A stretch of DNA of 64,000 bases from Mesostigma viride (lineage: Eukaryota; Streptophyta; Mesostigmatophyceae; Mesostigmatales; Mesostigmataceae). The position numbers and the translations under genes were made by a program. Positions 1 through 64,000 of the stretch are shown in pieces. A model generated the notes under the pieces. It did no database searches. It was not told the DNA's origin and worked only from the letters and a program-made list of their open reading frames with translations. The stretch covers positions 2,220,287 through 2,284,286 of the forward strand of contig RPFO01000406.1 of the NCBI GenBank assembly GCA_009746045.1. Reading direction: 5' to 3'. Position 1 is the stretch's first letter. Each line of letters starts with the position of its first letter.

Positions 1-1
1 G

Positions 2-502
2 ACCCCAAAACCCCGCGTGAATGCACTGGAACTCAATGAGCTGGGATTCGCCCCCGTGTGGGTGGATGAGCTACAGTGCGAGGTCCTGGACATTAATGCC
101 TTGGACACTTCCCGGATTCAGTGCTACCACTGCAACCGCGTGGGGCACATCAAACGTGAGTGCCCTGATCTCCCTCCGCTGGACCAGGCCCCGCCTGTGC
201 AACGCAACAACTTCCAAGCGGCCTCCCCGCAAATGGCCTCGAGGCCACCACCGGCGCGAAATATGCGCACAGCTCCCAGTGCGGGTGAGCGTGCCCGACG
301 CTTGCAACAAGCGCGCCAACAGCCCCGGCTGTACCAACAACCCAAGGCGCCCCCAAGCGCCTACCAGCAAGCTGGGCATGCCCTCAACCAACTGGATGCC
401 GCAGACGCGGCCGAGCCTGATGATGGCTCTTCCGCGGCCGCATCCGGCCACCTGCGAGGCACACCGGTGGACGAGGGGCCTGCAGGAGAGGCGTTGGACT
501 GA
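2..502 (+). CDS. G1 Gag, C-terminal part (5' partial)
   Basis: The frame is open from the left edge, so the N-terminal capsid part is outside the window. A CCHC zinc knuckle (C-x2-C-x4-H-x4-C, starting CYHC) sits about 35 residues into the visible part and is followed by a Pro/Gln/Ala-rich tail of about 110 residues. Gag of this family packages the element RNA into cytoplasmic particles, and the knuckle binds nucleic acid. The pol frame lies one base back (-1) and is already open across this stop codon, so Pol may be made by ribosomal frameshifting. I see no obvious slippery heptamer. Confidence 0.8.
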   Translation, partial: TPKPRVNALELNELGFAPVWVDELQCEVLDINALDTSRIQCYHCNRVGHIKRECPDLPPLDQAPPVQRNNFQAASPQMASRPPPARNMRTAPSAGERARRLQQARQQPRLYQQPKAPPSAYQQAGHALNQLDAADAAEPDDGSSAAASGHLRGTPVDEGPAGEALD

Positions 503-561
503 GAGGCCGGGAGGGCACTCCGGGCGACACCTTACCCGGCCATGAACAAGTCGCCCACGTT

Positions 562-3500
562 TTGTTACCATGTAATGTGGTGACAGAGACCCAGGAATGG
601 CAAGCGGAGCCTAGCGAAGGCCCGCGGCAACTACTCCTCTTCACTGGAAGCCTACCAGACCCCCAGGGCTCTGGGCGTTGTTTGGAGGGCATCAAGGTCC
701 TCATTGACAGTGGTGCGGCTACCACCTTCGTCAGTGAGGCCATAGTGCAGCGCCTGGGAGTAACCCCGACTCCCCATACCATTGCTCGGCGCGTGCGATA
801 CTCGGATGGCTACACTCAGCCATCCCCGGGCTATGCGGACTTGGCCCCTATCGTACAAGGCACCAGCGTGCCCATTCGCGCCACGGTCATTCCCTTACAA
901 GCGGCTGATATCATCCTAGGGATTGACTGGCTGCACATATCCAAGGTGACCGTCTCTTTTGGTACCATGGTTACCCACTTCCCAGATGGGTCATTCTGGT
1001 TACCTGAGCGGCAGTATGCGGCCAACGGCATGACCATCACCGATGACACGCCTGCCCTCAAGAGTGACCGTCGTCGCCTTGCGGACATTCTCATGTCCAA
1101 AAGGGAGTTCAAGCGGATGATGAGAGCCCGACAGCCTCCTCCCGTTTACTCCATTCGTCTGGACGCCCTTGCCCACGCGCGCGGGCCCAGCGCCCAGCAT
1201 GCCCAGGCTGGAGTTTCGTTAAACTCGCTTGGCATGGACTTGTCGGAAGACGAGGTGAAACGACTCAACGCAGTGCTCGATCAGTATTCAGCCGTGTTTG
1301 AGGAGAAAACACCTACGTTTCCCCCGGCCAGACCGGTGCTCCACCGCATTCATTTGCAGGAGGGGCACCCACCTACCACCTCACCCATTTTTCGCATGGG
1401 GCCCGTGGAGTTGGCAGAGCTCAAGAAGATCTTGGTCGGCTTGTTGGAGGCCGGCTTGATCGAGCCCAGCAATAGCCCTTACAGCGCGGGCGTGTTGCTG
1501 GTGCCCAAACCCAATGGGAAGTGGCGTCTGGTTACGGATTATCGCAAACTCAATGCGATCACCGTGAAGTCCAAGTATCCCCTCCCCCGCATCGATGATA
1601 TATTTAATAAGGTGGAGGGCGCAAAGTACTTTACGGTGCTCGATTGTGCAGACGGTTTTTGGCAACTTCGGATCGCCCCCGAAGATTGCCATAAAACAGC
1701 CTTTGCCACGCCTTTTGGCCATTACCAATTCCGCGTGGCGGCCATGGGCTTGTGTAACAGCCCTGCCTCTTTTCAGATGCTCATGAACCACCTCTTTAGG
1801 TCGGTGATGGGCACTAGTCGGCTGCCCCAGGTCTCGGCAGACCTGCGCGACCCGACTATCCCGTGGGACCCGGGGACGCAGCCGTACAAACGCACCTGCG
1901 TGGCCATCTACTTGGATGACATCCTCATTTTCTCTCGCACGTTCGAGGAGCACTTGGAGGATGTTGCCGCGGTTCTGCAGATCATGGCGGATAATAAACT
2001 GTCCGCCCGCCGCAGCAAGGTAGAATCAGGCCGCAGCGTCCCCTTTCTAGGCCACATTCTCTCGGACAAGGGCGTGTCCACGGACCCCGATAAGGTCGCC
2101 GCCGTCCAACAGTGGCCTGTTCCCGCGAATGTTCGCGCCTTGCGCAGCTTCTTGGGCTTGGTATCGTATTATCGCCGCTTCATCCCGCGTTTCGCGACCA
2201 TTGCGGCCCCGCTTACTCACCTCCTCAAGAAGGACGTACCGTGGGAATGGTCAGGCCTGTGTCAACAGGCCTTTGACCTGCTGAAGGCCAGGCTCGCCAC
2301 TGCGCCTGTCCTCATCCTTCCGGATCCCACCAAGCCATTCGTGGTCAATAGCGATTCTAGCAAGGTTGCTATTGGCGGTGTGCTGCTCCAAGACCATGGT
2401 CTCGGTCTCCAACCGGTCGAGTATATCTCCCGGACGATGATCCCGGCCGAAAGAAATTACCCGGTCCATCAGCAAGAGTTGTTGGCCGTGGTGTACTGTT
2501 GCCATACTTGGCGGCACCATCTTCTGGGTGCTCAGTTCAACGTGGCCATGGCCGAACCCGACCCTGCGGACCCGTACCGCTTGATCATCCAGACCGACCA
2601 TCGGCCCCTCACGCACTTGTTGACGCAGCCCACGCTTACGCCACGCCAAGCCCGTTGGCTTGAATATTTGGCACAGTTCGGTCCGTTCAAGATCGAATTT
2701 GTCAAGGGCCTTGACAACACGGTCCCTGACGCCCTGTCGCGTCGCCCCGACTATTGGTTTTATGAGGATCTTGACGTTTTGACCACGACGTTGATCCCCT
2801 CCCATGGTCCCGTCGCCCCCTTTGGCGACCGCTTGAGCGACCCGATGAGCCCCTTCCTCTTCTGTGGCGCCACAACCGCGGAGGTTGACACTGTTGACCA
2901 TTCCGGGCGCCTTGCCGGCAGCACCCCTGCACGTGAGGGCACGTGCGCAGCCGCAGGGGGGGGAAGGACTTCGGCCCCGTACAGCCATATGGTGCCGGCG
3001 ACAGGAGTCTACCCTCCAATGCAGCCCGTTGGAGAGGCATTCACGTTGGCAAATACTGCAACAACGGTCGTCATCAGCTCGGACCTAGAGCGCCTCATCT
3101 CGCGCTTCACGGTCACTGAGGACAAGGCAAATGAAGCCATGGCTGCCCGCCCTCAGAGCATGGACGGCTACCCAGCCAAGTTTCAAAACGGGTTCCTTTA
3201 CGTGAATGCCAGTGGCCAGGCGGCCCGTCAAGACTCATGGCGCTTGTATGTCCCCCAAATATGCCGCGCCGAGGTATTATTTGAGTTACATGACTCCGTC
3301 TTGGGGGGACACCAAGGCCAGGATAGGCTGTTAGCGAGGGCCCGGAGGTCCTACTATTGGCCTAAGATGGCTCGTGATGTGCGGGAGTATGTCAGTACCT
3401 GTGACAGCTGCCAGCACATGAAGCCACGGAATACGGGCAAACAGGGCGTTCCAAAGGAAATTCCAGACCCCATGTTCCCTTGGGACTCGGTGATGATGGA

Positions 3501-3663
3501 TTTCATTGGGCCCTTGCCAGAGACCAAGGCGGGCAATGCTCAGATCCTGGTAGTGGTGGACCGGCTCACGCGGAGATGCCATTTAATCCCCTGCAAGGCC
3601 ACCCTGACGGCTGAAGAGTGTGCCCACTTGTTCCTAAACAATGTGTTCCGGCTCCATGGCATG
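562..3663 (+). CDS. G1 Pol, protease to integrase, 5' portion
   Basis: Domains in order: aspartic protease with the DSGA active site about 50 residues in; reverse transcriptase with LVTDYRKLN, the GFWQL region and the YLDD catalytic box; RNase H with DSSKVAIGG and TDHRPL; then the integrase H2C2 zinc finger (CDSC) and the first catalytic Asp in MMDFIGPLP. There is no convincing start ATG, and the frame is open upstream of 562 through the end of gag, consistent with a Gag-Pol fusion. The coding sequence is cut by the C1 insertion just before the second integrase Asp and continues at 12152. Codon use is GC-rich at third positions, unlike C1. Confidence 0.93.
3659..3663 (+). other. Target-site duplication of C1 (left), gcatg
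   Basis: gcatg directly precedes the 5' LTR and recurs directly after the 3' LTR at 12147-12151. It fixes the C1 ends to the base. Confidence 0.9.
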
Positions 3664-4307
3664 AGTTAGCATTTTGGGCAACCAATATGCTAAGTGGATG
3701 CAGTTTGGAAAGACCTTTCCAACGCCGTGCTGACCGCCTGAAACAGACAAGGGACGAGAAAGATATCAAGTCCCGAAGTCCTAGCCGTCCGTGGCCGACT
3801 AGGGTGCAGTCCTCTGGTGTAGTGGACAGGACACGTGGCAGGCCGTGCCTGCACAGGCTTAGCCTGTCTATCACGTGACTGTGGTCCACGTAGCCAGGAG
3901 GAGCAGCAGCCTGTGACTAGTAGGGTACTGGAGCTGGCACAGGGCTGCAAGGATACTAGGCCTTGCAGGCTTGTGACAGGTCCTGTACTTCCTAGGTTGC
4001 AGAGTCTAGGCAAATCCAGTTCGTCCTGGCTCTGCACTGATGCCAGTGGACGTTGAGGATTTGCTTGCACGCCTGCACGTGCCTCGTCACACCGATGGGA
4101 ACGAGGAACAACGCAAAGGATATAGCTTGGTCATGGGGGATGACCAGCTATCTCGGAAAGCACGAACCGTGGGTGCCACCTTGGTCGTGGAAGTGCCCAT
4201 TGTGGTCGTGGCCTGGTGAACAGATTTAAGGTTGCTGCCTTGCAACATTGGCTAAGACGCGCTGTGAAAGATCAAGAGCTCACATACGTTGGGAGCTCTT
4301 TCTAACT
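3664..4307 (+). repeat. C1 5' LTR
   Basis: 644 bp, begins AGTTAG and ends CTAACT, matching 11505-12146 apart from a few small differences. The sequence just inside it (cgtattattg) lies where a primer-binding site belongs. Confidence 0.95.
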
Positions 4308-4332
4308 CGTATTATTGTCTCCTTACTTCTTC

Positions 4333-5474
4333 ATGTCCAACGTGCCGAGGGAACAGGCCATTGAGCCTTCGCAAAGCCAGAGCTCGCAGCCGCAGCTTCG
4401 GGTAGGAGCCCCGGAGCGATCACGACCTTTTCATCCCTACGCTCATCCGAGCACCGCATCAACCTTCGTCCAGGCGGCGTACCTGGCAAGGGGGCTGGCG
4501 AAGAAAGGTTGGGTAGCAGTTTGCGGAACTGCAGCAGGGCCGGCGGCGAGCGACCCCATTGTGATGCAGATTGAGGCTTCGACAGCTCCCGGCGAATTGT
4601 CGCGAGAGGCCGTCGAAAAGTTTGTGTCAATACGGGACGAGCTGTCCTCGACCATTTACGGTCTGGAGGTGGCTCACCAGGGCGGGCACGTGACCGTGTC
4701 GCAGCTGGATTTGGCGCGGGAGGCACTGGGCCAGATCGTGGCCATTGGACTGGGAGCAGCGCGACTGTTCAACCATCAGGTGGCAACGTCTGTGCTGGGC
4801 GCGGGAGTTGAAGTCCCGGACGTGATCAGGCAAGCGCAGGCGCGCGAAGTCGACAACCCCTGGTCGACGGCAGAGGTGGTTTCACAAACGTGCGAACACC
4901 TCGTGAACATTCTTTTGCAGGAGTCACGGGGAACGCAGACCGGTGGGTGATAACCACACGACCATTTGGGATTTGGTCAACACTCGACACACCGCGGGCG
5001 GCGGAACCAGACGCACACGATCCAGTGGTCGAGGTCATCACGGGTCGGGAGGTAACGCCAGAAGACTTCCATTACCAATTCGTTGATCAGCCAGAGGGGA
5101 TCATCGAACGTTCATCTCAGCAGATAGATCAAGGCGACGGTACCACAGAAGGGTACGCTGCACGACGTCGTGCTGAGCTGCACGTCCCGCAAGAGCCCGA
5201 ACACGACTACGGTGGTCGTGGGGCTTGCAACGACAAGCGGGGTGGTGGAACGCGGTGGGTGAGGAACCTTGAGTGGGATCGCTCGAGTGGGAGCGAGCCC
5301 CGGATCCCAGTGGAGAAATCTGCAGACGGGCGACCCGTTAGCAGAGTGTTTGGACCCTACGCCGACGGGAGGACGCCGCTGGCAGCGACGAGGAGCGGCC
5401 AGAGACGCCCATCGCAGCCACTGCTCAAGAGCGAGAGCTGGAGGCAGCGAACCAAGCAGGTGCTGAGTCAGTAG
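4333..5474 (+). CDS. C1 ORF0, leader protein of unknown function (frameshifted)
   Basis: First ORF after the 5' LTR, starting at the ATG at 4333. It is open to 4950 in one frame and continues to 5474 in another, so there is one single-base shift near 4930. The protein matches the leader ORF of C6 (36025-36813) along most of its length. Shared blocks include a hydrophobic stretch around QI(V/I)AI, a VP(D/N)V segment, and the block (T/G)GREV...FVDQPEG about two thirds of the way along. I see no known domain, zinc knuckle, signal peptide or clear membrane segment. Presence in two diverged elements suggests it is a real element protein. It is unlikely to be Gag, because a normal gag follows about 100 bp downstream. 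Confidence 0.72.
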
Positions 5475-5562
5475 CTGGGACGGTGCCCACGGCATCCCCC
5501 AGCGACGCCAGTGCTTGAGTCAGTTCTTCCTTTTTCCTTCGCCTTTATTGTTGTGTCCCCAC

Positions 5563-5576
5563 TTGTATATAATGCC
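5563..5576 (+). promoter_or_regulatory. TATA-like motif at the C1 gag start
   Basis: ttgtatataatgcc spans the gag ATG at 5572. The identical 14 bases are at 36873-36886, at the gag ATG of C6. Conservation between diverged elements suggests an internal promoter or a fixed start context; the sequence does not decide which. Confidence 0.45.
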
Positions 5577-6923
5577 TCGTGGCAAACCGGGCGACGGCGA
5601 CAAGGGCGAGGAGGGGCACCGGCTGGAGGAGCCAGGAGCCTGGGAAGGGCAAGGAGGCGCTGGTGGGAGAGGCGATCCCAGCCAGCGACGGCGATGGGGG
5701 AAAGCGACCAGGGAGCAAGAGGCGACACGAAGACTCGGTGGAGGAGGCGCGCAAGGCGCGGGCGCTGGGGCATCTGATGCAATAACGGTGGCGAATGGGC
5801 AACCTGCCGTGGAGAAGCGTAAGAGGGACCCCTCTGCTGACGGCAATGGTAAGAGGCCTCATGTGGATGTGCTCTCCCCTGTGCCTGCTGGACCAAGTGG
5901 TGCTGTTGTTGTGACACCCGCTGTGGTGGAGCCAGTGAAGGCGCTGCCAGGGTCGAGACCTCACATGAGTGCTGTCACTGTTATGAATGGACAAAAGCCT
6001 CTTAACCCACCACTAGCACAGGAAGCTTTGGACAAGTGGCTAGAGGACATGGAGCTTGTTGTGTTCTCCGTGGACCCCACTGTCAACCTAGTGCAAGTGT
6101 TTCACTCGTCCACGTGCAACAGGGACTCGTCAGAGCGTGTCAGGGAGAAGGCTAGGACTGCTGTCAAGGATAAGCTAACCTGGGCACAGTTCCTGGATGG
6201 GTTGAGGGAGGAGTTCTCTGACAAGGTTCTCAACCTCACCAACTACTACAAGCATCAGTATGACACCTTTGAGATAGTGGGCCCTGTGGCAGAGGAATGG
6301 GCTAGGCTCAACCGTATCAGGGACAAGGGGGCCAAGTATGGCTTCCTGGTCACAGATAGGGCCTTGGCAGACTATTTCCTGGACCGTATGGGTTTGAGTG
6401 TGGATGGGAGGAACGGTGCCCGCATGTTTCTTAACCAGACTGATGGCTCCTTGCGTGCTCTGGAGCTTGTAATCCTCAGCATAAGGAAGCCAGATCCTGC
6501 CTGCAAGGCTATCCAGTCCCATGGCAGCAATGCCACCTCCGCTGTGCAGGGCCAAGGTGATGTCCCCGGGTACCCAGCCCGTGATGGGGCAAGGCCCAAC
6601 AAGCGTAAGCGCTTCAGGCGCCAGAGGCAGGGGCTCAGGGTGGCAAGGGTGCAGGTCCCCAAGGAGGGGTTGGGGGCCAGCAAGCTGGTGGTCAGCAGGG
6701 TAAGGGTGGCCAAGGGCAAGGCAAGGGCCAAGCTCAAGGCAACCAGGGCAAGCAGGGTGGGCAGCCTCAGGGAGGCCAGGGGAAGCCTGGCAAGGGTGGG
6801 GCTGGGTCTGGGAAGAAGGGTGGAGCATGTTTTGTGTGTGGCAAGGAAGGTCACTGGCGTCGTGAGTGTCCTGACAGGAAGGCCAAGCCTGCTGGGGCAG
6901 GAGGCCAGTCTGGGCAGCAGTGA
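5572..6923 (+). CDS. C1 Gag (one frameshift)
   Basis: Starts at the ATG 5572. A basic, low-complexity N-terminus precedes a capsid-like region of about 220 residues that matches C6 Gag closely (for example PLAQEALDKWLEDMEL, and VFHSS...SSERV). A Gly/Gln/Lys-rich linker then leads to one CCHC knuckle, CFVCGKEGHWRREC, at about 6828-6869. The linker and knuckle are in another frame than the capsid part, so a one-base shift lies near 6600. The terminal codon is UGA in the context UGA-CUAG, and the pol frame continues in phase after it. Gag forms the particle that contains the element RNA. Confidence 0.82.
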
Positions 6924-6927
6924 CTAG
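6921..6927 (+). promoter_or_regulatory. UGA-CUAG readthrough context between C1 Gag and Pol
   Basis: The Gag stop TGA is followed by CTAG, and the same frame then stays open into integrase. TGACTAG also ends gag in C6 (40978-40984). UGA followed by CUAG is an established leaky stop context in animal genes and some viruses. Here it would yield Gag plus a Gag-Pol fusion. Confidence 0.65.
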
Positions 6928-9044
6928 CTACATCATCCCCTGTAAATAGTCAATCACCCCTTGGGGAAGGTGTGCTGGATGTACATAAGGACGGGGGTGT
7001 GCCCCTTGTGCAGCACCAAGGGTGTAAAGATGTTGTTCTTCCACTGGATTGCAATAACAATGCTGCAGCTGAATTCCCTATGCCTCATGCAGGTGGTGGG
7101 TCTCCAGCAGGTGCTGGCCTGGAGGGCCAAGGGACCTTGCTGGAAGGGCCTGGAGCGGTCCAGGGTGCAGGGCCTGACTTGGGGCGTCAGGACGGCCTGC
7201 AGGGAAGCCCTGGAACCTCAGGAGTGGATCATGTGTCCCCACACACGGTTCAGACGTCTCGCCAGGTCAGTACTGACAGAGTGCTGAGCTATGCTGAGGC
7301 TGGCCATAGGTTGCATCACATGTTTGGGCATTCTGGGCAGGCAGCAATGTTTGCTTGGAAGCTAGGTAGGGAGCCTTTGTGGGAGGCTTGCCAGGCTGCT
7401 GCTGAGAACTGTGGTTGCCAGGAGAATGCTGTTCACCCACCTCAGTCCCATGCTAGGGAGCCTGCTAGGGAGCGTGGCGACATCCAGATGGATATCCAGC
7501 ATATCAGGGGCTTGTATATATTGGTGGGGGTGGACAGGTTCAGCAGATACAGGCTGATAGACGTTCTGCCTGGTATGCAGGAGCACCACTTGTTGTTGGG
7601 TATGAAGGCCCTGATCCCAGGCTTTGGGGTGTGCAAGAGTGTGCAGGCAGACTTGCAGTTTGACTGTTTGCTCAAGCATCAGGACCAGCTGCCTTGTAAG
7701 CTGGTAGTAGTCCCCAGGGAGAGTCATGGGCAGCAAGGGGCTGTAGAGAGATCCATACGTGAAGTGAAGACAGTGGTGCTAGCAGCAGAGTCAGTGCCAC
7801 TTGTGGCATCTGCCTTAGAGAGGGCAGCCTGGTGTAAGGGGATAGAAGAGCAGCTGAACCACAGGGTTAACTATTACTTTGATGGTGTGGCTGTCTCTCC
7901 CCTGGCCCTGCAGTATAGCTTGTTGCCTGAGAACGTGGTGCAGGCCAGTCTTAGGAAGGCAGATAGGTTATTTGCCCAGCTGAGACGTAAGGACAAGAAC
8001 TGGAATGTGCTGAGGCCTCAGGTGGGGCTGAAGGTCAGGATGTGGAAGGAACCATCTATTCCAGGCAAGCGGGGGAAGTGGCAGGATGGGGTTGTCACTC
8101 GTGTGGAGGAAGCTAACAGATCTTGCCTGGTGGCTTTGGAAAAGGATCCAAGGCACGTGTACAGGTTGTCCTGGGCTCATGTCAAGGAAAGAAGGCCACA
8201 TGCAATCTGGCCTGCAGACGGGCCAGGCCCTCCCAGCTGGGTTGAGGAGCCAGGCCAGAGCCAGGCAGCAGCAGCTAACAATCCTCTGGTGGTGGATGAT
8301 GGTCTGTCCCTGCTGGAAGATGACGAGCAGGAGGAGGCTGCTGAAGCAACTGTCACAAGGCCAGAGGGGACGGGGCAGCCACCTAAGGCCCGGGGGCCTC
8401 TCATGGCGGACGTCATCCGAGCACTCATGCGCAGCAAACATGATCCCAAGGTATCCAAGCTCACGGGGTGGGGGTCGTGCTGGGCAGCTACAATGGAGGT
8501 AGATACCAACTCACAGGTGTCTGTCATCAGGGAAGAGGATGCTGTAGGCTTACAGATGTCCCATCCCAGTTGCCTTGCTGTGTCTGATTTCTCAGGAAAG
8601 GTGTCCATGAAGATCCTTGGGGAAGTGAGTGTGCCTATCTTAGGGGTGCCCACCACGTTCTGTGTGGTAGAGGGCTATCAGGGGCCTGCCATTCTGGGTC
8701 AGAACTTCTTGTGCATGCCAGGGGTTACTTTGACCTCTGATGAGTTGGCACTAGAAGGCAGGGGCAGCCTCCCCCTTGAAAGATATCACTATTCCCAGGG
8801 TCTTGCAGTGGCGGTGAAGGCTGTTAGGAGTCAGCCAGCTGAGGGTCCTCAAGGTCAGGAGCCCATAGCTGAGGACCTGTTGATAATCCCAACCACCTTT
8901 GATCCACGGCAGTTAGGGGTAAACAGGTACCAGATAGCTGCTCACAGTCCTATTCCCTGGCGCCAGCTAGTCGAGATGATGCAAGCCCCAAGATGGCTAA
9001 GGCATGGACTCTTGGCTTTGTTGCTTCTGGGCATGAGTGGATAG
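6924..9044 (+). CDS. C1 Pol, integrase then protease-like domain
   Basis: In phase with Gag after the UGA. A linker of about 115 residues leads to the GAG-pre-integrase His/Cys region (HHMFGH, NCGC) and an rve-type integrase core: first Asp in MDIQHI (7491), second in ADLQF (7650), Glu in GAVERS (7746), spacing D-x31-E. An SH3-like C-terminal segment ending near HVYRLSW follows. About 80 residues later comes a retropepsin-like fold with DTNS at about 8502 and ILGQNFL at about 8692, where DTGA and ILGxDxL would be usual. No protease motif lies between gag and integrase. The frame stops at 9044, inside what should be reverse transcriptase, because of a shift near 8985. Confidence 0.88.
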   Translation, partial: LATSSPVNSQSPLGEGVLDVHKDGGVPLVQHQGCKDVVLPLDCNNNAAAEFPMPHAGGGSPAGAGLEGQGTLLEGPGAVQGAGPDLGRQDGLQGSPGTSGVDHVSPHTVQTSRQVSTDRVLSYAEAGHRLHHMFGHSGQAAMFAWKLGREPLWEACQAAAENCGCQENAVHPPQSHAREPARERGDIQMDIQHIRGLYILVGVDRFSRYRLIDVLPGMQEHHLLLGMKALIPGFGVCKSVQADLQFDCLLKHQDQLPCKLVVVPRESHGQQGAVERSIREVKTVVLAAESVPLVASALERAAWCKGIEEQLNHRVNYYFDGVAVSPLALQYSLLPENVVQASLRKADRLFAQLRRKDKNWNVLRPQVGLKVRMWKEPSIPGKRGKWQDGVVTRVEEANRSCLVALEKDPRHVYRLSWAHVKERRPHAIWPADGPGPPSWVEEPGQSQAAAANNPLVVDDGLSLLEDDEQEEAAEATVTRPEGTGQPPKARGPLMADVIRALMRSKHDPKVSKLTGWGSCWAATMEVDTNSQVSVIREEDAVGLQMSHPSCLAVSDFSGKVSMKILGEVSVPILGVPTTFCVVEGYQGPAILGQNFLCMPGVTLTSDELALEGRGSLPLERYHYSQGLAVAVKAVRSQPAEGPQGQEPIAEDLLIIPTTFDPRQLGVNRYQIAAHSPIPWRQLVEMMQAPRWLRHGLLALLLLGMSG

Positions 9045-9895
9045 TTTCCAACTGTGCAGAACCTGTGGATGAGCTGCCAGAAGTTCACCAGCTGCTCAGA
9101 TTGATGTTTGTCCTCAAGCTCAAGGAGGTAGATGGTGTCCAGGTGCCACATGTCAGACCAGTTGTAACCGAGTATCATGGCACTGGCCAGTTGTTAGATG
9201 AGGAGCTCTATACTCCAGGGATGCTGCATGACACGTGGAGGATTCTGCTGTGTATATTTCTGTCTTTTCTGGTTAAGGGTGTGCCCTATAGCTCTGTGCT
9301 GATTGATTTCAAGAGGGCTTTTCTCAAGGGTGACCAAGATCAGGCTAGGCAGACTTGGAGAGATATCCCTCCTTTCTTTGTGACTGTACCTGCTGTATGG
9401 AGAGCAGAGATAAAGGCCAGGTACCTGAGAATTCTGAAAGGGTTGGAAGGTCTCAGGTCCAGTCCCATTATCTGGAGAAAGAGCCTAGAGAAATTCTTGA
9501 AGAATACTTGTGGGTTTTCTGTGTCTCCAGTGGATCCCTGTTTGTTCCAAGGGTCCCACAATGGCCTTCCTGTCTTTGCCTCACTGCATGGTGATGACCT
9601 GCATCTCATAGGTCCACCAGACTGGGTTGAGGCTGTCTTGGCTAAGATCCAGAAGCGGTTTGAGCTGGGTAAGATACAGCACATGGTGGAGAATGAGCCT
9701 ATGGTCTTCTGTGGCATGCAGGCTACGTTGTTCCAAGCCAAGGGCTCGTGGTTCATCAGGATGGAGGGTGGTAAGGACTACCCACAGCAGATTGTAGATG
9801 CATTGCAGGAGCCCATCACGCAGGCTAGGTGTGCTACCATCAGGGGCATGCTGGCATGGCTTGCAAGTATATGTGCCCCTGACTTGCTGGTTTGA
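8993..9895 (+). CDS. C1 reverse transcriptase (frame-shifted segment)
   Basis: Copia-type reverse transcriptase. The fingers carry FVLKLKEVDG and RPVVTEY. Motif A is DFKRAFLKGD, like the DVKxAFL of copia. LKGLEGLRSSPIIW replaces LYGLKQAPRxW. The catalytic box is SLHGDDLHLIG at about 9581-9613, with HGDD where YVDD is usual; both Asp are kept. The connection to RNase H (GMLAWLASICAPDLLV) is cut by a one-base shift near 9890. It is one base out of phase with the protease-like domain upstream. Confidence 0.9.
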   Translation: MAKAWTLGFVASGHEWIVSNCAEPVDELPEVHQLLRLMFVLKLKEVDGVQVPHVRPVVTEYHGTGQLLDEELYTPGMLHDTWRILLCIFLSFLVKGVPYSSVLIDFKRAFLKGDQDQARQTWRDIPPFFVTVPAVWRAEIKARYLRILKGLEGLRSSPIIWRKSLEKFLKNTCGFSVSPVDPCLFQGSHNGLPVFASLHGDDLHLIGPPDWVEAVLAKIQKRFELGKIQHMVENEPMVFCGMQATLFQAKGSWFIRMEGGKDYPQQIVDALQEPITQARCATIRGMLAWLASICAPDLLV

Positions 9896-10494
9896 GTCGA
9901 CTTACTGATTCCCAGCTGGTTGAGGTGGGTGCTGAGAGTGTGGTGCAGGCTGTCATGATGTCTCCCCCTCTCATACTGGGTCCTGTGGATTTGTACAAGC
10001 CCCTTGACATGGTTCTCTATGTGGACAGTTCTATGGATAATAGGAAGGTCACAGAGGTCAGGGGCAGGGCAGCAGCATTAGTTACCCTGGAGCAAGATCA
10101 CACCTCACTTGTTACCTGGTACAGTCGGTTGCAGAACAGGGTTACACCCAGCAGTGATATTGCTGAGTGCAGGGCAATCTGTGAAGGGCTGCATACTGCT
10201 CTTTACTTGAGGGAGCTCTTCTACCAGCTATGTCAAGTGGCTTCCTGTAGGTTGCAGCTGCACACACTGGTGAGGACTGATAGCATGGGCATGGTGCAAT
10301 TTGTGCACAGGCAGCTGGCCAGGAGCAGGGACCTTGACTACTTGTTGCTCAAGGAGATGTCCTACCTAGCTCACATTGAACATGTGCCTGGTGTGGACAA
10401 CCCTGCAGATGCCCTCACCAAGCTGGAGGAGAAGGCGGAGAGGCAGTACCCCCTGCTCCGTGGGCTCATGGACCCCTTACACGGGCGGCCATAG
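9892..10494 (+). CDS. C1 RNase H
   Basis: Copia-type RNase H: YVDSSMD (first Asp), SSDIAECRA (the Glu of the SSxEAEY motif), RTDSMGMVQF (Asp), RSRDLDYLLLKE, and the ending VPGVDNPADALTK typical of copia Pol C-termini. The enzyme removes the RNA template during cDNA synthesis. The visible frame opens at a TTG, which marks the frameshift rather than a real start. Confidence 0.9.
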   Translation: MSRLTDSQLVEVGAESVVQAVMMSPPLILGPVDLYKPLDMVLYVDSSMDNRKVTEVRGRAAALVTLEQDHTSLVTWYSRLQNRVTPSSDIAECRAICEGLHTALYLRELFYQLCQVASCRLQLHTLVRTDSMGMVQFVHRQLARSRDLDYLLLKEMSYLAHIEHVPGVDNPADALTKLEEKAERQYPLLRGLMDPLHGRP

Positions 10495-10984
10495 AGACCA
10501 GGCCTTGCTTCAGCTTGGGTGTCCCCAGTGGGCTGCTTGACCAAAGTACCAAGTGGTGACTGGTGCTTACTGGTTGACAGCCGGTCCTTCAGGGTTAGGT
10601 ACACCCTCCTGGACAGGAGTTGGTGTGGAATGTCACTCCTACCAGCTGAGAATCATGCCTGGCCCTCCCCATGGGGTTCAGAAGAGTCGCCAGGACTTAA
10701 GTCGACGCCTTTGGCCTCAAACAGTTAGGCCATGCAAGGGCAACCCGAATGCTGGTTCTTACAGGTTGCTGTATATATGTTTTCTAGTGCTTGTTTCCAA
10801 CCTGTTGCTAATAAAGAACCTGGTTGTGTGACCATGTGGAACATGGTTGCCAGGGAGCCACATTCTGGGTTATATAATGCTTGAATAAAACATAATCATG
10901 TCATGTCATTCTCATGTTGTTCTCATGGTTGTAATGTTTCTCTTGTGTAAAGTTCCAGGTCACCTATAAACCTGGAGGTTGGGG

Positions 10985-11001
10985 TGGGGTTCAATTCCCC
11001 A
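10985..11001 (+). promoter_or_regulatory. T-arm-like hairpin in C1 3' UTR
   Basis: TGGGG-TTCAATT-CCCCA: a perfect 5-bp stem closing a 7-base loop that fits the tRNA T-loop pattern TTCRANN. Equivalent hairpins are at 20289-20305 (C2) and 28768-28784 (C3). Confidence 0.6.
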
Positions 11002-11132
11002 GCAGAGCCACAGCCTGGCATGAGTGATTCCTGGGCTTAACACCCAGTGAAGACATGGGCTCCCCAATAAGGCAGTATTTGTAGGTGCTACCTGAGTCTC
11101 TTTGAGCATAAAAGGGAAAGGCTGGCCAAGGC

Positions 11133-11154
11133 GGGCGCCATAAGAACGGGCGCC
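11133..11154 (+). promoter_or_regulatory. GGCGCC hairpin in C1 3' UTR
   Basis: GGGCGCC ataagaac GGGCGCC. The two GGCGCC palindromes can pair as a stem. C2 has the same element with one base fewer in the loop at 20449-20469. Confidence 0.55.
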
Positions 11155-11504
11155 TGTGATAACTGTGAAAGATCAGGAACTCACAATAATACGTTCTTGG
11201 CATCCTTTAATCCCAGCCATTGGACTAGGTAATGTGCCTTGACTTTAATCTAACACCAAGTTCCCAAGGAAAGGTTGGGAGCTGACCAAGGGGTCAGGGG
11301 ATAACCTGGGGTGACCTCTGATTCACTGGCCAGTACACCTAGCCTGGTCCAAGGGCGTATATGTTGTTACCCAAAAGGAGGCAGGACCCTGGGCCCTATC
11401 AGGTCTGATCAACCCCAAGGGACCAAGCGGTCTGTGGCTGAGTGGGCACAAGCAAGGTTAGGCTTGTTTCAAGCTGGTCCAGCTCCAAAAGAAGAAAGGG
11501 TTGG

Positions 11505-12146
11505 AGTTAGCATTTTGGGCAACCAATATGCTAAGTGGATGCAGTTTGGAAAGACCTTTCCAACGCCGTGCTGACCGCCTGAAACAGACAAGGGACGAGA
11601 AAGATATCAAGTCCCGAAGTCCTAGCCGTCCGTGGCCGACTAGGGTGCAGTCCTCTGGTGTAGTGGACAGGACACGTGGCAGGCCGTGCCTGCACAGGCT
11701 TAGCCTGTCTATCACGTGACTGTGGTCCACGTAGACCAGGAGGAGCAGCAGCCTGTGACTAGTGGGTACTGGAGCTGGCACAGGGCTGCAAGGATACTAG
11801 GCCTTGCAGGCTTGTGACAGGTCCTGTACTTCCTAGGTTGCAGAGTCTAGGCAAATCCAGTTCGTCCTGGCTCTGCACTGATGCCAGTGGACGTTGAGGA
11901 TTTGCTTGCACGCCTGCACGTGCCTCGTCACACCGATGGGAACGAGGAACAACGCAAAGATATAGCTTGGTCATGGGGGATGACCAGCTATCTCGAAAGC
12001 ACGAACCGTGGGTGCCACCTTGGTCGTGGAAGTGCCCATTGTGGTCGTGGCCTGGTGAACAGATTTAAGGTTGCTGCCTTGCAACATTGGCTAAGACGCG
12101 CTGTGAAAGATCAAGAGCTCACATACGTTGAGAGCTCTTTCTAACT
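11505..12146 (+). repeat. C1 3' LTR
   Basis: 642 bp, preceded by the purine-rich tract aaaagaagaaagggttgg at 11487-11504, the expected plus-strand primer. Confidence 0.95.
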
Positions 12147-12151
12147 GCATG
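12147..12151 (+). other. Target-site duplication of C1 (right), gcatg
   Basis: Right copy of the C1 duplication. The G1 integrase frame resumes directly after it. Confidence 0.9.
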
Positions 12152-12979
12152 CCCCGACAATTTATCACCGACAAGGACAAACTGTTCACGTCAAAATTTT
12201 GGACCTCATTTTTTCAGGTCGTCGGGACTAAGTTGTCTATGGGTACGGCCTATCACAGTAGCTCTTCTCACATGGTGGAGAGAGTGAATCGGGTGGTGGA
12301 AGAGGCACTGCGGCACTACCTGGATCGAGATGGGAGGAATTGGGACGAAGTGCTGGGATTCATTGAGTTTTCACTCAATAATGCCCCCCATTCTGCCCAC
12401 GGGTATACCCCGTTCTTTCTTGATACAGGCAGGCATCCCCTTACTCCCACCGATCTCTTGACCGCCCCAGCCATCACCACGACAACGGAGCTACGCTCCA
12501 CCGTCGCAGGGGCGCGGGAGCTGGTACAACGGATGGTGCAAGCTCATTCCAGCGCCATAAGTGGCCTACGTCAGGCGCGTGCCAAGTACATGGCGCGAGT
12601 CCAAAGTACCCTGGACAGGCGCACCCCTGCAATCGAAGCAGGTGACTTGGTTTTAATTGAGGGCCCCCACCAAGGCCGCTTCTCGCACAAGTTCGAGGAC
12701 AGCCTGAAGGTCAAGCTCCGCCCCTTATTCCTTGGACCGTATCTGGTGGAGAAGGTGGTCAATGAGGTGATGGTGTCTGTCGCCATCCCGGACTCGTGGC
12801 AGCTGAAGTCCAATGTTTTCCACGTTGACCAGCTTAAGCTTTACCGCAAGAGCACCTTCCCAGGTCGTGTCATGGCACCCGCCCCCTTGGAGTTCAACCC
12901 CGAGACGGGCGAACCCGAGGATGAGGTGGAGGACATTGTAGCCCACCGCAATCGAGGCCGTCGCCGCGAGTACCTCTAG
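12152..12979 (+). CDS. G1 Pol, 3' portion: integrase core and C-terminus
   Basis: Continuation of the G1 integrase after the C1 insertion, in the phase expected if C1 and one gcatg copy were absent. The second catalytic Asp is in ITDKDK and the Glu in the HMVERVN motif, completing the D,D,E triad begun before 3663. A C-terminal GPY/F-like module (GPYLVEKV) follows. The protein ends with a segment like the first strand of a chromodomain, which stops after REYL where a full chromodomain would continue for about 35 more residues. Family knowledge: integrase inserts the cDNA, and a chromodomain would bias the target site. Confidence 0.9.
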   Translation, partial: PRQFITDKDKLFTSKFWTSFFQVVGTKLSMGTAYHSSSSHMVERVNRVVEEALRHYLDRDGRNWDEVLGFIEFSLNNAPHSAHGYTPFFLDTGRHPLTPTDLLTAPAITTTTELRSTVAGARELVQRMVQAHSSAISGLRQARAKYMARVQSTLDRRTPAIEAGDLVLIEGPHQGRFSHKFEDSLKVKLRPLFLGPYLVEKVVNEVMVSVAIPDSWQLKSNVFHVDQLKLYRKSTFPGRVMAPAPLEFNPETGEPEDEVEDIVAHRNRGRRREYL

Positions 12980-14368
12980 TCCTCACGTTACGAGGACGTG
13001 CGCCCGCCGAATTTTTTGGCGCCAAAAATATTCGCGGTACCGCCGTGAAGTGAAAAGTGGGTGCACGGTGCGCGCATCCCTTGCGGAAGTGGCCATGGCG
13101 ACTGCGTTTAGGCGAAACTAGCAATGTAGGGCTAGAGAAATGCAAAAAAAATGCTCGAATGTTGGAGACGATGATTTAATGATGTTGGGTTGTGGCGGCA
13201 AGTTGCTGGTTTACAATATCGCTGCTTTCTTTTACTGCCATCGGCATGGGGGGTAAACTGCATTTTTTGGTCGCGCGGAATAAAATAGAATTCGTGATAG
13301 CGGCAGTGAATTCGCAGTTTTGGGGGGCTTTTTGACCGTAAACGATGCATTAATATCGGTAGCATTGAATTCCAAACCAAACTGGTGCTTTTTGCTACAT
13401 TTTCGGCTATTCTCGGTAAGTAATTCTTCAGGCCTGCGCAGTGCATGTCGGAACCTTCCATGGAAGAACGGCCGTTGTTGCGCGCCTGGGCGAGGGATCT
13501 GCGAGGGACAGGTATAGATTTGTCGCGAATGTTATGTGCTATCAGTTCTTTCTTCTATGAGCTCATCGTTCGAAGTTTTTTTCGTTCTTTTTGGGCAGTT
13601 TCCGCCAGCTAGCTCGCCGTTGCTTGCCGTGGTGTTGTCGAATACCTGGCAGCTTTAGATTGTTTTCGCTGACGTCGTGGTCAGTGCCGCTTCAGTCGAA
13701 GCCTATATCTTCTCGGGAAGGTTTAAGGCATTTCATAAAACGTGTTCTGGCAAGGATGTTGTGCGTATGGACGCTTCTTGTTGTGTGAGAGTTACGCACC
13801 CTCTCTTCGCAGCGGCATCACAGCGCTCATGCGCTGGAGGGCCGCCAATGGTTTCTTTCCATTTTATCGTGCAGGGGAGGAAGTGTTTTATTGACGATCA
13901 TGTTGGAGATATTGCATTTGTGTGACTGCATGTAGATAGCTACCACCATTGGTTTATTTGAGCTTTCCCTTGATATCATCATGTGAAAAGACTGCAATGT
14001 GCTGAGCCAACCATGGTTGACTGCATGCAAGCTTTGTATGCCATGATCTCCTTGGTTCCTTGCCCTCCATAGTTCCAGTTTGTTGCCCATCTCAGGTAGG
14101 GCAGTTCAGGAGTTGTTGCTGTGTTGATTAGCTTGGTTGGCATCAACCTTACACTCTAATCTGGGAGAAACATAGAAAATGCTGGTAAGGCATTTTAGTG
14201 CCATCATCATTATTGCTATTCACATGCTTATAAGTCTGGCCATGCTCGAGGGACGGTTAAGGGGTATGAGGTGTGTGGCCAACCCTGTGTACTTCATAAC
14301 ATATTCAGCATGTATTTGATGCATGTTGGATGGCATGTAAAGTGTATTTGTGTTAACTTGGTTACTGA
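12980..14368. other. No gene recognised
   Basis: Directly after the G1 pol stop. A ttggcgccaa palindrome lies near 13016. Most of the stretch is AT-richer than G1 and has only short ORFs on either strand. It could include G1 3' UTR or LTR sequence, but no second LTR copy is available to test that. Confidence 0.6.
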
Positions 14369-14770
14369 GTGGTCAAGAAGACGCTAGAGTACAAGGCTGA
14401 GGCAGCCCGGGCGTGGCATGTGAAGCGTGGCCATCGCTGGGATGAGGGCAAGGTAGATGCCCAGAGGGGCCAGGTCACCTACAGCAAGGGGGTGCACTAT
14501 GGGGGTGTGGGGGCTGCTACTGGGGGGCGGGGGCGGGCAGCAATGAGGATGATGATGACACTGCACACATCGATCCCTTGCTTGCGCTGCTCTAAGACCG
14601 ATGCATCTGATGATGACCCTTTCTTGCTGTGCAGCACACCCGGGTGCGATGGGGGGCTCCACCTGAGCTGCACGGTCCCTCTCCTGCCCAGCGTACCTGA
14701 TGGGGACTGGTTCTGCCCAGTTTGCTGTGGGGAAGACTGTGATGATGGCAGTGATAGTGACAGTGACTAG
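14369..14770 (+). CDS. PHD-finger protein, C-terminal part or last exon
   Basis: The 133-residue frame opens at a GTG, not an ATG, so its true start is unknown; the ttggttactgag just upstream could be an intron end. Residues 71-119 form a complete C4HC3 PHD finger (C71, C74, C88, C93, H98, C101, C116, C119) with the WFCPVC ending typical of the fold. The protein ends in the acidic tail GEDCDDGSDSDSD. PHD fingers usually read histone H3 tails in the nucleus. An alternative frame near 14540 encodes an acidic linker, so a frameshift or intron may lie just before the finger. This could be a host exon or a domain captured by a transposon; nothing adjacent decides. Confidence 0.5.
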   Translation: MVKKTLEYKAEAARAWHVKRGHRWDEGKVDAQRGQVTYSKGVHYGGVGAATGGRGRAAMRMMMTLHTSIPCLRCSKTDASDDDPFLLCSTPGCDGGLHLSCTVPLLPSVPDGDWFCPVCCGEDCDDGSDSDSD

Positions 14771-15295
14771 TATAATGGACGCCCAGGTGGCATGCTGCCA
14801 AAGAGCATAACTTCCACACCGCTTGTCCAAATGCAGCCAGATTTTGCCAGCGTGTGTGTCGATGACTAATGGAATTTTGAATATCATGTTTGGCCCATTT
14901 CACATGTGTTTGGTATTTTATTATTTTTGGCATGTGTGAAAAACAGCGTTTTTGTACTTGCAAGAGCATAAAAATTCTAAAGCATGTCAGATATGGGTTG
15001 TGAGTGGCTCTAATTGTTGGCCACCCACGACCTGCTTGGGCAATATCTTCCTGGCCTGAATTGATGTGTGCATTGGCTGGGGCATACTGTGCCCTAATTA
15101 GCGTCTTTTTCTATTTTTAGCGCGATACCGGCGCGTGGTTGGGGGTAGAACCTTCAATGAATGCATGGATAACTCACTAAACATGTTATTTAGGGCCCCT
15201 AATCATGGCTGGGCATAATTCAATTGAATTCATATTGAAAACAGTGTATTCCAGTTTTGGGGGGTTTTGGTGGCACACCTCCCCTTAGGACGTGA

Positions 15296-15322
15296 GGACT
15301 AGAGGTGGCACACCTCTAGTCC
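15296..15322 (+). promoter_or_regulatory. 12-bp perfect hairpin
   Basis: GGACTAGAGGTG gca CACCTCTAGTCC. Part of this sequence is an inverted copy of the end of G1 pol (12973-12988). Confidence 0.6.
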
Positions 15323-15328
15323 TTCGAG

Positions 15329-15362
15329 TAGCTCTGTTTGGAAGTTCTCCCAAACAGAGCTA
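15329..15362 (+). promoter_or_regulatory. 13-bp perfect hairpin
   Basis: TAGCTCTGTTTGG, an 8-base loop, then CCAAACAGAGCTA. It begins 6 bases after the preceding hairpin and about 110 bases before the 15472 ORF. Confidence 0.6.
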
Positions 15363-15471
15363 GAGCACTCATGGGTAGCTGAGGAGTACAAAGCCCGGGC
15401 AGGGTTGGCATAATTCTGGCCCATCTCTTACCTTTTGCGTAATGCTCCTTGCATGTGCATTGCCTTAATTG

Positions 15472-16704
15472 ATGCAGGCCGCCCCGCCCCAGGAGTCCAT
15501 GGGCGACATCGAGTTATTCGGTGCGGATACCGCCGGTGGTGGAAATGCATCCCCTGCCGTGGCAGATGACAACAGTTCCTCTGCGGGCGACTCAGGGGTT
15601 GGTGAGCGCGGCGCGATGGGTCCAACCGCTCCCGGCAGCGCCCCCCTGCCGCGGACGGCAGCTGAGCCGGCTCAGGGGCAGGTTGCTGGTGCGTCGCCTG
15701 CGCTGGCGGGTGGAGCCCACGCTCCCAACGCGGCCGCCGTGGCTAGTACCCCCCAGCTGGTCGAGCTTTTCCAGCAGCAGTCACATATGCTGCAAGAGAT
15801 GTTGCGACAGCAGTCTCTTTTGGTGCAACATCTCCTCGGAGCCCAGCAAGCCCCGGCATCGGTTACTCCCGCTGCCGCGACCACAGTGCCTCGGTCGATT
15901 CCGCCCGCCCCTGTCCTGCGCCCCCGGCGTTTCACGACTGTAACCACGGTTCTACGGCGTACGCAGGCTGCCACCATTGCTCGCGTGCGTGTCATGTGCG
16001 CCGATGCTGGGCCTGCCCCCCTGGGTTTCGTGTGGGCCCGCGTGAGGGTGCGTCCCACCTTAGGCGTTCAGTTGGCGCAACCGGAGGGCATGTCCTTACT
16101 GGAGCTTGACGTCGACGTGCCGCTGGCGGTGCCGGTTGCGGAGCGCCGCCGCATCGTGGCCCCAACCCACGTGATCGACGGGATCATGTACGATCTCGCG
16201 GGGGACACCCCGGGCGGCGCCCATGCAGGTGCTGCACATCCGCGGTTTCACGCGGATCAGCCGGTGGAGTTTTATCGGCACGTGCTCCCGCCAGAGATGT
16301 TCTCTGCCGTACAGTTCACGGACCCATGGGGCGCCCGGTCTGTCCTCGACCAGGCCATGGCATCCTTTGTCGGGACCCACCACTGCGGTATCGTTTGGAC
16401 AGGAGGTACGGTGTCCCTCACCCGACACACGTTCCTCGCCGCCTTCTTGAGCGTTTTCCCACTGGAGGCGCTGCGGGATGTCAACCTGGCCAAACGCCAT
16501 GATGCACGCGCCGGCGAGCGGCAACTCACCTTCCAGCACGCCCTAGTCCAGGCCAATGGCCTGCCTCTTCCCGAGCCGGCTGAGGCCGCGCCGGCTGAGC
16601 GTGTCCACTGGCGTCAACGCCCGGCCGCACCTCTGCGCGGGCATGGCCGTGGGGGCTCCGCTCGTGGGGGTCACCGCCCGAGCCCTTACCGCCCGGCGCC
16701 GTAA
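15472..16704 (+). CDS. Unassigned 410-residue protein
   Basis: Open frame from the ATG at 15472, strongly GC-rich at third positions like G1 pol and unlike the copia elements. The N-terminal 80 residues are Ala/Pro/Gly-rich. A Gln/Leu-rich stretch (LVELFQQQ...LQEML) looks like a short coiled coil. The middle is Val/Arg-rich and the C-terminal 30 residues are Arg/Gly/Pro-rich (RGHGRGGSARGG), like RNA-binding tails. I recognise no family. A G-rich tract and a possible LTR start lie about 115 bp downstream, so it may be a Gag-like or third ORF of an LTR element. A host gene is the alternative. Confidence 0.5.
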   Translation: MQAAPPQESMGDIELFGADTAGGGNASPAVADDNSSSAGDSGVGERGAMGPTAPGSAPLPRTAAEPAQGQVAGASPALAGGAHAPNAAAVASTPQLVELFQQQSHMLQEMLRQQSLLVQHLLGAQQAPASVTPAAATTVPRSIPPAPVLRPRRFTTVTTVLRRTQAATIARVRVMCADAGPAPLGFVWARVRVRPTLGVQLAQPEGMSLLELDVDVPLAVPVAERRRIVAPTHVIDGIMYDLAGDTPGGAHAGAAHPRFHADQPVEFYRHVLPPEMFSAVQFTDPWGARSVLDQAMASFVGTHHCGIVWTGGTVSLTRHTFLAAFLSVFPLEALRDVNLAKRHDARAGERQLTFQHALVQANGLPLPEPAEAAPAERVHWRQRPAAPLRGHGRGGSARGGHRPSPYRPAP

Positions 16705-17579
16705 ACCATCGCCAACGGACGGTGACAATTGGCACGATCGATGCGTGCCCTAGAAGGGAACAGTGACCATGTATACAGTCATTTATAAGTTCCGGCTACA
16801 GGAGTAGCCGCCTCTTTTGTTGGGGGGGGGAGGTGTGTTGCACGGATGCAACATGCCGTTTGTGGTAAATATAAATTATCCGTCCCGGTCGATCGGCGCC
16901 GACCGTAATCCGGCGCCAGTGCCGAGGCCATAGTAGTTGGCAGCCGAGGCAACCCGTGTGGAAGTATAAGTATAGAAGTTTTGCTGACGAACTTGGCCTT
17001 TGCGCCGTAGGCAGACCTAGCGCCTGAACGGGAGTTACGGGACAGCCAAGTGGCACTGCACATGCGTTATGATGGTACCTACGGACATTTGGATATTTTT
17101 CAGGAGAGGCCTCTAGCCGTACTGGTCTTTAATGTGTTCTAGACGGTTCGAGAAGCCCGTCCCCGCGGACCTCACGTCATGCCTGGTTGGCAGCGCCAGG
17201 CGCAGCCGCCAACGGGGACGAAGGGACAAAATAGGAAGGCACGAGCTATGCCAGCAATCCGGACCTTGTATCGTAATTTACCACGTTGCTCTACAGATTA
17301 TTTACCATCGCTTAATCCTGGAGTGTAAATCTCCTGTGGGCTCGAGTGTGAATCCCTCGCCTACTGGGTGTAAGTCTTCCCGCATTGAGTGTTTTAATCT
17401 GTGTGGTGACATTGTAATATACGAAACCGGTTTTCCGGGTTTGAGCTTATTCGTATTGTGTGACGAGTATTCTTAAGCCACCATCGTGCGCTGTGACGCA
17501 TAGGAAGTCAAAGGTCTTTCGCATTCATTCTCAATCATTAAGGCGCTATTCTAAATAGCCATACGTGTTAAACGTGGTA
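16705..17579. other. Possible polypurine tract and LTR remnant; no gene
   Basis: A G9 tract ending gggaggtg lies near 16821-16834. It is followed by tgttgcacggatgcaaca, an inverted repeat beginning TG as a gypsy LTR would. No second copy exists in the window, so an LTR is only suspected. The remainder has no supported ORF. Confidence 0.3.
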
Positions 17580-17625
17580 GCTGGAGTCCTGGGGTGGTTA
17601 CCCAGGTTGATGAAGCTAGCCACGC

Positions 17626-19350
17626 ATGCTTGGTCAGCATGGAGGACGAACCAAAGCATGTACAGTACACCGGCTGAGTTGGTCATATGTCAAGCCTAAC
17701 CTGATGAATGAGGGCAGTCAGGCACAAGGCTCACAGGATCTGCAGGATTTTCAGGTCCCAAGTGACATCACTGATGCAACGACCACATCTGTTGCAGGGG
17801 AATCTGTCGGCCCTGGCCAGGTTGCAGAGGTACCTGTTGAACAGGCTGCAAGGTCAACAGCTGGGGAGTCAACTGTCAAGCCCAAGGCTCTAACCAAGCC
17901 CAGGGGGACAAGTTTGGCTGGATTGATTGGGGCTCTGCAAAGGGCCAAGAAGCAGCCCAAGGTAGCCAAGCTCAGGTGGCATGACAATCTGGGGCTGGAC
18001 ACTGCCTTAGAGGTAGACACTAATTCTCAGGTCTCCATCATTGGGACCAGAGCTGCAGCAGGGTACAGCATGACTGAGCCCAGCTATCAGTTTGTGTCTG
18101 ACTTCAGTGGCGGGGTACACGTGAAGGTACTGGGTGAGGTATCTATTCCTATCCTTGGACAGGACACTGCATTTTGTGTCTTGGAGGGCTATCAGGGACC
18201 TGCTCTTCTGGGGCAGAATTTCCTATGCCAGGATGGGGTAGTGATCACGTCCTCTCTCCTGACTAAGGAAGGGGCTGGTCAGGTCCCACTGATTAATTTC
18301 AGGACCACTCACCTATCACGTGCAGTAACCAGGTCGGTTAAGCGTGTGCAAGTGTGCCAGGGGCAGGAGCCCTTGGTTGATGACCTCATATTGCCAGCTG
18401 CTAGTCATCCAAGCAGTTTGGGCATTGGTCCTCACTCACTTGCTGGACACAGCCCTATCAACTACCAAGGCCTGGTGAAGCTCATGTCCTCTCCCATTAT
18501 GTGTCCCCAGGTCACACTGGGTCTGATTAAATCTGGGGAGGACTGGATCTCCAAGAAATGCGTGGAACCTGTCAATGACCTGCCTCCTGCACGACGTCTA
18601 CTCAAGCTCAAGTTTGTCATCAAGATGAAGGAGGTGGACGGGGTCAAGGTACCACATGTCAGGCCAGTGCTGAATGAGTTCAAGGGTACTGGTGAGTGCA
18701 CTGCTGAGGAGTTGTATACCCCTGGCATGCTGCATGACACTTGGAGGCTGCTGCTGTGTGTATTTCTAGGCCTTCTCAACAAGGGCTTGGACTATGGCTC
18801 AGTGGTGGTAGACTTCAAGAGGGCATTTCTGGAGGGGGATGCAGATGTGGCACAGGAAAAGTGGGAGGGCAAGACGCCTTTCTATGTCAGGGTGCCTGCT
18901 GTATGGAAAAGGGACATTCACACTGAGTTCCTTAAAATCCTCAAGGGCCTGGAGGGCCTGAGGTCAAGTCCAATAATCTGGAGGGAGACTCTCAACCGTT
19001 TCCTGAAGGAGCATTGCAACTTGAAGGTCTCTCCTGTAGACCCCTGTCTGTTTCTGGGGCAATGGGAAGGCCTACCAGTGTATGCTTCGCTGCACGGGGA
19101 TGACCTACATCTGATAGCTCCCACGTCGTGGCTTAAGGAGCTGATCTCCATCATTAAGTCCAAGTTTCCTCTGGGTAGGGAGCAATGGCAGGTGGAGAAT
19201 GAGCCTCTACTGTTTGTGGGCATGGAGGCCACACTGGTGAAGAAGGGGGGGGAGTGGCGTATGCTGCTGCAGGTGGGGGCAATGATTATCAAGAGACCCT
19301 CATTAGCAAGCTTCCTCCAGTCATCACACAGGCCCTGTGTCCCATGGTGA
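17626..19350 (+). CDS. C2 integrase end, protease-like domain and reverse transcriptase
   Basis: The first 25 residues match the end of C1 integrase (RLSWSYVK). The retropepsin-like domain follows, with DTNSQVSII at about 18016 and LLGQNFL. Protease and reverse transcriptase are in one uninterrupted frame here, confirming that protease sits directly before RT. RT has LKFVIKMKEVDG, DFKRAFLEGD, GLEGLRSSPIIW and the box SLHGDDLHLI (HGDD at 19093-19104). A one-base shift in the G-rich stretch near 19270 moves the RNase H connection to another frame. No start codon of its own is expected. Confidence 0.9.
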   Translation: MLGQHGGRTKACTVHRLSWSYVKPNLMNEGSQAQGSQDLQDFQVPSDITDATTTSVAGESVGPGQVAEVPVEQAARSTAGESTVKPKALTKPRGTSLAGLIGALQRAKKQPKVAKLRWHDNLGLDTALEVDTNSQVSIIGTRAAAGYSMTEPSYQFVSDFSGGVHVKVLGEVSIPILGQDTAFCVLEGYQGPALLGQNFLCQDGVVITSSLLTKEGAGQVPLINFRTTHLSRAVTRSVKRVQVCQGQEPLVDDLILPAASHPSSLGIGPHSLAGHSPINYQGLVKLMSSPIMCPQVTLGLIKSGEDWISKKCVEPVNDLPPARRLLKLKFVIKMKEVDGVKVPHVRPVLNEFKGTGECTAEELYTPGMLHDTWRLLLCVFLGLLNKGLDYGSVVVDFKRAFLEGDADVAQEKWEGKTPFYVRVPAVWKRDIHTEFLKILKGLEGLRSSPIIWRETLNRFLKEHCNLKVSPVDPCLFLGQWEGLPVYASLHGDDLHLIAPTSWLKELISIIKSKFPLGREQWQVENEPLLFVGMEATLVKKGGEWRMLLQVGAMIIKRPSLASFLQSSHRPCVPW

Positions 19351-20006
19351 GGGGCATGGTTGCTTGGGTGGCAGGCATTTCCAGGCCAGACCTTATGGTC
19401 ATAGCCAGGTTGCCTGATGACATGCTGATGGAGCTAGGGTCTGCCAAGGTGGCTGATCAGGTCAGGGCTTCGTCTGGCATTCTGTTGTCTGCAGTGGATT
19501 TATCACAACCCATTTGCATGGAGCTGTATGTGGATAGCTCAATGGACAGCAGGCAGGTCTCCAAGGTCAGGGGCAGGGCTGCAGGGCTCTTTGTGCTCAG
19601 ACAGGAAGGCCTGGGGAGTTTGGTAAGCTGGTTTAGTCGCCTGCACAAACGGGTGGCTGTCAGCAGTGATGTGGCAGAATGCAGGGCTATTTGTGAAGGC
19701 ATTCACACAAGCCTTTATCTGAAGGAGTTGCTTCATCAGATGACTTCTAACACTCCTTGGCCACTTCAGGTTACCACTCTTCTCAAAACAGACTCCATGG
19801 GGATGGTGCAGTTTGTGCACAGGCAGATGGCCAGAAGTAGGGACTTGGATTATCTCCTTCTTAAGGAATTGTCCTCCTTGGCCAATATTGAGCATATCCC
19901 TGGGGTTGACAATCCTGCTGATGCTTTGACCAAGCTAGTGCAGAAGGCAGCAGTGCAATACAAGGTTCTTCAGTCTCTGATGGACCCATCTCAGCAAGCT
20001 GTCTAA
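19254..20006 (+). CDS. C2 RNase H
   Basis: After the frameshift: the connection (GMVAWVAGISRPDLMV), then RNase H with YVDSSMD, SSDVAECRA, KTDSMGMVQF, RSRDLDYLLLKE and VDNPADALTK. It ends 28 residues after ADALTK, as C1 does. It carries the second and third catalytic carboxylates expected for copia RNase H. Confidence 0.9.
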   Translation: MAYAAAGGGNDYQETLISKLPPVITQALCPMVRGMVAWVAGISRPDLMVIARLPDDMLMELGSAKVADQVRASSGILLSAVDLSQPICMELYVDSSMDSRQVSKVRGRAAGLFVLRQEGLGSLVSWFSRLHKRVAVSSDVAECRAICEGIHTSLYLKELLHQMTSNTPWPLQVTTLLKTDSMGMVQFVHRQMARSRDLDYLLLKELSSLANIEHIPGVDNPADALTKLVQKAAVQYKVLQSLMDPSQQAV

Positions 20007-20288
20007 GCTGGTGCCTGGTTATAGGGCATTGGAGAGCAGATTGTGTGGTAGTGTCAGCATTGTGACTGGCATAATACCTGTATTTTAGTCTGTACTAAGG
20101 CTCATGGACCATGGTACACTCACTCTGATTTTAATCAGGATACAGCCAGGTTTTGGCTGGGGTTCATGCTGTTGACTACACAAGGTTGACAGGTCCATTA
20201 CAGACCATGTATTCTATTTTAAAAGAAATGTATATTTGTACATACCTCTCACAATGGTCTGGGAACCTTCATACTGGGGTTTATAGGG

Positions 20289-20305
20289 CGGGGTTCGATT
20301 CCCTG
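20289..20305 (+). promoter_or_regulatory. T-arm-like hairpin in C2 3' UTR
   Basis: CGGGG-TTCGATT-CCCTG: a 5-bp stem with one G-U pair and a 7-base loop. It resembles a Pol III B box and a tRNA T-arm. Confidence 0.6.
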
Positions 20306-20448
20306 GTATTATGTTTCTACAAGCTGGCCTGCTCAGGTGTTTTACCTGTTCAGACTTCCCTAGTTCCCCAGGGCAGGATTTAATTGTTGCCTATGTGTTT
20401 CATTTTGTCATTTGTTTGCTGTGGCAATTGATCATCTGACAAGTAGAC

Positions 20449-20469
20449 GGGCGCCATAAGACGGGCGCC
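20449..20469 (+). promoter_or_regulatory. GGCGCC hairpin in C2 3' UTR
   Basis: GGGCGCC ataagac GGGCGCC, counterpart of 11133-11154 in C1. Confidence 0.55.
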
Positions 20470-20958
20470 AATACTAACCTGTTGAGAGTATGACGGGGAA
20501 ACTATTGTAATACGTCTTACTTTGTCAAATGGTATTTTAATTGTCATGGATTTATTGTACTTATATTAAATATGTACTGGGTTTTATGGGATTAGTATCT
20601 GGGATTAATGTAACTCACCGCCAGAAGGTCATTGTACTGGAGGCTCTACCGAGGTGATGGGATTAATTCCTGGAGAAGACCTCATAGAATTAAACCTGTA
20701 TGTATTTCATTTTGTGTGTTTCTAATATCTGGTGGTACTATGTAATGCCACTTCCATAGGTTTTTATCCATTTCTCATGGGATGGTTTTCCCTGTGGCAG
20801 ATCTGTTTCTTTTCCAGTTCCTTAAAAGAAAGGGCTGGGGGAATGGCAATGGCCATTAAAGACATCTGTTCAAGCTTCAAGCTGGAGCGAAGGACATTTC
20901 AAGCTACTTCAAGGGTCCCTGGCAGGGGATGTGGTCCCTAAAGAAAAGAAGGGATTGG

Positions 20959-21574
20959 AGTTAACGTAAAGGATTTACGTTAGATGGATAGAGATTGTTA
21001 CGCTCTTTCCAACGGCACCTTGAACGCCTCATTTGGTTACGGGACGTAAAAGTTATGACGTTTCCTAGGCTGTGCCGACAGTACCCGGCGCGCCACTGTG
21101 GGCGCGTACGGACACAGGATGTACAAGTGTCACTTTGATAGTCCGCAGGACGTTGGCAGGACTTGTACAGGACTTGATGGTCAATTGATAGGTAGGCGTG
21201 CTGTAGCGCGCCAGGACCTATAAGACAATTGATGCTGAGTAGTGTACGGATAGGTCCACAGGACTAGCCGTATGGACAATTGATAGATCTGCGCGCCAAA
21301 GGCGTGCCAGAGTCTGTGTAATCAATTGATTGACAGTTCAGTTGTGACAGTGCAGCTGAATACTTGGACGCGTCCCTAGCAAGCTATATGTGTGACTTGG
21401 TTGCACCGGGACGCTAGCTCTTGCGTGCACGCTCTCTTGGCACAGCGACCCTGTCGTCTGTGCTACGTGCAGTCTTGGACGAGACGTGACTTACGTCTGT
21501 GTTTGCTCATTATAATAAAGGCAACTTTCCTGCAAGAGCCATGGATTCCCTCGGGAGTAAACTCTCACTCAACT
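20959..21574 (+). repeat. C2 3' LTR
   Basis: 616 bp, begins AGTTAACG right after the polypurine tract and ends CAACT where the GGAT array begins. An ATAATAAAGG polyadenylation-like signal lies about 60 bp before the end. The first 100 bp share the pattern ctttccaacg...gaacgcct with the C1 LTR. Confidence 0.8.
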
Positions 21575-22033
21575 GATGGATGGATGGATGGATGGATGGA
21601 TGGATGGATGGATGGATGGATGGATGGATGGATGGATGGATGGATGGATGGATGGATGGATGGATGGATGGATGGATGGATGGATGGATGGATGGATGGA
21701 TGGATGGATGGATGGATGGATGGATGGATGGATGGATGGATGGATGGATGGATGGATGGATGGATGGATGGATGGATGGATGGATGGATGGATGGATGGA
21801 TGGATGGATGGATGGATGGATGGATGGATGGATGGATGGATGGATGGATGGATGGATGGATGGATGGATGGATGGATGGATGGATGGATGGATGGATGGA
21901 TGGATGGATGGATGGATGGATGGATGGATGGATGGATGGATGGATGGATGGATGGATGGATGGATGGATGGATGGATGGATGGATGGATGGATGGATGGA
22001 TGGATGGATGGATGGATGGATGGATGGATGGAT
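21575..22033. repeat. (GGAT)n tetranucleotide array
   Basis: About 115 units of GATG/GGAT with almost no interruption, abutting the C2 LTR. Open frames across it (MDGW or HPSI repeats) are artefacts of a period-4 repeat. Confidence 0.98.
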
Positions 22034-22430
22034 TGACGGATTTTCATCCCCTATTCCTATGTTTTCTCACGTGTACGGCCTTATAAGCTTCGCCAATTCT
22101 GGCGAACCTAACGGTTCTTCCGAAAATTGGCTCCACCTGATGAAATCAACACAATCAAGTAACGTGCGTGTTTGCAACTTGCCCGTTGAAACTCTTCGGC
22201 GGAGCCAATTTTCGGAAGAACCTCACCCTTATGGCCTGCGCATTCGGGACAAATTCGGTGGATGGATGGATGTATGTATGGATGGATGGATGGATTGACG
22301 GATTTTCATCCCCTATTCCTATGTTTTCTCACGTGTACGGCCTTATAAGCTTCGCCAATTCTGGCGAACCTAACGGTTCTTCCGAAAATTGGCTCCGCCT
22401 GATTAAATCCTCACCCTTATGGCCGGGCTA
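22034..22430. repeat. Duplicated 250-bp unit with inverted repeat
   Basis: A block starting ggattgacggattttcatcc occurs at about 22030 and again at about 22283, each after a GGAT run. Between the copies, a 22-bp segment (ggttcttccgaaaattggctcc) at about 22113 has an inverted copy at about 22201. The second unit is truncated near 22400. Confidence 0.75.
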
Positions 22431-22532
22431 CACTTGGGTCAAGCTGATTACCCTGGCGGTAAACCACCCTCTCGTGGACCGCAGGGCCACTGATGTACAA
22501 CATCTTCTGATGCATAGGGCGATAGGGGTGTG

Positions 22533-22922
22533 AGTTAGTCTAAGTCTCCCGCCTGTAGCCTAAGTGGACACGTGCCAGCACCGCCGGTGCCCGATTGGGT
22601 ACTGGGACGGTGCTGGACTAGAGCAGTCGTGGCATGGACACGTGGCTATACTCAGTATGTGATGAGCCGGTACCTCAGTACCGGGACTGTAGTTGTCATG
22701 TTAGGACTGACTAGATCAGGTTGTAACTGATAGGCTAGTCCGTCCAGGATCAGTAAGTTAGGCTTAACTTACGCAAAGTCTGGTCAGCCGCAATTGACGG
22801 CTGACCAGCAGTATATGTGCCATTCTATCCTAACTAATGCCAAGGTGTCTCGTCGTTTCCACACAAGCCATTTGGCATTGTCTGCGTGCACTGAGTTTCC
22901 CAGTTCTCGGTCTGCACTAACT
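22533..22922 (+). repeat. C4 5' LTR (inferred ends)
   Basis: 390 bp with ends AGTTAG...CTAACT, as in C1, directly followed by tgcattaaaa, close to the sequence inside the C3 LTR. There is no second copy because the element is truncated. It contains several short inverted repeats (for example gtcagccgcaattgacggctgac). Confidence 0.65.
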
Positions 22923-23019
22923 TGCATTAAAAAAAACACCCCGTAAGGTGTGTGTTTTTTACGACGAGCGAACAGAAACGTTCATTTCGAAACCCATTTC
23001 TACACCCACTTTCTTTAAA

Positions 23020-23278
23020 ATGTCTTCGAACCCAACCAACAACAAGGGCAAGGCTCCGATGAGAGCCAGGAGCCGATCTAGCTCCCCGACGTCCTCTTCA
23101 TCGGGGACGTCCGACTCTGAAATCGCTGCGCAGAAAGCGATCGAGCGGGAGGCTCGGAATTTTGATCAGTCCATGGAGGCTGATCCCTCTACGTCGGGGA
23201 CGTCGTCCTCGGGACACTGGTCTGAGGGGTCTTACAGCAGTGTCGTGCTTCGCGTGCCCCTGTATCCTCAGGGGAGGG
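23020..23278 (+). CDS. C4 ORF0, N-terminal part
   Basis: ATG at 23020, about 100 bp after the LTR. The start MSSN..NNKGKAP resembles the start of the C5 leader ORF (MASN..NNKGKAP). It is followed by a Ser/Arg-rich then Ser/Thr/Gly-rich low-complexity region. It is cut by the C3 insertion at the duplication gaggg and continues at 29254. Function unknown; it does not resemble the C1/C6 ORF0. Confidence 0.6.
23274..23278 (+). other. Target-site duplication of C3 (left), gaggg
   Basis: Matches 29254-29258 directly after the C3 3' LTR. Confidence 0.9.
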
Positions 23279-23623
23279 AGTTGAGTAACTCTAGAGCCCT
23301 AGGATCTGGCTCTAAGTTCCCCATGTCCGTCCGCACGCCTTCCGCTAGCGTCCGCTAAGCCGCCGGCTATAATCCGGCGGTCCGATGCGGTCGACCGGTC
23401 TAAGGGCGGCGCCTAGGGCCGGCGCCACCTAGGCCCCAGTCCGGGGCCTTATCCGGGTCGGTACGGACAGCTAGCTTGTCCCACGGTTACGGCTAACCGG
23501 ATAGGCTTTGCTGGCTAAGACATAAACCAGTGGTTGGCCAGCTCCGACGGCAGTTCTCTGTGTTCACCTTATCCCAAGCTCAACGTGACCGACCGCCATA
23601 GCTGAGCCGGTCGGGCTTTAACT
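23279..23623 (+). repeat. C3 5' LTR
   Basis: 345 bp, nearly the same as 28899-29253. The next bases, tgtattcata, are shared with C7 and probably belong to the primer-binding site. Confidence 0.95.
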
Positions 23624-23642
23624 TGTATTCATAAAAATCCCG

Positions 23643-26426
23643 ATGGCTTCCAGTACACGGAGCCGCACGGGCGAACACACAGATACGCCAAGTGGCGAGG
23701 CCGCAGGGTCCGTCCTGCCACGCTTTAGTGCGGACGAGGCCACGAGGTTGATGCAAACCCTCGTGGCGCAACCTGAACTGGCCAAGCAGTTCAAGCATCT
23801 GATGCTTGCTGCTGACGATGCACTGAATCGCGGCCCTCTCAAGCAAACGGAGGTGCCCGCGGATCTACCTGCCGACTATACGGCGGACGACGCAGCAGAT
23901 TTTCTAGCTGCTCTCAAGCGTCTGCGCGATGGACGCGCAGACAAAGATTCGGAGCTGATTGGCAAGTTCCGTGCAGTATTCTGCAGTACAACAAAGCACC
24001 CAAACATTGCCAATCTAGTTCGCATTGCGGACGACAACAAACAAACCTGGGAAGTTTTTTACAACGGTCTAGATGCCCACTTGTCGCGGTCTAAGGAAGA
24101 GGCCGACGAGCAAGCCTTCAATGACTTCGAGGGCTATGCAGTTAATAAGGCAAATTTGCCCGGGGCTGCACGTGATTTCCAGGTCTTCGTGCACAAGCAC
24201 AAGCTGCTAGATACTCTCAAGCCCATTTTCCTGTGCAATCGATTTCTCAAGAAATGCGACCTGTCGTCGGATGTGCATCTGACCATAGCGACGGAACTCA
24301 AAAAGAAGAGTGCTGTCAGTTTCGACGAGGGCATGCTGTATTTAATCTCATGCTTCAAGAGTGCGCAGTCCAAGCCGGCTGCCTCGGCTGCTCTGCCATC
24401 CCTGCGCAAGGTGGATGCCGGCGCGTCTTCTTCTTCAGGCGCAGAGGCTCCAATTACGCGGTCGGAGCTTACGGCCATCCTGAAAAAGGTCGTCGGCCAC
24501 GGCAACAACGGGGGCCAGCGAGGGCGCAAGCGCGGGCATGGTGGCGACGCCAAGCAGGGTGATCATCCCCCGGCCAAGCGGCAGCAGGGGGCGTCTACTG
24601 ACCGCAAGCAACGCTGTGAGCGCTGCTTCGGACGTCGCCATGTCCGGGATGACTGCCGAGTTCGCCCGGACCTGGAGCTCGAGGACAACCTTTGCCGCAA
24701 GTGCCACGACGTTCTGCGTGGTCACAGCGTGGAGGCGTGCAAGGCCAAGCGCATCGTCGTCCACGGCACACGCGAGGAGTGGGCAGAGCGACGGGCAGCA
24801 CGAAAGTCAGGTGAGAGCACGCTCGATACCCCTTCTTTTGCTCAATGCGTCACGCTGAACCGGGCCGTCGTAGAGCCTGACGTCGTTCCTAAAAGCAACG
24901 TGACTGCATCCTCTGTCTCATTCCGTGATGTGCTCACGCAATCCGTTGATGCTGCTCTGGCTCTGTCGCGCCAGGATCACGTGCTTCCTGAGCACGGGTC
25001 TACAATGCGTGACCTAAGCAATGTGGTGTCTTCTAGGTCGGGTGTGTACAACGCCGAGCGACCAAGCACTACTGCAGCACCCCAGCTAGATACTGGGGCG
25101 GTTGGGCCTATGAGGAATGTTGTGACAGTGCAAGAGAATGCTGGGCGGGCAGATGTTCTCGGTACACACCACCCTAGTGTGGATCTTCACATTGGCAAGG
25201 TGCTCACACGGGCGGCCTTTCGTGCAGCCTCTGAAGCTGCCCAGTTAGCCAATGTCACTACCCCAGTAGTCACCCCACCTGTTGAGAATCCTGACAATGC
25301 CACTGCACCTCAGGCTGTCACCCTGAAACTGTTAGCATACCAGATGCACCGTGCATACGGGCATGAGGCCCAAGCCGAGGTAGAGGGGGCACACATGTTA
25401 GGGGCACCTTTATACAACGAGCTGAAGAATGTGCGTGCTCAGTGTCCTGCCTGCATCAAGATCAGGAAGAAGTCGCGTAGGCGTCATGCCAAGACTCCAC
25501 CCTTGGAGCGAGGGTACCTTGTGGGGGATGTCATGCACATGGAAGGGGGGGACACCTATTTCATAGTCAAGGATAGGTTCAGCAAGGCCACCTACATTGA
25601 GCCGCTGCCTCACATGTTTGAGGCTGACCTGCACAGGGCTATCAAGATCAGCCTGGCTTTCTTTCATCCCGTAGTGGAGCTCATGCTAGACCAGCAGTTC
25701 CGCTGTGTGCAAGGTTTGCCGGGGATGGAGGCCGTGGTCATCGTGGGGCGTGAGGATCACGGCAATATGGGCATGATAGATCGCACTGTAAGCTATGTCA
25801 AGACTGTGGCAGCCAAGCGACAGGATAACCCACATGGCAAATCCTACGCGGTCAAGACGGCGTGGTGCAAGGAGCTCATGCATGTGTGCAACCATAGGCA
25901 CGTGCTTGATGTCAAGGGCTTTGGGCTAGTCACGCCTCGGGGGCTGTCAGCGGGCACCTACTCACCCGAGGTAGTAGAGGCATACCAACAGCATCTACAG
26001 GATACCGCCGCCAAGCTGCGGCTCAAGGATGCCACGCTGCCTGATTTGTCTAGCGCTTTTGAGGTCGGGCAGTTGGTCATGTTCCACAAGGAGAGCTCGC
26101 CCAGCGGCAAACGGGGCACCATGCAGGGGCCTGGGGCCATCACAAAGTTAGACTGGCCGCTGCGGGTCATAGACATAGAGTGGAATGATCGGGTGTATAG
26201 GGTACCATGGGCATCGGTGGCAGGCTATAAGCAAGGGGATAGCATGGAGAGTGAGCTGGCAGCCAACAGGGCACTGGGGTGGGTAGTGAAGGATAATGCG
26301 CCTGTCGTAGCATCTGAGGTGGTACCCCACGGGTCGCTCCCAGGGGCAGACACAGCTACACCCCCCCCTCCCCTGGGCCCCAATATGACCCCGTGGATGG
26401 GTGGGATGAGGATGGGGTGGGTTTGA
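23643..26426 (+). CDS. C3 Gag-integrase fusion, 927 residues
   Basis: One uninterrupted frame from the ATG at 23643. Residues 1-270 are helical and capsid-like. A basic linker leads to zinc knuckles CERCFGRRHVRDDC and CRKCHDVLRGHSVEAC at about 325-375, then a spacer of about 180 residues. The GAG-pre-integrase motif (HRAYGH ... CPAC) and the integrase core follow: Asp in GDVMHMEG, Asp in MLDQQF, and GMIDRTV where the catalytic Glu should be, so the third carboxylate is Asp (D-x29-D). The C-terminal module (FEVGQLVMFHKE) follows. There is no protease and no stop codon between Gag and integrase, so the polyprotein must be processed by the downstream protease or used as a fusion. Confidence 0.9.
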   Translation: MASSTRSRTGEHTDTPSGEAAGSVLPRFSADEATRLMQTLVAQPELAKQFKHLMLAADDALNRGPLKQTEVPADLPADYTADDAADFLAALKRLRDGRADKDSELIGKFRAVFCSTTKHPNIANLVRIADDNKQTWEVFYNGLDAHLSRSKEEADEQAFNDFEGYAVNKANLPGAARDFQVFVHKHKLLDTLKPIFLCNRFLKKCDLSSDVHLTIATELKKKSAVSFDEGMLYLISCFKSAQSKPAASAALPSLRKVDAGASSSSGAEAPITRSELTAILKKVVGHGNNGGQRGRKRGHGGDAKQGDHPPAKRQQGASTDRKQRCERCFGRRHVRDDCRVRPDLELEDNLCRKCHDVLRGHSVEACKAKRIVVHGTREEWAERRAARKSGESTLDTPSFAQCVTLNRAVVEPDVVPKSNVTASSVSFRDVLTQSVDAALALSRQDHVLPEHGSTMRDLSNVVSSRSGVYNAERPSTTAAPQLDTGAVGPMRNVVTVQENAGRADVLGTHHPSVDLHIGKVLTRAAFRAASEAAQLANVTTPVVTPPVENPDNATAPQAVTLKLLAYQMHRAYGHEAQAEVEGAHMLGAPLYNELKNVRAQCPACIKIRKKSRRRHAKTPPLERGYLVGDVMHMEGGDTYFIVKDRFSKATYIEPLPHMFEADLHRAIKISLAFFHPVVELMLDQQFRCVQGLPGMEAVVIVGREDHGNMGMIDRTVSYVKTVAAKRQDNPHGKSYAVKTAWCKELMHVCNHRHVLDVKGFGLVTPRGLSAGTYSPEVVEAYQQHLQDTAAKLRLKDATLPDLSSAFEVGQLVMFHKESSPSGKRGTMQGPGAITKLDWPLRVIDIEWNDRVYRVPWASVAGYKQGDSMESELAANRALGWVVKDNAPVVASEVVPHGSLPGADTATPPPPLGPNMTPWMGGMRMGWV

Positions 26427-26496
26427 CGGGACCTAGTGCACGTAGTGACTCACCTCCTGTGCTAGCCACGGATAATGTGGGAGGCCCGCCTAGCGC

Positions 26497-27000
26497 GTGG
26501 CCTCGCCGGAGGGTCAGGGTCCTGCCCATGCGCCTCGCCCACCTAGGGACCTGGCTTCAACGGTCACGGCCTTGTGGCGTGCTCAGGCGCTTAAAGCGAA
26601 AGCTGCATCAGGGGTGGCTCAGGTCAAAACTCTCTCACAGGGGGTCAGGCCGGTTAAGTCAGCCTTGTTTCCTACGTGTAGACCGTGGCAGCTGGTGGCT
26701 GTGGACACGCAAGCATCCGTGTCTATTATCTCTCGTCGGGCAGCCACCCTGTATCCAGTGCTAGAGTCGCCGTACAAATCGGTGACCGACTTTGCAGGCA
26801 CTTCGGCATATCAAGTTACCGGGATGGTGGTGCTGCCGGTGTTGGGCATTGACACGCCGTTTCACGTCGTGGATGGCTACGAGGATGTGGCCTTGCTGGG
26901 CGAACCTTTCGTATCATACCCGGGGTTCTCAGTGTCCGCTGACTTGCTGTCAGTCGCGGGGGTGGGCAGCATCCCGCTTCGCGAGTACCACGCTTCAAGT
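26497..27000 (+). CDS. C3 protease-like domain
   Basis: After integrase, in another frame: VAVDTQASVSII at about 26698, VTDFAGTS, VLGIDTPFHVVDGY and LLGEPFVSYPG. The active-site glycine is replaced by Gln. Single-base shifts near 26380-26500 separate it from integrase, and another near 26985 separates it from RT. The visible frame opens at a GTG, so that is not a natural start. Confidence 0.8.
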
Positions 27001-27005
27001 TTGCT

Positions 27006-28517
27006 TTGTGGCGCGACGCGTTCATTCGAGCCAAGGAGCAGTGGCGAGAGCGCGAGGTCTACCGAGGATTGGAGAGTGTGCCAGCCGGGGCCACGCGGTT
27101 GCGGTTGAAGTTCGTGCTCACCTACAAGCCGGACGAGACCAACTCTTCGGTGGTGTTCCGGGTTAGGCCCGTGGTCACGGAGACGAAGGGGTCCTCCCCG
27201 CTGGATGCCAAGGATCTTTATACCCCTGGGCTCAACCATGTTTCGCATCGGCTACTGACGGTCATCTACTTGGGCAAGCGGAACGCGGGCAAGGACTACG
27301 GGATGTGGTGCGGTGACTTTCAGCGGGCATTCCTCCACAGCGACGCTGGGGTCGCGCAGCAAACATGGCAAGGCACCCGCTACGTGGTGAAGGTCCCGGT
27401 GGTCTGGCAGGATGGCACCATTGGCAGCGAGTATATCGAGCTGTTGACAGGGGTGGAGGGGCTGCAGAGCTCTCCCATCATCTTCCGCATTTCCGCGGAG
27501 GAGGTCTTGCAGAGCTTAGGGGCCACGTACCATCGCGCTGATCCTAACTTCTTTGTGGTCCCCACCGGCGTCCCTGGCGAGCCAGCCCTCTTCGTGTGGC
27601 ATGGCGATGACTTCAAGCTGGTGGCACCTCGCACATTTGCTACCCAATTTCTTGCTGCAGTGGCGGCTAAGTTTCCCCTGGGCAGGGCGGTGGATCATGA
27701 GGAGGGTAAACCCGTGGTGTTTTGCGGCGTGCAGTCTACGTTGCAGCGGGATTCGCGTTCTGGCGAATGGGTCATGCACATGCAGGATAGCCGCAACTAT
27801 GTGGTTGACCTGCTGGCCGACCTCCCGTCCCCGCTGTTGGCGACCCATGGGCCCTCGGTTAAGGGCAAGCTCGGGTGGTTGGCGGACACGGTGGCACCTG
27901 ATTTGGCAGTGCTCGCTCGCCTGCCCGATGATGTGCTGGAAGGACTAGGGTCCATTCATGTTCGGCGGCAGCTGGCCATGACGCCCGGCATTGTGCTTCG
28001 TGGGCTCGATTGCTCACAGCCGGTGCACCTCGAGATAGTGACGGATGCTAATCTAGAGACGCGCACAGTCAGCCAAGTGCGGGCTCGCATGGGGGCACTG
28101 TTCTTTATCAGCAATGAGGGCCAGCCTGGCATGTTGTTAGATTGGTACTCGCGCTTGCACAGCCGCATTGCCACTAGCCCCAACACGGCTGAATGCCGGG
28201 GCATTGTTTCAGCTATCTCACATGGCATGTGGCTGCGGTACTTGCTGGGTTGGGTATTTGGCTCGTGTGGGTTCACTCTTCACTGGACTAGCACGGTGCA
28301 CACTGACTCACAAAGTTGTTTGGCCTTCCTTGACAATCCCTATGCGCGGTCACAGGACGTTGATTACCTCGTACTCGCTGAGGCGGCCTCCTGCGTCACG
28401 CGTCTCCAGCACATCGCGGATGAACTCAATCCCGCGGATGCACTCACCAAGGAGGCGCGGGAGGCTGCCCCGCAGTACGCAGTGTTGCGCAAGCGCATGA
28501 CGATGCAACACCCGTGA
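27006..28517 (+). CDS. C3 reverse transcriptase and RNase H
   Basis: One 503-residue frame. RT: LRLKFVLTYKPDE, RPVVTETKG, motif A GDFQRAFLHSD, LLTGVEGLQSSPIIF, and the catalytic box FVWHGDDFKLVAP (HGDD at 27600-27611). Connection: KGKLGWLADTVAPDLAV. RNase H: IVTDANLET, SPNTAECRG, HTDSQSCLAF, RSQDVDYLVLAE and ELNPADALTK. All catalytic carboxylates are present, so apart from the HGDD box nothing looks inactivated. Confidence 0.93.
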   Translation: MWRDAFIRAKEQWREREVYRGLESVPAGATRLRLKFVLTYKPDETNSSVVFRVRPVVTETKGSSPLDAKDLYTPGLNHVSHRLLTVIYLGKRNAGKDYGMWCGDFQRAFLHSDAGVAQQTWQGTRYVVKVPVVWQDGTIGSEYIELLTGVEGLQSSPIIFRISAEEVLQSLGATYHRADPNFFVVPTGVPGEPALFVWHGDDFKLVAPRTFATQFLAAVAAKFPLGRAVDHEEGKPVVFCGVQSTLQRDSRSGEWVMHMQDSRNYVVDLLADLPSPLLATHGPSVKGKLGWLADTVAPDLAVLARLPDDVLEGLGSIHVRRQLAMTPGIVLRGLDCSQPVHLEIVTDANLETRTVSQVRARMGALFFISNEGQPGMLLDWYSRLHSRIATSPNTAECRGIVSAISHGMWLRYLLGWVFGSCGFTLHWTSTVHTDSQSCLAFLDNPYARSQDVDYLVLAEAASCVTRLQHIADELNPADALTKEAREAAPQYAVLRKRMTMQHP

Positions 28518-28898
28518 GCCACACAGGGTTACGGCTCGGGCGCTTTATGAATACAGCCATAACTCACCCTGTGTTGCTAGCCGCATTCACGAATATCATG
28601 GTGGTAGTTTTTTTGCTTGTCCTGACGATACCCTAGCCACGTTGGACGGTGCCTTGGGCCCGTCGGCGGGTCACTGGTCCTAATAAATGGGTCACCTTTT
28701 GTCTGGTGGCATAGTTGGTTTTTTGCTCGATACTTATTACATCACTATTCATGTGTGATCACAAGGGCGCGGGTCGATACCGTGGTGATTTTGACGGCCT
28801 TGAGGCCCCCTTGAGTTCCCTACCTTAGAGGGTTTTGTATGGTCTGCATTTGATGTAATTATTTTGATAATTAATCAAAGAACAAAAGAGTATGTCGG
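28518..28898 (+). other. C3 3' UTR
   Basis: Opens with a hairpin (ACACAGGGT...ACCCTGTGT, 9 bp, about 28522-28574) directly after the stop, then AATAAATGG at about 28682, a T-arm-like hairpin and the polypurine tract. Confidence 0.65.
28768..28784 (+). promoter_or_regulatory. T-arm-like hairpin in C3 3' UTR
   Basis: CGCGG-GTCGATA-CCGTG: a 5-bp stem with one G-U pair and a 7-base loop, in the same part of the UTR as in C1 and C2. The loop's first base is G instead of T. Confidence 0.45.
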
Positions 28899-29253
28899 AG
28901 TTGAGTAACTCTAGAGCCCTACACTGTAGGATCTGGCTCTAAGTTCCCCATGTCCGTCCGCACGCGGCCTTCCGCTAGCGTCCGCTAAGCCGCCGGCTAT
29001 AATCCGGCGGTCCGATGCGGTCGACCGGTCTAAGGGCGGCGCCTAGGGCCGGCGCCACCTAGGCCCCAGTCCGGGGCCTTATCCGGGTCGGTACGGACAG
29101 CTAGCTTGTCCCACGGTTACGGCTAACCGGATAGGCTTTGCTGGCTAAGACATAAACCAGTGGTTGGCCAGCTCCGACGGCAGTTCTCTGTGTTCACCTT
29201 ATCCCAAGCTCAACGTGACCGACCGCCATAGCTGAGCCGGTCGGGCTTTAACT
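28899..29253 (+). repeat. C3 3' LTR
   Basis: 355 bp, preceded by the purine-rich aaagaacaaaagagtatgtcgg. Confidence 0.95.
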
Positions 29254-29258
29254 GAGGG
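29254..29258 (+). other. Target-site duplication of C3 (right), gaggg
   Basis: Right copy; the C4 leader ORF resumes here. Confidence 0.9.
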
Positions 29259-30255
29259 GGTCCACGCCTGTGGTCAACAGGCCGAGGGGTCCTCCATACG
29301 CCCCGACAGCTGCAGCGGCGGGGGCGGGACCATTGGAACCTCCTCAGCAGAGGAGGAGTCCATGGAGCTGTATGGTCTTCAGCCTGGTTCCTCGGCAGAG
29401 GAGCAGGACGACGCTCGTTTGCGGCAGGTGGCTGCGGACGAAGGGCTCGCTCGGGCGATGGCTGAGCGCGAGGAGCGCGAGGTTCGCCGGGCGGACACGC
29501 ACGCTCGTGCACGCGCCCAGCAGCGGGCGGATGCCGAGAATGTGCGTCGGGCGTTGTTTCGCAGTGATGTGGCTTCTGGTGAGGAGCGGTATGAGGTAAT
29601 GCGGCGGGGGGACCTTGCTTGTTTTAAAAGCCTGCGTCGGTCACGTGAGCCGACAGTGCACCTCGGTGTGCATCAGGAGTCGGAGTACTCCTTGACAGGC
29701 CCGTCGGGGGCATCCGCTGAGGACGAGATCCTCATGACCCCGGCAATGGTGGCGCGAGAGAGGGAGGCGAAGAAGCGCATGGAGACCTTCACAGCCGACA
29801 AGCTCCGTCGGCAGGCGCGGAGGGCCGCGGCAGAGGTGAAGAAGGAGCGCGAGCAGGCGGAGCGAGAGAGGCAGGTGGCGCTGGCGGAGCGCATTAAGCT
29901 CAAGATGTCAATCACCCAGGTGCGCCGGGACCGGATGGCCCGCGAGCTCAGGGCCTGGAAAAAGGCTCAGGCGATGAAGCTGCAGCGTCTCGCCGAGATG
30001 GAGGCGCCTGGCAGGCAGGAGGCGGAGGAGCGTTACCGACGCTCGCTGGGACGGTGGGAAGCCAACGTGGGCAGGATGGAGGAGCGTATCCTGAAGCAGC
30101 GACGTCGCATGTTGAAGCATGCACATAAGACAGCAAAGAGGGGTCCTCTTGGTGAAGCGGTAAGAGCCGAATTCGGCCTTGCATGGGCCGGAGGAGGACG
30201 TGTCTGCAAGCCAAATGTTTTATTACCTTTCGCAACCAAAGAAGACCATCTCTAA
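29254..30255 (+). CDS. C4 ORF0, C-terminal coiled-coil part
   Basis: Continuation after C3. The long frame begins in earnest at the ATG 29362. Residues 25-290 of that frame are rich in Glu, Arg, Ala and Lys with few Gly or Pro, as expected for a long coiled coil or single alpha-helix (for example VKKEREQAERERQVALAERI). A one-base shift between 29260 and 29360 separates it from the phase of the N-terminal part. No catalytic motif is visible. It may be a leader protein or an extended N-terminus of Gag. Confidence 0.55.
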   Translation, partial: EGVHACGQQAEGSSIRPDSCSGGGGTIGTSSAEEESMELYGLQPGSSAEEQDDARLRQVAADEGLARAMAEREEREVRRADTHARARAQQRADAENVRRALFRSDVASGEERYEVMRRGDLACFKSLRRSREPTVHLGVHQESEYSLTGPSGASAEDEILMTPAMVAREREAKKRMETFTADKLRRQARRAAAEVKKEREQAERERQVALAERIKLKMSITQVRRDRMARELRAWKKAQAMKLQRLAEMEAPGRQEAEERYRRSLGRWEANVGRMEERILKQRRRMLKHAHKTAKRGPLGEAVRAEFGLAWAGGGRVCKPNVLLPFATKEDHL

Positions 30256-31944
30256 CCGTGATGGTACAGCTGCACACACGCGTGCTTACCGCCAGCCCGG
30301 GGAAGCTGGACCGTCTAACCTGTCAAACAGGGAGGACATTATTGATCAACTTCAGCTGGCGCAAGCCATGCTTGAAGCGGATCATCCGCTGTCTCCAGGC
30401 GAGCAGGGGAGGCTGGCCGACACGGTGGCTAGGTTGGTTGCATCGCTGAAGCCAGCCAAGCGACGGGCACAGGCTGAGGCATGTGCACCACACCCCAAGC
30501 GCAGGAGCCGGATGAGGGGGAGGATGGTGGAGAAAGGGGGGGCAACCAGGGCAGGGGAGGACACGGCGACCAAGAATCTGCACCAGCGCAACGAGCGGGC
30601 GGGGAGCAGCAGCAGCAACAGCAACAGCAGCAGCAGCCACCCGCAGGAACGACAACCACAACCAACATGGCCTTGTGTAGGCCCAGGTTTGATCCTAAGA
30701 AGAAAGAAGATAAGCTAGTATTCCCGGGGCTGCCAGAGGGTCATACCCAGGATGAGGCTAGGGAATGGTTGTTCAAGCTCTCACATGCTTATGCTAGTGA
30801 TAATGTGCGTGACTGGTTTGCATCCCTGCGTGCATCCACACCTATACATCAATCTGCCAAGCCCATCCAACAGTTGGTACAATTGTACCAAAAGCGTGCC
30901 AGCAGTGGGGTGGATGTGGCAGAAAATGTTTTGTGGGCACAGTTCATGGTAGACCTTAGGGCACTCGTCACCACGGGGGAGCACTTAGAAGTACTTAAGG
31001 GCTTCCAGTGGATAGAGGCGTACAAGGTCAACAAGCGTGACTATGTCAGTGACAGTAAGAAGTATGTCATGTACATAGAGGGGGATGAGGAGCTTAAGAA
31101 GCTCAATGCAAAATACCTAGTGCACCTATGGTTGCAAAAGGCAAAACTGGACCCTACCACGCTGTCAGTCATACTGGCAGGTCTGAAGGACAAGTGGGAG
31201 GACTTCAGGAAAGCAATGGCGTATGTGCAGCAGTGCCTAGAGCCATTTGCTGCTGCAGCCAAGGATGTTAAGGTGAAGGGGAGGAGGCCTCAGGTACGGG
31301 GCTCTCTAAAAAGCAGTTGCAGTCGCTGGTGGCCCAGCTAGGTGAAGGCGGTATTAGGGGGGGATAAAAACAAAAACAATAAAAGTGGGGGAGGTGGAAA
31401 TAAGGGGGGGGGGAAGAATAATAACAACAAAAACAGAAAACAAAGTGGGGGAGCTAGCAAGCCAGCGGGTGCTAAGCCAGCAGGGGGGGACAAGAGGTTG
31501 CCTCATGACCCCACCAAACATTGCACTAGGTGCCTATGTAAGGGGCACCTAAAGGATGATTGCTGGAAGGGCAAACCTGATTATGGCTCTGACGTGGATG
31601 TTTGTCCTGGTTGTTGGAAAACACGTCACCCCATTGCAGCAGGAGCGCGCTGCACGGCTCCCAGGCATAACAAGAACACGCCGGGGCGCTACTACCGCGC
31701 GGGGGCAGCAGACCAGGGAGACTCCTGTAAGCTACCCTCACCATTTTTCACAAATGGTTACCTGCTACCTTCTGTCTGCCAAGTGTTGCCTGAGTGTGAG
31801 GATGTGGATTGGGAGGTGGCATATGATATGACACTGTCACACATGATTTGTGACCCCACCATAGCTTCCCTTAGTGCAGCAGCAGAAAACGGTAATCACG
31901 TATGGTGCTCTAGCAGAGCAACTGCACAAGGTTATGGGCCATGA
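30215..31944 (+). CDS. C4 Gag (several frameshifts)
   Basis: Begins MFYYLSQ at 30215, shifts frame near 30480 into a Gln-rich stretch (Q10 near 30610-30640), then a capsid-like region homologous to C5 Gag: LPEGHTQDEARE, VLWAQFMVDLRAL and DKWEDFRKAM correspond to LPEGYTREQ, VWEAFMKELTDL and KYWEDMKEAL of C5. A Lys/Asn/Gly-rich linker follows and then two zinc knuckles, CTRCLCKGHLKDDC and a second Cys-rich motif starting CPGC. Frame changes near 31280 and at the G8 run near 31355 look like homopolymer indels. Confidence 0.75.
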
Positions 31945-32959
31945 GGCTGTGGCTGAAAGGCTAGCCAATAAAATACAAGGCCATGATCTGGAACAGATGT
32001 GCAGGCACGTACGTAAGCACTGTGAGCAATGTCAGCTATATGCTCCTAAGCCCAGGAAATGGCATGTGGCCACACCACCACTGGCTAGAGGCAAACTGGT
32101 TGGGGATGTTATACACGTGGTTAAGGACACGGTATACTACCTAGTCATAAAGGATGCCTGGTCAAGGTTTGTGGTAGTGGAGCCTCTGCCTGGAATGGAT
32201 AAAGAGCAGCTGCACACAGCTTTACAGATAGCCTTGGCACGTTTTCACCCCATTGAAAAAGTAATGCTGGATCAGCAGTTCCTCTGCATTCAGGACAGGA
32301 ATGATCTGCCCAAGATAGAAGTGTCTGGGGCTCAAGATCATGAACGTCAGGGGTTGGTAGAACGTACCATGAGAGCCATCAGGGATGTGATAAGAAAAAT
32401 GCCATCCAGGTTGGCTGACTCTGGTAGCTATGCTGACAGGGCATCTTGGGCAGCAGGGGTGACTACCCAGCTAAACGCCAAACCAATAATGTCCTCACCT
32501 TTTGGGGAAATTACCCCAACTGGCCTTCAGTCAGGCAGCTATGCTTCAGAGGTGCACACTCACTACAACACACAAAGGCAGCACTTAGCCAAGTTGCTGG
32601 CAAAGAAAGACAAAAATAATGCCAGGCCTGTGTTTGAAGTGGGGGACCATGTGTTGTTTTGCAGAGAGGGTGATAGAGGAAGAGCACACTCTGCAAGATG
32701 GCACGGTCCAGCTGTAGTCACTAAGATTCATGAAGAAGGGACTGCAGTCACTATACAACATGACAGAGAGCGTGTGGTCAGCAAGCATAGACTCAAGCTT
32801 TATTACCCACCACTGGCAGACGTGTCAGGGGTAGAATTCTTGGACATGGATTCAGAGCAGGAGTCTGGTGGATTGATCTCACCTGCAATGAATTGGCTAG
32901 GGACGTCATTGATGCAAGCACTAGTACGTCAGAGTAGAAGCTCCTGTATTCCTCAGTAG
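31874..32959 (+). CDS. C4 integrase
   Basis: GAG-pre-integrase motif (HKVMGHEA ... CEQC), then the integrase core: first Asp in GDVIHVVKD, second in MLDQQF, Glu in GLVERT, spacing D-x29-E. The C-terminal module has VFEVGDHVLFCREG and WHGPAVVTKI, like an SH3 fold. It overlaps the end of the gag zinc-knuckle frame by about 70 bp, with a shift there. The canonical DNGxEF is replaced by DQQF. Confidence 0.87.
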   Translation: MQQQKTVITYGALAEQLHKVMGHEAVAERLANKIQGHDLEQMCRHVRKHCEQCQLYAPKPRKWHVATPPLARGKLVGDVIHVVKDTVYYLVIKDAWSRFVVVEPLPGMDKEQLHTALQIALARFHPIEKVMLDQQFLCIQDRNDLPKIEVSGAQDHERQGLVERTMRAIRDVIRKMPSRLADSGSYADRASWAAGVTTQLNAKPIMSSPFGEITPTGLQSGSYASEVHTHYNTQRQHLAKLLAKKDKNNARPVFEVGDHVLFCREGDRGRAHSARWHGPAVVTKIHEEGTAVTIQHDRERVVSKHRLKLYYPPLADVSGVEFLDMDSEQESGGLISPAMNWLGTSLMQALVRQSRSSCIPQ

Positions 32960-33110
32960 TGCAGCCCCACTACAACCCAATAGTCCACCTGGGCAGGAGG
33001 AAGGTGCACAGGGTGAGCAGCAGGTAGCCCCTCCCTCACACCTGGAGGAGTCACAAGAGAGAGCAGATCCTGTCGTTCCCAGGAAGTCATTTGCTGAGAT
33101 TCTTAAGGCC

Positions 33111-33593
33111 TTGCACAAGGCACACAACACTAAATCAGTTGTGGCAACAGGTACAGCACAGGTAAATGCTGTAGGGGATGCAGGTCAAGATCCTAGTATT
33201 TTGGCTGTAGACACCCAAGCACAGGTGAGTATCATTAGTGCAGCAGCTGTATCTGGTCTGAAAATGAAGGCCTCACCATGGGCTAGAGTGTCAGATTTTT
33301 CAGGCAAAACAAAAATGCAGGTCAAAGGTCAGGTGAGCATTCAAATCTTGGGTATGCCCACTCCATTTCAGGTGGTTGAGGGTTACTCAGGGAATGCCCT
33401 GTTAGGGGAACCTTTTGTATCTTACCCTGGTGTTGTCATCTCAGCTGGGAGGTTGAGTGTGGCAGGGGTAGGACAGGTACCCCTAGATCGTTTCAAAATC
33501 CCTTTGAGCCAGATTAGCACTGGGTTGGATGCTGCCATCCATGCAGTTAACCCATGGTCCGCTAGGCCTTTTTTGGCACTTTTTGACCCCTGA
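33111..33593 (+). CDS. C4 protease-like domain, truncated end
   Basis: Retropepsin-like domain located after integrase: AVDTQAQVSII at about 33209, a VSDFSGK strand, QILGMPTPFQVVEGY and LLGEPFVSYPG. The DTQA site lacks the usual glycine. After about 30 further residues homology to the other elements is lost, and reverse transcriptase does not follow. It is in another frame than integrase. Confidence 0.8.
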   Translation: MHKAHNTKSVVATGTAQVNAVGDAGQDPSILAVDTQAQVSIISAAAVSGLKMKASPWARVSDFSGKTKMQVKGQVSIQILGMPTPFQVVEGYSGNALLGEPFVSYPGVVISAGRLSVAGVGQVPLDRFKIPLSQISTGLDAAIHAVNPWSARPFLALFDP

Positions 33594-34168
33594 AAATGAA
33601 AAAAATCATAACTCATAGACTACAACTCCACATACCCTCAACCCAGGTGCCAGGAATATCTACACTTCAAGGGCTTTCAGAATATGCAATAACATCTTGA
33701 GTCCAGCAAGTAGTTTGGAAGATATTAGCTGTCAAAGTTGTCTAAAAGACGATTTTTTTCAGGCAAGAAAAAGTGAACCTACCCCTATAATCCAGGGCAG
33801 GGTTTCAAACATCATTTTAATGATTGGATAATTTCAATGGATAGTCCAGGGGTCCCCAACCAAGGGGGGTGCACTCAGAAATGCATTCTGACCATGGCAC
33901 CACGCTCATATTGACACATGGGTATGCGTCAATACGCGCTTGTAAACAGGTCTTTATGGCATGCAACACAAATATGCAGTATAACAAGCAACAAAAGACA
34001 GCCAAAAGTGCTGGAATACAAACACGTTGCCTACCTGCACTATAACGGAATGCCATACTCCAAAGACATGCCACAAACTGGGCACTTTCAGGGCTAATAC
34101 CACCCTCTACAGCAGGTATGGAAGCTTGCTGAACGGTGCACTAGTAAACTCGTGAAATGTAATGGATG
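33594..34168. other. No gene recognised
   Basis: AT-rich flank after the C4 break. Only short ORFs on both strands and no repeat shared with the rest of the window. Confidence 0.6.
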
Positions 34169-34589
34169 GAATCGGGGTTCTTTGAACGGAGTTTCTTCTA
34201 TACGTGAATGCGGGAACAAGAGGCCGCTGGATTAGCGGCTTATATGTCGTAGTGTTTTCTCGTAGCTGTTTGGCTAGAGCTTTTGTGATTAGTAGATGCA
34301 GTATAGTGCATGGTTGAAAAATGAATTAAATAAAATGTGCGTTCCGCGCTTGGGTTGATTATACCCGGGCGGAACGGGGCGTGAGGTGCAGTGCCCCTGA
34401 AAAGAACAACCTACGCATTATTTAATACTAGCCGTGCAGATTCGGGATATTCTACCCCCGGTCTGTACGGTTAGCGTCTTACTAGCATCACTGAACATAA
34501 GGGTTTAATGACGTCAGTTAGCTAGGGATAAGGGAGGTTTTGCGACTAAAAGCCGCTCTGGCTGGTTTTGTCGGCCTCTTTCTTTGCTC
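34169..34589 (+). repeat. 421-bp direct repeat, copy A
   Basis: Starts gaatcggggttc and ends ctttctttgctc. As far as I can read, it is identical to 35557-35977. It includes a G+C palindromic stretch around cccgggcgg. Confidence 0.85.
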
Positions 34590-35432
34590 GTTGTCGTTGC
34601 GGCGGCAGCCGCAGCTATGGGTGCTGCGGAGCAAAATCCCAAAAGCACTGGTTGCACCGGCCACTTGGCCAGTGGTGAGACTTCCAGTTGTTAACCGGCC
34701 AGGCGTAGTTCCTCGCCCGGTTAACTAAAAGAAAAGAAAATGATTACCTCCGGTCCGCACCTTTTCCCCAGCTTGGGGTCTTTGGTGGGCCGGGTGCCGT
34801 GACAGGTGCTCAACTGTCGCTTGGTCGGCCCAGTGCGCGAGCTGGTGCTCCGTACCTGGGGATATGCTTGCACCCCGGGTTGGAGCCGGATGGCTGGCAC
34901 TGGCGACCCGTGTCTCGGTCCGCGGCCTGAGGCTTTTTCTTCGGAAATTGCTGCTGGCCAGCAAACTTTGCAATTGCCTTCCGCCGAGGGGGGGGGGGTT
35001 GGGGCTGGGGACGGCGATGGGAAGAGCGCCTAAGCTAGAAATTTTTTCCCCACGCATAGAAACCTCGGGGGGGAATGCGGTCTTGGCTGAACGGACTCTC
35101 GTTCAGCCAGGTGCCTGGGGCTGTGGCCTCGGGCATCCGGGCTGCCAGGCGGGGCCTGGGCTAGGTCCACGTTTTTTCTCGAAGCACCCCGGGTCTATGG
35201 GGAGACGGCCATAGCGGTACCGACTCGGGGCCCCGAGAGGGGTCATGATAGGCTGGCCGTGCGCAATCGCAGTGCAAATGCGCTGGGCCTTTTTGGGCCT
35301 GGCCATGCATCCACAGCCGCCGGGCACACGCCTCCCGATGTGGGGGGGCTCCCGTTTTGCGGCAGGGCGGTCACTTGTGACAACGAGCAAGGTGGAGTGC
35401 GGCTTCAAGGGAAAGCCAGGGCGGGGGTGATT
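34590..35432. other. GC-rich spacer between the 421-bp repeats
   Basis: No supported ORF. Contains G10 and G7 runs (near 34988 and 35068) and a purine tract aaaagaaaagaaaatga near 34726. Confidence 0.5.
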
Positions 35433-35512
35433 GGGCAACGTACTTCATGAAGGGCCTTGAACGGCGTGCCTCCGGGCATGTCAGTAGTGTCACATGTATG
35501 CTTCCACTTATT
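35433..35512 (+). repeat. 80-bp copy of the start of C6 ORF0
   Basis: Nearly the same as 36011-36090. Together with the 421-bp repeats it shows that the 5' part of C6 was duplicated and one copy truncated. Confidence 0.8.
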
Positions 35513-35556
35513 GTTTTAATGAAGATGCTGGTTTTTGTGGGAGCTACGTGGGACAT

Positions 35557-35977
35557 GAATCGGGGTTCTTTGAACGGAGTTTCTTCTATACGTGAATGCG
35601 GGAACAAGAGGCCGCTGGATTAGCGGCTTATATGTCGTAGTGTTTTCTCGTAGCTGTTTGGCTAGAGCTTTTGTGATTAGTAGATGCAGTATAGTGCATG
35701 GTTGAAAAATGAATTAAATAAAATGTGCGTTCCGCGCTTGGGTTGATTATACCCGGGCGGAACGGGGCGTGAGGTGCAGTGCCCCTGAAAAGAACAACCT
35801 ACGCATTATTTAATACTAGCCGTGCAGATTCGGGATATTCTACCCCCGGTCTGTACGGTTAGCGTCTTACTAGCATCACTGAACATAAGGGTTTAATGAC
35901 GTCAGTTAGCTAGGGATAAGGGAGGTTTTGCGACTAAAAGCCGCTCTGGCTGGTTTTGTCGGCCTCTTTCTTTGCTC
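35557..35977 (+). repeat. 421-bp direct repeat, copy B (possible C6 LTR or 5' UTR)
   Basis: Second copy, ending about 50 bp before the first ATG of the C6 leader ORF, the place of a 5' LTR. Unlike the other copia LTRs here it lacks AGTT...AACT ends, and no target duplication was found. A segmental duplication is therefore equally possible. Confidence 0.6.
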
Positions 35978-36024
35978 CCCACCCACCCACCCTTGTCTTG
36001 GTTGCCTCTAGGGCAACGTACTTC

Positions 36025-36813
36025 ATGAAGGGCCTTGAACGGCGTGCCTCCGGGCATGTCAGTAGTGTCACATGTATGCTTCCACTTATTGCATTCGCGT
36101 TTGAGCAGGTGGTCACTCTGCTTTTGCAGATAATTGCCATAAGCCTCGGGGGTGCCCGAGAGATAAACGACCTTGTCGCCAATCTCCGCCTTGGGGACGA
36201 CTACACCGGCGTGCCAAACGTGGTGCAGGTAGCCCGGGACAGGCGGGAGGCCATCGTTCGTGGCAGTACGCAGGCGTTGGTGGCAGAGTGCCAGAATCTG
36301 GCGCACTCCGTCTTGGAGTTGACCAGGGGCGCTGCTGATCGTGTCTTCATTACTCTTAATCCCTTCTCCATCTACACTAGTCGGGATACTCCACATTCTC
36401 GCCGAGAGTTAAACCAGCTAAGTTTGATTGTCGACGTGGTTGGCGGTCGAGAGGTCTCAGCCGACGACGCCTTCTACGACTTCGTAGATCAGCCAGAAGG
36501 GGCGGTAGTACAGCCGGCCCAGAGGCGTCACGAGGGCGACGGCTCTCAGGAGGGCCGTGAGCAGGCGCAGCGGGACGAGCTTAATCGCTACCACATTGAC
36601 GACAACGTTGGTTTAGGTGAGGCCCATTTGTTGAGGTGGGGGCGTTCTCGCTGGATACGTGATTACGCGTATGGTTTGAGGCTTCCGGTGGTTATTAGGC
36701 CTGTGCCTACTCACGACGACCAGGGGCAGCCATTGAATCCGGTGGAGGGACCGTTCCACGAGCCAGCACCTGCACCGGTTGCAGGAGAAGCTTCGTCTGA
36801 AAACGAGGCTTGA
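36025..36813 (+). CDS. C6 ORF0, leader protein of unknown function
   Basis: First ATG at 36025; the frame is open upstream to about 35956. It aligns with C1 ORF0 from the start (Y(L/F)..GL...), lacks about 50 residues present in C1 near position 60, then matches through the QI(V/I)AI block, VPNVV, a ...RDTP... segment, GGREV and FVDQPEG to an (S/T)RW(V/I)R motif. Unlike the C1 copy it is one unbroken frame. No known domain. It ends 68 bp before the gag ATG. Confidence 0.72.
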   Translation: MKGLERRASGHVSSVTCMLPLIAFAFEQVVTLLLQIIAISLGGAREINDLVANLRLGDDYTGVPNVVQVARDRREAIVRGSTQALVAECQNLAHSVLELTRGAADRVFITLNPFSIYTSRDTPHSRRELNQLSLIVDVVGGREVSADDAFYDFVDQPEGAVVQPAQRRHEGDGSQEGREQAQRDELNRYHIDDNVGLGEAHLLRWGRSRWIRDYAYGLRLPVVIRPVPTHDDQGQPLNPVEGPFHEPAPAPVAGEASSENEA

Positions 36814-36872
36814 GGGGGTGGAGGATAGGTGGAGAGTTTGCTGTTTTCTTGTTGCAAAGTTGGTCGCAGCCA

Positions 36873-36886
36873 TTGTATATAATGCC
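36873..36886 (+). promoter_or_regulatory. TATA-like motif at the C6 gag start
   Basis: ttgtatataatgcc, identical to 5563-5576 in C1, again containing the gag ATG. Confidence 0.45.
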
Positions 36887-37684
36887 TAGGAGGGCAAGCC
36901 GGGGTGCGGCGACATTCGAGGAGCAACGGGAGCGAACGGCAGAGGAGGACATCGCCAGAGAGGAAGGGGAGGCGATGGAGGAGAGGGGCGTGGAGGCGCC
37001 AGCTGGGCAACCTATCCCAGAGATGGACCCCAGAGCCGGGAGAACACACAAGCAGTGGCGTGATGGGCAAGCTGAGGCGGAGAAAGTCAAGCGTGCCAGG
37101 CGACCTACGGAGGCAGTGGTGCTCACAACGCCTGGTGAGGAGGACGCCATCGTCACCCCAGGTGTGCGTGCTGCAAAGCAAGCTGCTGTTCACGATAGGG
37201 TGTCTGGTATGTTGCCCGAGCGTTTGGAGGCTAGGATTGACCCTCCCCAGGCACCACCAGTGCGTGTGGGGAGTGTGTTGCCCGGCACCCGTCCATTTTC
37301 TGATGCTGTGACAGTCATGAATGGGCAGAAAGCGCTCAACCCTCCACTGAAGCAAGATAACCTGGATAAATGGCTTGATGACATGAAGCTAGTCGTGGGC
37401 TCCGTCGCAGCAGGTGTGGATATTGTCAGGGTGTTTCACTCTTCCACCGCAAACAAGGGGTCATCTGAAAGGGTCAATGACATGGCTAGGCATGCTCTGA
37501 AAGAGGGGCACACTTGGCTACAGTTCCTAGATGACATCAAGGAGGAGTTTTCTGACAGGGTTCACAATCTCACCATGGAAAAGAAGAGAGAATTTGATGA
37601 GTTTGAGATCAAGGGTGAGGTGGCTGCTGAGCTGGCCAGGTTTGAGTTGATCGTGGAGGCAGGCAAGAAGCAGGGCTTCAGTGT
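36882..37684 (+). CDS. C6 Gag, N-terminal part
   Basis: Begins MPRRASRG at the conserved TATA-like context. An acidic/basic low-complexity start leads to the capsid-like region, aligned with C1 Gag (NPPLKQDNLDKWLDDMKL, VFHSSTANKGSSERV, FLDDIKEEFSDRV). It is broken by the TRG insertion at agtgt. The phase carries over exactly to 40455, so gag was intact when TRG landed. Confidence 0.85.
37680..37684 (+). other. Target-site duplication of TRG (left), agtgt
   Basis: Matches 40450-40454 directly after the right LTR. Confidence 0.92.
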
Positions 37685-38428
37685 TGTCAAATATCTAGCG
37701 ATGTTTCTCTACTTTTGTCACGCATTATGTTATCACGCATTATATGCGGGGAAAATTGACGCCGTCAGCTAGGTGTTTATTTACACGACTTGTTGTTGGG
37801 TTTGCATCCCTATTAATTGCACCCACAGGTCGTTGACTAGTTTAATATCATATACAATGTTTGAGTGTACTAAAATCCGAATGATGTTGCTCGGAAAACA
37901 GCAAGCGTTACCTGTCAGCACCGTTACAGGTGCCGTAATTTACATCGGCTCTCTCCGGATCAGATCAGGTCCGCAGTTTGTGGTGCCGCCCTGGAGGCGA
38001 TAGGACTTTGAGCCTATCAGACCACACACACAATGTACCATGATGTGGACAATAGATTACAGGCTGCAAAGTCGTTATTATCTAGTGTTCTTTCCGTGGT
38101 TGTAGAGACGCTAAGCTGCAGTGCCGTCAGATGTAAATCAACGGTGCATAATGCATTAGCCGCCACTACTTTGTGTTCCTAGAGTTGTTTGCTTGCCTAG
38201 CCGTGTGTGGCCCCGACCCAGTGTTGGTCGTGTGACCCTGCCCAGTGTTGGCATTGTCATTTGCCCTGGCCCAGTGTTGGCTATGGTAGACTGCGCCCAG
38301 TGTTGGCCGCACCGTGTTTTCCACTCTCAGTAAACGTATTTTAATACAAGAAGTCTTTTCCATACACTTGTGCAATATCTGGGTCATAACAGGCAAAAGA
38401 TCTTTCCTCCGAGCCCCGGTTTCTGACA
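37685..38428 (+). repeat. TRG 5' LTR
   Basis: 744 bp. Contains four to five short repeats of cccagtgttgg near 38218-38300. Followed at 38429 by tggtatcgtgtagcgag, whose first seven bases match the initiator-Met tRNA primer site used by many copia elements. Confidence 0.95.
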
Positions 38429-38445
38429 TGGTATCGTGTAGCGAG
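38429..38445 (+). promoter_or_regulatory. TRG primer-binding site
   Basis: tggtatcgtgtagcgag directly follows the 5' LTR. It starts with TGGTATC, as sites complementary to initiator tRNA-Met do. Confidence 0.65.
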
Positions 38446-38447
38446 TG

Positions 38448-38846
38448 ATGCCTATGAACCCATATTTTCCAATTCCCAACGACCGCAACCTGAGATCTGG
38501 AATTGAGCTTTTTCAATTTCCCGAAGAATCTTGCCCAGACTACCTCGCAAGAGCAAATCTGCTTTTTGCCCAAGTTGAAGACATCTTCCCGGGCGTGTTT
38601 CCTGAATCTGCCTACTGCCGCTGGCTCCTGCGTGGCATTCGACAAGAATTTTTCAACTGTGTGTGTTTCAGCGAACTTCCAGACTTTTCAATCAGAAATC
38701 TACAGGATCTGCTCGACAACAACGCAGTATCTCTGGAGAGATTAAATCACACTTTACTTCACATTACAAATCTCCAACGCAATCAAGAACATGTCGGGAG
38801 GTGCGCCAGCTGTGGCACGAGAAGTCAAGGAGAGCAGCGTTCTTAG
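38448..38846 (+). CDS. TRG small 5' ORF (132 residues)
   Basis: ATG at 38448, just after the primer site. It overlaps the next ORF by about 55 bp in another frame. A PDYLARANLLFAQ helix and a Leu-rich second half look like a capsid C-terminal fold, but I could not assign it. It may be an upstream Gag fragment or a regulator of the downstream ORF. Confidence 0.5.
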   Translation: MPMNPYFPIPNDRNLRSGIELFQFPEESCPDYLARANLLFAQVEDIFPGVFPESAYCRWLLRGIRQEFFNCVCFSELPDFSIRNLQDLLDNNAVSLERLNHTLLHITNLQRNQEHVGRCASCGTRSQGEQRS

Positions 38847-39675
38847 TGCTCTCAAGAATCTCAACTTTGATGGGAGCGACCCCAAGAAATTCACCGGATT
38901 CCGAATCAAGGCGGAAGGGCAATTCGACGCCCTCGGATATTCAGATGTACTAGCTGGAAAGGATCCGATCGTGGTAAAGCAGCAAAAAATTGGTTACGCT
39001 GCCCTGATTGCTGGCCTCGACGGCAACGCGCTACTGCATGCCGCTACGGCCCCCAACAAGTATATGCACGAGGCGTGGACCGTCCTGGTTGACGTCTATG
39101 GACGTGACGAAACGACATCCACCCATCAGGCCGCGACACTTGAGGAACTGCTGTCAGCTGAGCAGATTCCCATGGATTCTGTTCCTGCAAATGTCAATCT
39201 CACCGAACGATTGTACCTGCAATATAATAAATTAAGCAACAATAAACTCCATGATTCCATCCTGGTGACATCACACCGCCGCAGACTTCCTGCCCAGTAT
39301 GGCCCCGTCCTGGCGGCGTACAACCTTCCCCCCGACTTGACGTGGAAAGACTACAAGACCGCCGTCCTGAAAGTGGACGACCATCTGCGTGTGCACCGCG
39401 CGGCCCAAGCTGGCAGCTCAGATTCCAGTGCACCAGTGTATCATACTGCTGCCTGCCCCCACTGTGCGGGTACTATCGACGAATCAGTCTTCCTCACCAA
39501 GGGTGGGAAAGTGCTGACCTGCAAGCACTGCCACCGTACCGGTCACACTGAGGATCGCTGCTGGTCCAAGAAGGCGGAGAACAAGTCCAAGAAACCTGAG
39601 GCGCACTTCACCATGGACGGCGAGCCACTGGCTGACGACGTGGCAGATGTTCCTGCTGGTTTTTTCATTGAGTAG
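38791..39675 (+). CDS. TRG Gag
   Basis: 294 residues from the ATG at 38791. The copia-type Gag (UBN2-like) begins with a short polar stretch, then LNFDGSDPKKFTGFR, and continues helically to about residue 200. One CCHC knuckle, CKHCHRTGHTEDRCW, lies near residues 245-260, preceded by a CPHC motif that may make a second finger. The frame is intact from start to stop, as expected of a recent and possibly mobile copy. It does not resemble Gag of C1-C7. Confidence 0.85.
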   Translation: MSGGAPAVAREVKESSVLSALKNLNFDGSDPKKFTGFRIKAEGQFDALGYSDVLAGKDPIVVKQQKIGYAALIAGLDGNALLHAATAPNKYMHEAWTVLVDVYGRDETTSTHQAATLEELLSAEQIPMDSVPANVNLTERLYLQYNKLSNNKLHDSILVTSHRRRLPAQYGPVLAAYNLPPDLTWKDYKTAVLKVDDHLRVHRAAQAGSSDSSAPVYHTAACPHCAGTIDESVFLTKGGKVLTCKHCHRTGHTEDRCWSKKAENKSKKPEAHFTMDGEPLADDVADVPAGFFIE

Positions 39676-39705
39676 CCGGAATACGTGACATGCAGTATGG
39701 GGGTG

Positions 39706-40449
39706 TGTCAAATATCTAGCGATGTTTCTCTACTTTTGTCACGCATTATGTTATCACGCATTATATGCGGGGAAAATTGACGCCGTCAGCTAGGTGTTTA
39801 TTTACACGACTTGTTGTTGGGTTTGCATCCCTATTAATTGCACCCACAGGTCGTTGACTAGTTTAATATCATATACAATGTTTGAGTGTACTAAAATCCG
39901 AATGATGTTGCTCGGAAAACAGCAAGCGTTACCTGTCAGCACCGTTACAGGTGCCGTAATTTACATCGGCTCTCTCCGGATCAGATCAGGTCCGCAGTTT
40001 GTGGTGCCGCCCTGGAGGCGATAGGACTTTGAGCCTATCAGACCACACACACAATGTACCATGATGTGGACAATAGATTACAGGCTGCAAAGTCGTTATT
40101 ATCTAGTGTTCTTTCCGTGGTTGTAGAGACGCTAAGCTGCAGTGCCGTCAGATGTAAATCAACGGTGCATAATGCATTAGCCGCCACTACTTTGTGTTCC
40201 TAGAGTTGTTTGCTTGCCTAGCCGTGTGTGGCCCCGACCCAGTGTTGGTCGTGTGACCCTGCCCAGTGTTGGCATTGTCATTTGCCCTGGCCCAGTGTTG
40301 GCTATGGTAGACTGCGCCCAGTGTTGGCCGCACCGTGTTTTCCACTCTCAGTAAACGTATTTTAATACAAGAAGTCTTTTCCATACACTTGTGCAATATC
40401 TGGGTCATAACAGGCAAAAGATCTTTCCTCCGAGCCCCGGTTTCTGACA
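39706..40449 (+). repeat. TRG 3' LTR
   Basis: 744 bp, preceded by the purine-rich gcagtatgggggtg. Confidence 0.95.
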
Positions 40450-40454
40450 AGTGT
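40450..40454 (+). other. Target-site duplication of TRG (right), agtgt
   Basis: Right copy; the C6 gag frame resumes here. Confidence 0.92.
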
Positions 40455-40980
40455 GACAGTCAGGGCAGCAGCAGACCACTTCTTTGATAAGATGGGCTTG
40501 TCAGAGGAAGGTAGGGCTACTGCTAGACAGCTCTGTGATCTCACTGATGGCACCTGGGGGGCTCTGAAGCGTGTGATACTAAACTTCAGGACCCGGGTCC
40601 CTACCTGCAAGGGTATCAGTTCTCAGGGAGGGTCAGCGTCACAGGCTAGCCAGGGCACTGAGAACCGTACCCCATCTGGGACACGGTATGGTAGCAGGAG
40701 AAGGAAGCAGACCCAGAAGGAGCAGAACCAGGGTGGTGGAGGAGGTCAGCAGGGGAACCAGAATCAGGGGAACCAGTCTGGCAACCGTAACAGCCATCAG
40801 CAGGGTAAGGGTGGTGGCCAGGGGCAGAATAACAATCAGGCCTCAGGCAACCAGAACAAGCAGGACAGCAAGGCCCCAGGAGGAGGGTCTGGCAAGAGCA
40901 AGTGTTTTGCTTGTGGCAAGGAAGGTCACTGGAAGAGGGATTGCCCAAACAAGAAGAAGGGGCAGTCTGATCAGAAGTGA
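40455..40980 (+). CDS. C6 Gag, C-terminal part
   Basis: Continues the capsid region (FFDKMGLSEEGRATARQL), then a Gln/Asn/Gly-rich linker and the CCHC knuckle CFACGKEGHWKRDC. It ends at TGA in the context TGACTAG, with pol open in the same frame. The linker is richer in Asn/Gln than in C1. Confidence 0.87.
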
Positions 40981-40984
40981 CTAG
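40978..40984 (+). promoter_or_regulatory. UGA-CUAG readthrough context between C6 Gag and Pol
   Basis: Same seven bases and same position as in C1. No other stop occurs in this frame until after the integrase zinc motif region. Confidence 0.65.
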
Positions 40985-42290
40985 TGAAGCAGTCCCGTGT
41001 ACATAGTGAGACACCCTGTGGGGACACAGCTTCACATGTAAATAAATCTGGGCAGGGTGCCACCTCTGATCAGCACCAGGGGTGTACTGATGTTCTCATT
41101 CCACAAGATTGCATGCATGCTGCAGCACAACAATCCCCTCAACTGTCAACAGGTGGAGGGTCCCCAGACAGGGTTGGCTCTGGGAGCCTAGATGCTCTGC
41201 TGGGAGGGTCTGCTGGGTCCTCTGGATCCAAGATGCAGAAGGTGGATGTTGCGTCCTCACACGCAGGGCCCGTCCAGGCGTCTTCCCAGGTGCGTAATCT
41301 GGCTAGGCAACTGAGCTACACGGATGCTGGACGCAGGCTGCACAATATCTTTGGTCACACAGCGCCATGGCTGAGATGTTTGGTTGGAAGATTGGAGATG
41401 AGCCACTGAGGGAAGCATGCAGGGCTGCAGCTGAGCAATGTGCTTGTAAGGAGAATGCTGCCAAGAAGCCAAGGTCCCATGCTAGGGAGCCTGCCAGGGA
41501 GAAGGGGGACATCCAGGTAGACGTCCAGCATATCAGGGGCTTATACATTTTGGTGGCAGTGGACAGATTTAGCAGGTACAGGCTGCTCCAGATTCTGCCA
41601 GATATGAAGGGGAATACCCTGCTGCTGGGCTTGCAGACTCTCTTACCAGGCTTTGGGGTGTACAAGACAGTACAGGCTGATATTCAGTTTGAGTGCCTAC
41701 TGTCACAGCAGGAGCAACTGCCATGCAAGCTGCTGGTCACGCCCAGGGAGAGCCATGGACAGCAAGGTGCTGTGGAGAGATCCATCAGGGAGGTCAAGAC
41801 CGTAGTGCTGGCAGAACCTAAGGTGCCACTGGTAGCATCTGCTTTGGAGAGGGCAGTGTGGACCAGGCAGGTGGAAGAACAGTTGAACCTCAGAATAAAC
41901 TACTATTATGACGGGGTGGCTGTCAATCCTGTAGCACTGCAGTTTGGGATGCTAGCCCAGGAAGTGGTCCAGGCATGCTTGAGGAAAGCAGACAGGGTGT
42001 TTGCTCAGTTGAGACGCAAGGATAGGGGCTGGAATGTGCTGAGGCCTCAGGTGGGGCTGAAGGTCAGAATGTGGAAGGAGCCATCAATGCAGGGCAAGAG
42101 GGGCAAGTGGCAGAACGGGGTGGTGACCCGTGTGGAAGATGCCAATCGTTCCTGCCTTGTGGCCTTGGAGAGTAATCCCAGGCATGTTTACAGGTTGAGC
42201 TGCATGGGCCAACGTCAAGGAACGCAAGCCACATGCAATCTGGCCTGCAGACGGGCCTGGACCCCAGTGTTGGCTGGAGGGCCAGGTTGA
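40981..42290 (+). CDS. C6 Pol, integrase (one frameshift)
   Basis: In phase with Gag after the UGA up to about 41380, where one base is lost in the zinc motif (RLHNIFGH), and then from 41367 in a second frame. Core: VDVQHIRG (Asp), ADIQFECLL (Asp), GAVERSIRE (Glu), D-x31-E as in C1. The C-terminal module includes VRMWKEPS and GVVTRVEDANRSCLV. A further shift near 42200 moves the linker out of frame. No protease between Gag and integrase. Confidence 0.87.
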
Positions 42291-42419
42291 GGACCAGGTA
42301 GTTGATGTGCCTGTCACTGACGTGGGAGGTGGCTATCCCTCTGATGATGATGAGGTGCAGGAGGCAACTGCATCACCTGTGGTGGAGCCAACGGGGGCTG
42401 GGCCTGCACCATGCAGGGT

Positions 42420-42525
42420 CCAAGAGGCCACTCATGGCAGACATTGTCCGGTCGCTCATGTTCAACAAGCACAAGGATCCCAAGGTATCTAAGTTGACTG
42501 AATGGGGTTCTTGCTGGGCTGCTAC
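42420..42525 (+). CDS. C6 protease-like domain, 5' part
   Basis: Short segment matching the lead-in to the C1 protease (LMADIV, SKLTEWGSCW). It is cut by C5 at the duplication gctac, a few codons before the DTNS site, which lies at 51019 on the other side. Confidence 0.7.
42521..42525 (+). other. Target-site duplication of C5 (left), gctac
   Basis: Matches 51010-51014. Confidence 0.92.
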
Positions 42526-42983
42526 AGTTGGATGGAGACTAGGGACGACGAACAACTGCTGAAGCTGAAAGCGAATGATGATTGTATTACAATAATACAA
42601 TGAGAGAGCAATGGAAGCTGAGGGCTCAGAATGGAACGTCTGGGCAAACTCGGGTGCTGCGGCACTCCCCAGTGCTACGCCTATATGCCTATGGCGGTGC
42701 TACCTGCAGCACACGACCAGTGGACAACTGTACACTGCAATGCCATGCGACCACGTCACTAGCAACCAGCTAAGACTCGGCCCGTCAGGCCCGGCTACAC
42801 CGGACCTGGCGGGTCGAGCTAGCACCTAGGAACAGTCTGGCACTAACCGCACATCGGTCCACATGACACCTCAGTACCGTACACCCTGCCGTACTGTACT
42901 GAGGTGTCCCGCTCAGCCGCGGTAGGCAATACGCGGCGCGCAGGCCGGAAATCCGTGTGTCAGCCTAAGCATCTCATCTAACT
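42526..42983 (-). repeat. C5 3' LTR (minus orientation)
   Basis: 458 bp. On the minus strand it is preceded by the purine-rich aaaggaaaacataatggg. Confidence 0.95.
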
Positions 42984-44100
42984 CCCATTATGTTTTCCTT
43001 TCAGGTTGAAGGCTAGCGACTTCAAGCCTGACCCTGCCCAGCTAGGAGACTGACTCCAAGCTGACTGAGGTGCTGAGCAACTGACACCCATACTGCAACA
43101 TCTGGACTGAAAAAGATGGGCCCCAGAACTCGTGCAATACTTGTGATGGCATCACGTTTAGCTCAACATGCCCGGGGAGTTCCTCCTCCTCGCGAGCTCA
43201 CAAGGGAGATAGCTATGCCTGTCTGCCTATCCAGGGAGTGCATCACCAGCCAAGAGAGCCATTGTAAAAAAATGCCAAGGTAACCGTTTAAGAGGTTCCA
43301 TGTTGTTCCATCATCATCGCCCACTCAGAGAGAAAATACCCAGCCAGGCTGGGTCAACTGAGCTCAGGTTACCTGCAACCTGAGGAGTGACAGTGGACAG
43401 GTTTATTGCACCCTGCACTGTCCATGTTGTACCTGCACAACATGTGAGGACCAGCCACCCCTGCCCTGCACAGAGGGGGCTGAAGTCCGAGTGACAGGTG
43501 ACAGGACTATGACATCCTGGACCTGGCCACATTGCACCTGCACAACGTGTGAGACCAGCCACCCCTGCCCTGCACATGGGTGACTGAAGTCCTGGTGACA
43601 GGTGACAGGAATATTTCATCCTGCACCTGTGCTGAGCACGTTGTACTAGACAACATGACAGCACCCATGCCTTTACTGCCACTGAACAGTAAGGCCAGGT
43701 GGCCCAGGATATCCACAGTGAACTGGGGTCCTGGGTAACCACCTGTCAAGGGAGCTTTGACCCTCCACTTGAATGGGGGCACCTGAGCCACTGAGCTCAA
43801 GGCCATTCCACCAAGGCATACGCCCTAGTGAATAAAGGTGTGAGATACATCCCATGCCCACCTATGAAGGTGTGCATAACGAAATTCCATGGTGTTGAAA
43901 AAATCAAAACAGATTTTATTGGGCATAGGGCACGCAGATGTATGAAAAACAGACTCCAACCAACCCCCCTTGCTGGAAGCCACAACCTACCCCTTGGACC
44001 TGCCCAAGGGGTACTGGGTGACCTAGGCGGCCCTGGTGAACAGGACCCTGCTAGGCGTCCCCCCTATGGGGCAGGGTTGCCTGCTTGCCATAGGGGTTCA
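42984..44100 (-). other. C5 3' UTR with imperfect tandem repeats
   Basis: No supported ORF. Two diverged copies of a roughly 115-bp unit (core accagccacccctgccctgca) lie near 43400-43510 and 43525-43625. I did not find the T-arm hairpin seen in C1-C3. Confidence 0.6.
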
Positions 44101-44868
44101 TCAAGTGGTACAACAGCTGGTATTGTCAGCTGCCTGCTGAGGCACTTTAGTGAGTGCATCAGCAGCGTTGTGTTTGTCCTCCACGTGACGGGTGGACTCC
44201 CAGTAGGTGGACTCCTGTTTCAGGACCACCCAGTCAAGATCAGTGTGGACAGCATAGGGGTTAGCAAGGAAACTGAGGACTGACTGACTGTCAGTGAGCA
44301 AGTGTGCCACCACCCCAGCATTGCTGCCTGCTTGCATCTGCAACCAAACCAGCACATGATTCAAGTACCTGGCATGAAGCACTGCTGACACCACTGCCCT
44401 GCACTCAGCAGCATTGCTGCTGACAGCCTTGCGTCTATGCAACCGGCTGTACCATGAAATGAGAGACAAGGGTGCATCATCATTCTGCACAAAATACAAG
44501 CCTGACTCCCTTGCCTGCAACTTGGTAATCTGCCTGGACTCCATGGAACTATCCATCATAGCTTGGATGTGAATGGTTTTGTGGAGATCCAAGGAGTGCA
44601 AGATAAGGGGAGGGCCTTCCTGGAGAGTTTTGGTGATGGCTTTGTGACCTACTTGCATCAAGACATCATCATCAACTCTGCTAACCACAGCCAGGTGAGG
44701 TGCACACGTTGAGCACAACCACCCCAGCTTGCCTCTAATGGTAGGACAGGCTCCAGGTTTGATTTTTGTTTGCAAAACCTCCAAGCAGCTGTGCATGTAA
44801 TCATTGGGAGAGTAAGTGCACACACCCACTGGTTTTGATGCTGCTGGAGTTGTAACATTGTGCCACAA
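44101..44868 (-). CDS. C5 RNase H
   Basis: Connection (RGKLGWLCSTCAPHLAV), then MMDSSMESR, SSNAAECRA, LTDSQSVLSF, HTDLDWVVLKQ and KHNAADALTK, with all expected acidic residues. The frame overlaps RT because of a one-base shift near 44840. Confidence 0.88.
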   Translation of the reverse strand: MWHNVTTPAASKPVGVCTYSPNDYMHSCLEVLQTKIKPGACPTIRGKLGWLCSTCAPHLAVVSRVDDDVLMQVGHKAITKTLQEGPPLILHSLDLHKTIHIQAMMDSSMESRQITKLQARESGLYFVQNDDAPLSLISWYSRLHRRKAVSSNAAECRAVVSAVLHARYLNHVLVWLQMQAGSNAGVVAHLLTDSQSVLSFLANPYAVHTDLDWVVLKQESTYWESTRHVEDKHNAADALTKVPQQAADNTSCCTT

Positions 44869-45404
44869 AATTTTATGGCAGTGGTGCCCAGCTCTACTTG
44901 CTTGCCAATCTCAAAATGCTGTGACACTTGTTGAATAAAATCATCCACAGCACGCCTTGGCCCAGCAATCAGCTGATCATCCCCATGCCACACAAAGGTG
45001 AGAATGCCATGAGGGTGTGGGACCACAAAGAAGCAAGGGTCTATGTCATCATATCTAGCCCCTAGCTTTTCAAACACAGCCTGAGCTGACATCCTGAAAA
45101 TGCGAGGAGCTGATTGCAGCCCTTCAACACCTATGTTAGCTTTCAGGTACTGCTGAGGGATGTGTTTTGCCCAAACTCTGGGAGTGGAGACTACATACAC
45201 CTGACCATGCCACACTTGTTGTGCTATCTCAGGTGAGCCTTTCAGGAAAGCCCTTTTAATGTCTGTAGCCTTACATACATAGTCATCCCCATCATTGAGA
45301 TGACCCACAAAGACAGACAGCAAGATTTTTAGGGATGTTTGCTGAATGCCTGGCGTGTACAACTCTGCCTCTGTCAGATCAGTGGTGCCCTTGAACTCTG
45401 TCAC
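44658..45404 (-). CDS. C5 reverse transcriptase
   Basis: Motif A TDIKRAFLKGS, the substrate segment GVEGLQSAPRIF and the catalytic box FVWHGDDQLIAG (HGDD at 44976-44987). The N-terminal fingers (LRLKFVCKHKP) lie in another frame at about 45410-45480, so a shift occurs there. It is closest to C3 RT, sharing WHGDD rather than the LHGDD of C1 and C2. Confidence 0.88.
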   Translation of the reverse strand: MTEFKGTTDLTEAELYTPGIQQTSLKILLSVFVGHLNDGDDYVCKATDIKRAFLKGSPEIAQQVWHGQVYVVSTPRVWAKHIPQQYLKANIGVEGLQSAPRIFRMSAQAVFEKLGARYDDIDPCFFVVPHPHGILTFVWHGDDQLIAGPRRAVDDFIQQVSQHFEIGKQVELGTTAIKFCGTMLQLQQHQNQWVCALTLPMITCTAAWRFCKQKSNLEPVLPLEASWGGCAQRVHLTWLWLAELMMMS

Positions 45405-45465
45405 ACAAGGTCTAGCATGAAAATGACTGACCCATCTGCTGCTGGCTTATGTTTACACACAAACT

Positions 45466-46517
45466 TCAGGCGCAAGTGCTTGCACCCTGCAGGCTTTTTG
45501 TCAATAGGTGTGACAGGGGAGTATGAGAAGGACTAAGAGGATCTGGCACTACCCATTCTTCCCTGGCCTTGTTAAAGGCCTCCACCCATTTTAGGAATCC
45601 TATGTGTGTGCGACAGTCTTGCTCTATCTGTTCATAAGAAAGAGGAGACATTTTAGCCACATCATGCTTGCCCAATCCAAATGAGTTGGGATGAAGTTTT
45701 TGGTTGTGAACCAAGTCTGCCACACAGGGTTCTTGCCCTGGGGCATACTTGGGTGTAGCAAATTTTACAGAAGCAATGTTGGTGTTAAGAAGTTTTTCAA
45801 GAGAAATTTTGAAATGATTCAGATCAACACCACCCATGTCCTGGATGGATAGTCTATCACTGGAGATGAGGACACCAGGGTAACAGAGAAAAGGATCCCC
45901 CAACAAAGCATTCCCTTTATAACCTTCCAAGACCTGAAAAGGAGTGGGGATACCGAGTATAGTCAACATGACCTGACCTAATACCTTGAGGGATGACTGC
46001 CCTGAGAAATCAGCCACATGGTGCCAGGGTGAAGGTTCCAAAGGCAATGGGGCACAGCCAGGGCACTGATAATGCTGACCTGGGCTTGTGTGTCCACTGC
46101 AACCATAAATGGGCTATTGTCATTCTGCCCAACCTTCCCCACCTTAGCTGATCCTGCAGCAGTTTGAGCTTTGGCTCTATGAGCTGCTTGTAAAATGCGA
46201 ACAGCGTCTGCTAGGCTGCGTTTGGAAGGTGCAGCTAGTGGCTGAGCTATGTTCACACTTGAAGAGGTGATAGGTTGCTGATCACCTGTTTTGCCAATGT
46301 GACCCTCTGCTGCAGGGGGCCAAGCCTGCAGTGACTGCCTGCAATCATCAAGGGTGACCTGGGTGTCACAGTGGGTGTGGCTCTCACACTCACCAGTGGG
46401 TGTTCCAAACAACCACTCACTGGGCAACGCTGGGATGCCAGGCAACTGTACAGGGCTGTCGGCCAACAGCTCTTCCTCCTCTGCCACGTCTGACACAGTT
46501 GGAAAATACAATTTCAT
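45466..46517 (-). CDS. C5 protease-like domain
   Basis: Starts four bases into the end of the integrase frame, one base out of phase. A variable linker of about 110 residues leads to VAVDTQAQVSII (about 46075-46105). A one-base shift follows near 46040, and the rest (VADFSGQS, TILGIPTPFQVLEGY, LLGDPFLCYPG) is in the next frame. It ends in a lead-in to RT (GFLKWVEAFNKAREEW). DTQA has Gln in place of the usual Gly. Confidence 0.82.
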
Positions 46518-47789
46518 CCTGTGAGGTGAACACCTGTGAATTTTCCCGTGTCATTGTGTTTAACTAACACTGTCCTGCCAGTGGTGTTAAACTTTAGGAT
46601 GGTGGCTGGCCCATGCCAGGTACCCACCTTGCCTAGTCCCGACTCCTTGTAGAATAGGACCTGATCCCCTTCTCTGAAGGTGGGACGTGGATGCTTTGCA
46701 TCCTTGACAGCTAACCTGCTAGCTGTCTGTGCTCGCTGTGCGTTGTATAGGGCTAGTACCTCAGGTGGATAAATGCCTGCATGCAATCCATCTGGTGTAA
46801 TGACCACCCCTTGTGGGGTTTTCATGAGTGGCCTCCTGTTGAGGACTTGGCACAACCTGGTGGACCACAGAGCTCTGTCAGCATATGACCCACTGTCAGC
46901 CAGCAGATTGCCATCTTCTTTGGCTACAAGGGTTTTAATGGACCTGATGGCCCTTTCAATAATGCCTTGCCTCTCATGATCTTCTAGCCCAGCCAGATCA
47001 ATAGCCTCACACCCTGGTTCATTGGCAAGACACGTGAACTGCTGATCCAGTAACAATGCCTCCACAGGGTAGTACCTGGCCTGAGCAATCAAGAGAGCCC
47101 TGAGCAACTGTGTCTTGTCCATTCCAGGTAATGGTTCAATGGTTGTGTACCTTGACCATGCATCTTTAAGTGCCAAGTAAGATTGTCCTTTGATATGAAA
47201 GACATCTCCTACCACCCTGCCCTTGCTCTTAGGTGGGGTAGCTACATGCCACTTAGGGGGTTTGGGTGCATTGAACTGACAATGCTGGCAGTGGGATCTG
47301 ACCACCTGGCATGCACGTCTGAGTGCTGCCCCCCCTATTGCTGCTGCCACCACCTCTGCACTCACTTCATGCCCATAAAGGAAATGCAACTGCAAAGCAA
47401 GCTCCTGAAAACTGATCTGAGCATCCTCTGCTGGGGACACTCTGCACACCTTGGGAACCATAGATGTGAAGGTTGGTTTAGAGACATAATCTTCTGAAAC
47501 CAGCTGTAGCACCTTTCCAGAACTGCTCACTGCTCTGACAGTGGGGCATGCAGATGAAAGAGGTGAAGCAGGCACACTCAAGCCAGCATGAGAGGGAGAC
47601 TCACACTTCTTGCCGTAAGGAGGCCGCTTGCAGTCCTTGGGGTCACCGTGGGGCGGCCCGTGGCACTTGTGGCACAGGACGTCCAAATGCCCCAGCTCGT
47701 CCACGTTCTTGCGGCAGGTGGGCCGCAGGTGGTACTTCATGCCACAGCGGGTGCACCGCTGAGAAGACTTGTCCTCCTTGTCCTGCTTC

Positions 47790-47869
<80 letters not shown>

Positions 47870-49231
47870 GCTGGAGCTGCCCCCCTTGGAGGGAGACTGC
47901 CCCTTACCCTTGCCCTTGCCCCAGCCCCTGCCCTTGCCCTTGCCCTTGCCCTTGCCCTTGCCCTTAAACATTTGTCCCAGCAGGGACTTGACTTCTGCCA
48001 TAGTGACAGGTCTCTTGCTCCTGTCTTCCCTCTCCCTATCCTCCTCCTCCCTCTCTTCCCCCCTGACCCTCTTTACAGAGGTGCCCATGGCCCCCTGGCT
48101 AAGGGGAGCCAAGGCCAGCTTGATATAATCCAATGCCTCCTTCATGTCCTCCCAGTACTTTGCCATTCCTGTTGCAAGCATAGCGTAGGTGTTTTTGTCA
48201 AGTTTGAGTTTCTCAAGGAAGGAACGCAGCAAGAACTTGTGATCTAGCTGCTGGACATCAGGACGTGCTTTGATGGCTAGCTCATATTTCTTTGTCTCAG
48301 CCACATAGTCCACTGATGTGACCCTGTATTCCTCTACCCACCTGAATGCCCCATAGATGTCCACAGATGAGGGGGTGGAGAGGAGGTCAGTTAGCTCCTT
48401 CATGAAAGCCTCCCAAACTGCCCTAGCCTGCGTGTCCTGCCACTTGGGATACCTACGCTGGAAGACAAGAATGAGATTCTGAATCTGAGAAGAGGACTGA
48501 TGGTAAAAATCCCCCTGCATGAGAGATCCAAACCAATTCTTGACATTCAGTTCCTCCCTAGCCAGCTGCAGAGAGAGAAGTGCATGATTCCCCTGCTCCC
48601 TAGTATACCCCTCAGGCAGCCCCCTGACATTAATCCTATCCACAGGACGGTTTTCATTGTAAGTGGGCAACCTAGAGGGGGATGCAGGGGGAGAGGGAGA
48701 AGATGGTGTTGCTGCTGCAGCATTCACAGGAGAGACCTGCTGAGAGGGAAGTGCTACTTGAGTGAGCTGAGCAGGATGGGCAAACATGGGCTGTGTAGGA
48801 GGGTTAGACAACATAGGGGTGGGCTGGGTGGGGGTGTGAGTGTGTGTCACTTCCCGCCTCCTGCTGCGGGCCTCCTCCCAATCATGGAAGGTGGGAGAGA
48901 GGGACACTTCATCGTCAGTAGGGTTAGTAAGATCATGATGCAGCCAGGTAGGCAGCCACCTACCCGCCCCTCTCAGGATGGCGTTGTGTAGGAGCTCCAG
49001 CACGCACCAGACGCACCCTGCTGCCCTGCACCCTCCTCCCTGAGAGGAGAGCCTGCAGGGCAGGCAGCAGGTCGTCGCACACCCTGCGTGTGCCCTGCTT
49101 GGAGGTTGGGCAGGCCCAGGATGTGCGTGATGATTGCACACACCAGGCTGCCCGCCTCCGCGACGTGCATCTGCTGGCTCCTGTCGGCCAGCCCACGGAA
49201 GGAGGCTGTGGCTGTCTGTATGGCACGCCAC
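46514..49231 (-). CDS. C5 Gag-integrase fusion
   Basis: A single 905-residue frame. The first 90 or so residues probably belong to the overlapping leader frame. Gag proper has a Pro/Thr/Ser-rich lead, LPEGYTREQGN, a helical capsid-like region, an acidic/basic segment, a GKGKGK repeat, about 27 consecutive Asn, and knuckles CTRCGMKYHLRPTC and CHKC...C. Integrase follows with no stop: HFLYGHEVS ... CQHC, GDVFHIKG (Asp), LLDQQF (Asp), GIIERAIR (Glu), D-x29-E, and the C-terminal FREGDQVLFYKE. No protease between Gag and integrase. Confidence 0.9.
47789..47871 (-). repeat. Trinucleotide run coding poly-Asn in C5 Gag
   Basis: About 27 TTG units on the plus strand (AAC/ACA/CAA on the minus strand), next to a CCCTTG run coding GKGKGK at about 47900-47970. 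Confidence 0.95.
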
Positions 49232-50508
49232 ACGGCCTCATCACCCAGGGTGATGAAGTCGCGACCTTCCAGGTCGCCCTCCAGCAGTGCTGGTTGCTGC
49301 CCAGCTGCGGTGGGACCCTGAGGCCCCTCCGGCCCTGCCAGGGACTTGTCCTTGTTGCGGCTAGAGGGGGCCTGCCCCCCAGAGCCGCTGGAGGTGCCCG
49401 TGACACCCTCCATGGGGGCTGCATCCCCCGCCAGCGCCGGAGGCGCCGGCGTCGCTGCCGGGGTCCCTGCGACCCCGGGCGCTTGTGTCGCCGCCGGGGT
49501 CCCTGCGACCCCGGTGGCCTCCTCAGCCACCTGGCCCCCCACGCTGGGCGGGGGAGCCTGCGGCTGAGGTTGGACCCTCTGACCTGCCAGAGGGTCCTGG
49601 GTGGCTTCACCACCCATGGGCGTGTTGGGGGCGTCTGCCGCCCCGCGCTCCGTCGCAGGCGGCATCGCAGCCGCCTCACGCCTATCCGGGCCCCAGCCAA
49701 CTGGCGTGACTTGGGGCCACGGCCCCAACGGAGTCAGCGCGATCTCTGTCGGGCGACCACGCGCAGCGCCTCTCTCTGGCGCTGCCTGGACGCCCACTGA
49801 TCAACAGTGCCGGGGTTGTGCCTCGGCCGATTGGCGAAACAGTACAGCCAAACTGCCACCTGAACCAGTGGGATCTGCATCCTAAGACGCCCCTCGATCA
49901 GCGTGTGCACCCGATGAACCTCTATCGCGTGTATCTGCTCATCTGGAAGCAACTGAAAACGTTGGTGCATGATCCGGCCGTTCACCGAAATGAACGCCGG
50001 GATGTCGTCCTCCCCAAGGGGGAGAAAATGGGGGGGCGCCCGAACGCGACCGGGGGCGGAACATGTTCCCCATACCGGTCAATGTCCATGGTGGCCATCT
50101 GTCGGCCCACGGAAAGGTTGCCAGACGTCGCAGGTGTCTGTGCGAAATCTCGAGCGAAGGCCGAGGCCTCGCAGGCTGCACCTCCCATCCTCCTCGGAGG
50201 AATCACTCCGCTCACGACCCCCGTCACCTGCGACGGGGGAATCGTGCCCGGGGGACCTGCCCCCCAGGTGCCATGGCGGACGAACCGCCAGTGGCAAACG
50301 GCCGACCGCTCGCCATCCCCGGGCGCCGGGCCCCACCTGCGGGCCCCGACGCCTGGGGTGGTCAGCGACCACCGTGCGGAAGGTGACGTTGGGCGTCACC
50401 CTCGCATCGTTGGTGGAGGGCGTGCCCTCCGGCGAAAGGCGGGGTGAGGTGCGCCTGGCAGGCGCCTTCCCCTTGTTGTTGTTGCCGTTGTTGCCGTTGT
50501 TGGAAGCC
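48973..50508 (-). CDS. C5 leader ORF0 (several frameshifts)
   Basis: Begins MASN..NNKGKAP at 50508, like C4 ORF0. The N-terminal part is Pro/Arg/Ser-rich. From about 50200 to 49740 the likely protein moves between frames (segments with MDIDRYGEH and LLPDEQIHAIEV). From 49797 to 48973 it is a 274-residue frame, Ala/Pro/Gly-rich with the tandem motif GVAGTPAAT, ending in a helical, Cys-containing segment (VCAIITHILGLPNL). No known domain. It overlaps the start of the Gag-integrase frame. Confidence 0.5.
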
Positions 50509-50553
50509 ATATCTTTTTTTTTTTGTAAAAAAAATATCGAACTTTTCAGTCCA

Positions 50554-51009
50554 AGTTGGATGGAGACTAGGGACGACGAACAACTGCGAAGCTGAAGCGA
50601 ATGATGATTGTATTACAATAATACAATGAGAGAGCAATGGAAGCTGAGGGCTCAGAATGGAACGTCTGGGCAAACTCGGGTGCTGCGGCACTCCCCAGTG
50701 CTACGCCTATATGCCTATGGCGGTGCTACCTGCAGCACACAACCAGTGGACAACTGTACACTGCAATGCCATGCGACCACGTCACTAGCAACCAGCTAAG
50801 ACTCGGCCCGTCAGGCCCGGCTACACCGGACCTGGCGGGTCGAGCTAGCACCTAGGAACAGTCTGGCACTAACCGCACATCGGTCCACATGACACCTCAG
50901 TACCGTACACCCTGCCGTACTGTACTGAGGTGTCCCGCTCAGCCGCGGTAGGCAATACGCGGCGCGCAGGCCGGAAATCCGTGTGTCAGCCTAAGCATCT
51001 CATCTAACT
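50554..51009 (-). repeat. C5 5' LTR (minus orientation)
   Basis: 456 bp, differing from the other LTR by two single-base indels and about one substitution. Inside it on the minus strand comes tggactgaaaag. Confidence 0.95.
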
Positions 51010-51014
51010 GCTAC
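51010..51014 (+). other. Target-site duplication of C5 (right), gctac
   Basis: Right copy; the C6 protease frame resumes here. Confidence 0.92.
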
Positions 51015-51337
51015 CCTAGAAGTGGATACTAACTCAGAGGTGTCTATCATCAGGGTGGAGGATGCTCAGGGCCTGAAGGTGAATAAGGCTGGCTGCAGGG
51101 CAGTGAGTGACTTTACGGGCACTGTAACAATGAAGATCCTAGGGGAAGTGACTGTGCCTATCCTGGGTGTCCCCACTGCGTTCTGTGTGGTGGAAGGGTA
51201 CCAGGGGCCTGCCATTTTGGGCCAGAATTTCTTGTGCATGCCAGGAGTGACTCTGTCAGCAGATGAGCTTGCACTAGAAGGTCATGGCAGTTTGCCCCTC
51301 CAGAGATATCACTACTCCAAGGGTCTAGCTGTGGCAC
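51015..51337 (+). CDS. C6 protease-like domain, 3' part
   Basis: Resumes after C5 with EVDTNSEVSII, VSDFTGTV, VPILGVPTAFCVVEGY and ILGQNFLCMPG, close to C1. Homology ends after KGLAVA, where C1 continues toward RT. The frame runs on to 51429 by chance. Confidence 0.85.
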
Positions 51338-51608
51338 GTAGTAGTTCACGCGTCGCCAAACAATTGTTTCAGTTGTGGGGGAAACTCTTCCTTTTCTTGT
51401 TGAGCATCATGACAGTGGAGGCGTTCTAGGTTGAGCTTTGGTTCCTCCCACGTGTATGGTGGTTTGGTTTTGGTGGGGAGGAGAACAACGGCATCTGTGT
51501 TGTTCCCACTATCATCATGGTACTATGGGTAGGGCGAGCTCCCTAGGAGTTGTCCAGATTGGTGGGAGCTACGTCTGGTTACCCTGAGCAGTTTTTTGCG
51601 GGGGAGTG

Positions 51609-52169
51609 GACATCCTGGATGTCTGCAATGTAATTTCCAGACGGCATCACACATGCCAGGGCAGAACAACAGCATTTACGGGGTTTCCACTATCATACTT
51701 GGACAGCTGTGTCTAGTTACCCTGAGAAAATTTCTGCGGGGGAGTGGATATCCCAGGTCCGCCAAAGGGTTGCCATGGATGCTATCATGGAGGCATATGG
51801 CATGGTAGATGCCACCACATCAGGGGACATCGGGATACCTGCAGTGGGTTGTCCCCTAGAGGGTATCACACGTGCACCCATGAGTTGCCGGACATCCTGG
51901 ATGTCTGCAATGTAATTTCCAGACGGCATCACACATGCCAGGGCAGAACAACAGCATTTACGGGGTTTCCACTATCATACTTGGACAGCTGTGTCTAGTT
52001 ACCCTGAGAAAATTTCTGCGGGGGAGTGGATATCCCAGGTCCGCCAAAGGGTTGCCAGATGCTATCATGGAGGCATATGGCATGGTAGATGCCACCACAT
52101 CAGGGGACATCGGGATACCTGCAGTGGGTTGTCCCCTAGAGGGTATCACACGTGCACCCATGAGTTGCC
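51609..52169. repeat. Tandem duplication, two copies of about 280 bp
   Basis: gacatcctggatgtctgcaa starts at 51609 and again at 51891. The copies are almost identical except for a 3-bp difference (gccatggatg against gccagatg), so the duplication is recent. Confidence 0.9.
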
Positions 52170-54859
52170 AGGGGTCTCTTGCATGGGTTGCCCACTTGCC
52201 AGACGGTGTCCTTTGACACATGTTCCCAGAGGGGGTGGACCACTTGCTTGACAACGTCCCTTTACAAGTGGGGTGTGGGTCACTTGCCAGTTGGGGCCCT
52301 TACCTGCGCCAGACCATTGTGACCACGCATTTACTTCTCCGAGGACATGATGGTTACCACTGCTTGTTGGCAGATGGTCCCTGTTGGGCCTAGGAGGTGC
52401 ACTCGGACAGCAAGTATGGACACCAGGGCTGCTGTCATAGTTCTTATCTGTGAATATATCTGATATAGTTCTCAGATCAGAATTTTTGACACTGCTCAAG
52501 GCGCTTTCAGGCCCATTCTCTTGACTTTTGGGCAGTTGTGCTGGCTGTTGGACCACCTCAGGCCCTTGCCACTCCTTAGGCTTAGGAGTTCTGGCTACCT
52601 GGCACTTGGTAGTAGCCATGTTAGAGTCTGCTGTCTTGACAGGTTGGCAGTCTGTGGTTTGCCTATACTAGGCAGTTTTTCTGAGTGCCATAGTGAAGGT
52701 TGCTGGCTCCTTCTTGCAGCTGATTGACGTTCAGTCCGGGAAGTTGACAGCATGTGGTCATTCTTCCAAGCAGCTTCTGGAGTCAGGCTCATTGGTGTCC
52801 GTTCCAGGCCTCCTTAATTAAAGCAGCTTAGTCACTTCCCCATAGCGTGACCGGCGCAAGCAGCTAGTCTTGGTTGTCCAGTCAGGCAACAGCTGTGTTG
52901 GATACCCACATGTGGGGGTGGTCCAACGCTGATTGGGCGTGGTGGCAGTAGCCTATTGGGGGCTTGAGGCCAGTGGGGGATTGGTAACTTGTCTATGGCG
53001 GGCATGGTGCATGGAGGCGACGTTGGAGAGTATCCTGGTGGTGGACTATAGTGTTGTTGGTGGTGACTGCAAGCACTCAATGGTGGAGACTTCATCAAGC
53101 ACTGCATGGTGGCCGCTGGGACTCTGGTGACTTGGGGACGCCCAAGTGACGCGTATCTGTAAGGCTGGTGCCTGCTCCTGACGCTGTGTTGGGTCCTGCC
53201 TGCTGGTGGACATCAAGCCAGCCGAGTGCATGCAGATGAGTAACCTCCTACCCTTGCTTTGCCCTGCTATGGACTTATCCTTGCTTGCATGGTGCCAGGA
53301 TGGCTTGTTGTCTTGATAGTACACCATCCGCCCTTGAGCTGATTGCTTGCACAGCATGATGGTTGTATGAATAGGACTGCTTGCACGGGGGGTCTGGCAT
53401 CATGTTTGCATGGGTAGGATGTCCTCGTGGGTTGGATGATGGGCGGGATCAACGGAGCTACAACTGTGGGGCCGGCTGGAATCTTTGGCATGACAGTGAT
53501 GACAATGGTGCCCACTCCGTTGACTCTTAATTGAGGAATTGGACTACTTGGTGCTGGGGGGGGCTCACATGAGCTTAGAGGTGTGGGTTTGTTGAGGGAC
53601 CCATTCAGCCCTCTACCACCCTTACAACCTGCCTCATGTGCATCAGTATCCGTGGTACACTGACATTAATATCATTTGGCAGTCTACGTGGTCCACGGAC
53701 ATGGATACTACTTTCCATGCTTTGACTAGGGAGACATTGTTCAGTATACTTGCTAGGGCCCTGCCAAGCTGAGGGTGTATCTGTTTGATGACGGATGGCC
53801 TCATCCAGCATACCCTTACGCTGCCCTACTTGTGCAACCTTGTCTTGGGCTCCTTCGATCCTAATGCCCACATTACCTTGCATGGTAGTGCCACCTGGAT
53901 GGTTGCGGGGCGTGATGTGTTGCTGGGGGCCCTGCCAAGCTTGAGCACATCAGTTGGCTGATTGGTGATTGCTTTCAGTCTGCTCTCAAGCTGCCTTGTA
54001 TGCAACTCCGTCTTGGACACTTTGCTGTAGTGCCCACCCCATCTTTAGTCATGAGGTGCATAGGACGCCGTTATAGTAGAGAGACCCTGCAGGCCACCAG
54101 TGGGTCAGTGGGCTGAGAGACAGGCCTCCCCCACCCTTCTCCGGTTGGCTGGGCCTCTGTCTTTATGCGTATCCCATGGCGTTTGTTCCTGCTAGGTTAT
54201 GCTGTCAATCTTGGGAAGCTGATACCAGGATTAATATTACAGCTTATTCTAAGCAGAAGGGTGGAATTACTAGGCATGCTGGTAGTCTCCAGTTTACCAG
54301 TAATGCTGAGGGGGATTTGTGTGGGGAGCAGGGCGTGCAGGGGATTGGGCTGCATCTAAACCTTGCATCGGGGTAGCGTGTGCTACGATTTACAAGTTGG
54401 GGCATACCGTTCATAATGCTGGTGAGGCATTACTGATCTTCTGCTATCCCTCTCAAGGCTGTGGATGGTTTCCCAGGCATCTTATGGAGAAATAGTGTGC
54501 CTTGTGATCATAAAAAGCCACTGGCTATGGGTTTGAGTGTACTAGCTACTAAGGAGATGTGGCTTTACCTCACTCTCACTCCTTTGGTGCGCCTGGAGGG
54601 GGGAAAATTTTGTTCTGGTGGGGAGGAGATCTATGAGGATCATAGCGTGAAGACACCCTGGGATTTCAGTTCATCCTTTCTGGGTCTCATCATAGATCCC
54701 TGACTAGGTGGTATCCTGGTTTCGCTGGCCATCGGTGGGCTATTTTGGCTTTGCTTTGTTACATCTCCCCAACCTGCTGACGGGTCCCCACTGGTGACAA
54801 CCCTGTCCACGGCCTCTCTTTATCATGGGCGTACTTCTGAGATAACCTTGCTCTAATTC

Positions 54860-55084
54860 ATGAGGCGACCCTGTTGGCGACGTCTTCCTGCTGGATTGCT
54901 CCTGCCTCTTGGTGACTGCACTTCCACCTGGGGCGCTGTTGACGTTTCCTCGTTCCAGTTTGCGTGGACTGACGGGTGTCAGCAGGCCTTGGACTTGCTG
55001 CAGCAGAAGCTCATGCCAGCCCTTGTGTTAGGATTGAGCATTCTTGGAATCCATCCAGCCTGCTATGACCTGTTGGTGATCTGA
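54860..55084 (+). pseudogene. Gypsy RT/RNase H remnant
   Basis: Frame containing FAWTDGCQQALDLLQQKL and ALVLGLSI...YDLLV, matching the pattern FxWxxxCQxAFxxLKxxL...PVLxLP at the end of gypsy RT (compare G1 near 2240-2350). Stops on both sides. Confidence 0.55.
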
Positions 55085-55712
55085 GGGAGGTCCCCAGTTG
55101 GGATGGATTGGGGATTTATTATGGCTCTGTTACCTGCCACTCTTTGTTGTGGTGATACAGCATCTGTCCCTGACTACCTCTTCCCTTGAGAAGGGCTGGG
55201 ATCTTTGGGTGTGCTGTGTTGACTAGCTTTGATGAGCCTTGGACCCTGGCAGCCCAGTTAGTTATGGGGGGTTGGCTGTACGTATAGAGGGTTAGCCTTT
55301 CTACATGACACTCTGCTTCCTGCCCTGATCAAGCAGTGAGAGCTGTCAGTATTCGTGGCATGGATCCCTGTGGATGACCCGTTATCCCTGGGAATGTCAA
55401 GCTTGTCTTTCACCCGTGGACTCTAGCTGAGGGAGGGTGGTGTCCCAGAACATGGAGTGGCCTCACCTTGTTTGGCTTAGGTCCCTTGATCATGTTTACT
55501 CCTTCCTGGATTCATGTGGACTCATCGAATCCGACGGGGATCTGAGTTGAGTGGGATGGACTCTGGTGGGAGTTCGGTTGGACTAAGCTGAGATGACATC
55601 CAGATTTTGGTGACCAGTTTCTGAGGATGGTTGAGGGGATCTGAGCCTGGATGGCACATGGAGAGTGACTTCTGTGTTGTACCCTCGACATATGGAGTTG
55701 TTCACCTAGGGC

Positions 55713-56039
55713 TTGATTCCTGGTATGATTAAGACACGTGGTTCATGTATGCACACCAGCCTGTATGAGAGTGGCTCCCCTTTTGTGGCTCATCTGCTGC
55801 ATAGGATGTATGCATTGTCACCAGGACCGGCTGAGATTGACATGAGGCCTGCTGCGGGGCAGGACATGCTGGCAGCCTTACCTGAGGCTTTGAAGGAGGC
55901 ATTTACTCAGTCGCAGCCAGTGAGTATGGGAGAGGCTTCCTACATGGAGCTGTTGGAGTTTTCAGTTCAGAAGGGTGACTTTGAGTTGGTTCCTTCTTCC
56001 TCCAGCTCTGCCAGAAGGTATTCCTTTGGAGACTTCTAA
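55713..56039 (+). CDS. Small ORF of unknown identity
   Basis: 108 residues, hydrophilic, ending VPSSSSSARRYSFGDF. No domain recognised. It may be a piece of G2 or chance. Confidence 0.2.
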   Translation: MIPGMIKTRGSCMHTSLYESGSPFVAHLLHRMYALSPGPAEIDMRPAAGQDMLAALPEALKEAFTQSQPVSMGEASYMELLEFSVQKGDFELVPSSSSSARRYSFGDF

Positions 56040-56362
56040 CCTCTTTTGCAATCCCGGGTTGCCCAAGTACACTGTGGAACTCAGGGTCCGTCTGACGCCA
56101 CTAAGGGTGCTGGTGCCTCTGATAGGTGCTAAGTGGTCTGTGGTCAAGACCTTTCTGCAGTTCTGGTGGGCGTACAGATCAGGGGTGAGCAGGCACAAGA
56201 CGTCTTCTACTTGGGTGATGGACCCTGAGAGTCAGTCTGTGGTGCTCCTCTCCAGGGGCATGCCTTCGCTATGCTGCCCAGATGGTGGCAGGGGCTGCTG
56301 AGACTTGCGTGGTGCTGCAGGTCAGCAGGAACTGGCCAGAGTTGGTCCACATGGTGGAGCAG

Positions 56363-56830
56363 AGTTACGTTAAATAGTGCCGGAACCTTTTGCCCACTGA
56401 GGCAAATCGGTCCGTCACACTATTTTGCCGGGAATAACCACTTCCGAGCACCCAAGTTAATTCGGCCGAATTAACTTGGGTGCTCGGAAGTGGTTATTCC
56501 GGGCAAAATAGTGTGACGGACCGATTTGCCTCAGGCGGCAAAAAGGTTCCGGCACTATTTAACGTAACTAAAACCTGGCCTCGTGGAGGGGGGACGAAGA
56601 GCCCGAGACATCCGCCTAGGCCACTGAGCACGCACCACTAAATGCGCCGGAGCTGCCTCAGTGAGGATTCGAACCCCTGACCTCCAAGGTGCACAGGTTT
56701 TAGTTCCGAGCACCCAAGTTCATTCGGCCGAATGAACTTGGGTGCTCGGAAGTGGTTATTCCGGGCAAAATAGTGTCACGGACCGATTTGCCTCAGGCGG
56801 CAAAAGGTTCCGGCACTATTTAACGTAACT
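56363..56830. mobile_element. Foldback element with 5-bp duplication
   Basis: 468 bp, ends AGTTACGTTA...TAACGTAACT, flanked by agcag at 56358-56362 and 56831-56835. The left 207 bp (56363-56569) form an almost perfect palindrome centred on aattcggccgaatt. The right 125 bp repeat its right arm and part of its left arm. A 136-bp core with tRNA-like sequence lies between. It could be a long-TIR MITE or a solo LTR of the AGTT...AACT group. Confidence 0.8.
56571..56706 (-). ncRNA. tRNA-like sequence, possibly permuted
   Basis: On the minus strand: a T-arm (GGGGTTCGAATCCTC, a perfect B box), an acceptor-like CTGAGGC, a 25-base spacer, GCTCAG, then an A-box match TGGCCTAGGCGG. The 3' half therefore precedes the 5' half. 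The outer ends, AACTAAAACCTG and CAGGTTTTAGTT, pair perfectly. The D-arm to anticodon spacing is too long for a normal tRNA. Confidence 0.35.
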
Positions 56831-57285
56831 AGCAGTTTCCCATGTGTGGACCCAAGGGCAAGGATGGCCTGAATGGGAATTGGTATAGCCTGTGAGGAAC
56901 AGGGCTGAGAAGGAAAGGGGGGCTTTGGATTGTGGTGTGAGGGGGGGGGATTCCAGGATGGATGATGGGGGGGCTCCATTCCAGTTCTGATGTTCCAGTC
57001 CAGAGTTCCAGAATTCCAGAATGATGACGGGATGACTTCCAGTATTGCTGTGATTATCTGGGCTTGTAGTGGATAAGGATGTGACAGGTGACTTGTCTTC
57101 TTTAAGCACCTGTGACTAGATGTTTATGAGATAGGAGGCCCTGGCTTCAGGGATGTAAAAACCCATCTGCTTGTCCCAAGAGATGGTGGACTTCCTGTTT
57201 CGTGTTGTGTTGTTTATTGTGGCGGGTGTTGTTTTACTCTCCTTGACTTTCAGGAACTGGGAGTTCTTGTCTTGAGGGGGAGATA

Positions 57286-57951
57286 TGTAACAACCAAATG
57301 TTACATCCAAAGTTTTCCTACTGTTGATCTTACTTTGAGTTCTTTGGGACAATTATTTAGAAGTTATGAGGCTTCGAAGTAGACTTACTGAATTATTGTT
57401 CTACCCTCATTGGTCGTGGCCTGATCCACGTGGGGTACTTTGAATGGCCTAGTTCAGCCAGTTATAGATTCTCTTTAAGACTTTTGTACCTGGTGGATTT
57501 GTTCCCGGTCACGGAGATTCTGTAGTGTTGGCCTTGTGTTGTTTTGTGAATTTAGAGGACAGGATCTAACCTTGAGTGCTTCCTCGCATTTGATTGGTCC
57601 TTACGGATTAGGATTGAGCTGACTCTGCATGCACGATGACCTTTATCCTGGTTGTGGAGGTCGTGAAGAGAAGCTTACGTGGGAACCAAACCTATGGTGT
57701 AATTCAAGGTTTTCCTTGTTTCATCAAAAAAGCAATCAGCCCTTGCTCGAAGTCATCTATTACTCTAACAGATAGTTGACCTGGAAACAACTTGTCTGTT
57801 GTGTCTAACAAGGGTAGGGACTCAATCCCTCAACTGTTGGAGTTTCATCTTCATTGCTGCTCTGGACGTGGAGTTATCTGTCAAGACTCTAACCCAGGTA
57901 TAAAGATCTTTTCACACTAATGCTTATACTGAGGCTGTTGCATACACAACA
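57286..57951 (+). repeat. G2 3' LTR (inferred ends)
   Basis: Begins TGTAACAACC after the polypurine tract. An end at ...acacaaca near 57951 gives TGT...ACA. No partner LTR in the window. Confidence 0.5.
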
Positions 57952-58398
57952 ATTTTAGTCGTTTCAGTAACTCTCTGCTGAGACGCCCTGCCCTAGCTTT
58001 TGTATAGCTATGCTGATCTTCCCCCCCATGACAGGCTCCCCCTTAGCTGGGCATAGCTTGAAGATCATGGGGCTGCAAGTGCCCTAGCTGGTGCACCTAG
58101 AGCAAGCTAGGGTCGTTTACATTCCCACCCTTGCAGGAAGTAGCTTAGAATGTATGGTCGGCCATATGCCCCTTCTCTGGGCAATGTGCTACATATACTC
58201 CCAACGGAGTTATGTTCCTAATTAATTAATTAATTAATTTGCTCTGCATGTCAGCTAAAATTATGGCGTGGTATATTAATTAATTAGGTAATTAATTAAT
58301 TAATTAATTAATTAATCAATTAATTAGACTCGTGCTCCCGTTGGGTCCGAGTCACGGAGCATTAACCCCGATGGATGGATGGATGGATGGGGACACAC
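57952..58398. other. Non-coding spacer with microsatellites
   Basis: No ORF supported. Includes (TTAA)n at 58219-58326 and five to six GGAT units at 58370-58391. Confidence 0.8.
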
Positions 58399-59490
58399 AA
58401 TCCTACCGGTTGAAGGCAGTCATCATGTGCAGCTACCTGCGCTGCGACGCCCAGGACATCACCCAGATTGGCTACGCTGGCCTCAGGAGCCTCCTGCATG
58501 AGCGCAGACGGGCAGCCGGCACAGCAGCTGCAGCATCCCCGCAGAGCTAGCAGCACCTCCCCCAGCACGGACTCCATCCGAGCTGCAGTGGCGGAGCAGC
58601 TGGCGCCGATGGCTGAGCAGCTCGCCCGGCCCTGAACGTCCCTGACGGCCCACTCAACACTCTCTCGGCCAAGGTCAACAACATTGAAGCCAGAGTCGCC
58701 CTTAAGCTCCAGCCTCAGTTTACTGCTACGCAAGAGCACATTGCCACCAAAGTTTCCGAGGCCACAGGCTGCCACTGTCGGTGACCATCCGCCTTAACCA
58801 GGTGGAAGGCCGAGTCGGCCAAGGCACCGTGAAACTTGAGGCAGTTGCTGCCAAGGTAGACGCCCTGGCCACGCAGGTCCCCGAGATCGCCGAGCGAACG
58901 GCCACCATCGCCGCCCAACCTGTTGGTAGGGCTAGCCGGCGATGACCCCTCGACTCGCGCCTCCTGGGCGGACCTGCTCAAGAGCAAGGCATTCTCTACC
59001 ACGACCGCCATCACCACCAAGCTCCAGGAGCTGGAAGACACGCGCCGCGAGGCCGCTGACCGCGACCGTCGCCGCTTCCGGGTCATCCTCAGGCGCTTCG
59101 ACATGCCACCGGAGGAGACCCCAGACTCTCTTCTCGACGAGCTGAAGAAACAGCTCTTGGCGTGCATGCAGCTGCCAGGTGCGATACTGCAGGGCGCCTA
59201 CCGCCTGCATGCCCCATCCACGGGCCAAGGCTGGGCCCCCTCCAGTGGTCCTCACCTTCAGCGACATCACAGCCCGAGTTCGGTTCCTCTCTCGCCGCAA
59301 GAAGCTGGTGGACACCTCCTGGTCGCTTGACGACGACCTGACGCCAGCCCAGCAGCAGCAACGCCGCGATCAGTGGCCCGACTACATCTGCCACAAGACC
59401 AACCCCGAGAAGCCCCAAGTGTACTGGCGGGGCGGGGACCTCTATGTCAACAAGAAACTGTGGAAGCCCCCCCGGGCTTCCCCGGGATAG
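58399..59490 (+). pseudogene. L1-type LINE ORF1 remnant (frameshifted)
   Basis: Coiled-coil-like repeats around 58800-58910 lead to an RRM-like segment (RRRFRVILRRFDMPPEE, then LLDELKKQL...LPGAILQ) in the frame of 58923-59330. The last part, VVLTFSDITARVRFLSRRKKL and LTPAQQQQRRDQW, lies in the frame of 59179-59490, as in the C-terminal domain of L1 ORF1 proteins. At least two frameshifts. ORF1 proteins bind LINE RNA as trimers. No ORF2 follows on this strand. Confidence 0.65.
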
Positions 59491-59817
59491 AGCACTCCAG
59501 CTAGTTGTCTAGATGGGGGCAATCGATTATGGGATAGCTTAGTAGGCATTACAGCACTTGAAAGGATATTAGCGCACAGCGTTATAGTACCTTCAATTAG
59601 CTCTGGCACCTTGTGGCCATCAGCTTGCGCCTTAATTAGCCGACGTCTTGAGCCCACCTCACATTTGTAGCATAAGCTATTAAATTAAATTAAATTAAAT
59701 TAAATTATAACATGCCTCCGTGGGGAGATCATGTAGCACATATTCCATGATGGATGGGGTGGAGGGAGCCGCGTGAACGAACTATCCTAACTCTAAGCTA
59801 AGAAAATCCTAACTACA
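59491..59817. other. Shared LINE tail region with pentanucleotide repeat
   Basis: No ORF. A (TTAAA)n run of about five units lies at 59680-59709, the kind of short tandem tail that ends many non-LTR elements. It serves as the 3' tail of the minus-strand LINE that follows. Confidence 0.55.
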
Positions 59818-60675
59818 CTACTCATCAAAACGCCTCCTCCGCTTGGGGGGAGGGGGCTTGCCCACAGGGTCGGGCGTGTGCGCCTTGACAATCTTCTTCC
59901 ACCGCGTCTTGTCCTGCATGGCAGTCCAAAGACGGGAGAGAGAGTGGATGCGGTGCTCAAACTGGGCTGGGACCACTAGGTCGTCCAGCAACATCTGGAT
60001 GTAGTTCGTGACAGGTTTCCCTACCCTCTTTGGGATGTCCTCGGGGCCAGGCCAGGTCAGAATGTGTTGCCCTGGCTGGCCAAGCCGCTGGGGGCCGGCC
60101 AGGCCAAGGGCGGTGTCGACCTGGCTGGTGCGAGCAAGGTGTCCTACAAATTCTATCCTAGTACGCTGCCTAATCTCGTCCGAAATACGAGGCATGCCAT
60201 GATACAAAGATTCTGATGATGGGAACTCGGAAAACCCTACGTTAAGGACCTGTCGGAGCATCCTGTAAACCGTGCCGTCTAGCCTAGCTGCCAGTTTGGG
60301 TGGGATGGTCCACGCCTCGGCGCCATACGTGAGCACCGTGAGGACGAGGACCTTGAAGAGCATGCGCTTGCGGTGCTCGCCCAGGCCCTTCGAGCGCCAG
60401 TAGGGTTTGAGCGAACGGAGCTTGGCCCAGGCCAGGCCGATGCGGGTGTCCACATCGTCGGCAGTGTCAGGAAGCCAGCTCCCCAACAGCTTGAAGCGGT
60501 CGCGGAACGGGACCTCCGTCCCGTCGAGCAGGCGCGGCAGCGGTGGTGTACTGGAGGCCCCAATCACCATCGCCTCAGTTTTGACACTAATCTCCAACCC
60601 CACCGCCCGCGCCTCCAGGCCCAGACAGTCCAGCCAGGTCTGAATGAGTTGGTTGGAGACCCATCTAGGGTCCAC
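59818..60675 (-). CDS. LINE ORF2 C-terminal fragment (5'-truncated)
   Basis: 285 residues on the minus strand from the RT palm/thumb onward: LEISVKTEAMVIG, FKLLGSWLPD..DVDTRIG, LTYGAEAW and YRMLRQVLN are the usual order after the YADD box in LINE RTs. The YADD box itself is missing because the copy is 5'-truncated near 60685-60700, as LINEs often are. It ends in a basic tail (PPPPKRRRRFDE). No endonuclease. The frame is intact, so the copy is young. Confidence 0.8.
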   Translation of the reverse strand: MDPRWVSNQLIQTWLDCLGLEARAVGLEISVKTEAMVIGASSTPPLPRLLDGTEVPFRDRFKLLGSWLPDTADDVDTRIGLAWAKLRSLKPYWRSKGLGEHRKRMLFKVLVLTVLTYGAEAWTIPPKLAARLDGTVYRMLRQVLNVGFSEFPSSESLYHGMPRISDEIRQRTRIEFVGHLARTSQVDTALGLAGPQRLGQPGQHILTWPGPEDIPKRVGKPVTNYIQMLLDDLVVPAQFEHRIHSLSRLWTAMQDKTRWKKIVKAHTPDPVGKPPPPKRRRRFDE

Positions 60676-60689
60676 ATGGGTCCTCAGAG

Positions 60690-61128
60690 ATAGAGGATCT
60701 TGTACAGATTACTACAATATACTTTATTGTAGTATTGGGCCAATGGCTGTACTTCACTAGTACTCGCCAATGGGATAACGCCACGTAGAATGTGTGGGCG
60801 TCTCCCAGGCCTCCACGTCACCGGCTGGTCAAGGGCCGGTGTAGTCCTGTCAAGAGGACTGAGCCGACTATCGGCCTATTATGTATGCGCATCTGCCTTG
60901 GTACCTCCTAGAGGATTCTAGAAGTATCTAACACGCGGCATGCACTGAACTACACGGAATGCATGTCCACGTAGGATATTCAGCAAGACTGATGAAGGTG
61001 CCAAGCGCAATAGAATATATGCGCAACGAAGACGAATTATGCAGCAACGACAATAACGTATGAGAACAATAAACACAACGTTCATTTCATGCTTTCTGAT
61101 TTACATCGCATTCCATTTATTTGCAACT
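60690..61128 (+). repeat. C7 5' LTR (left end uncertain)
   Basis: Ends CAACT at 61128, directly followed by tgtattcatt, shared with the sequence inside the C3 LTR. The left end could not be fixed, since no AGTT start is visible and the LTR may be truncated. An AATAAA lies at about 61071. Confidence 0.5.
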
Positions 61129-61141
61129 TGTATTCATTGCA

Positions 61142-62383
61142 ATGTCTTCGGACGACAATCTTTCAGAGCAGAGGTCTGGCCCTGGTGAGCACGGACCGGC
61201 TCAATTTTCTGTCGACCCTGGCCCAGGCGAGCACAGGGATGACAATAAGAATATGTCCGACCAGCCCCGGGAGGAGGGCTGCGGGCAGGGAAGTACTAGT
61301 AGTGACAACCAGCGTGCGCGTGATAAGGTGCTTCGGCGGGAGACCTTGCTTCAAGAGGCGAAGCTGCTGTCGGCAATCAAGAAATGGGTTCCAGCCCCGC
61401 TGGTGCCTGGTGCTATTCAAGCAGACCGGGATCGCTTTGTAAGCTCTCTTGGGCCGTTTTTCCGCAGGCTCGCGGGCAACCGAGACATCATTCCGGACTG
61501 GCTGGAGTTTCTTCGTGGAACCCCGCTGGGAGACCGCGAGAAAAACCACCCAGAGTGGATTTCGCTGCTGGATAGAGCACAGCGTCTGCGGTGGTCGCCG
61601 TTCGAGTTTCTGCGCCGAGCGAGGGAGACTTTTCTTCGTTCTATCACTGCCAAAACCTGCGACGAGATCGAGGAATTTGTAGATGCAAAGCCGAAGCCCG
61701 GGCAGACCATCATCGAGCACCTCAACTCTTACTACGACATGCTGGAGAAGCAGGGGCTCCGGTGGCCTGACGAGGCGGTGAATCTCCGATGGATCCAAAA
61801 CTGTGCTCTGTCCGAATCCGAGAAGCGGAATTTGGTCGCCAACTGCCGCGGTTACCTGTGCGACACTCACCGATGCAGAGCTCACCTCAAGGAGCTCCTG
61901 ACGAATCAAACCCGTGTTTCCAGAGAAGGAGGTGCCGCGGAGGTGCCTCGTGTCGCCATGGTGATGGAGCAGCAACGGGAAATCTTCTGCTACAACTGCG
62001 GGCAGCCCGGGCACACACGCCGCGCATGTAAGGGTAAGGTTGTCGCTAATTCTGAGTCCTTCCCTCCCTGCACTTTCTGTAATAGGACTAACCATCTGGC
62101 TAAGGATTGCTACTTTCGCAAGTGCAAGTCTTGTGGCAATTCTGGACATGATGCGTCTGCCTGCAGGAGCAAGGCGGGCGCTGGACCCAAGGATACCCAG
62201 ATGGAGGTCCTCAAGCTGCTGCAGCAGATCTCCCAAGCCGTCAAGAGCGGTGCCCTTCGTGGTGGCGACGCTTCTCAGCCGCGTGGTGGTGACGCTTCCC
62301 AGCCGCGTGGTGGTGATGCTTCTCAGCCGCGGGGTGGCAATACCTCTCGTGGCCGCAAGAGGAAGCAGCAGCAGAAAAACTAG
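61142..62383 (+). CDS. C7 Gag
   Basis: 413 residues from the ATG at 61142, 14 bp after the LTR. Acidic N-terminus, capsid-like helical region (about 70-270), three CCHC knuckles (CYNCGQPGHTRRAC, CTFCNRTNHLAKDC, CKSCGNSGHDASAC), then a tail with about four copies of RGGDASQP and a basic end. It stops at TAG directly after AAAAAC. The -1 frame is open across the stop and continues as pol. No leader ORF. Confidence 0.9.
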   Translation: MSSDDNLSEQRSGPGEHGPAQFSVDPGPGEHRDDNKNMSDQPREEGCGQGSTSSDNQRARDKVLRRETLLQEAKLLSAIKKWVPAPLVPGAIQADRDRFVSSLGPFFRRLAGNRDIIPDWLEFLRGTPLGDREKNHPEWISLLDRAQRLRWSPFEFLRRARETFLRSITAKTCDEIEEFVDAKPKPGQTIIEHLNSYYDMLEKQGLRWPDEAVNLRWIQNCALSESEKRNLVANCRGYLCDTHRCRAHLKELLTNQTRVSREGGAAEVPRVAMVMEQQREIFCYNCGQPGHTRRACKGKVVANSESFPPCTFCNRTNHLAKDCYFRKCKSCGNSGHDASACRSKAGAGPKDTQMEVLKLLQQISQAVKSGALRGGDASQPRGGDASQPRGGDASQPRGGNTSRGRKRKQQQKN

Positions 62384-64000
62384 ATGATCCTCTCTGTTTA
62401 TATAACCCCTACAGCGTCCTTATGGATGCTGATGAGAGTGGACTCATGGCAGATGAGGCCTGCCAGGTGGTAGGGGCTCCAGCAGTAACCCCTACTGACC
62501 GTAAAGCTGCCCCAGTGAGCAGCAGTAAAAGTGCCCCTGTTTGTGGCATTCCTATCCATGCCTGGAATAAAAAGAGTACCCCAGAGGGAACTCTTCCTGT
62601 AAATAATACATGTGGATCTGCTCCTGGTTGTAGACAGATGCCACATGGTGTTGCCCAGGTGAGCAACGTATCTGTGAACAATACATGTGGTGCAGCTCCT
62701 GTTTGTAGCCAAGCACCCATTGATATTGTTAACAGTCAAGCTCCTCAGAGCAATAATCCTTGTTATATTGATAATAAAAACTTGGACTCTTGCTCTGCCA
62801 GGAACGTGGATGCCCGTCCATGTCCTGAAGAGCCTGAGCCTAATGATTGTATTAATCTTAGGACTCTGGCTAAGAGTTTGCATGATGCCTGTGGCCATGG
62901 AAACAATGCCATTAGGCTTGTTCAAGCCATTAATAACAAGGCTCTCTGGCAGGCTTATCAAGATGTCAGAGAACATTGTGTGTGCCAATTGTGTGCTAAC
63001 AAGCCTTCCAAACGTCATGCAAAGCATCCTGCAGATGGTAGGGGTAATCTACAAGCTGATATCCTCTACTTCACCAATTACAGGCAATTGCCTTACTTGG
63101 TGGCTGTGGATGAATGGTCAGGCTACATTGGAATTGAACCTATGGCAGCAGGGGATGAGAATACTCTCCATGCCGCAGTTCTTGTTATTCTGCAGAAGTT
63201 TGCAGTTATTCATAAGCTGCAGATGGACTTGCAGTTTAACTGCCTGACCAAATACTCTGATCTGCCTTTCCTAAGGATTGTGGGTCGTGAAGATCACCAA
63301 GCCCAAGGCAAGGTTGACAGATATATACAGGAGCTTAAGAAGTTGGTAATATCCGGGGACTATCCTGAGATGTTTAAACCAACTTTTGCTGTCAGGTGTT
63401 TGGGTGCTGCAAAAGTGGAAAACACCATGAACAACCGTTTTCATACTATCAAGGTGCGTGGTGTTCCACGGCTGGTCTCACCTCGTGGACTAGCAGGTGG
63501 CCTCTACCCTGATGACATCATGCAGGCATGGAGTAAGCAGAGGTGGGCACAGTATGCTCATCTCTGTGAAAAGGATAAACAGAGAGGAGAATCATTAAAA
63601 TTTGAGGTGGGAGACCAGGTGATCTTCCACAAAGAAAATGCTCCTGGTAAACGTGGTTATTGGCAGGGTCCAGGGACCATAACCTCAGTTGACCTGGAGA
63701 TGAAAACTGCTGATGTGGTCTGGAATGGGACCACTTATCATCTGGCTTGGAATAGATTGAAGAGAGATCCAATGAACGTTCAAGAAAATCCCCTGGAAAT
63801 TATGGCCCCTGAAGAGGCACTTGGATCTCCCAATCTTTCCTGTCCACCTTTGGCCAGTGAACAGGCTGGACTCCAACTACCAGAAAGGGCGGCCTCCCAT
63901 CAACTGGAGCCTACTACTCAGCAAGCTCAGCCTAAGACATTGACTGGGATATCACAGGATGATATGGATGAAGCTGACTTGTTGGATAATAGGGTGTCTG
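62384..64000 (+). CDS. C7 Pol, linker and integrase (3' partial)
   Basis: Open to the right edge in the -1 frame relative to gag. First in-frame ATG at 62422, but a frameshift fusion is more likely. A linker of about 160 residues has no DTG/DSG protease site. Integrase follows: HDACGHGN ... CVCQLC, ADILYFTN (Asp), QMDLQF (Asp) and GKVDRYI, where Asp stands at the position of the catalytic Glu (D-x29-D). The C-terminal module has FEVGDQVIFHKE and GYWQGPGTI. The remainder of Pol lies outside the window. Confidence 0.88.

Follow-up and report, generated by a model that had tools for sequence, protein, structure and literature searches.

The order of the pol domains is the textbook character that separates copia from gypsy elements, and the locus at positions 6924-10494 of a 64,000-nucleotide stretch of Mesostigma viride DNA (referred to as the window) departs from both by carrying its protease (PR) behind the integrase (INT). 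M. viride is an early-branching streptophyte alga of the class Mesostigmatophyceae, placed close to the base of the lineage that led to land plants. An earlier note on this DNA had described three ORFs at the locus, which were found as described, and had proposed a distinct group of elements with the order Gag-INT-PR-RT-RH (RT, reverse transcriptase; RH, RNase H), a proposal supported here by the loci of the window and by an annotated M. viride protein, P0005. The best explanation, to which a probability of about 70% was assigned, is a recently active M. viride lineage of LTR retrotransposons with this order, in which an ILG-type retropepsin with the triad DT[QN], most likely active, lies after INT and directly before RT.

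The window contains nested LTR elements. Seven of them, whole copies or parts of copies, belong to the family (C1-C7), and a Ty3/gypsy element is interrupted by C1. These labels are our own and may differ from those of the earlier note, for which the coordinates of C2-C7 were not given. Profiles for INT, PR, RT and RH were built from the family and scanned against the complete six-frame translation of the window, which yielded 1527 pieces with a minimum length of 25 residues. The scan revealed six integrases and a C-terminal part of a seventh, together with six PR, four RT and four RNase H domains. The features of C6 are located on the minus strand and those of all other copies on the plus strand.

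The C1 gag ORF (5467-6927) had tblastn relatives in the gag of C5. Because it matched no Pfam family at E ≤ 1, it was called by its position and the CCHC knuckles of the sister copies, and gag was likewise assigned in the family by position and zinc-knuckle motifs, without a Pfam match. The next ORF of C1 (6924-9044) encodes the integrase (7254-8210) and then the protease with the motifs VDTN and AILG (8415-8861); their scores with the family profiles, 469.8 and 213.1 bits, respectively, are not independent, as C1 itself was included in both profiles. The RT ORF (8903-9895) carries the RT domain at 9086-9730 with the active site HGDD, matched by the RT profile and by Pfam RVT_2 with an E-value of 1.3e-5 and 25.3 bits, which did not reach the cut-off of 31.6. 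RNase H, detected with the RH profile, is encoded by a further ORF (9883-10494).

The remaining copies were identified with the family profiles, ORFs and motifs. All that C2 keeps of INT is a C-terminal fragment (17570-17665, 21.9 bits), followed by PR (17926-18372) and RT (18595-19236) in one ORF (17620-19350) and by RNase H (19392-19988). C3 comprises gag and INT (25278-26240) in one ORF (23622-26426), PR with VDTQ and ALLG (26563-27030), and RT with HGDD together with RNase H in another ORF (26943-28517). In C4, INT (31868-32809; Pfam rve E-value 1.3e-5, 25.8 bits, below the cut-off) precedes a PR with VDTQ and ALLG (33105-33551), the domain used for the structure model. The INT of C5 (41343-42200) is separated by the nested C6 from its PR (51004-51357, 191.2 bits), which carries VDTN and AILG. 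C6 encodes gag and INT (46544-47452) in one ORF (46514-49237), PR split over two frames (45760-46190; 113.6 and 23.5 bits), RT with HGDD (44847-45425) and RNase H (44107-44694). C7 consists of a gag ORF (61100-62383), in which CCHC-like knuckles were recognised by eye, and INT (62812-63780), with the remainder past the window end.

PR was located 3' of INT in all six loci of the window that have both domains. The earlier note had placed PR between INT and RT in C1-C6; this held in full for C1, C2, C3 and C6, where RT follows PR, and only for the INT-PR part in C4 and C5, where the family profile matched no RT after PR in the whole window. C7 ends at the window edge, upstream of any possible PR. 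A hidden PR before INT was rejected, as neither the family-PR nor the copia-protease profile matched any of the gag and gag-INT pieces of C1, C3, C4, C5, C6 and C7 (26 targets), in line with the claim that no protease lies between gag and INT in these copies. The extra matches of the family PR profile in the whole-window scan were all weak (E-value 3 or worse). A DTGA string at residue 490 of the C3 ORF beginning at 23622 and a DSGS string at residue 66 of the protein P0004 were noticed in linkers, and neither protease profile scored them.

The domains share ORFs in different combinations: INT with PR in C1, PR with RT in C2, gag with INT in C3 and C6, and RT with RNase H in C3. The common frame of PR and RT in C2 had been reported before, as had common frames of gag and INT in C3 and C5; the C3 case was recovered, and the second case was found here in C6, perhaps the C5 of the earlier numbering. 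Outside the window, the M. viride gene model P0005 (1157 aa) showed the order INT-PR-RT-RH and the gene model P0002 (816 aa) the order PR-RT-RH, with the reservation that exons may have been joined in such models. The frames between domains vary from copy to copy, which may reflect decay, assembly indels, introns or programmed frameshifting. With this variation, and with interrupted frames in the majority of copies, no copy is demonstrably intact.

The RT active site was HxDD, not YVDD, in all seven cases. The RT profile of the lineage gave 18-48 bits on seven of the eight copia references, which had been gathered by a search with the same profile and are thus biased toward a match, and no score on the gypsy element of the window. 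Pfam RVT_2 matched the lineage RTs with 17.8-30.7 bits, under the cut-off, and no RT piece was matched by Pfam RVT_1. Judged by these profiles, the RT is classed as copia-type (the RVT_2 kind), which, as far as the RT goes, bears out the label copia-like of the earlier note. In an RT tree of 15 rows, with a single gypsy outgroup on a branch longer than 6 and with CoDi, GalEa and Osser absent, a branch supported at 99/99 had the lineage on one side, with a stem of 3.38.

The integrase was not recognisably copia-type by similarity to the copia references, on which the family INT profile gave at most 2.6 bits; it gave 0.7 on the gypsy pieces, their core being interrupted by C1, and 17.7 on a retroviral integrase in the PDB, scores that are only suggestive of a Ty3/retrovirus-like integrase. 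The structure model of INT fitted the Ty3 and foamy-virus integrases, with VIA ranking Ty3 first, tied with foamy virus, and the Foldseek E-value ranking placing foamy virus first and Ty3 27th. A complete copia integrase is not known from the PDB, and a copia-type integrase may therefore have gone unseen in the structural ranking. Pfam scored PR, INT and RT below the curated cut-offs throughout.

Paired LTRs, a target-site duplication, and gag and pol domains were found in all three elements with both LTRs visible, C1, C3 and C6. The LTRs have the ends AGTT..AACT. The 5' LTR (3664-4307) and 3' LTR (11505-12146) of C1 were identical at 640 of 641 aligned bases, with 4 gap columns, and are flanked by the 5-bp duplication GCATG. 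The corresponding values were 345 of 345 bases, 10 gap columns and GAGGG for C3 (23279-23623 and 28899-29253) and 455 of 456 bases, 2 gap columns and GCTAC for C6 (5' LTR 50554-51009, 3' LTR 42526-42983). The near-identity of the LTR pairs together with the 5-bp duplications indicates that these three elements transposed recently. The nesting in the window is real, with C6 inserted in C5 and C1 in the gypsy element, and frames are often broken, which could suggest that the order is a false one produced by nested insertions or by rearrangements of single copies. However, such an artefact is extremely unlikely, as the order was repeated in six loci on both strands, with PR 32-76% identical to that of C1 among the window copies, and was seen again in P0005. 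Moreover, the empty site of C6 runs in frame into the C5 protease, showing that the C5 frame was open at that point when C6 landed.

The catalytic triad of the protease was DT[QN] in place of D[ST]G in 8/8 sequences (C1-C6, P0002 and P0005), and the C-terminal motif was ILG or LLG (ILG-type) in the same number. According to PMC2642776, the canonical motifs of the clan are DT/SG and ILG, whereas Ty1/copia proteases usually carry ILS. A fold other than retropepsin for the domain behind INT had been named in the earlier note as evidence against its reading; the fold predicted for the C4 domain was that of a retropepsin, with Ddi1 as the best structural match and with modest confidence of the model (mean pLDDT 62, alignment of 7 sequences). 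The same note had regarded the domain as a relocated protease. A true relocation would mean that a copia element shifted its own PR from before INT to after it and that the motifs then drifted from ILS to ILG and from DTG to DT[QN]. Such a move would agree with the copia-type RT and its matches to the copia references. In a profile-profile comparison, copia proteases also stood slightly above the only gypsy protease at hand (19.6 vs. 17.0), with both probabilities below 3%, as were those of a further run on the origin of PR. On the other hand, an ILS-type motif was present in 5/5 PR-bearing copia references, Pfam Pol_BBD matched none of seven family members while gag-asp_proteas matched three of them weakly, and the copia-protease profile gave at most -0.5 bits on the family. 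As the motif is of the ILG type where copia has ILS, PR is not just a copia protease at another position, and the relocation was not supported and is judged improbable. From the motifs and profiles, a replacement of PR, or descent from a backbone with PR already beside RT, would fit better than a move, and the copia-type protease was probably replaced or never present.

Without the Gly at the third position of the triad, the protease could be inactive. This Gly was missing in 8/8 sequences, with DTN in C1, C2 and C5 and DTQ in C3, C4, C6, P0002 and P0005, and this departure from the canonical DT/SG of PMC2642776 would be expected if the order were real and the domain non-catalytic, kept for structural reasons, with maturation by a host protease or none. 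Nevertheless, the Asp and Thr were retained in 8/8, and the entire domain is under purifying selection (dN/dS about 0.08-0.25), as are INT and RT; neither observation is decisive, and the dead protease is considered doubtful. For PR, dN/dS was 0.146 (NG86) and 0.080 (YN00) between C1 and C5, and by NG86 0.234 between C1 and C2 and 0.254 between C4 and part of C6, compared with 0.137 for INT (C1-C5), 0.244 for RT (C1-C2) and 0.065 for RNase H (C1-C2); all these figures are rough, as dS was at least 1.3 throughout. The most likely reading is that the predicted retropepsin remains active, as a dimer with aspartic protease function.

The element would spread in the usual way, through a Gag particle, reverse transcription and then integration. 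Transcription would be driven by the LTR and a polyprotein Gag-INT(-PR-RT-RH) would be made. PR would dimerise once INT has been made and cleave at either end of INT as well as ahead of RT, freeing Gag, INT, RT and RH, and the integrase would insert the cDNA with a 5-bp stagger. Because a single ORF covers gag and INT in C3 and C6, one may speculate that INT is produced in Gag-like amounts and PR-RT-RH at lower levels.

The element is an LTR retrotransposon by mechanism and is copia-related by its RT, but it fails the copia domain-order test. It resembles Ty1/copia (Pseudoviridae, Gag-PR-INT-RT-RH) in the position of INT before RT, in the RT assigned by profile to the RVT_2 kind, and in the LTRs with 5-bp duplications. 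It differs from that group in the PR behind INT (6/6 loci), in the ILG-type PR with DT[QN] instead of the A11-type D[ST]G and ILS (8/8), in the HxDD site of RT, in the LTR ends AGTT..AACT, and in the INT unrecognised by similarity to the copia references. With Ty3/gypsy (Metaviridae) and the retroviruses (Gag-PR-RT-RH-INT) it shares the PR directly before RT-RH, the ILG-type PR and an INT whose model fits Ty3 and foamy virus, whereas its INT precedes PR-RT-RH, an RVT_1-type RT is missing and its RT profile is blind to the gypsy element of the window. The Ddi1 retropepsin domain, the best fold match of the PR model, carries D[ST]G and belongs to a cellular protein, whereas the PR described here sits in a retrotransposon and has DT[QN]. 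The odds seem evenly balanced that the lineage represents a third pol architecture, deep-branching or mosaic, combining a copia-type RT with HxDD, an ILG-type retropepsin with DT[QN] and a Ty3/retrovirus-like INT.

The nearest precedent for an unexpected position of INT (PMC2774666, PMC8220671) is the Gmr1 clade of Ty3/gypsy, in which INT lies upstream of RT, so that the pol order likewise departs from that of the family of its own RT. However, Gmr1 has a gypsy RT in a copia-like order, whereas the present lineage has a copia-type RT and PR after INT. In PMC2774666, the basal divergence of the LTR elements was proposed to have been a rearrangement of INT. If the third architecture is true, INT and PR would have been joined to the RT backbone in further combinations besides those of the two main groups. 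The lineage is a concrete test case for the assembly of the polyprotein, the tolerance for departures from D[ST]G and YxDD and the need for PR right after Gag. Since the Pfam matches stayed below the cut-offs here, searches demanding such cut-offs, the canonical order or TG..CA ends would probably overlook or misclassify elements of this kind. A literature search over titles and abstract openings, with most subscription journals outside its coverage, returned no report of this order, of Mesostigma LTR elements or of the HxDD site, and a text search with domain strings such as INT-PR-RT returned no paper.

Family queries matched no relatives in viral_contigs and genome_contigs, and the copia and gypsy reference queries had no match in viral_contigs. 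In the protein searches, with about 8000 candidates scored in each, the closest relatives were M. viride proteins, and the lineage was found in this alga and in one further protein, P0003; the sampling of the lineage thus amounts essentially to one species. The window was recognised as M. viride DNA by the annotated protein P0001, in which 263/263 RT residues and 102/102 RNase H residues are identical to those of C1.

The active site of the reverse transcriptase (RT) read HGDD in four copies of the family, namely C1 (9086-9730), C2 (18595-19236), C3 (27093-27743) and C6 (44847-45425), and a motif comparison detected HxDD in all seven lineage RT sequences. The copia references, in contrast, carried YVDD at this position. 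The third acidic residue of the integrase was Asp in the copies C3 (25278-26240) and C7 (62812-63780) and Glu in the remaining six of eight sequences.

In all three elements with both LTRs in view (3664-12146, 23279-29253 and 42526-51009), the LTR termini were AGTT..AACT in place of TG..CA. The Ty3/gypsy pol gene into which C1 is inserted was split by it into parts located at 424-3663 and 12149-12979, and these flanks, once joined, were in frame through the integrase.

In the annotated M. viride protein P0001, which is identical to C1 over 263/263 RT and 102/102 RNase H residues, RT continued into RNase H at the point where C1 in the window shifts frame (9883-9895). This difference may reflect splicing, a strain difference or an assembly error.

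The gag part of the C6 gag-integrase ORF (46514-49237) contained a long asparagine run. Two further LTRs, 748 and 747 bp long and sharing 99.9% identity, formed a pair at 37681-40449 within the gag region of C5, with AGTGT as a possible duplication. Past the protease of C4, identical 421-bp direct repeats were spaced 1388 bp apart (34169-35977). Elsewhere in the window, an 8-bp unit formed a long tandem array (21463-22036), and a minus-strand ORF (59818-60708), judged by eye, resembled the terminal portion of a LINE-type RT protein.
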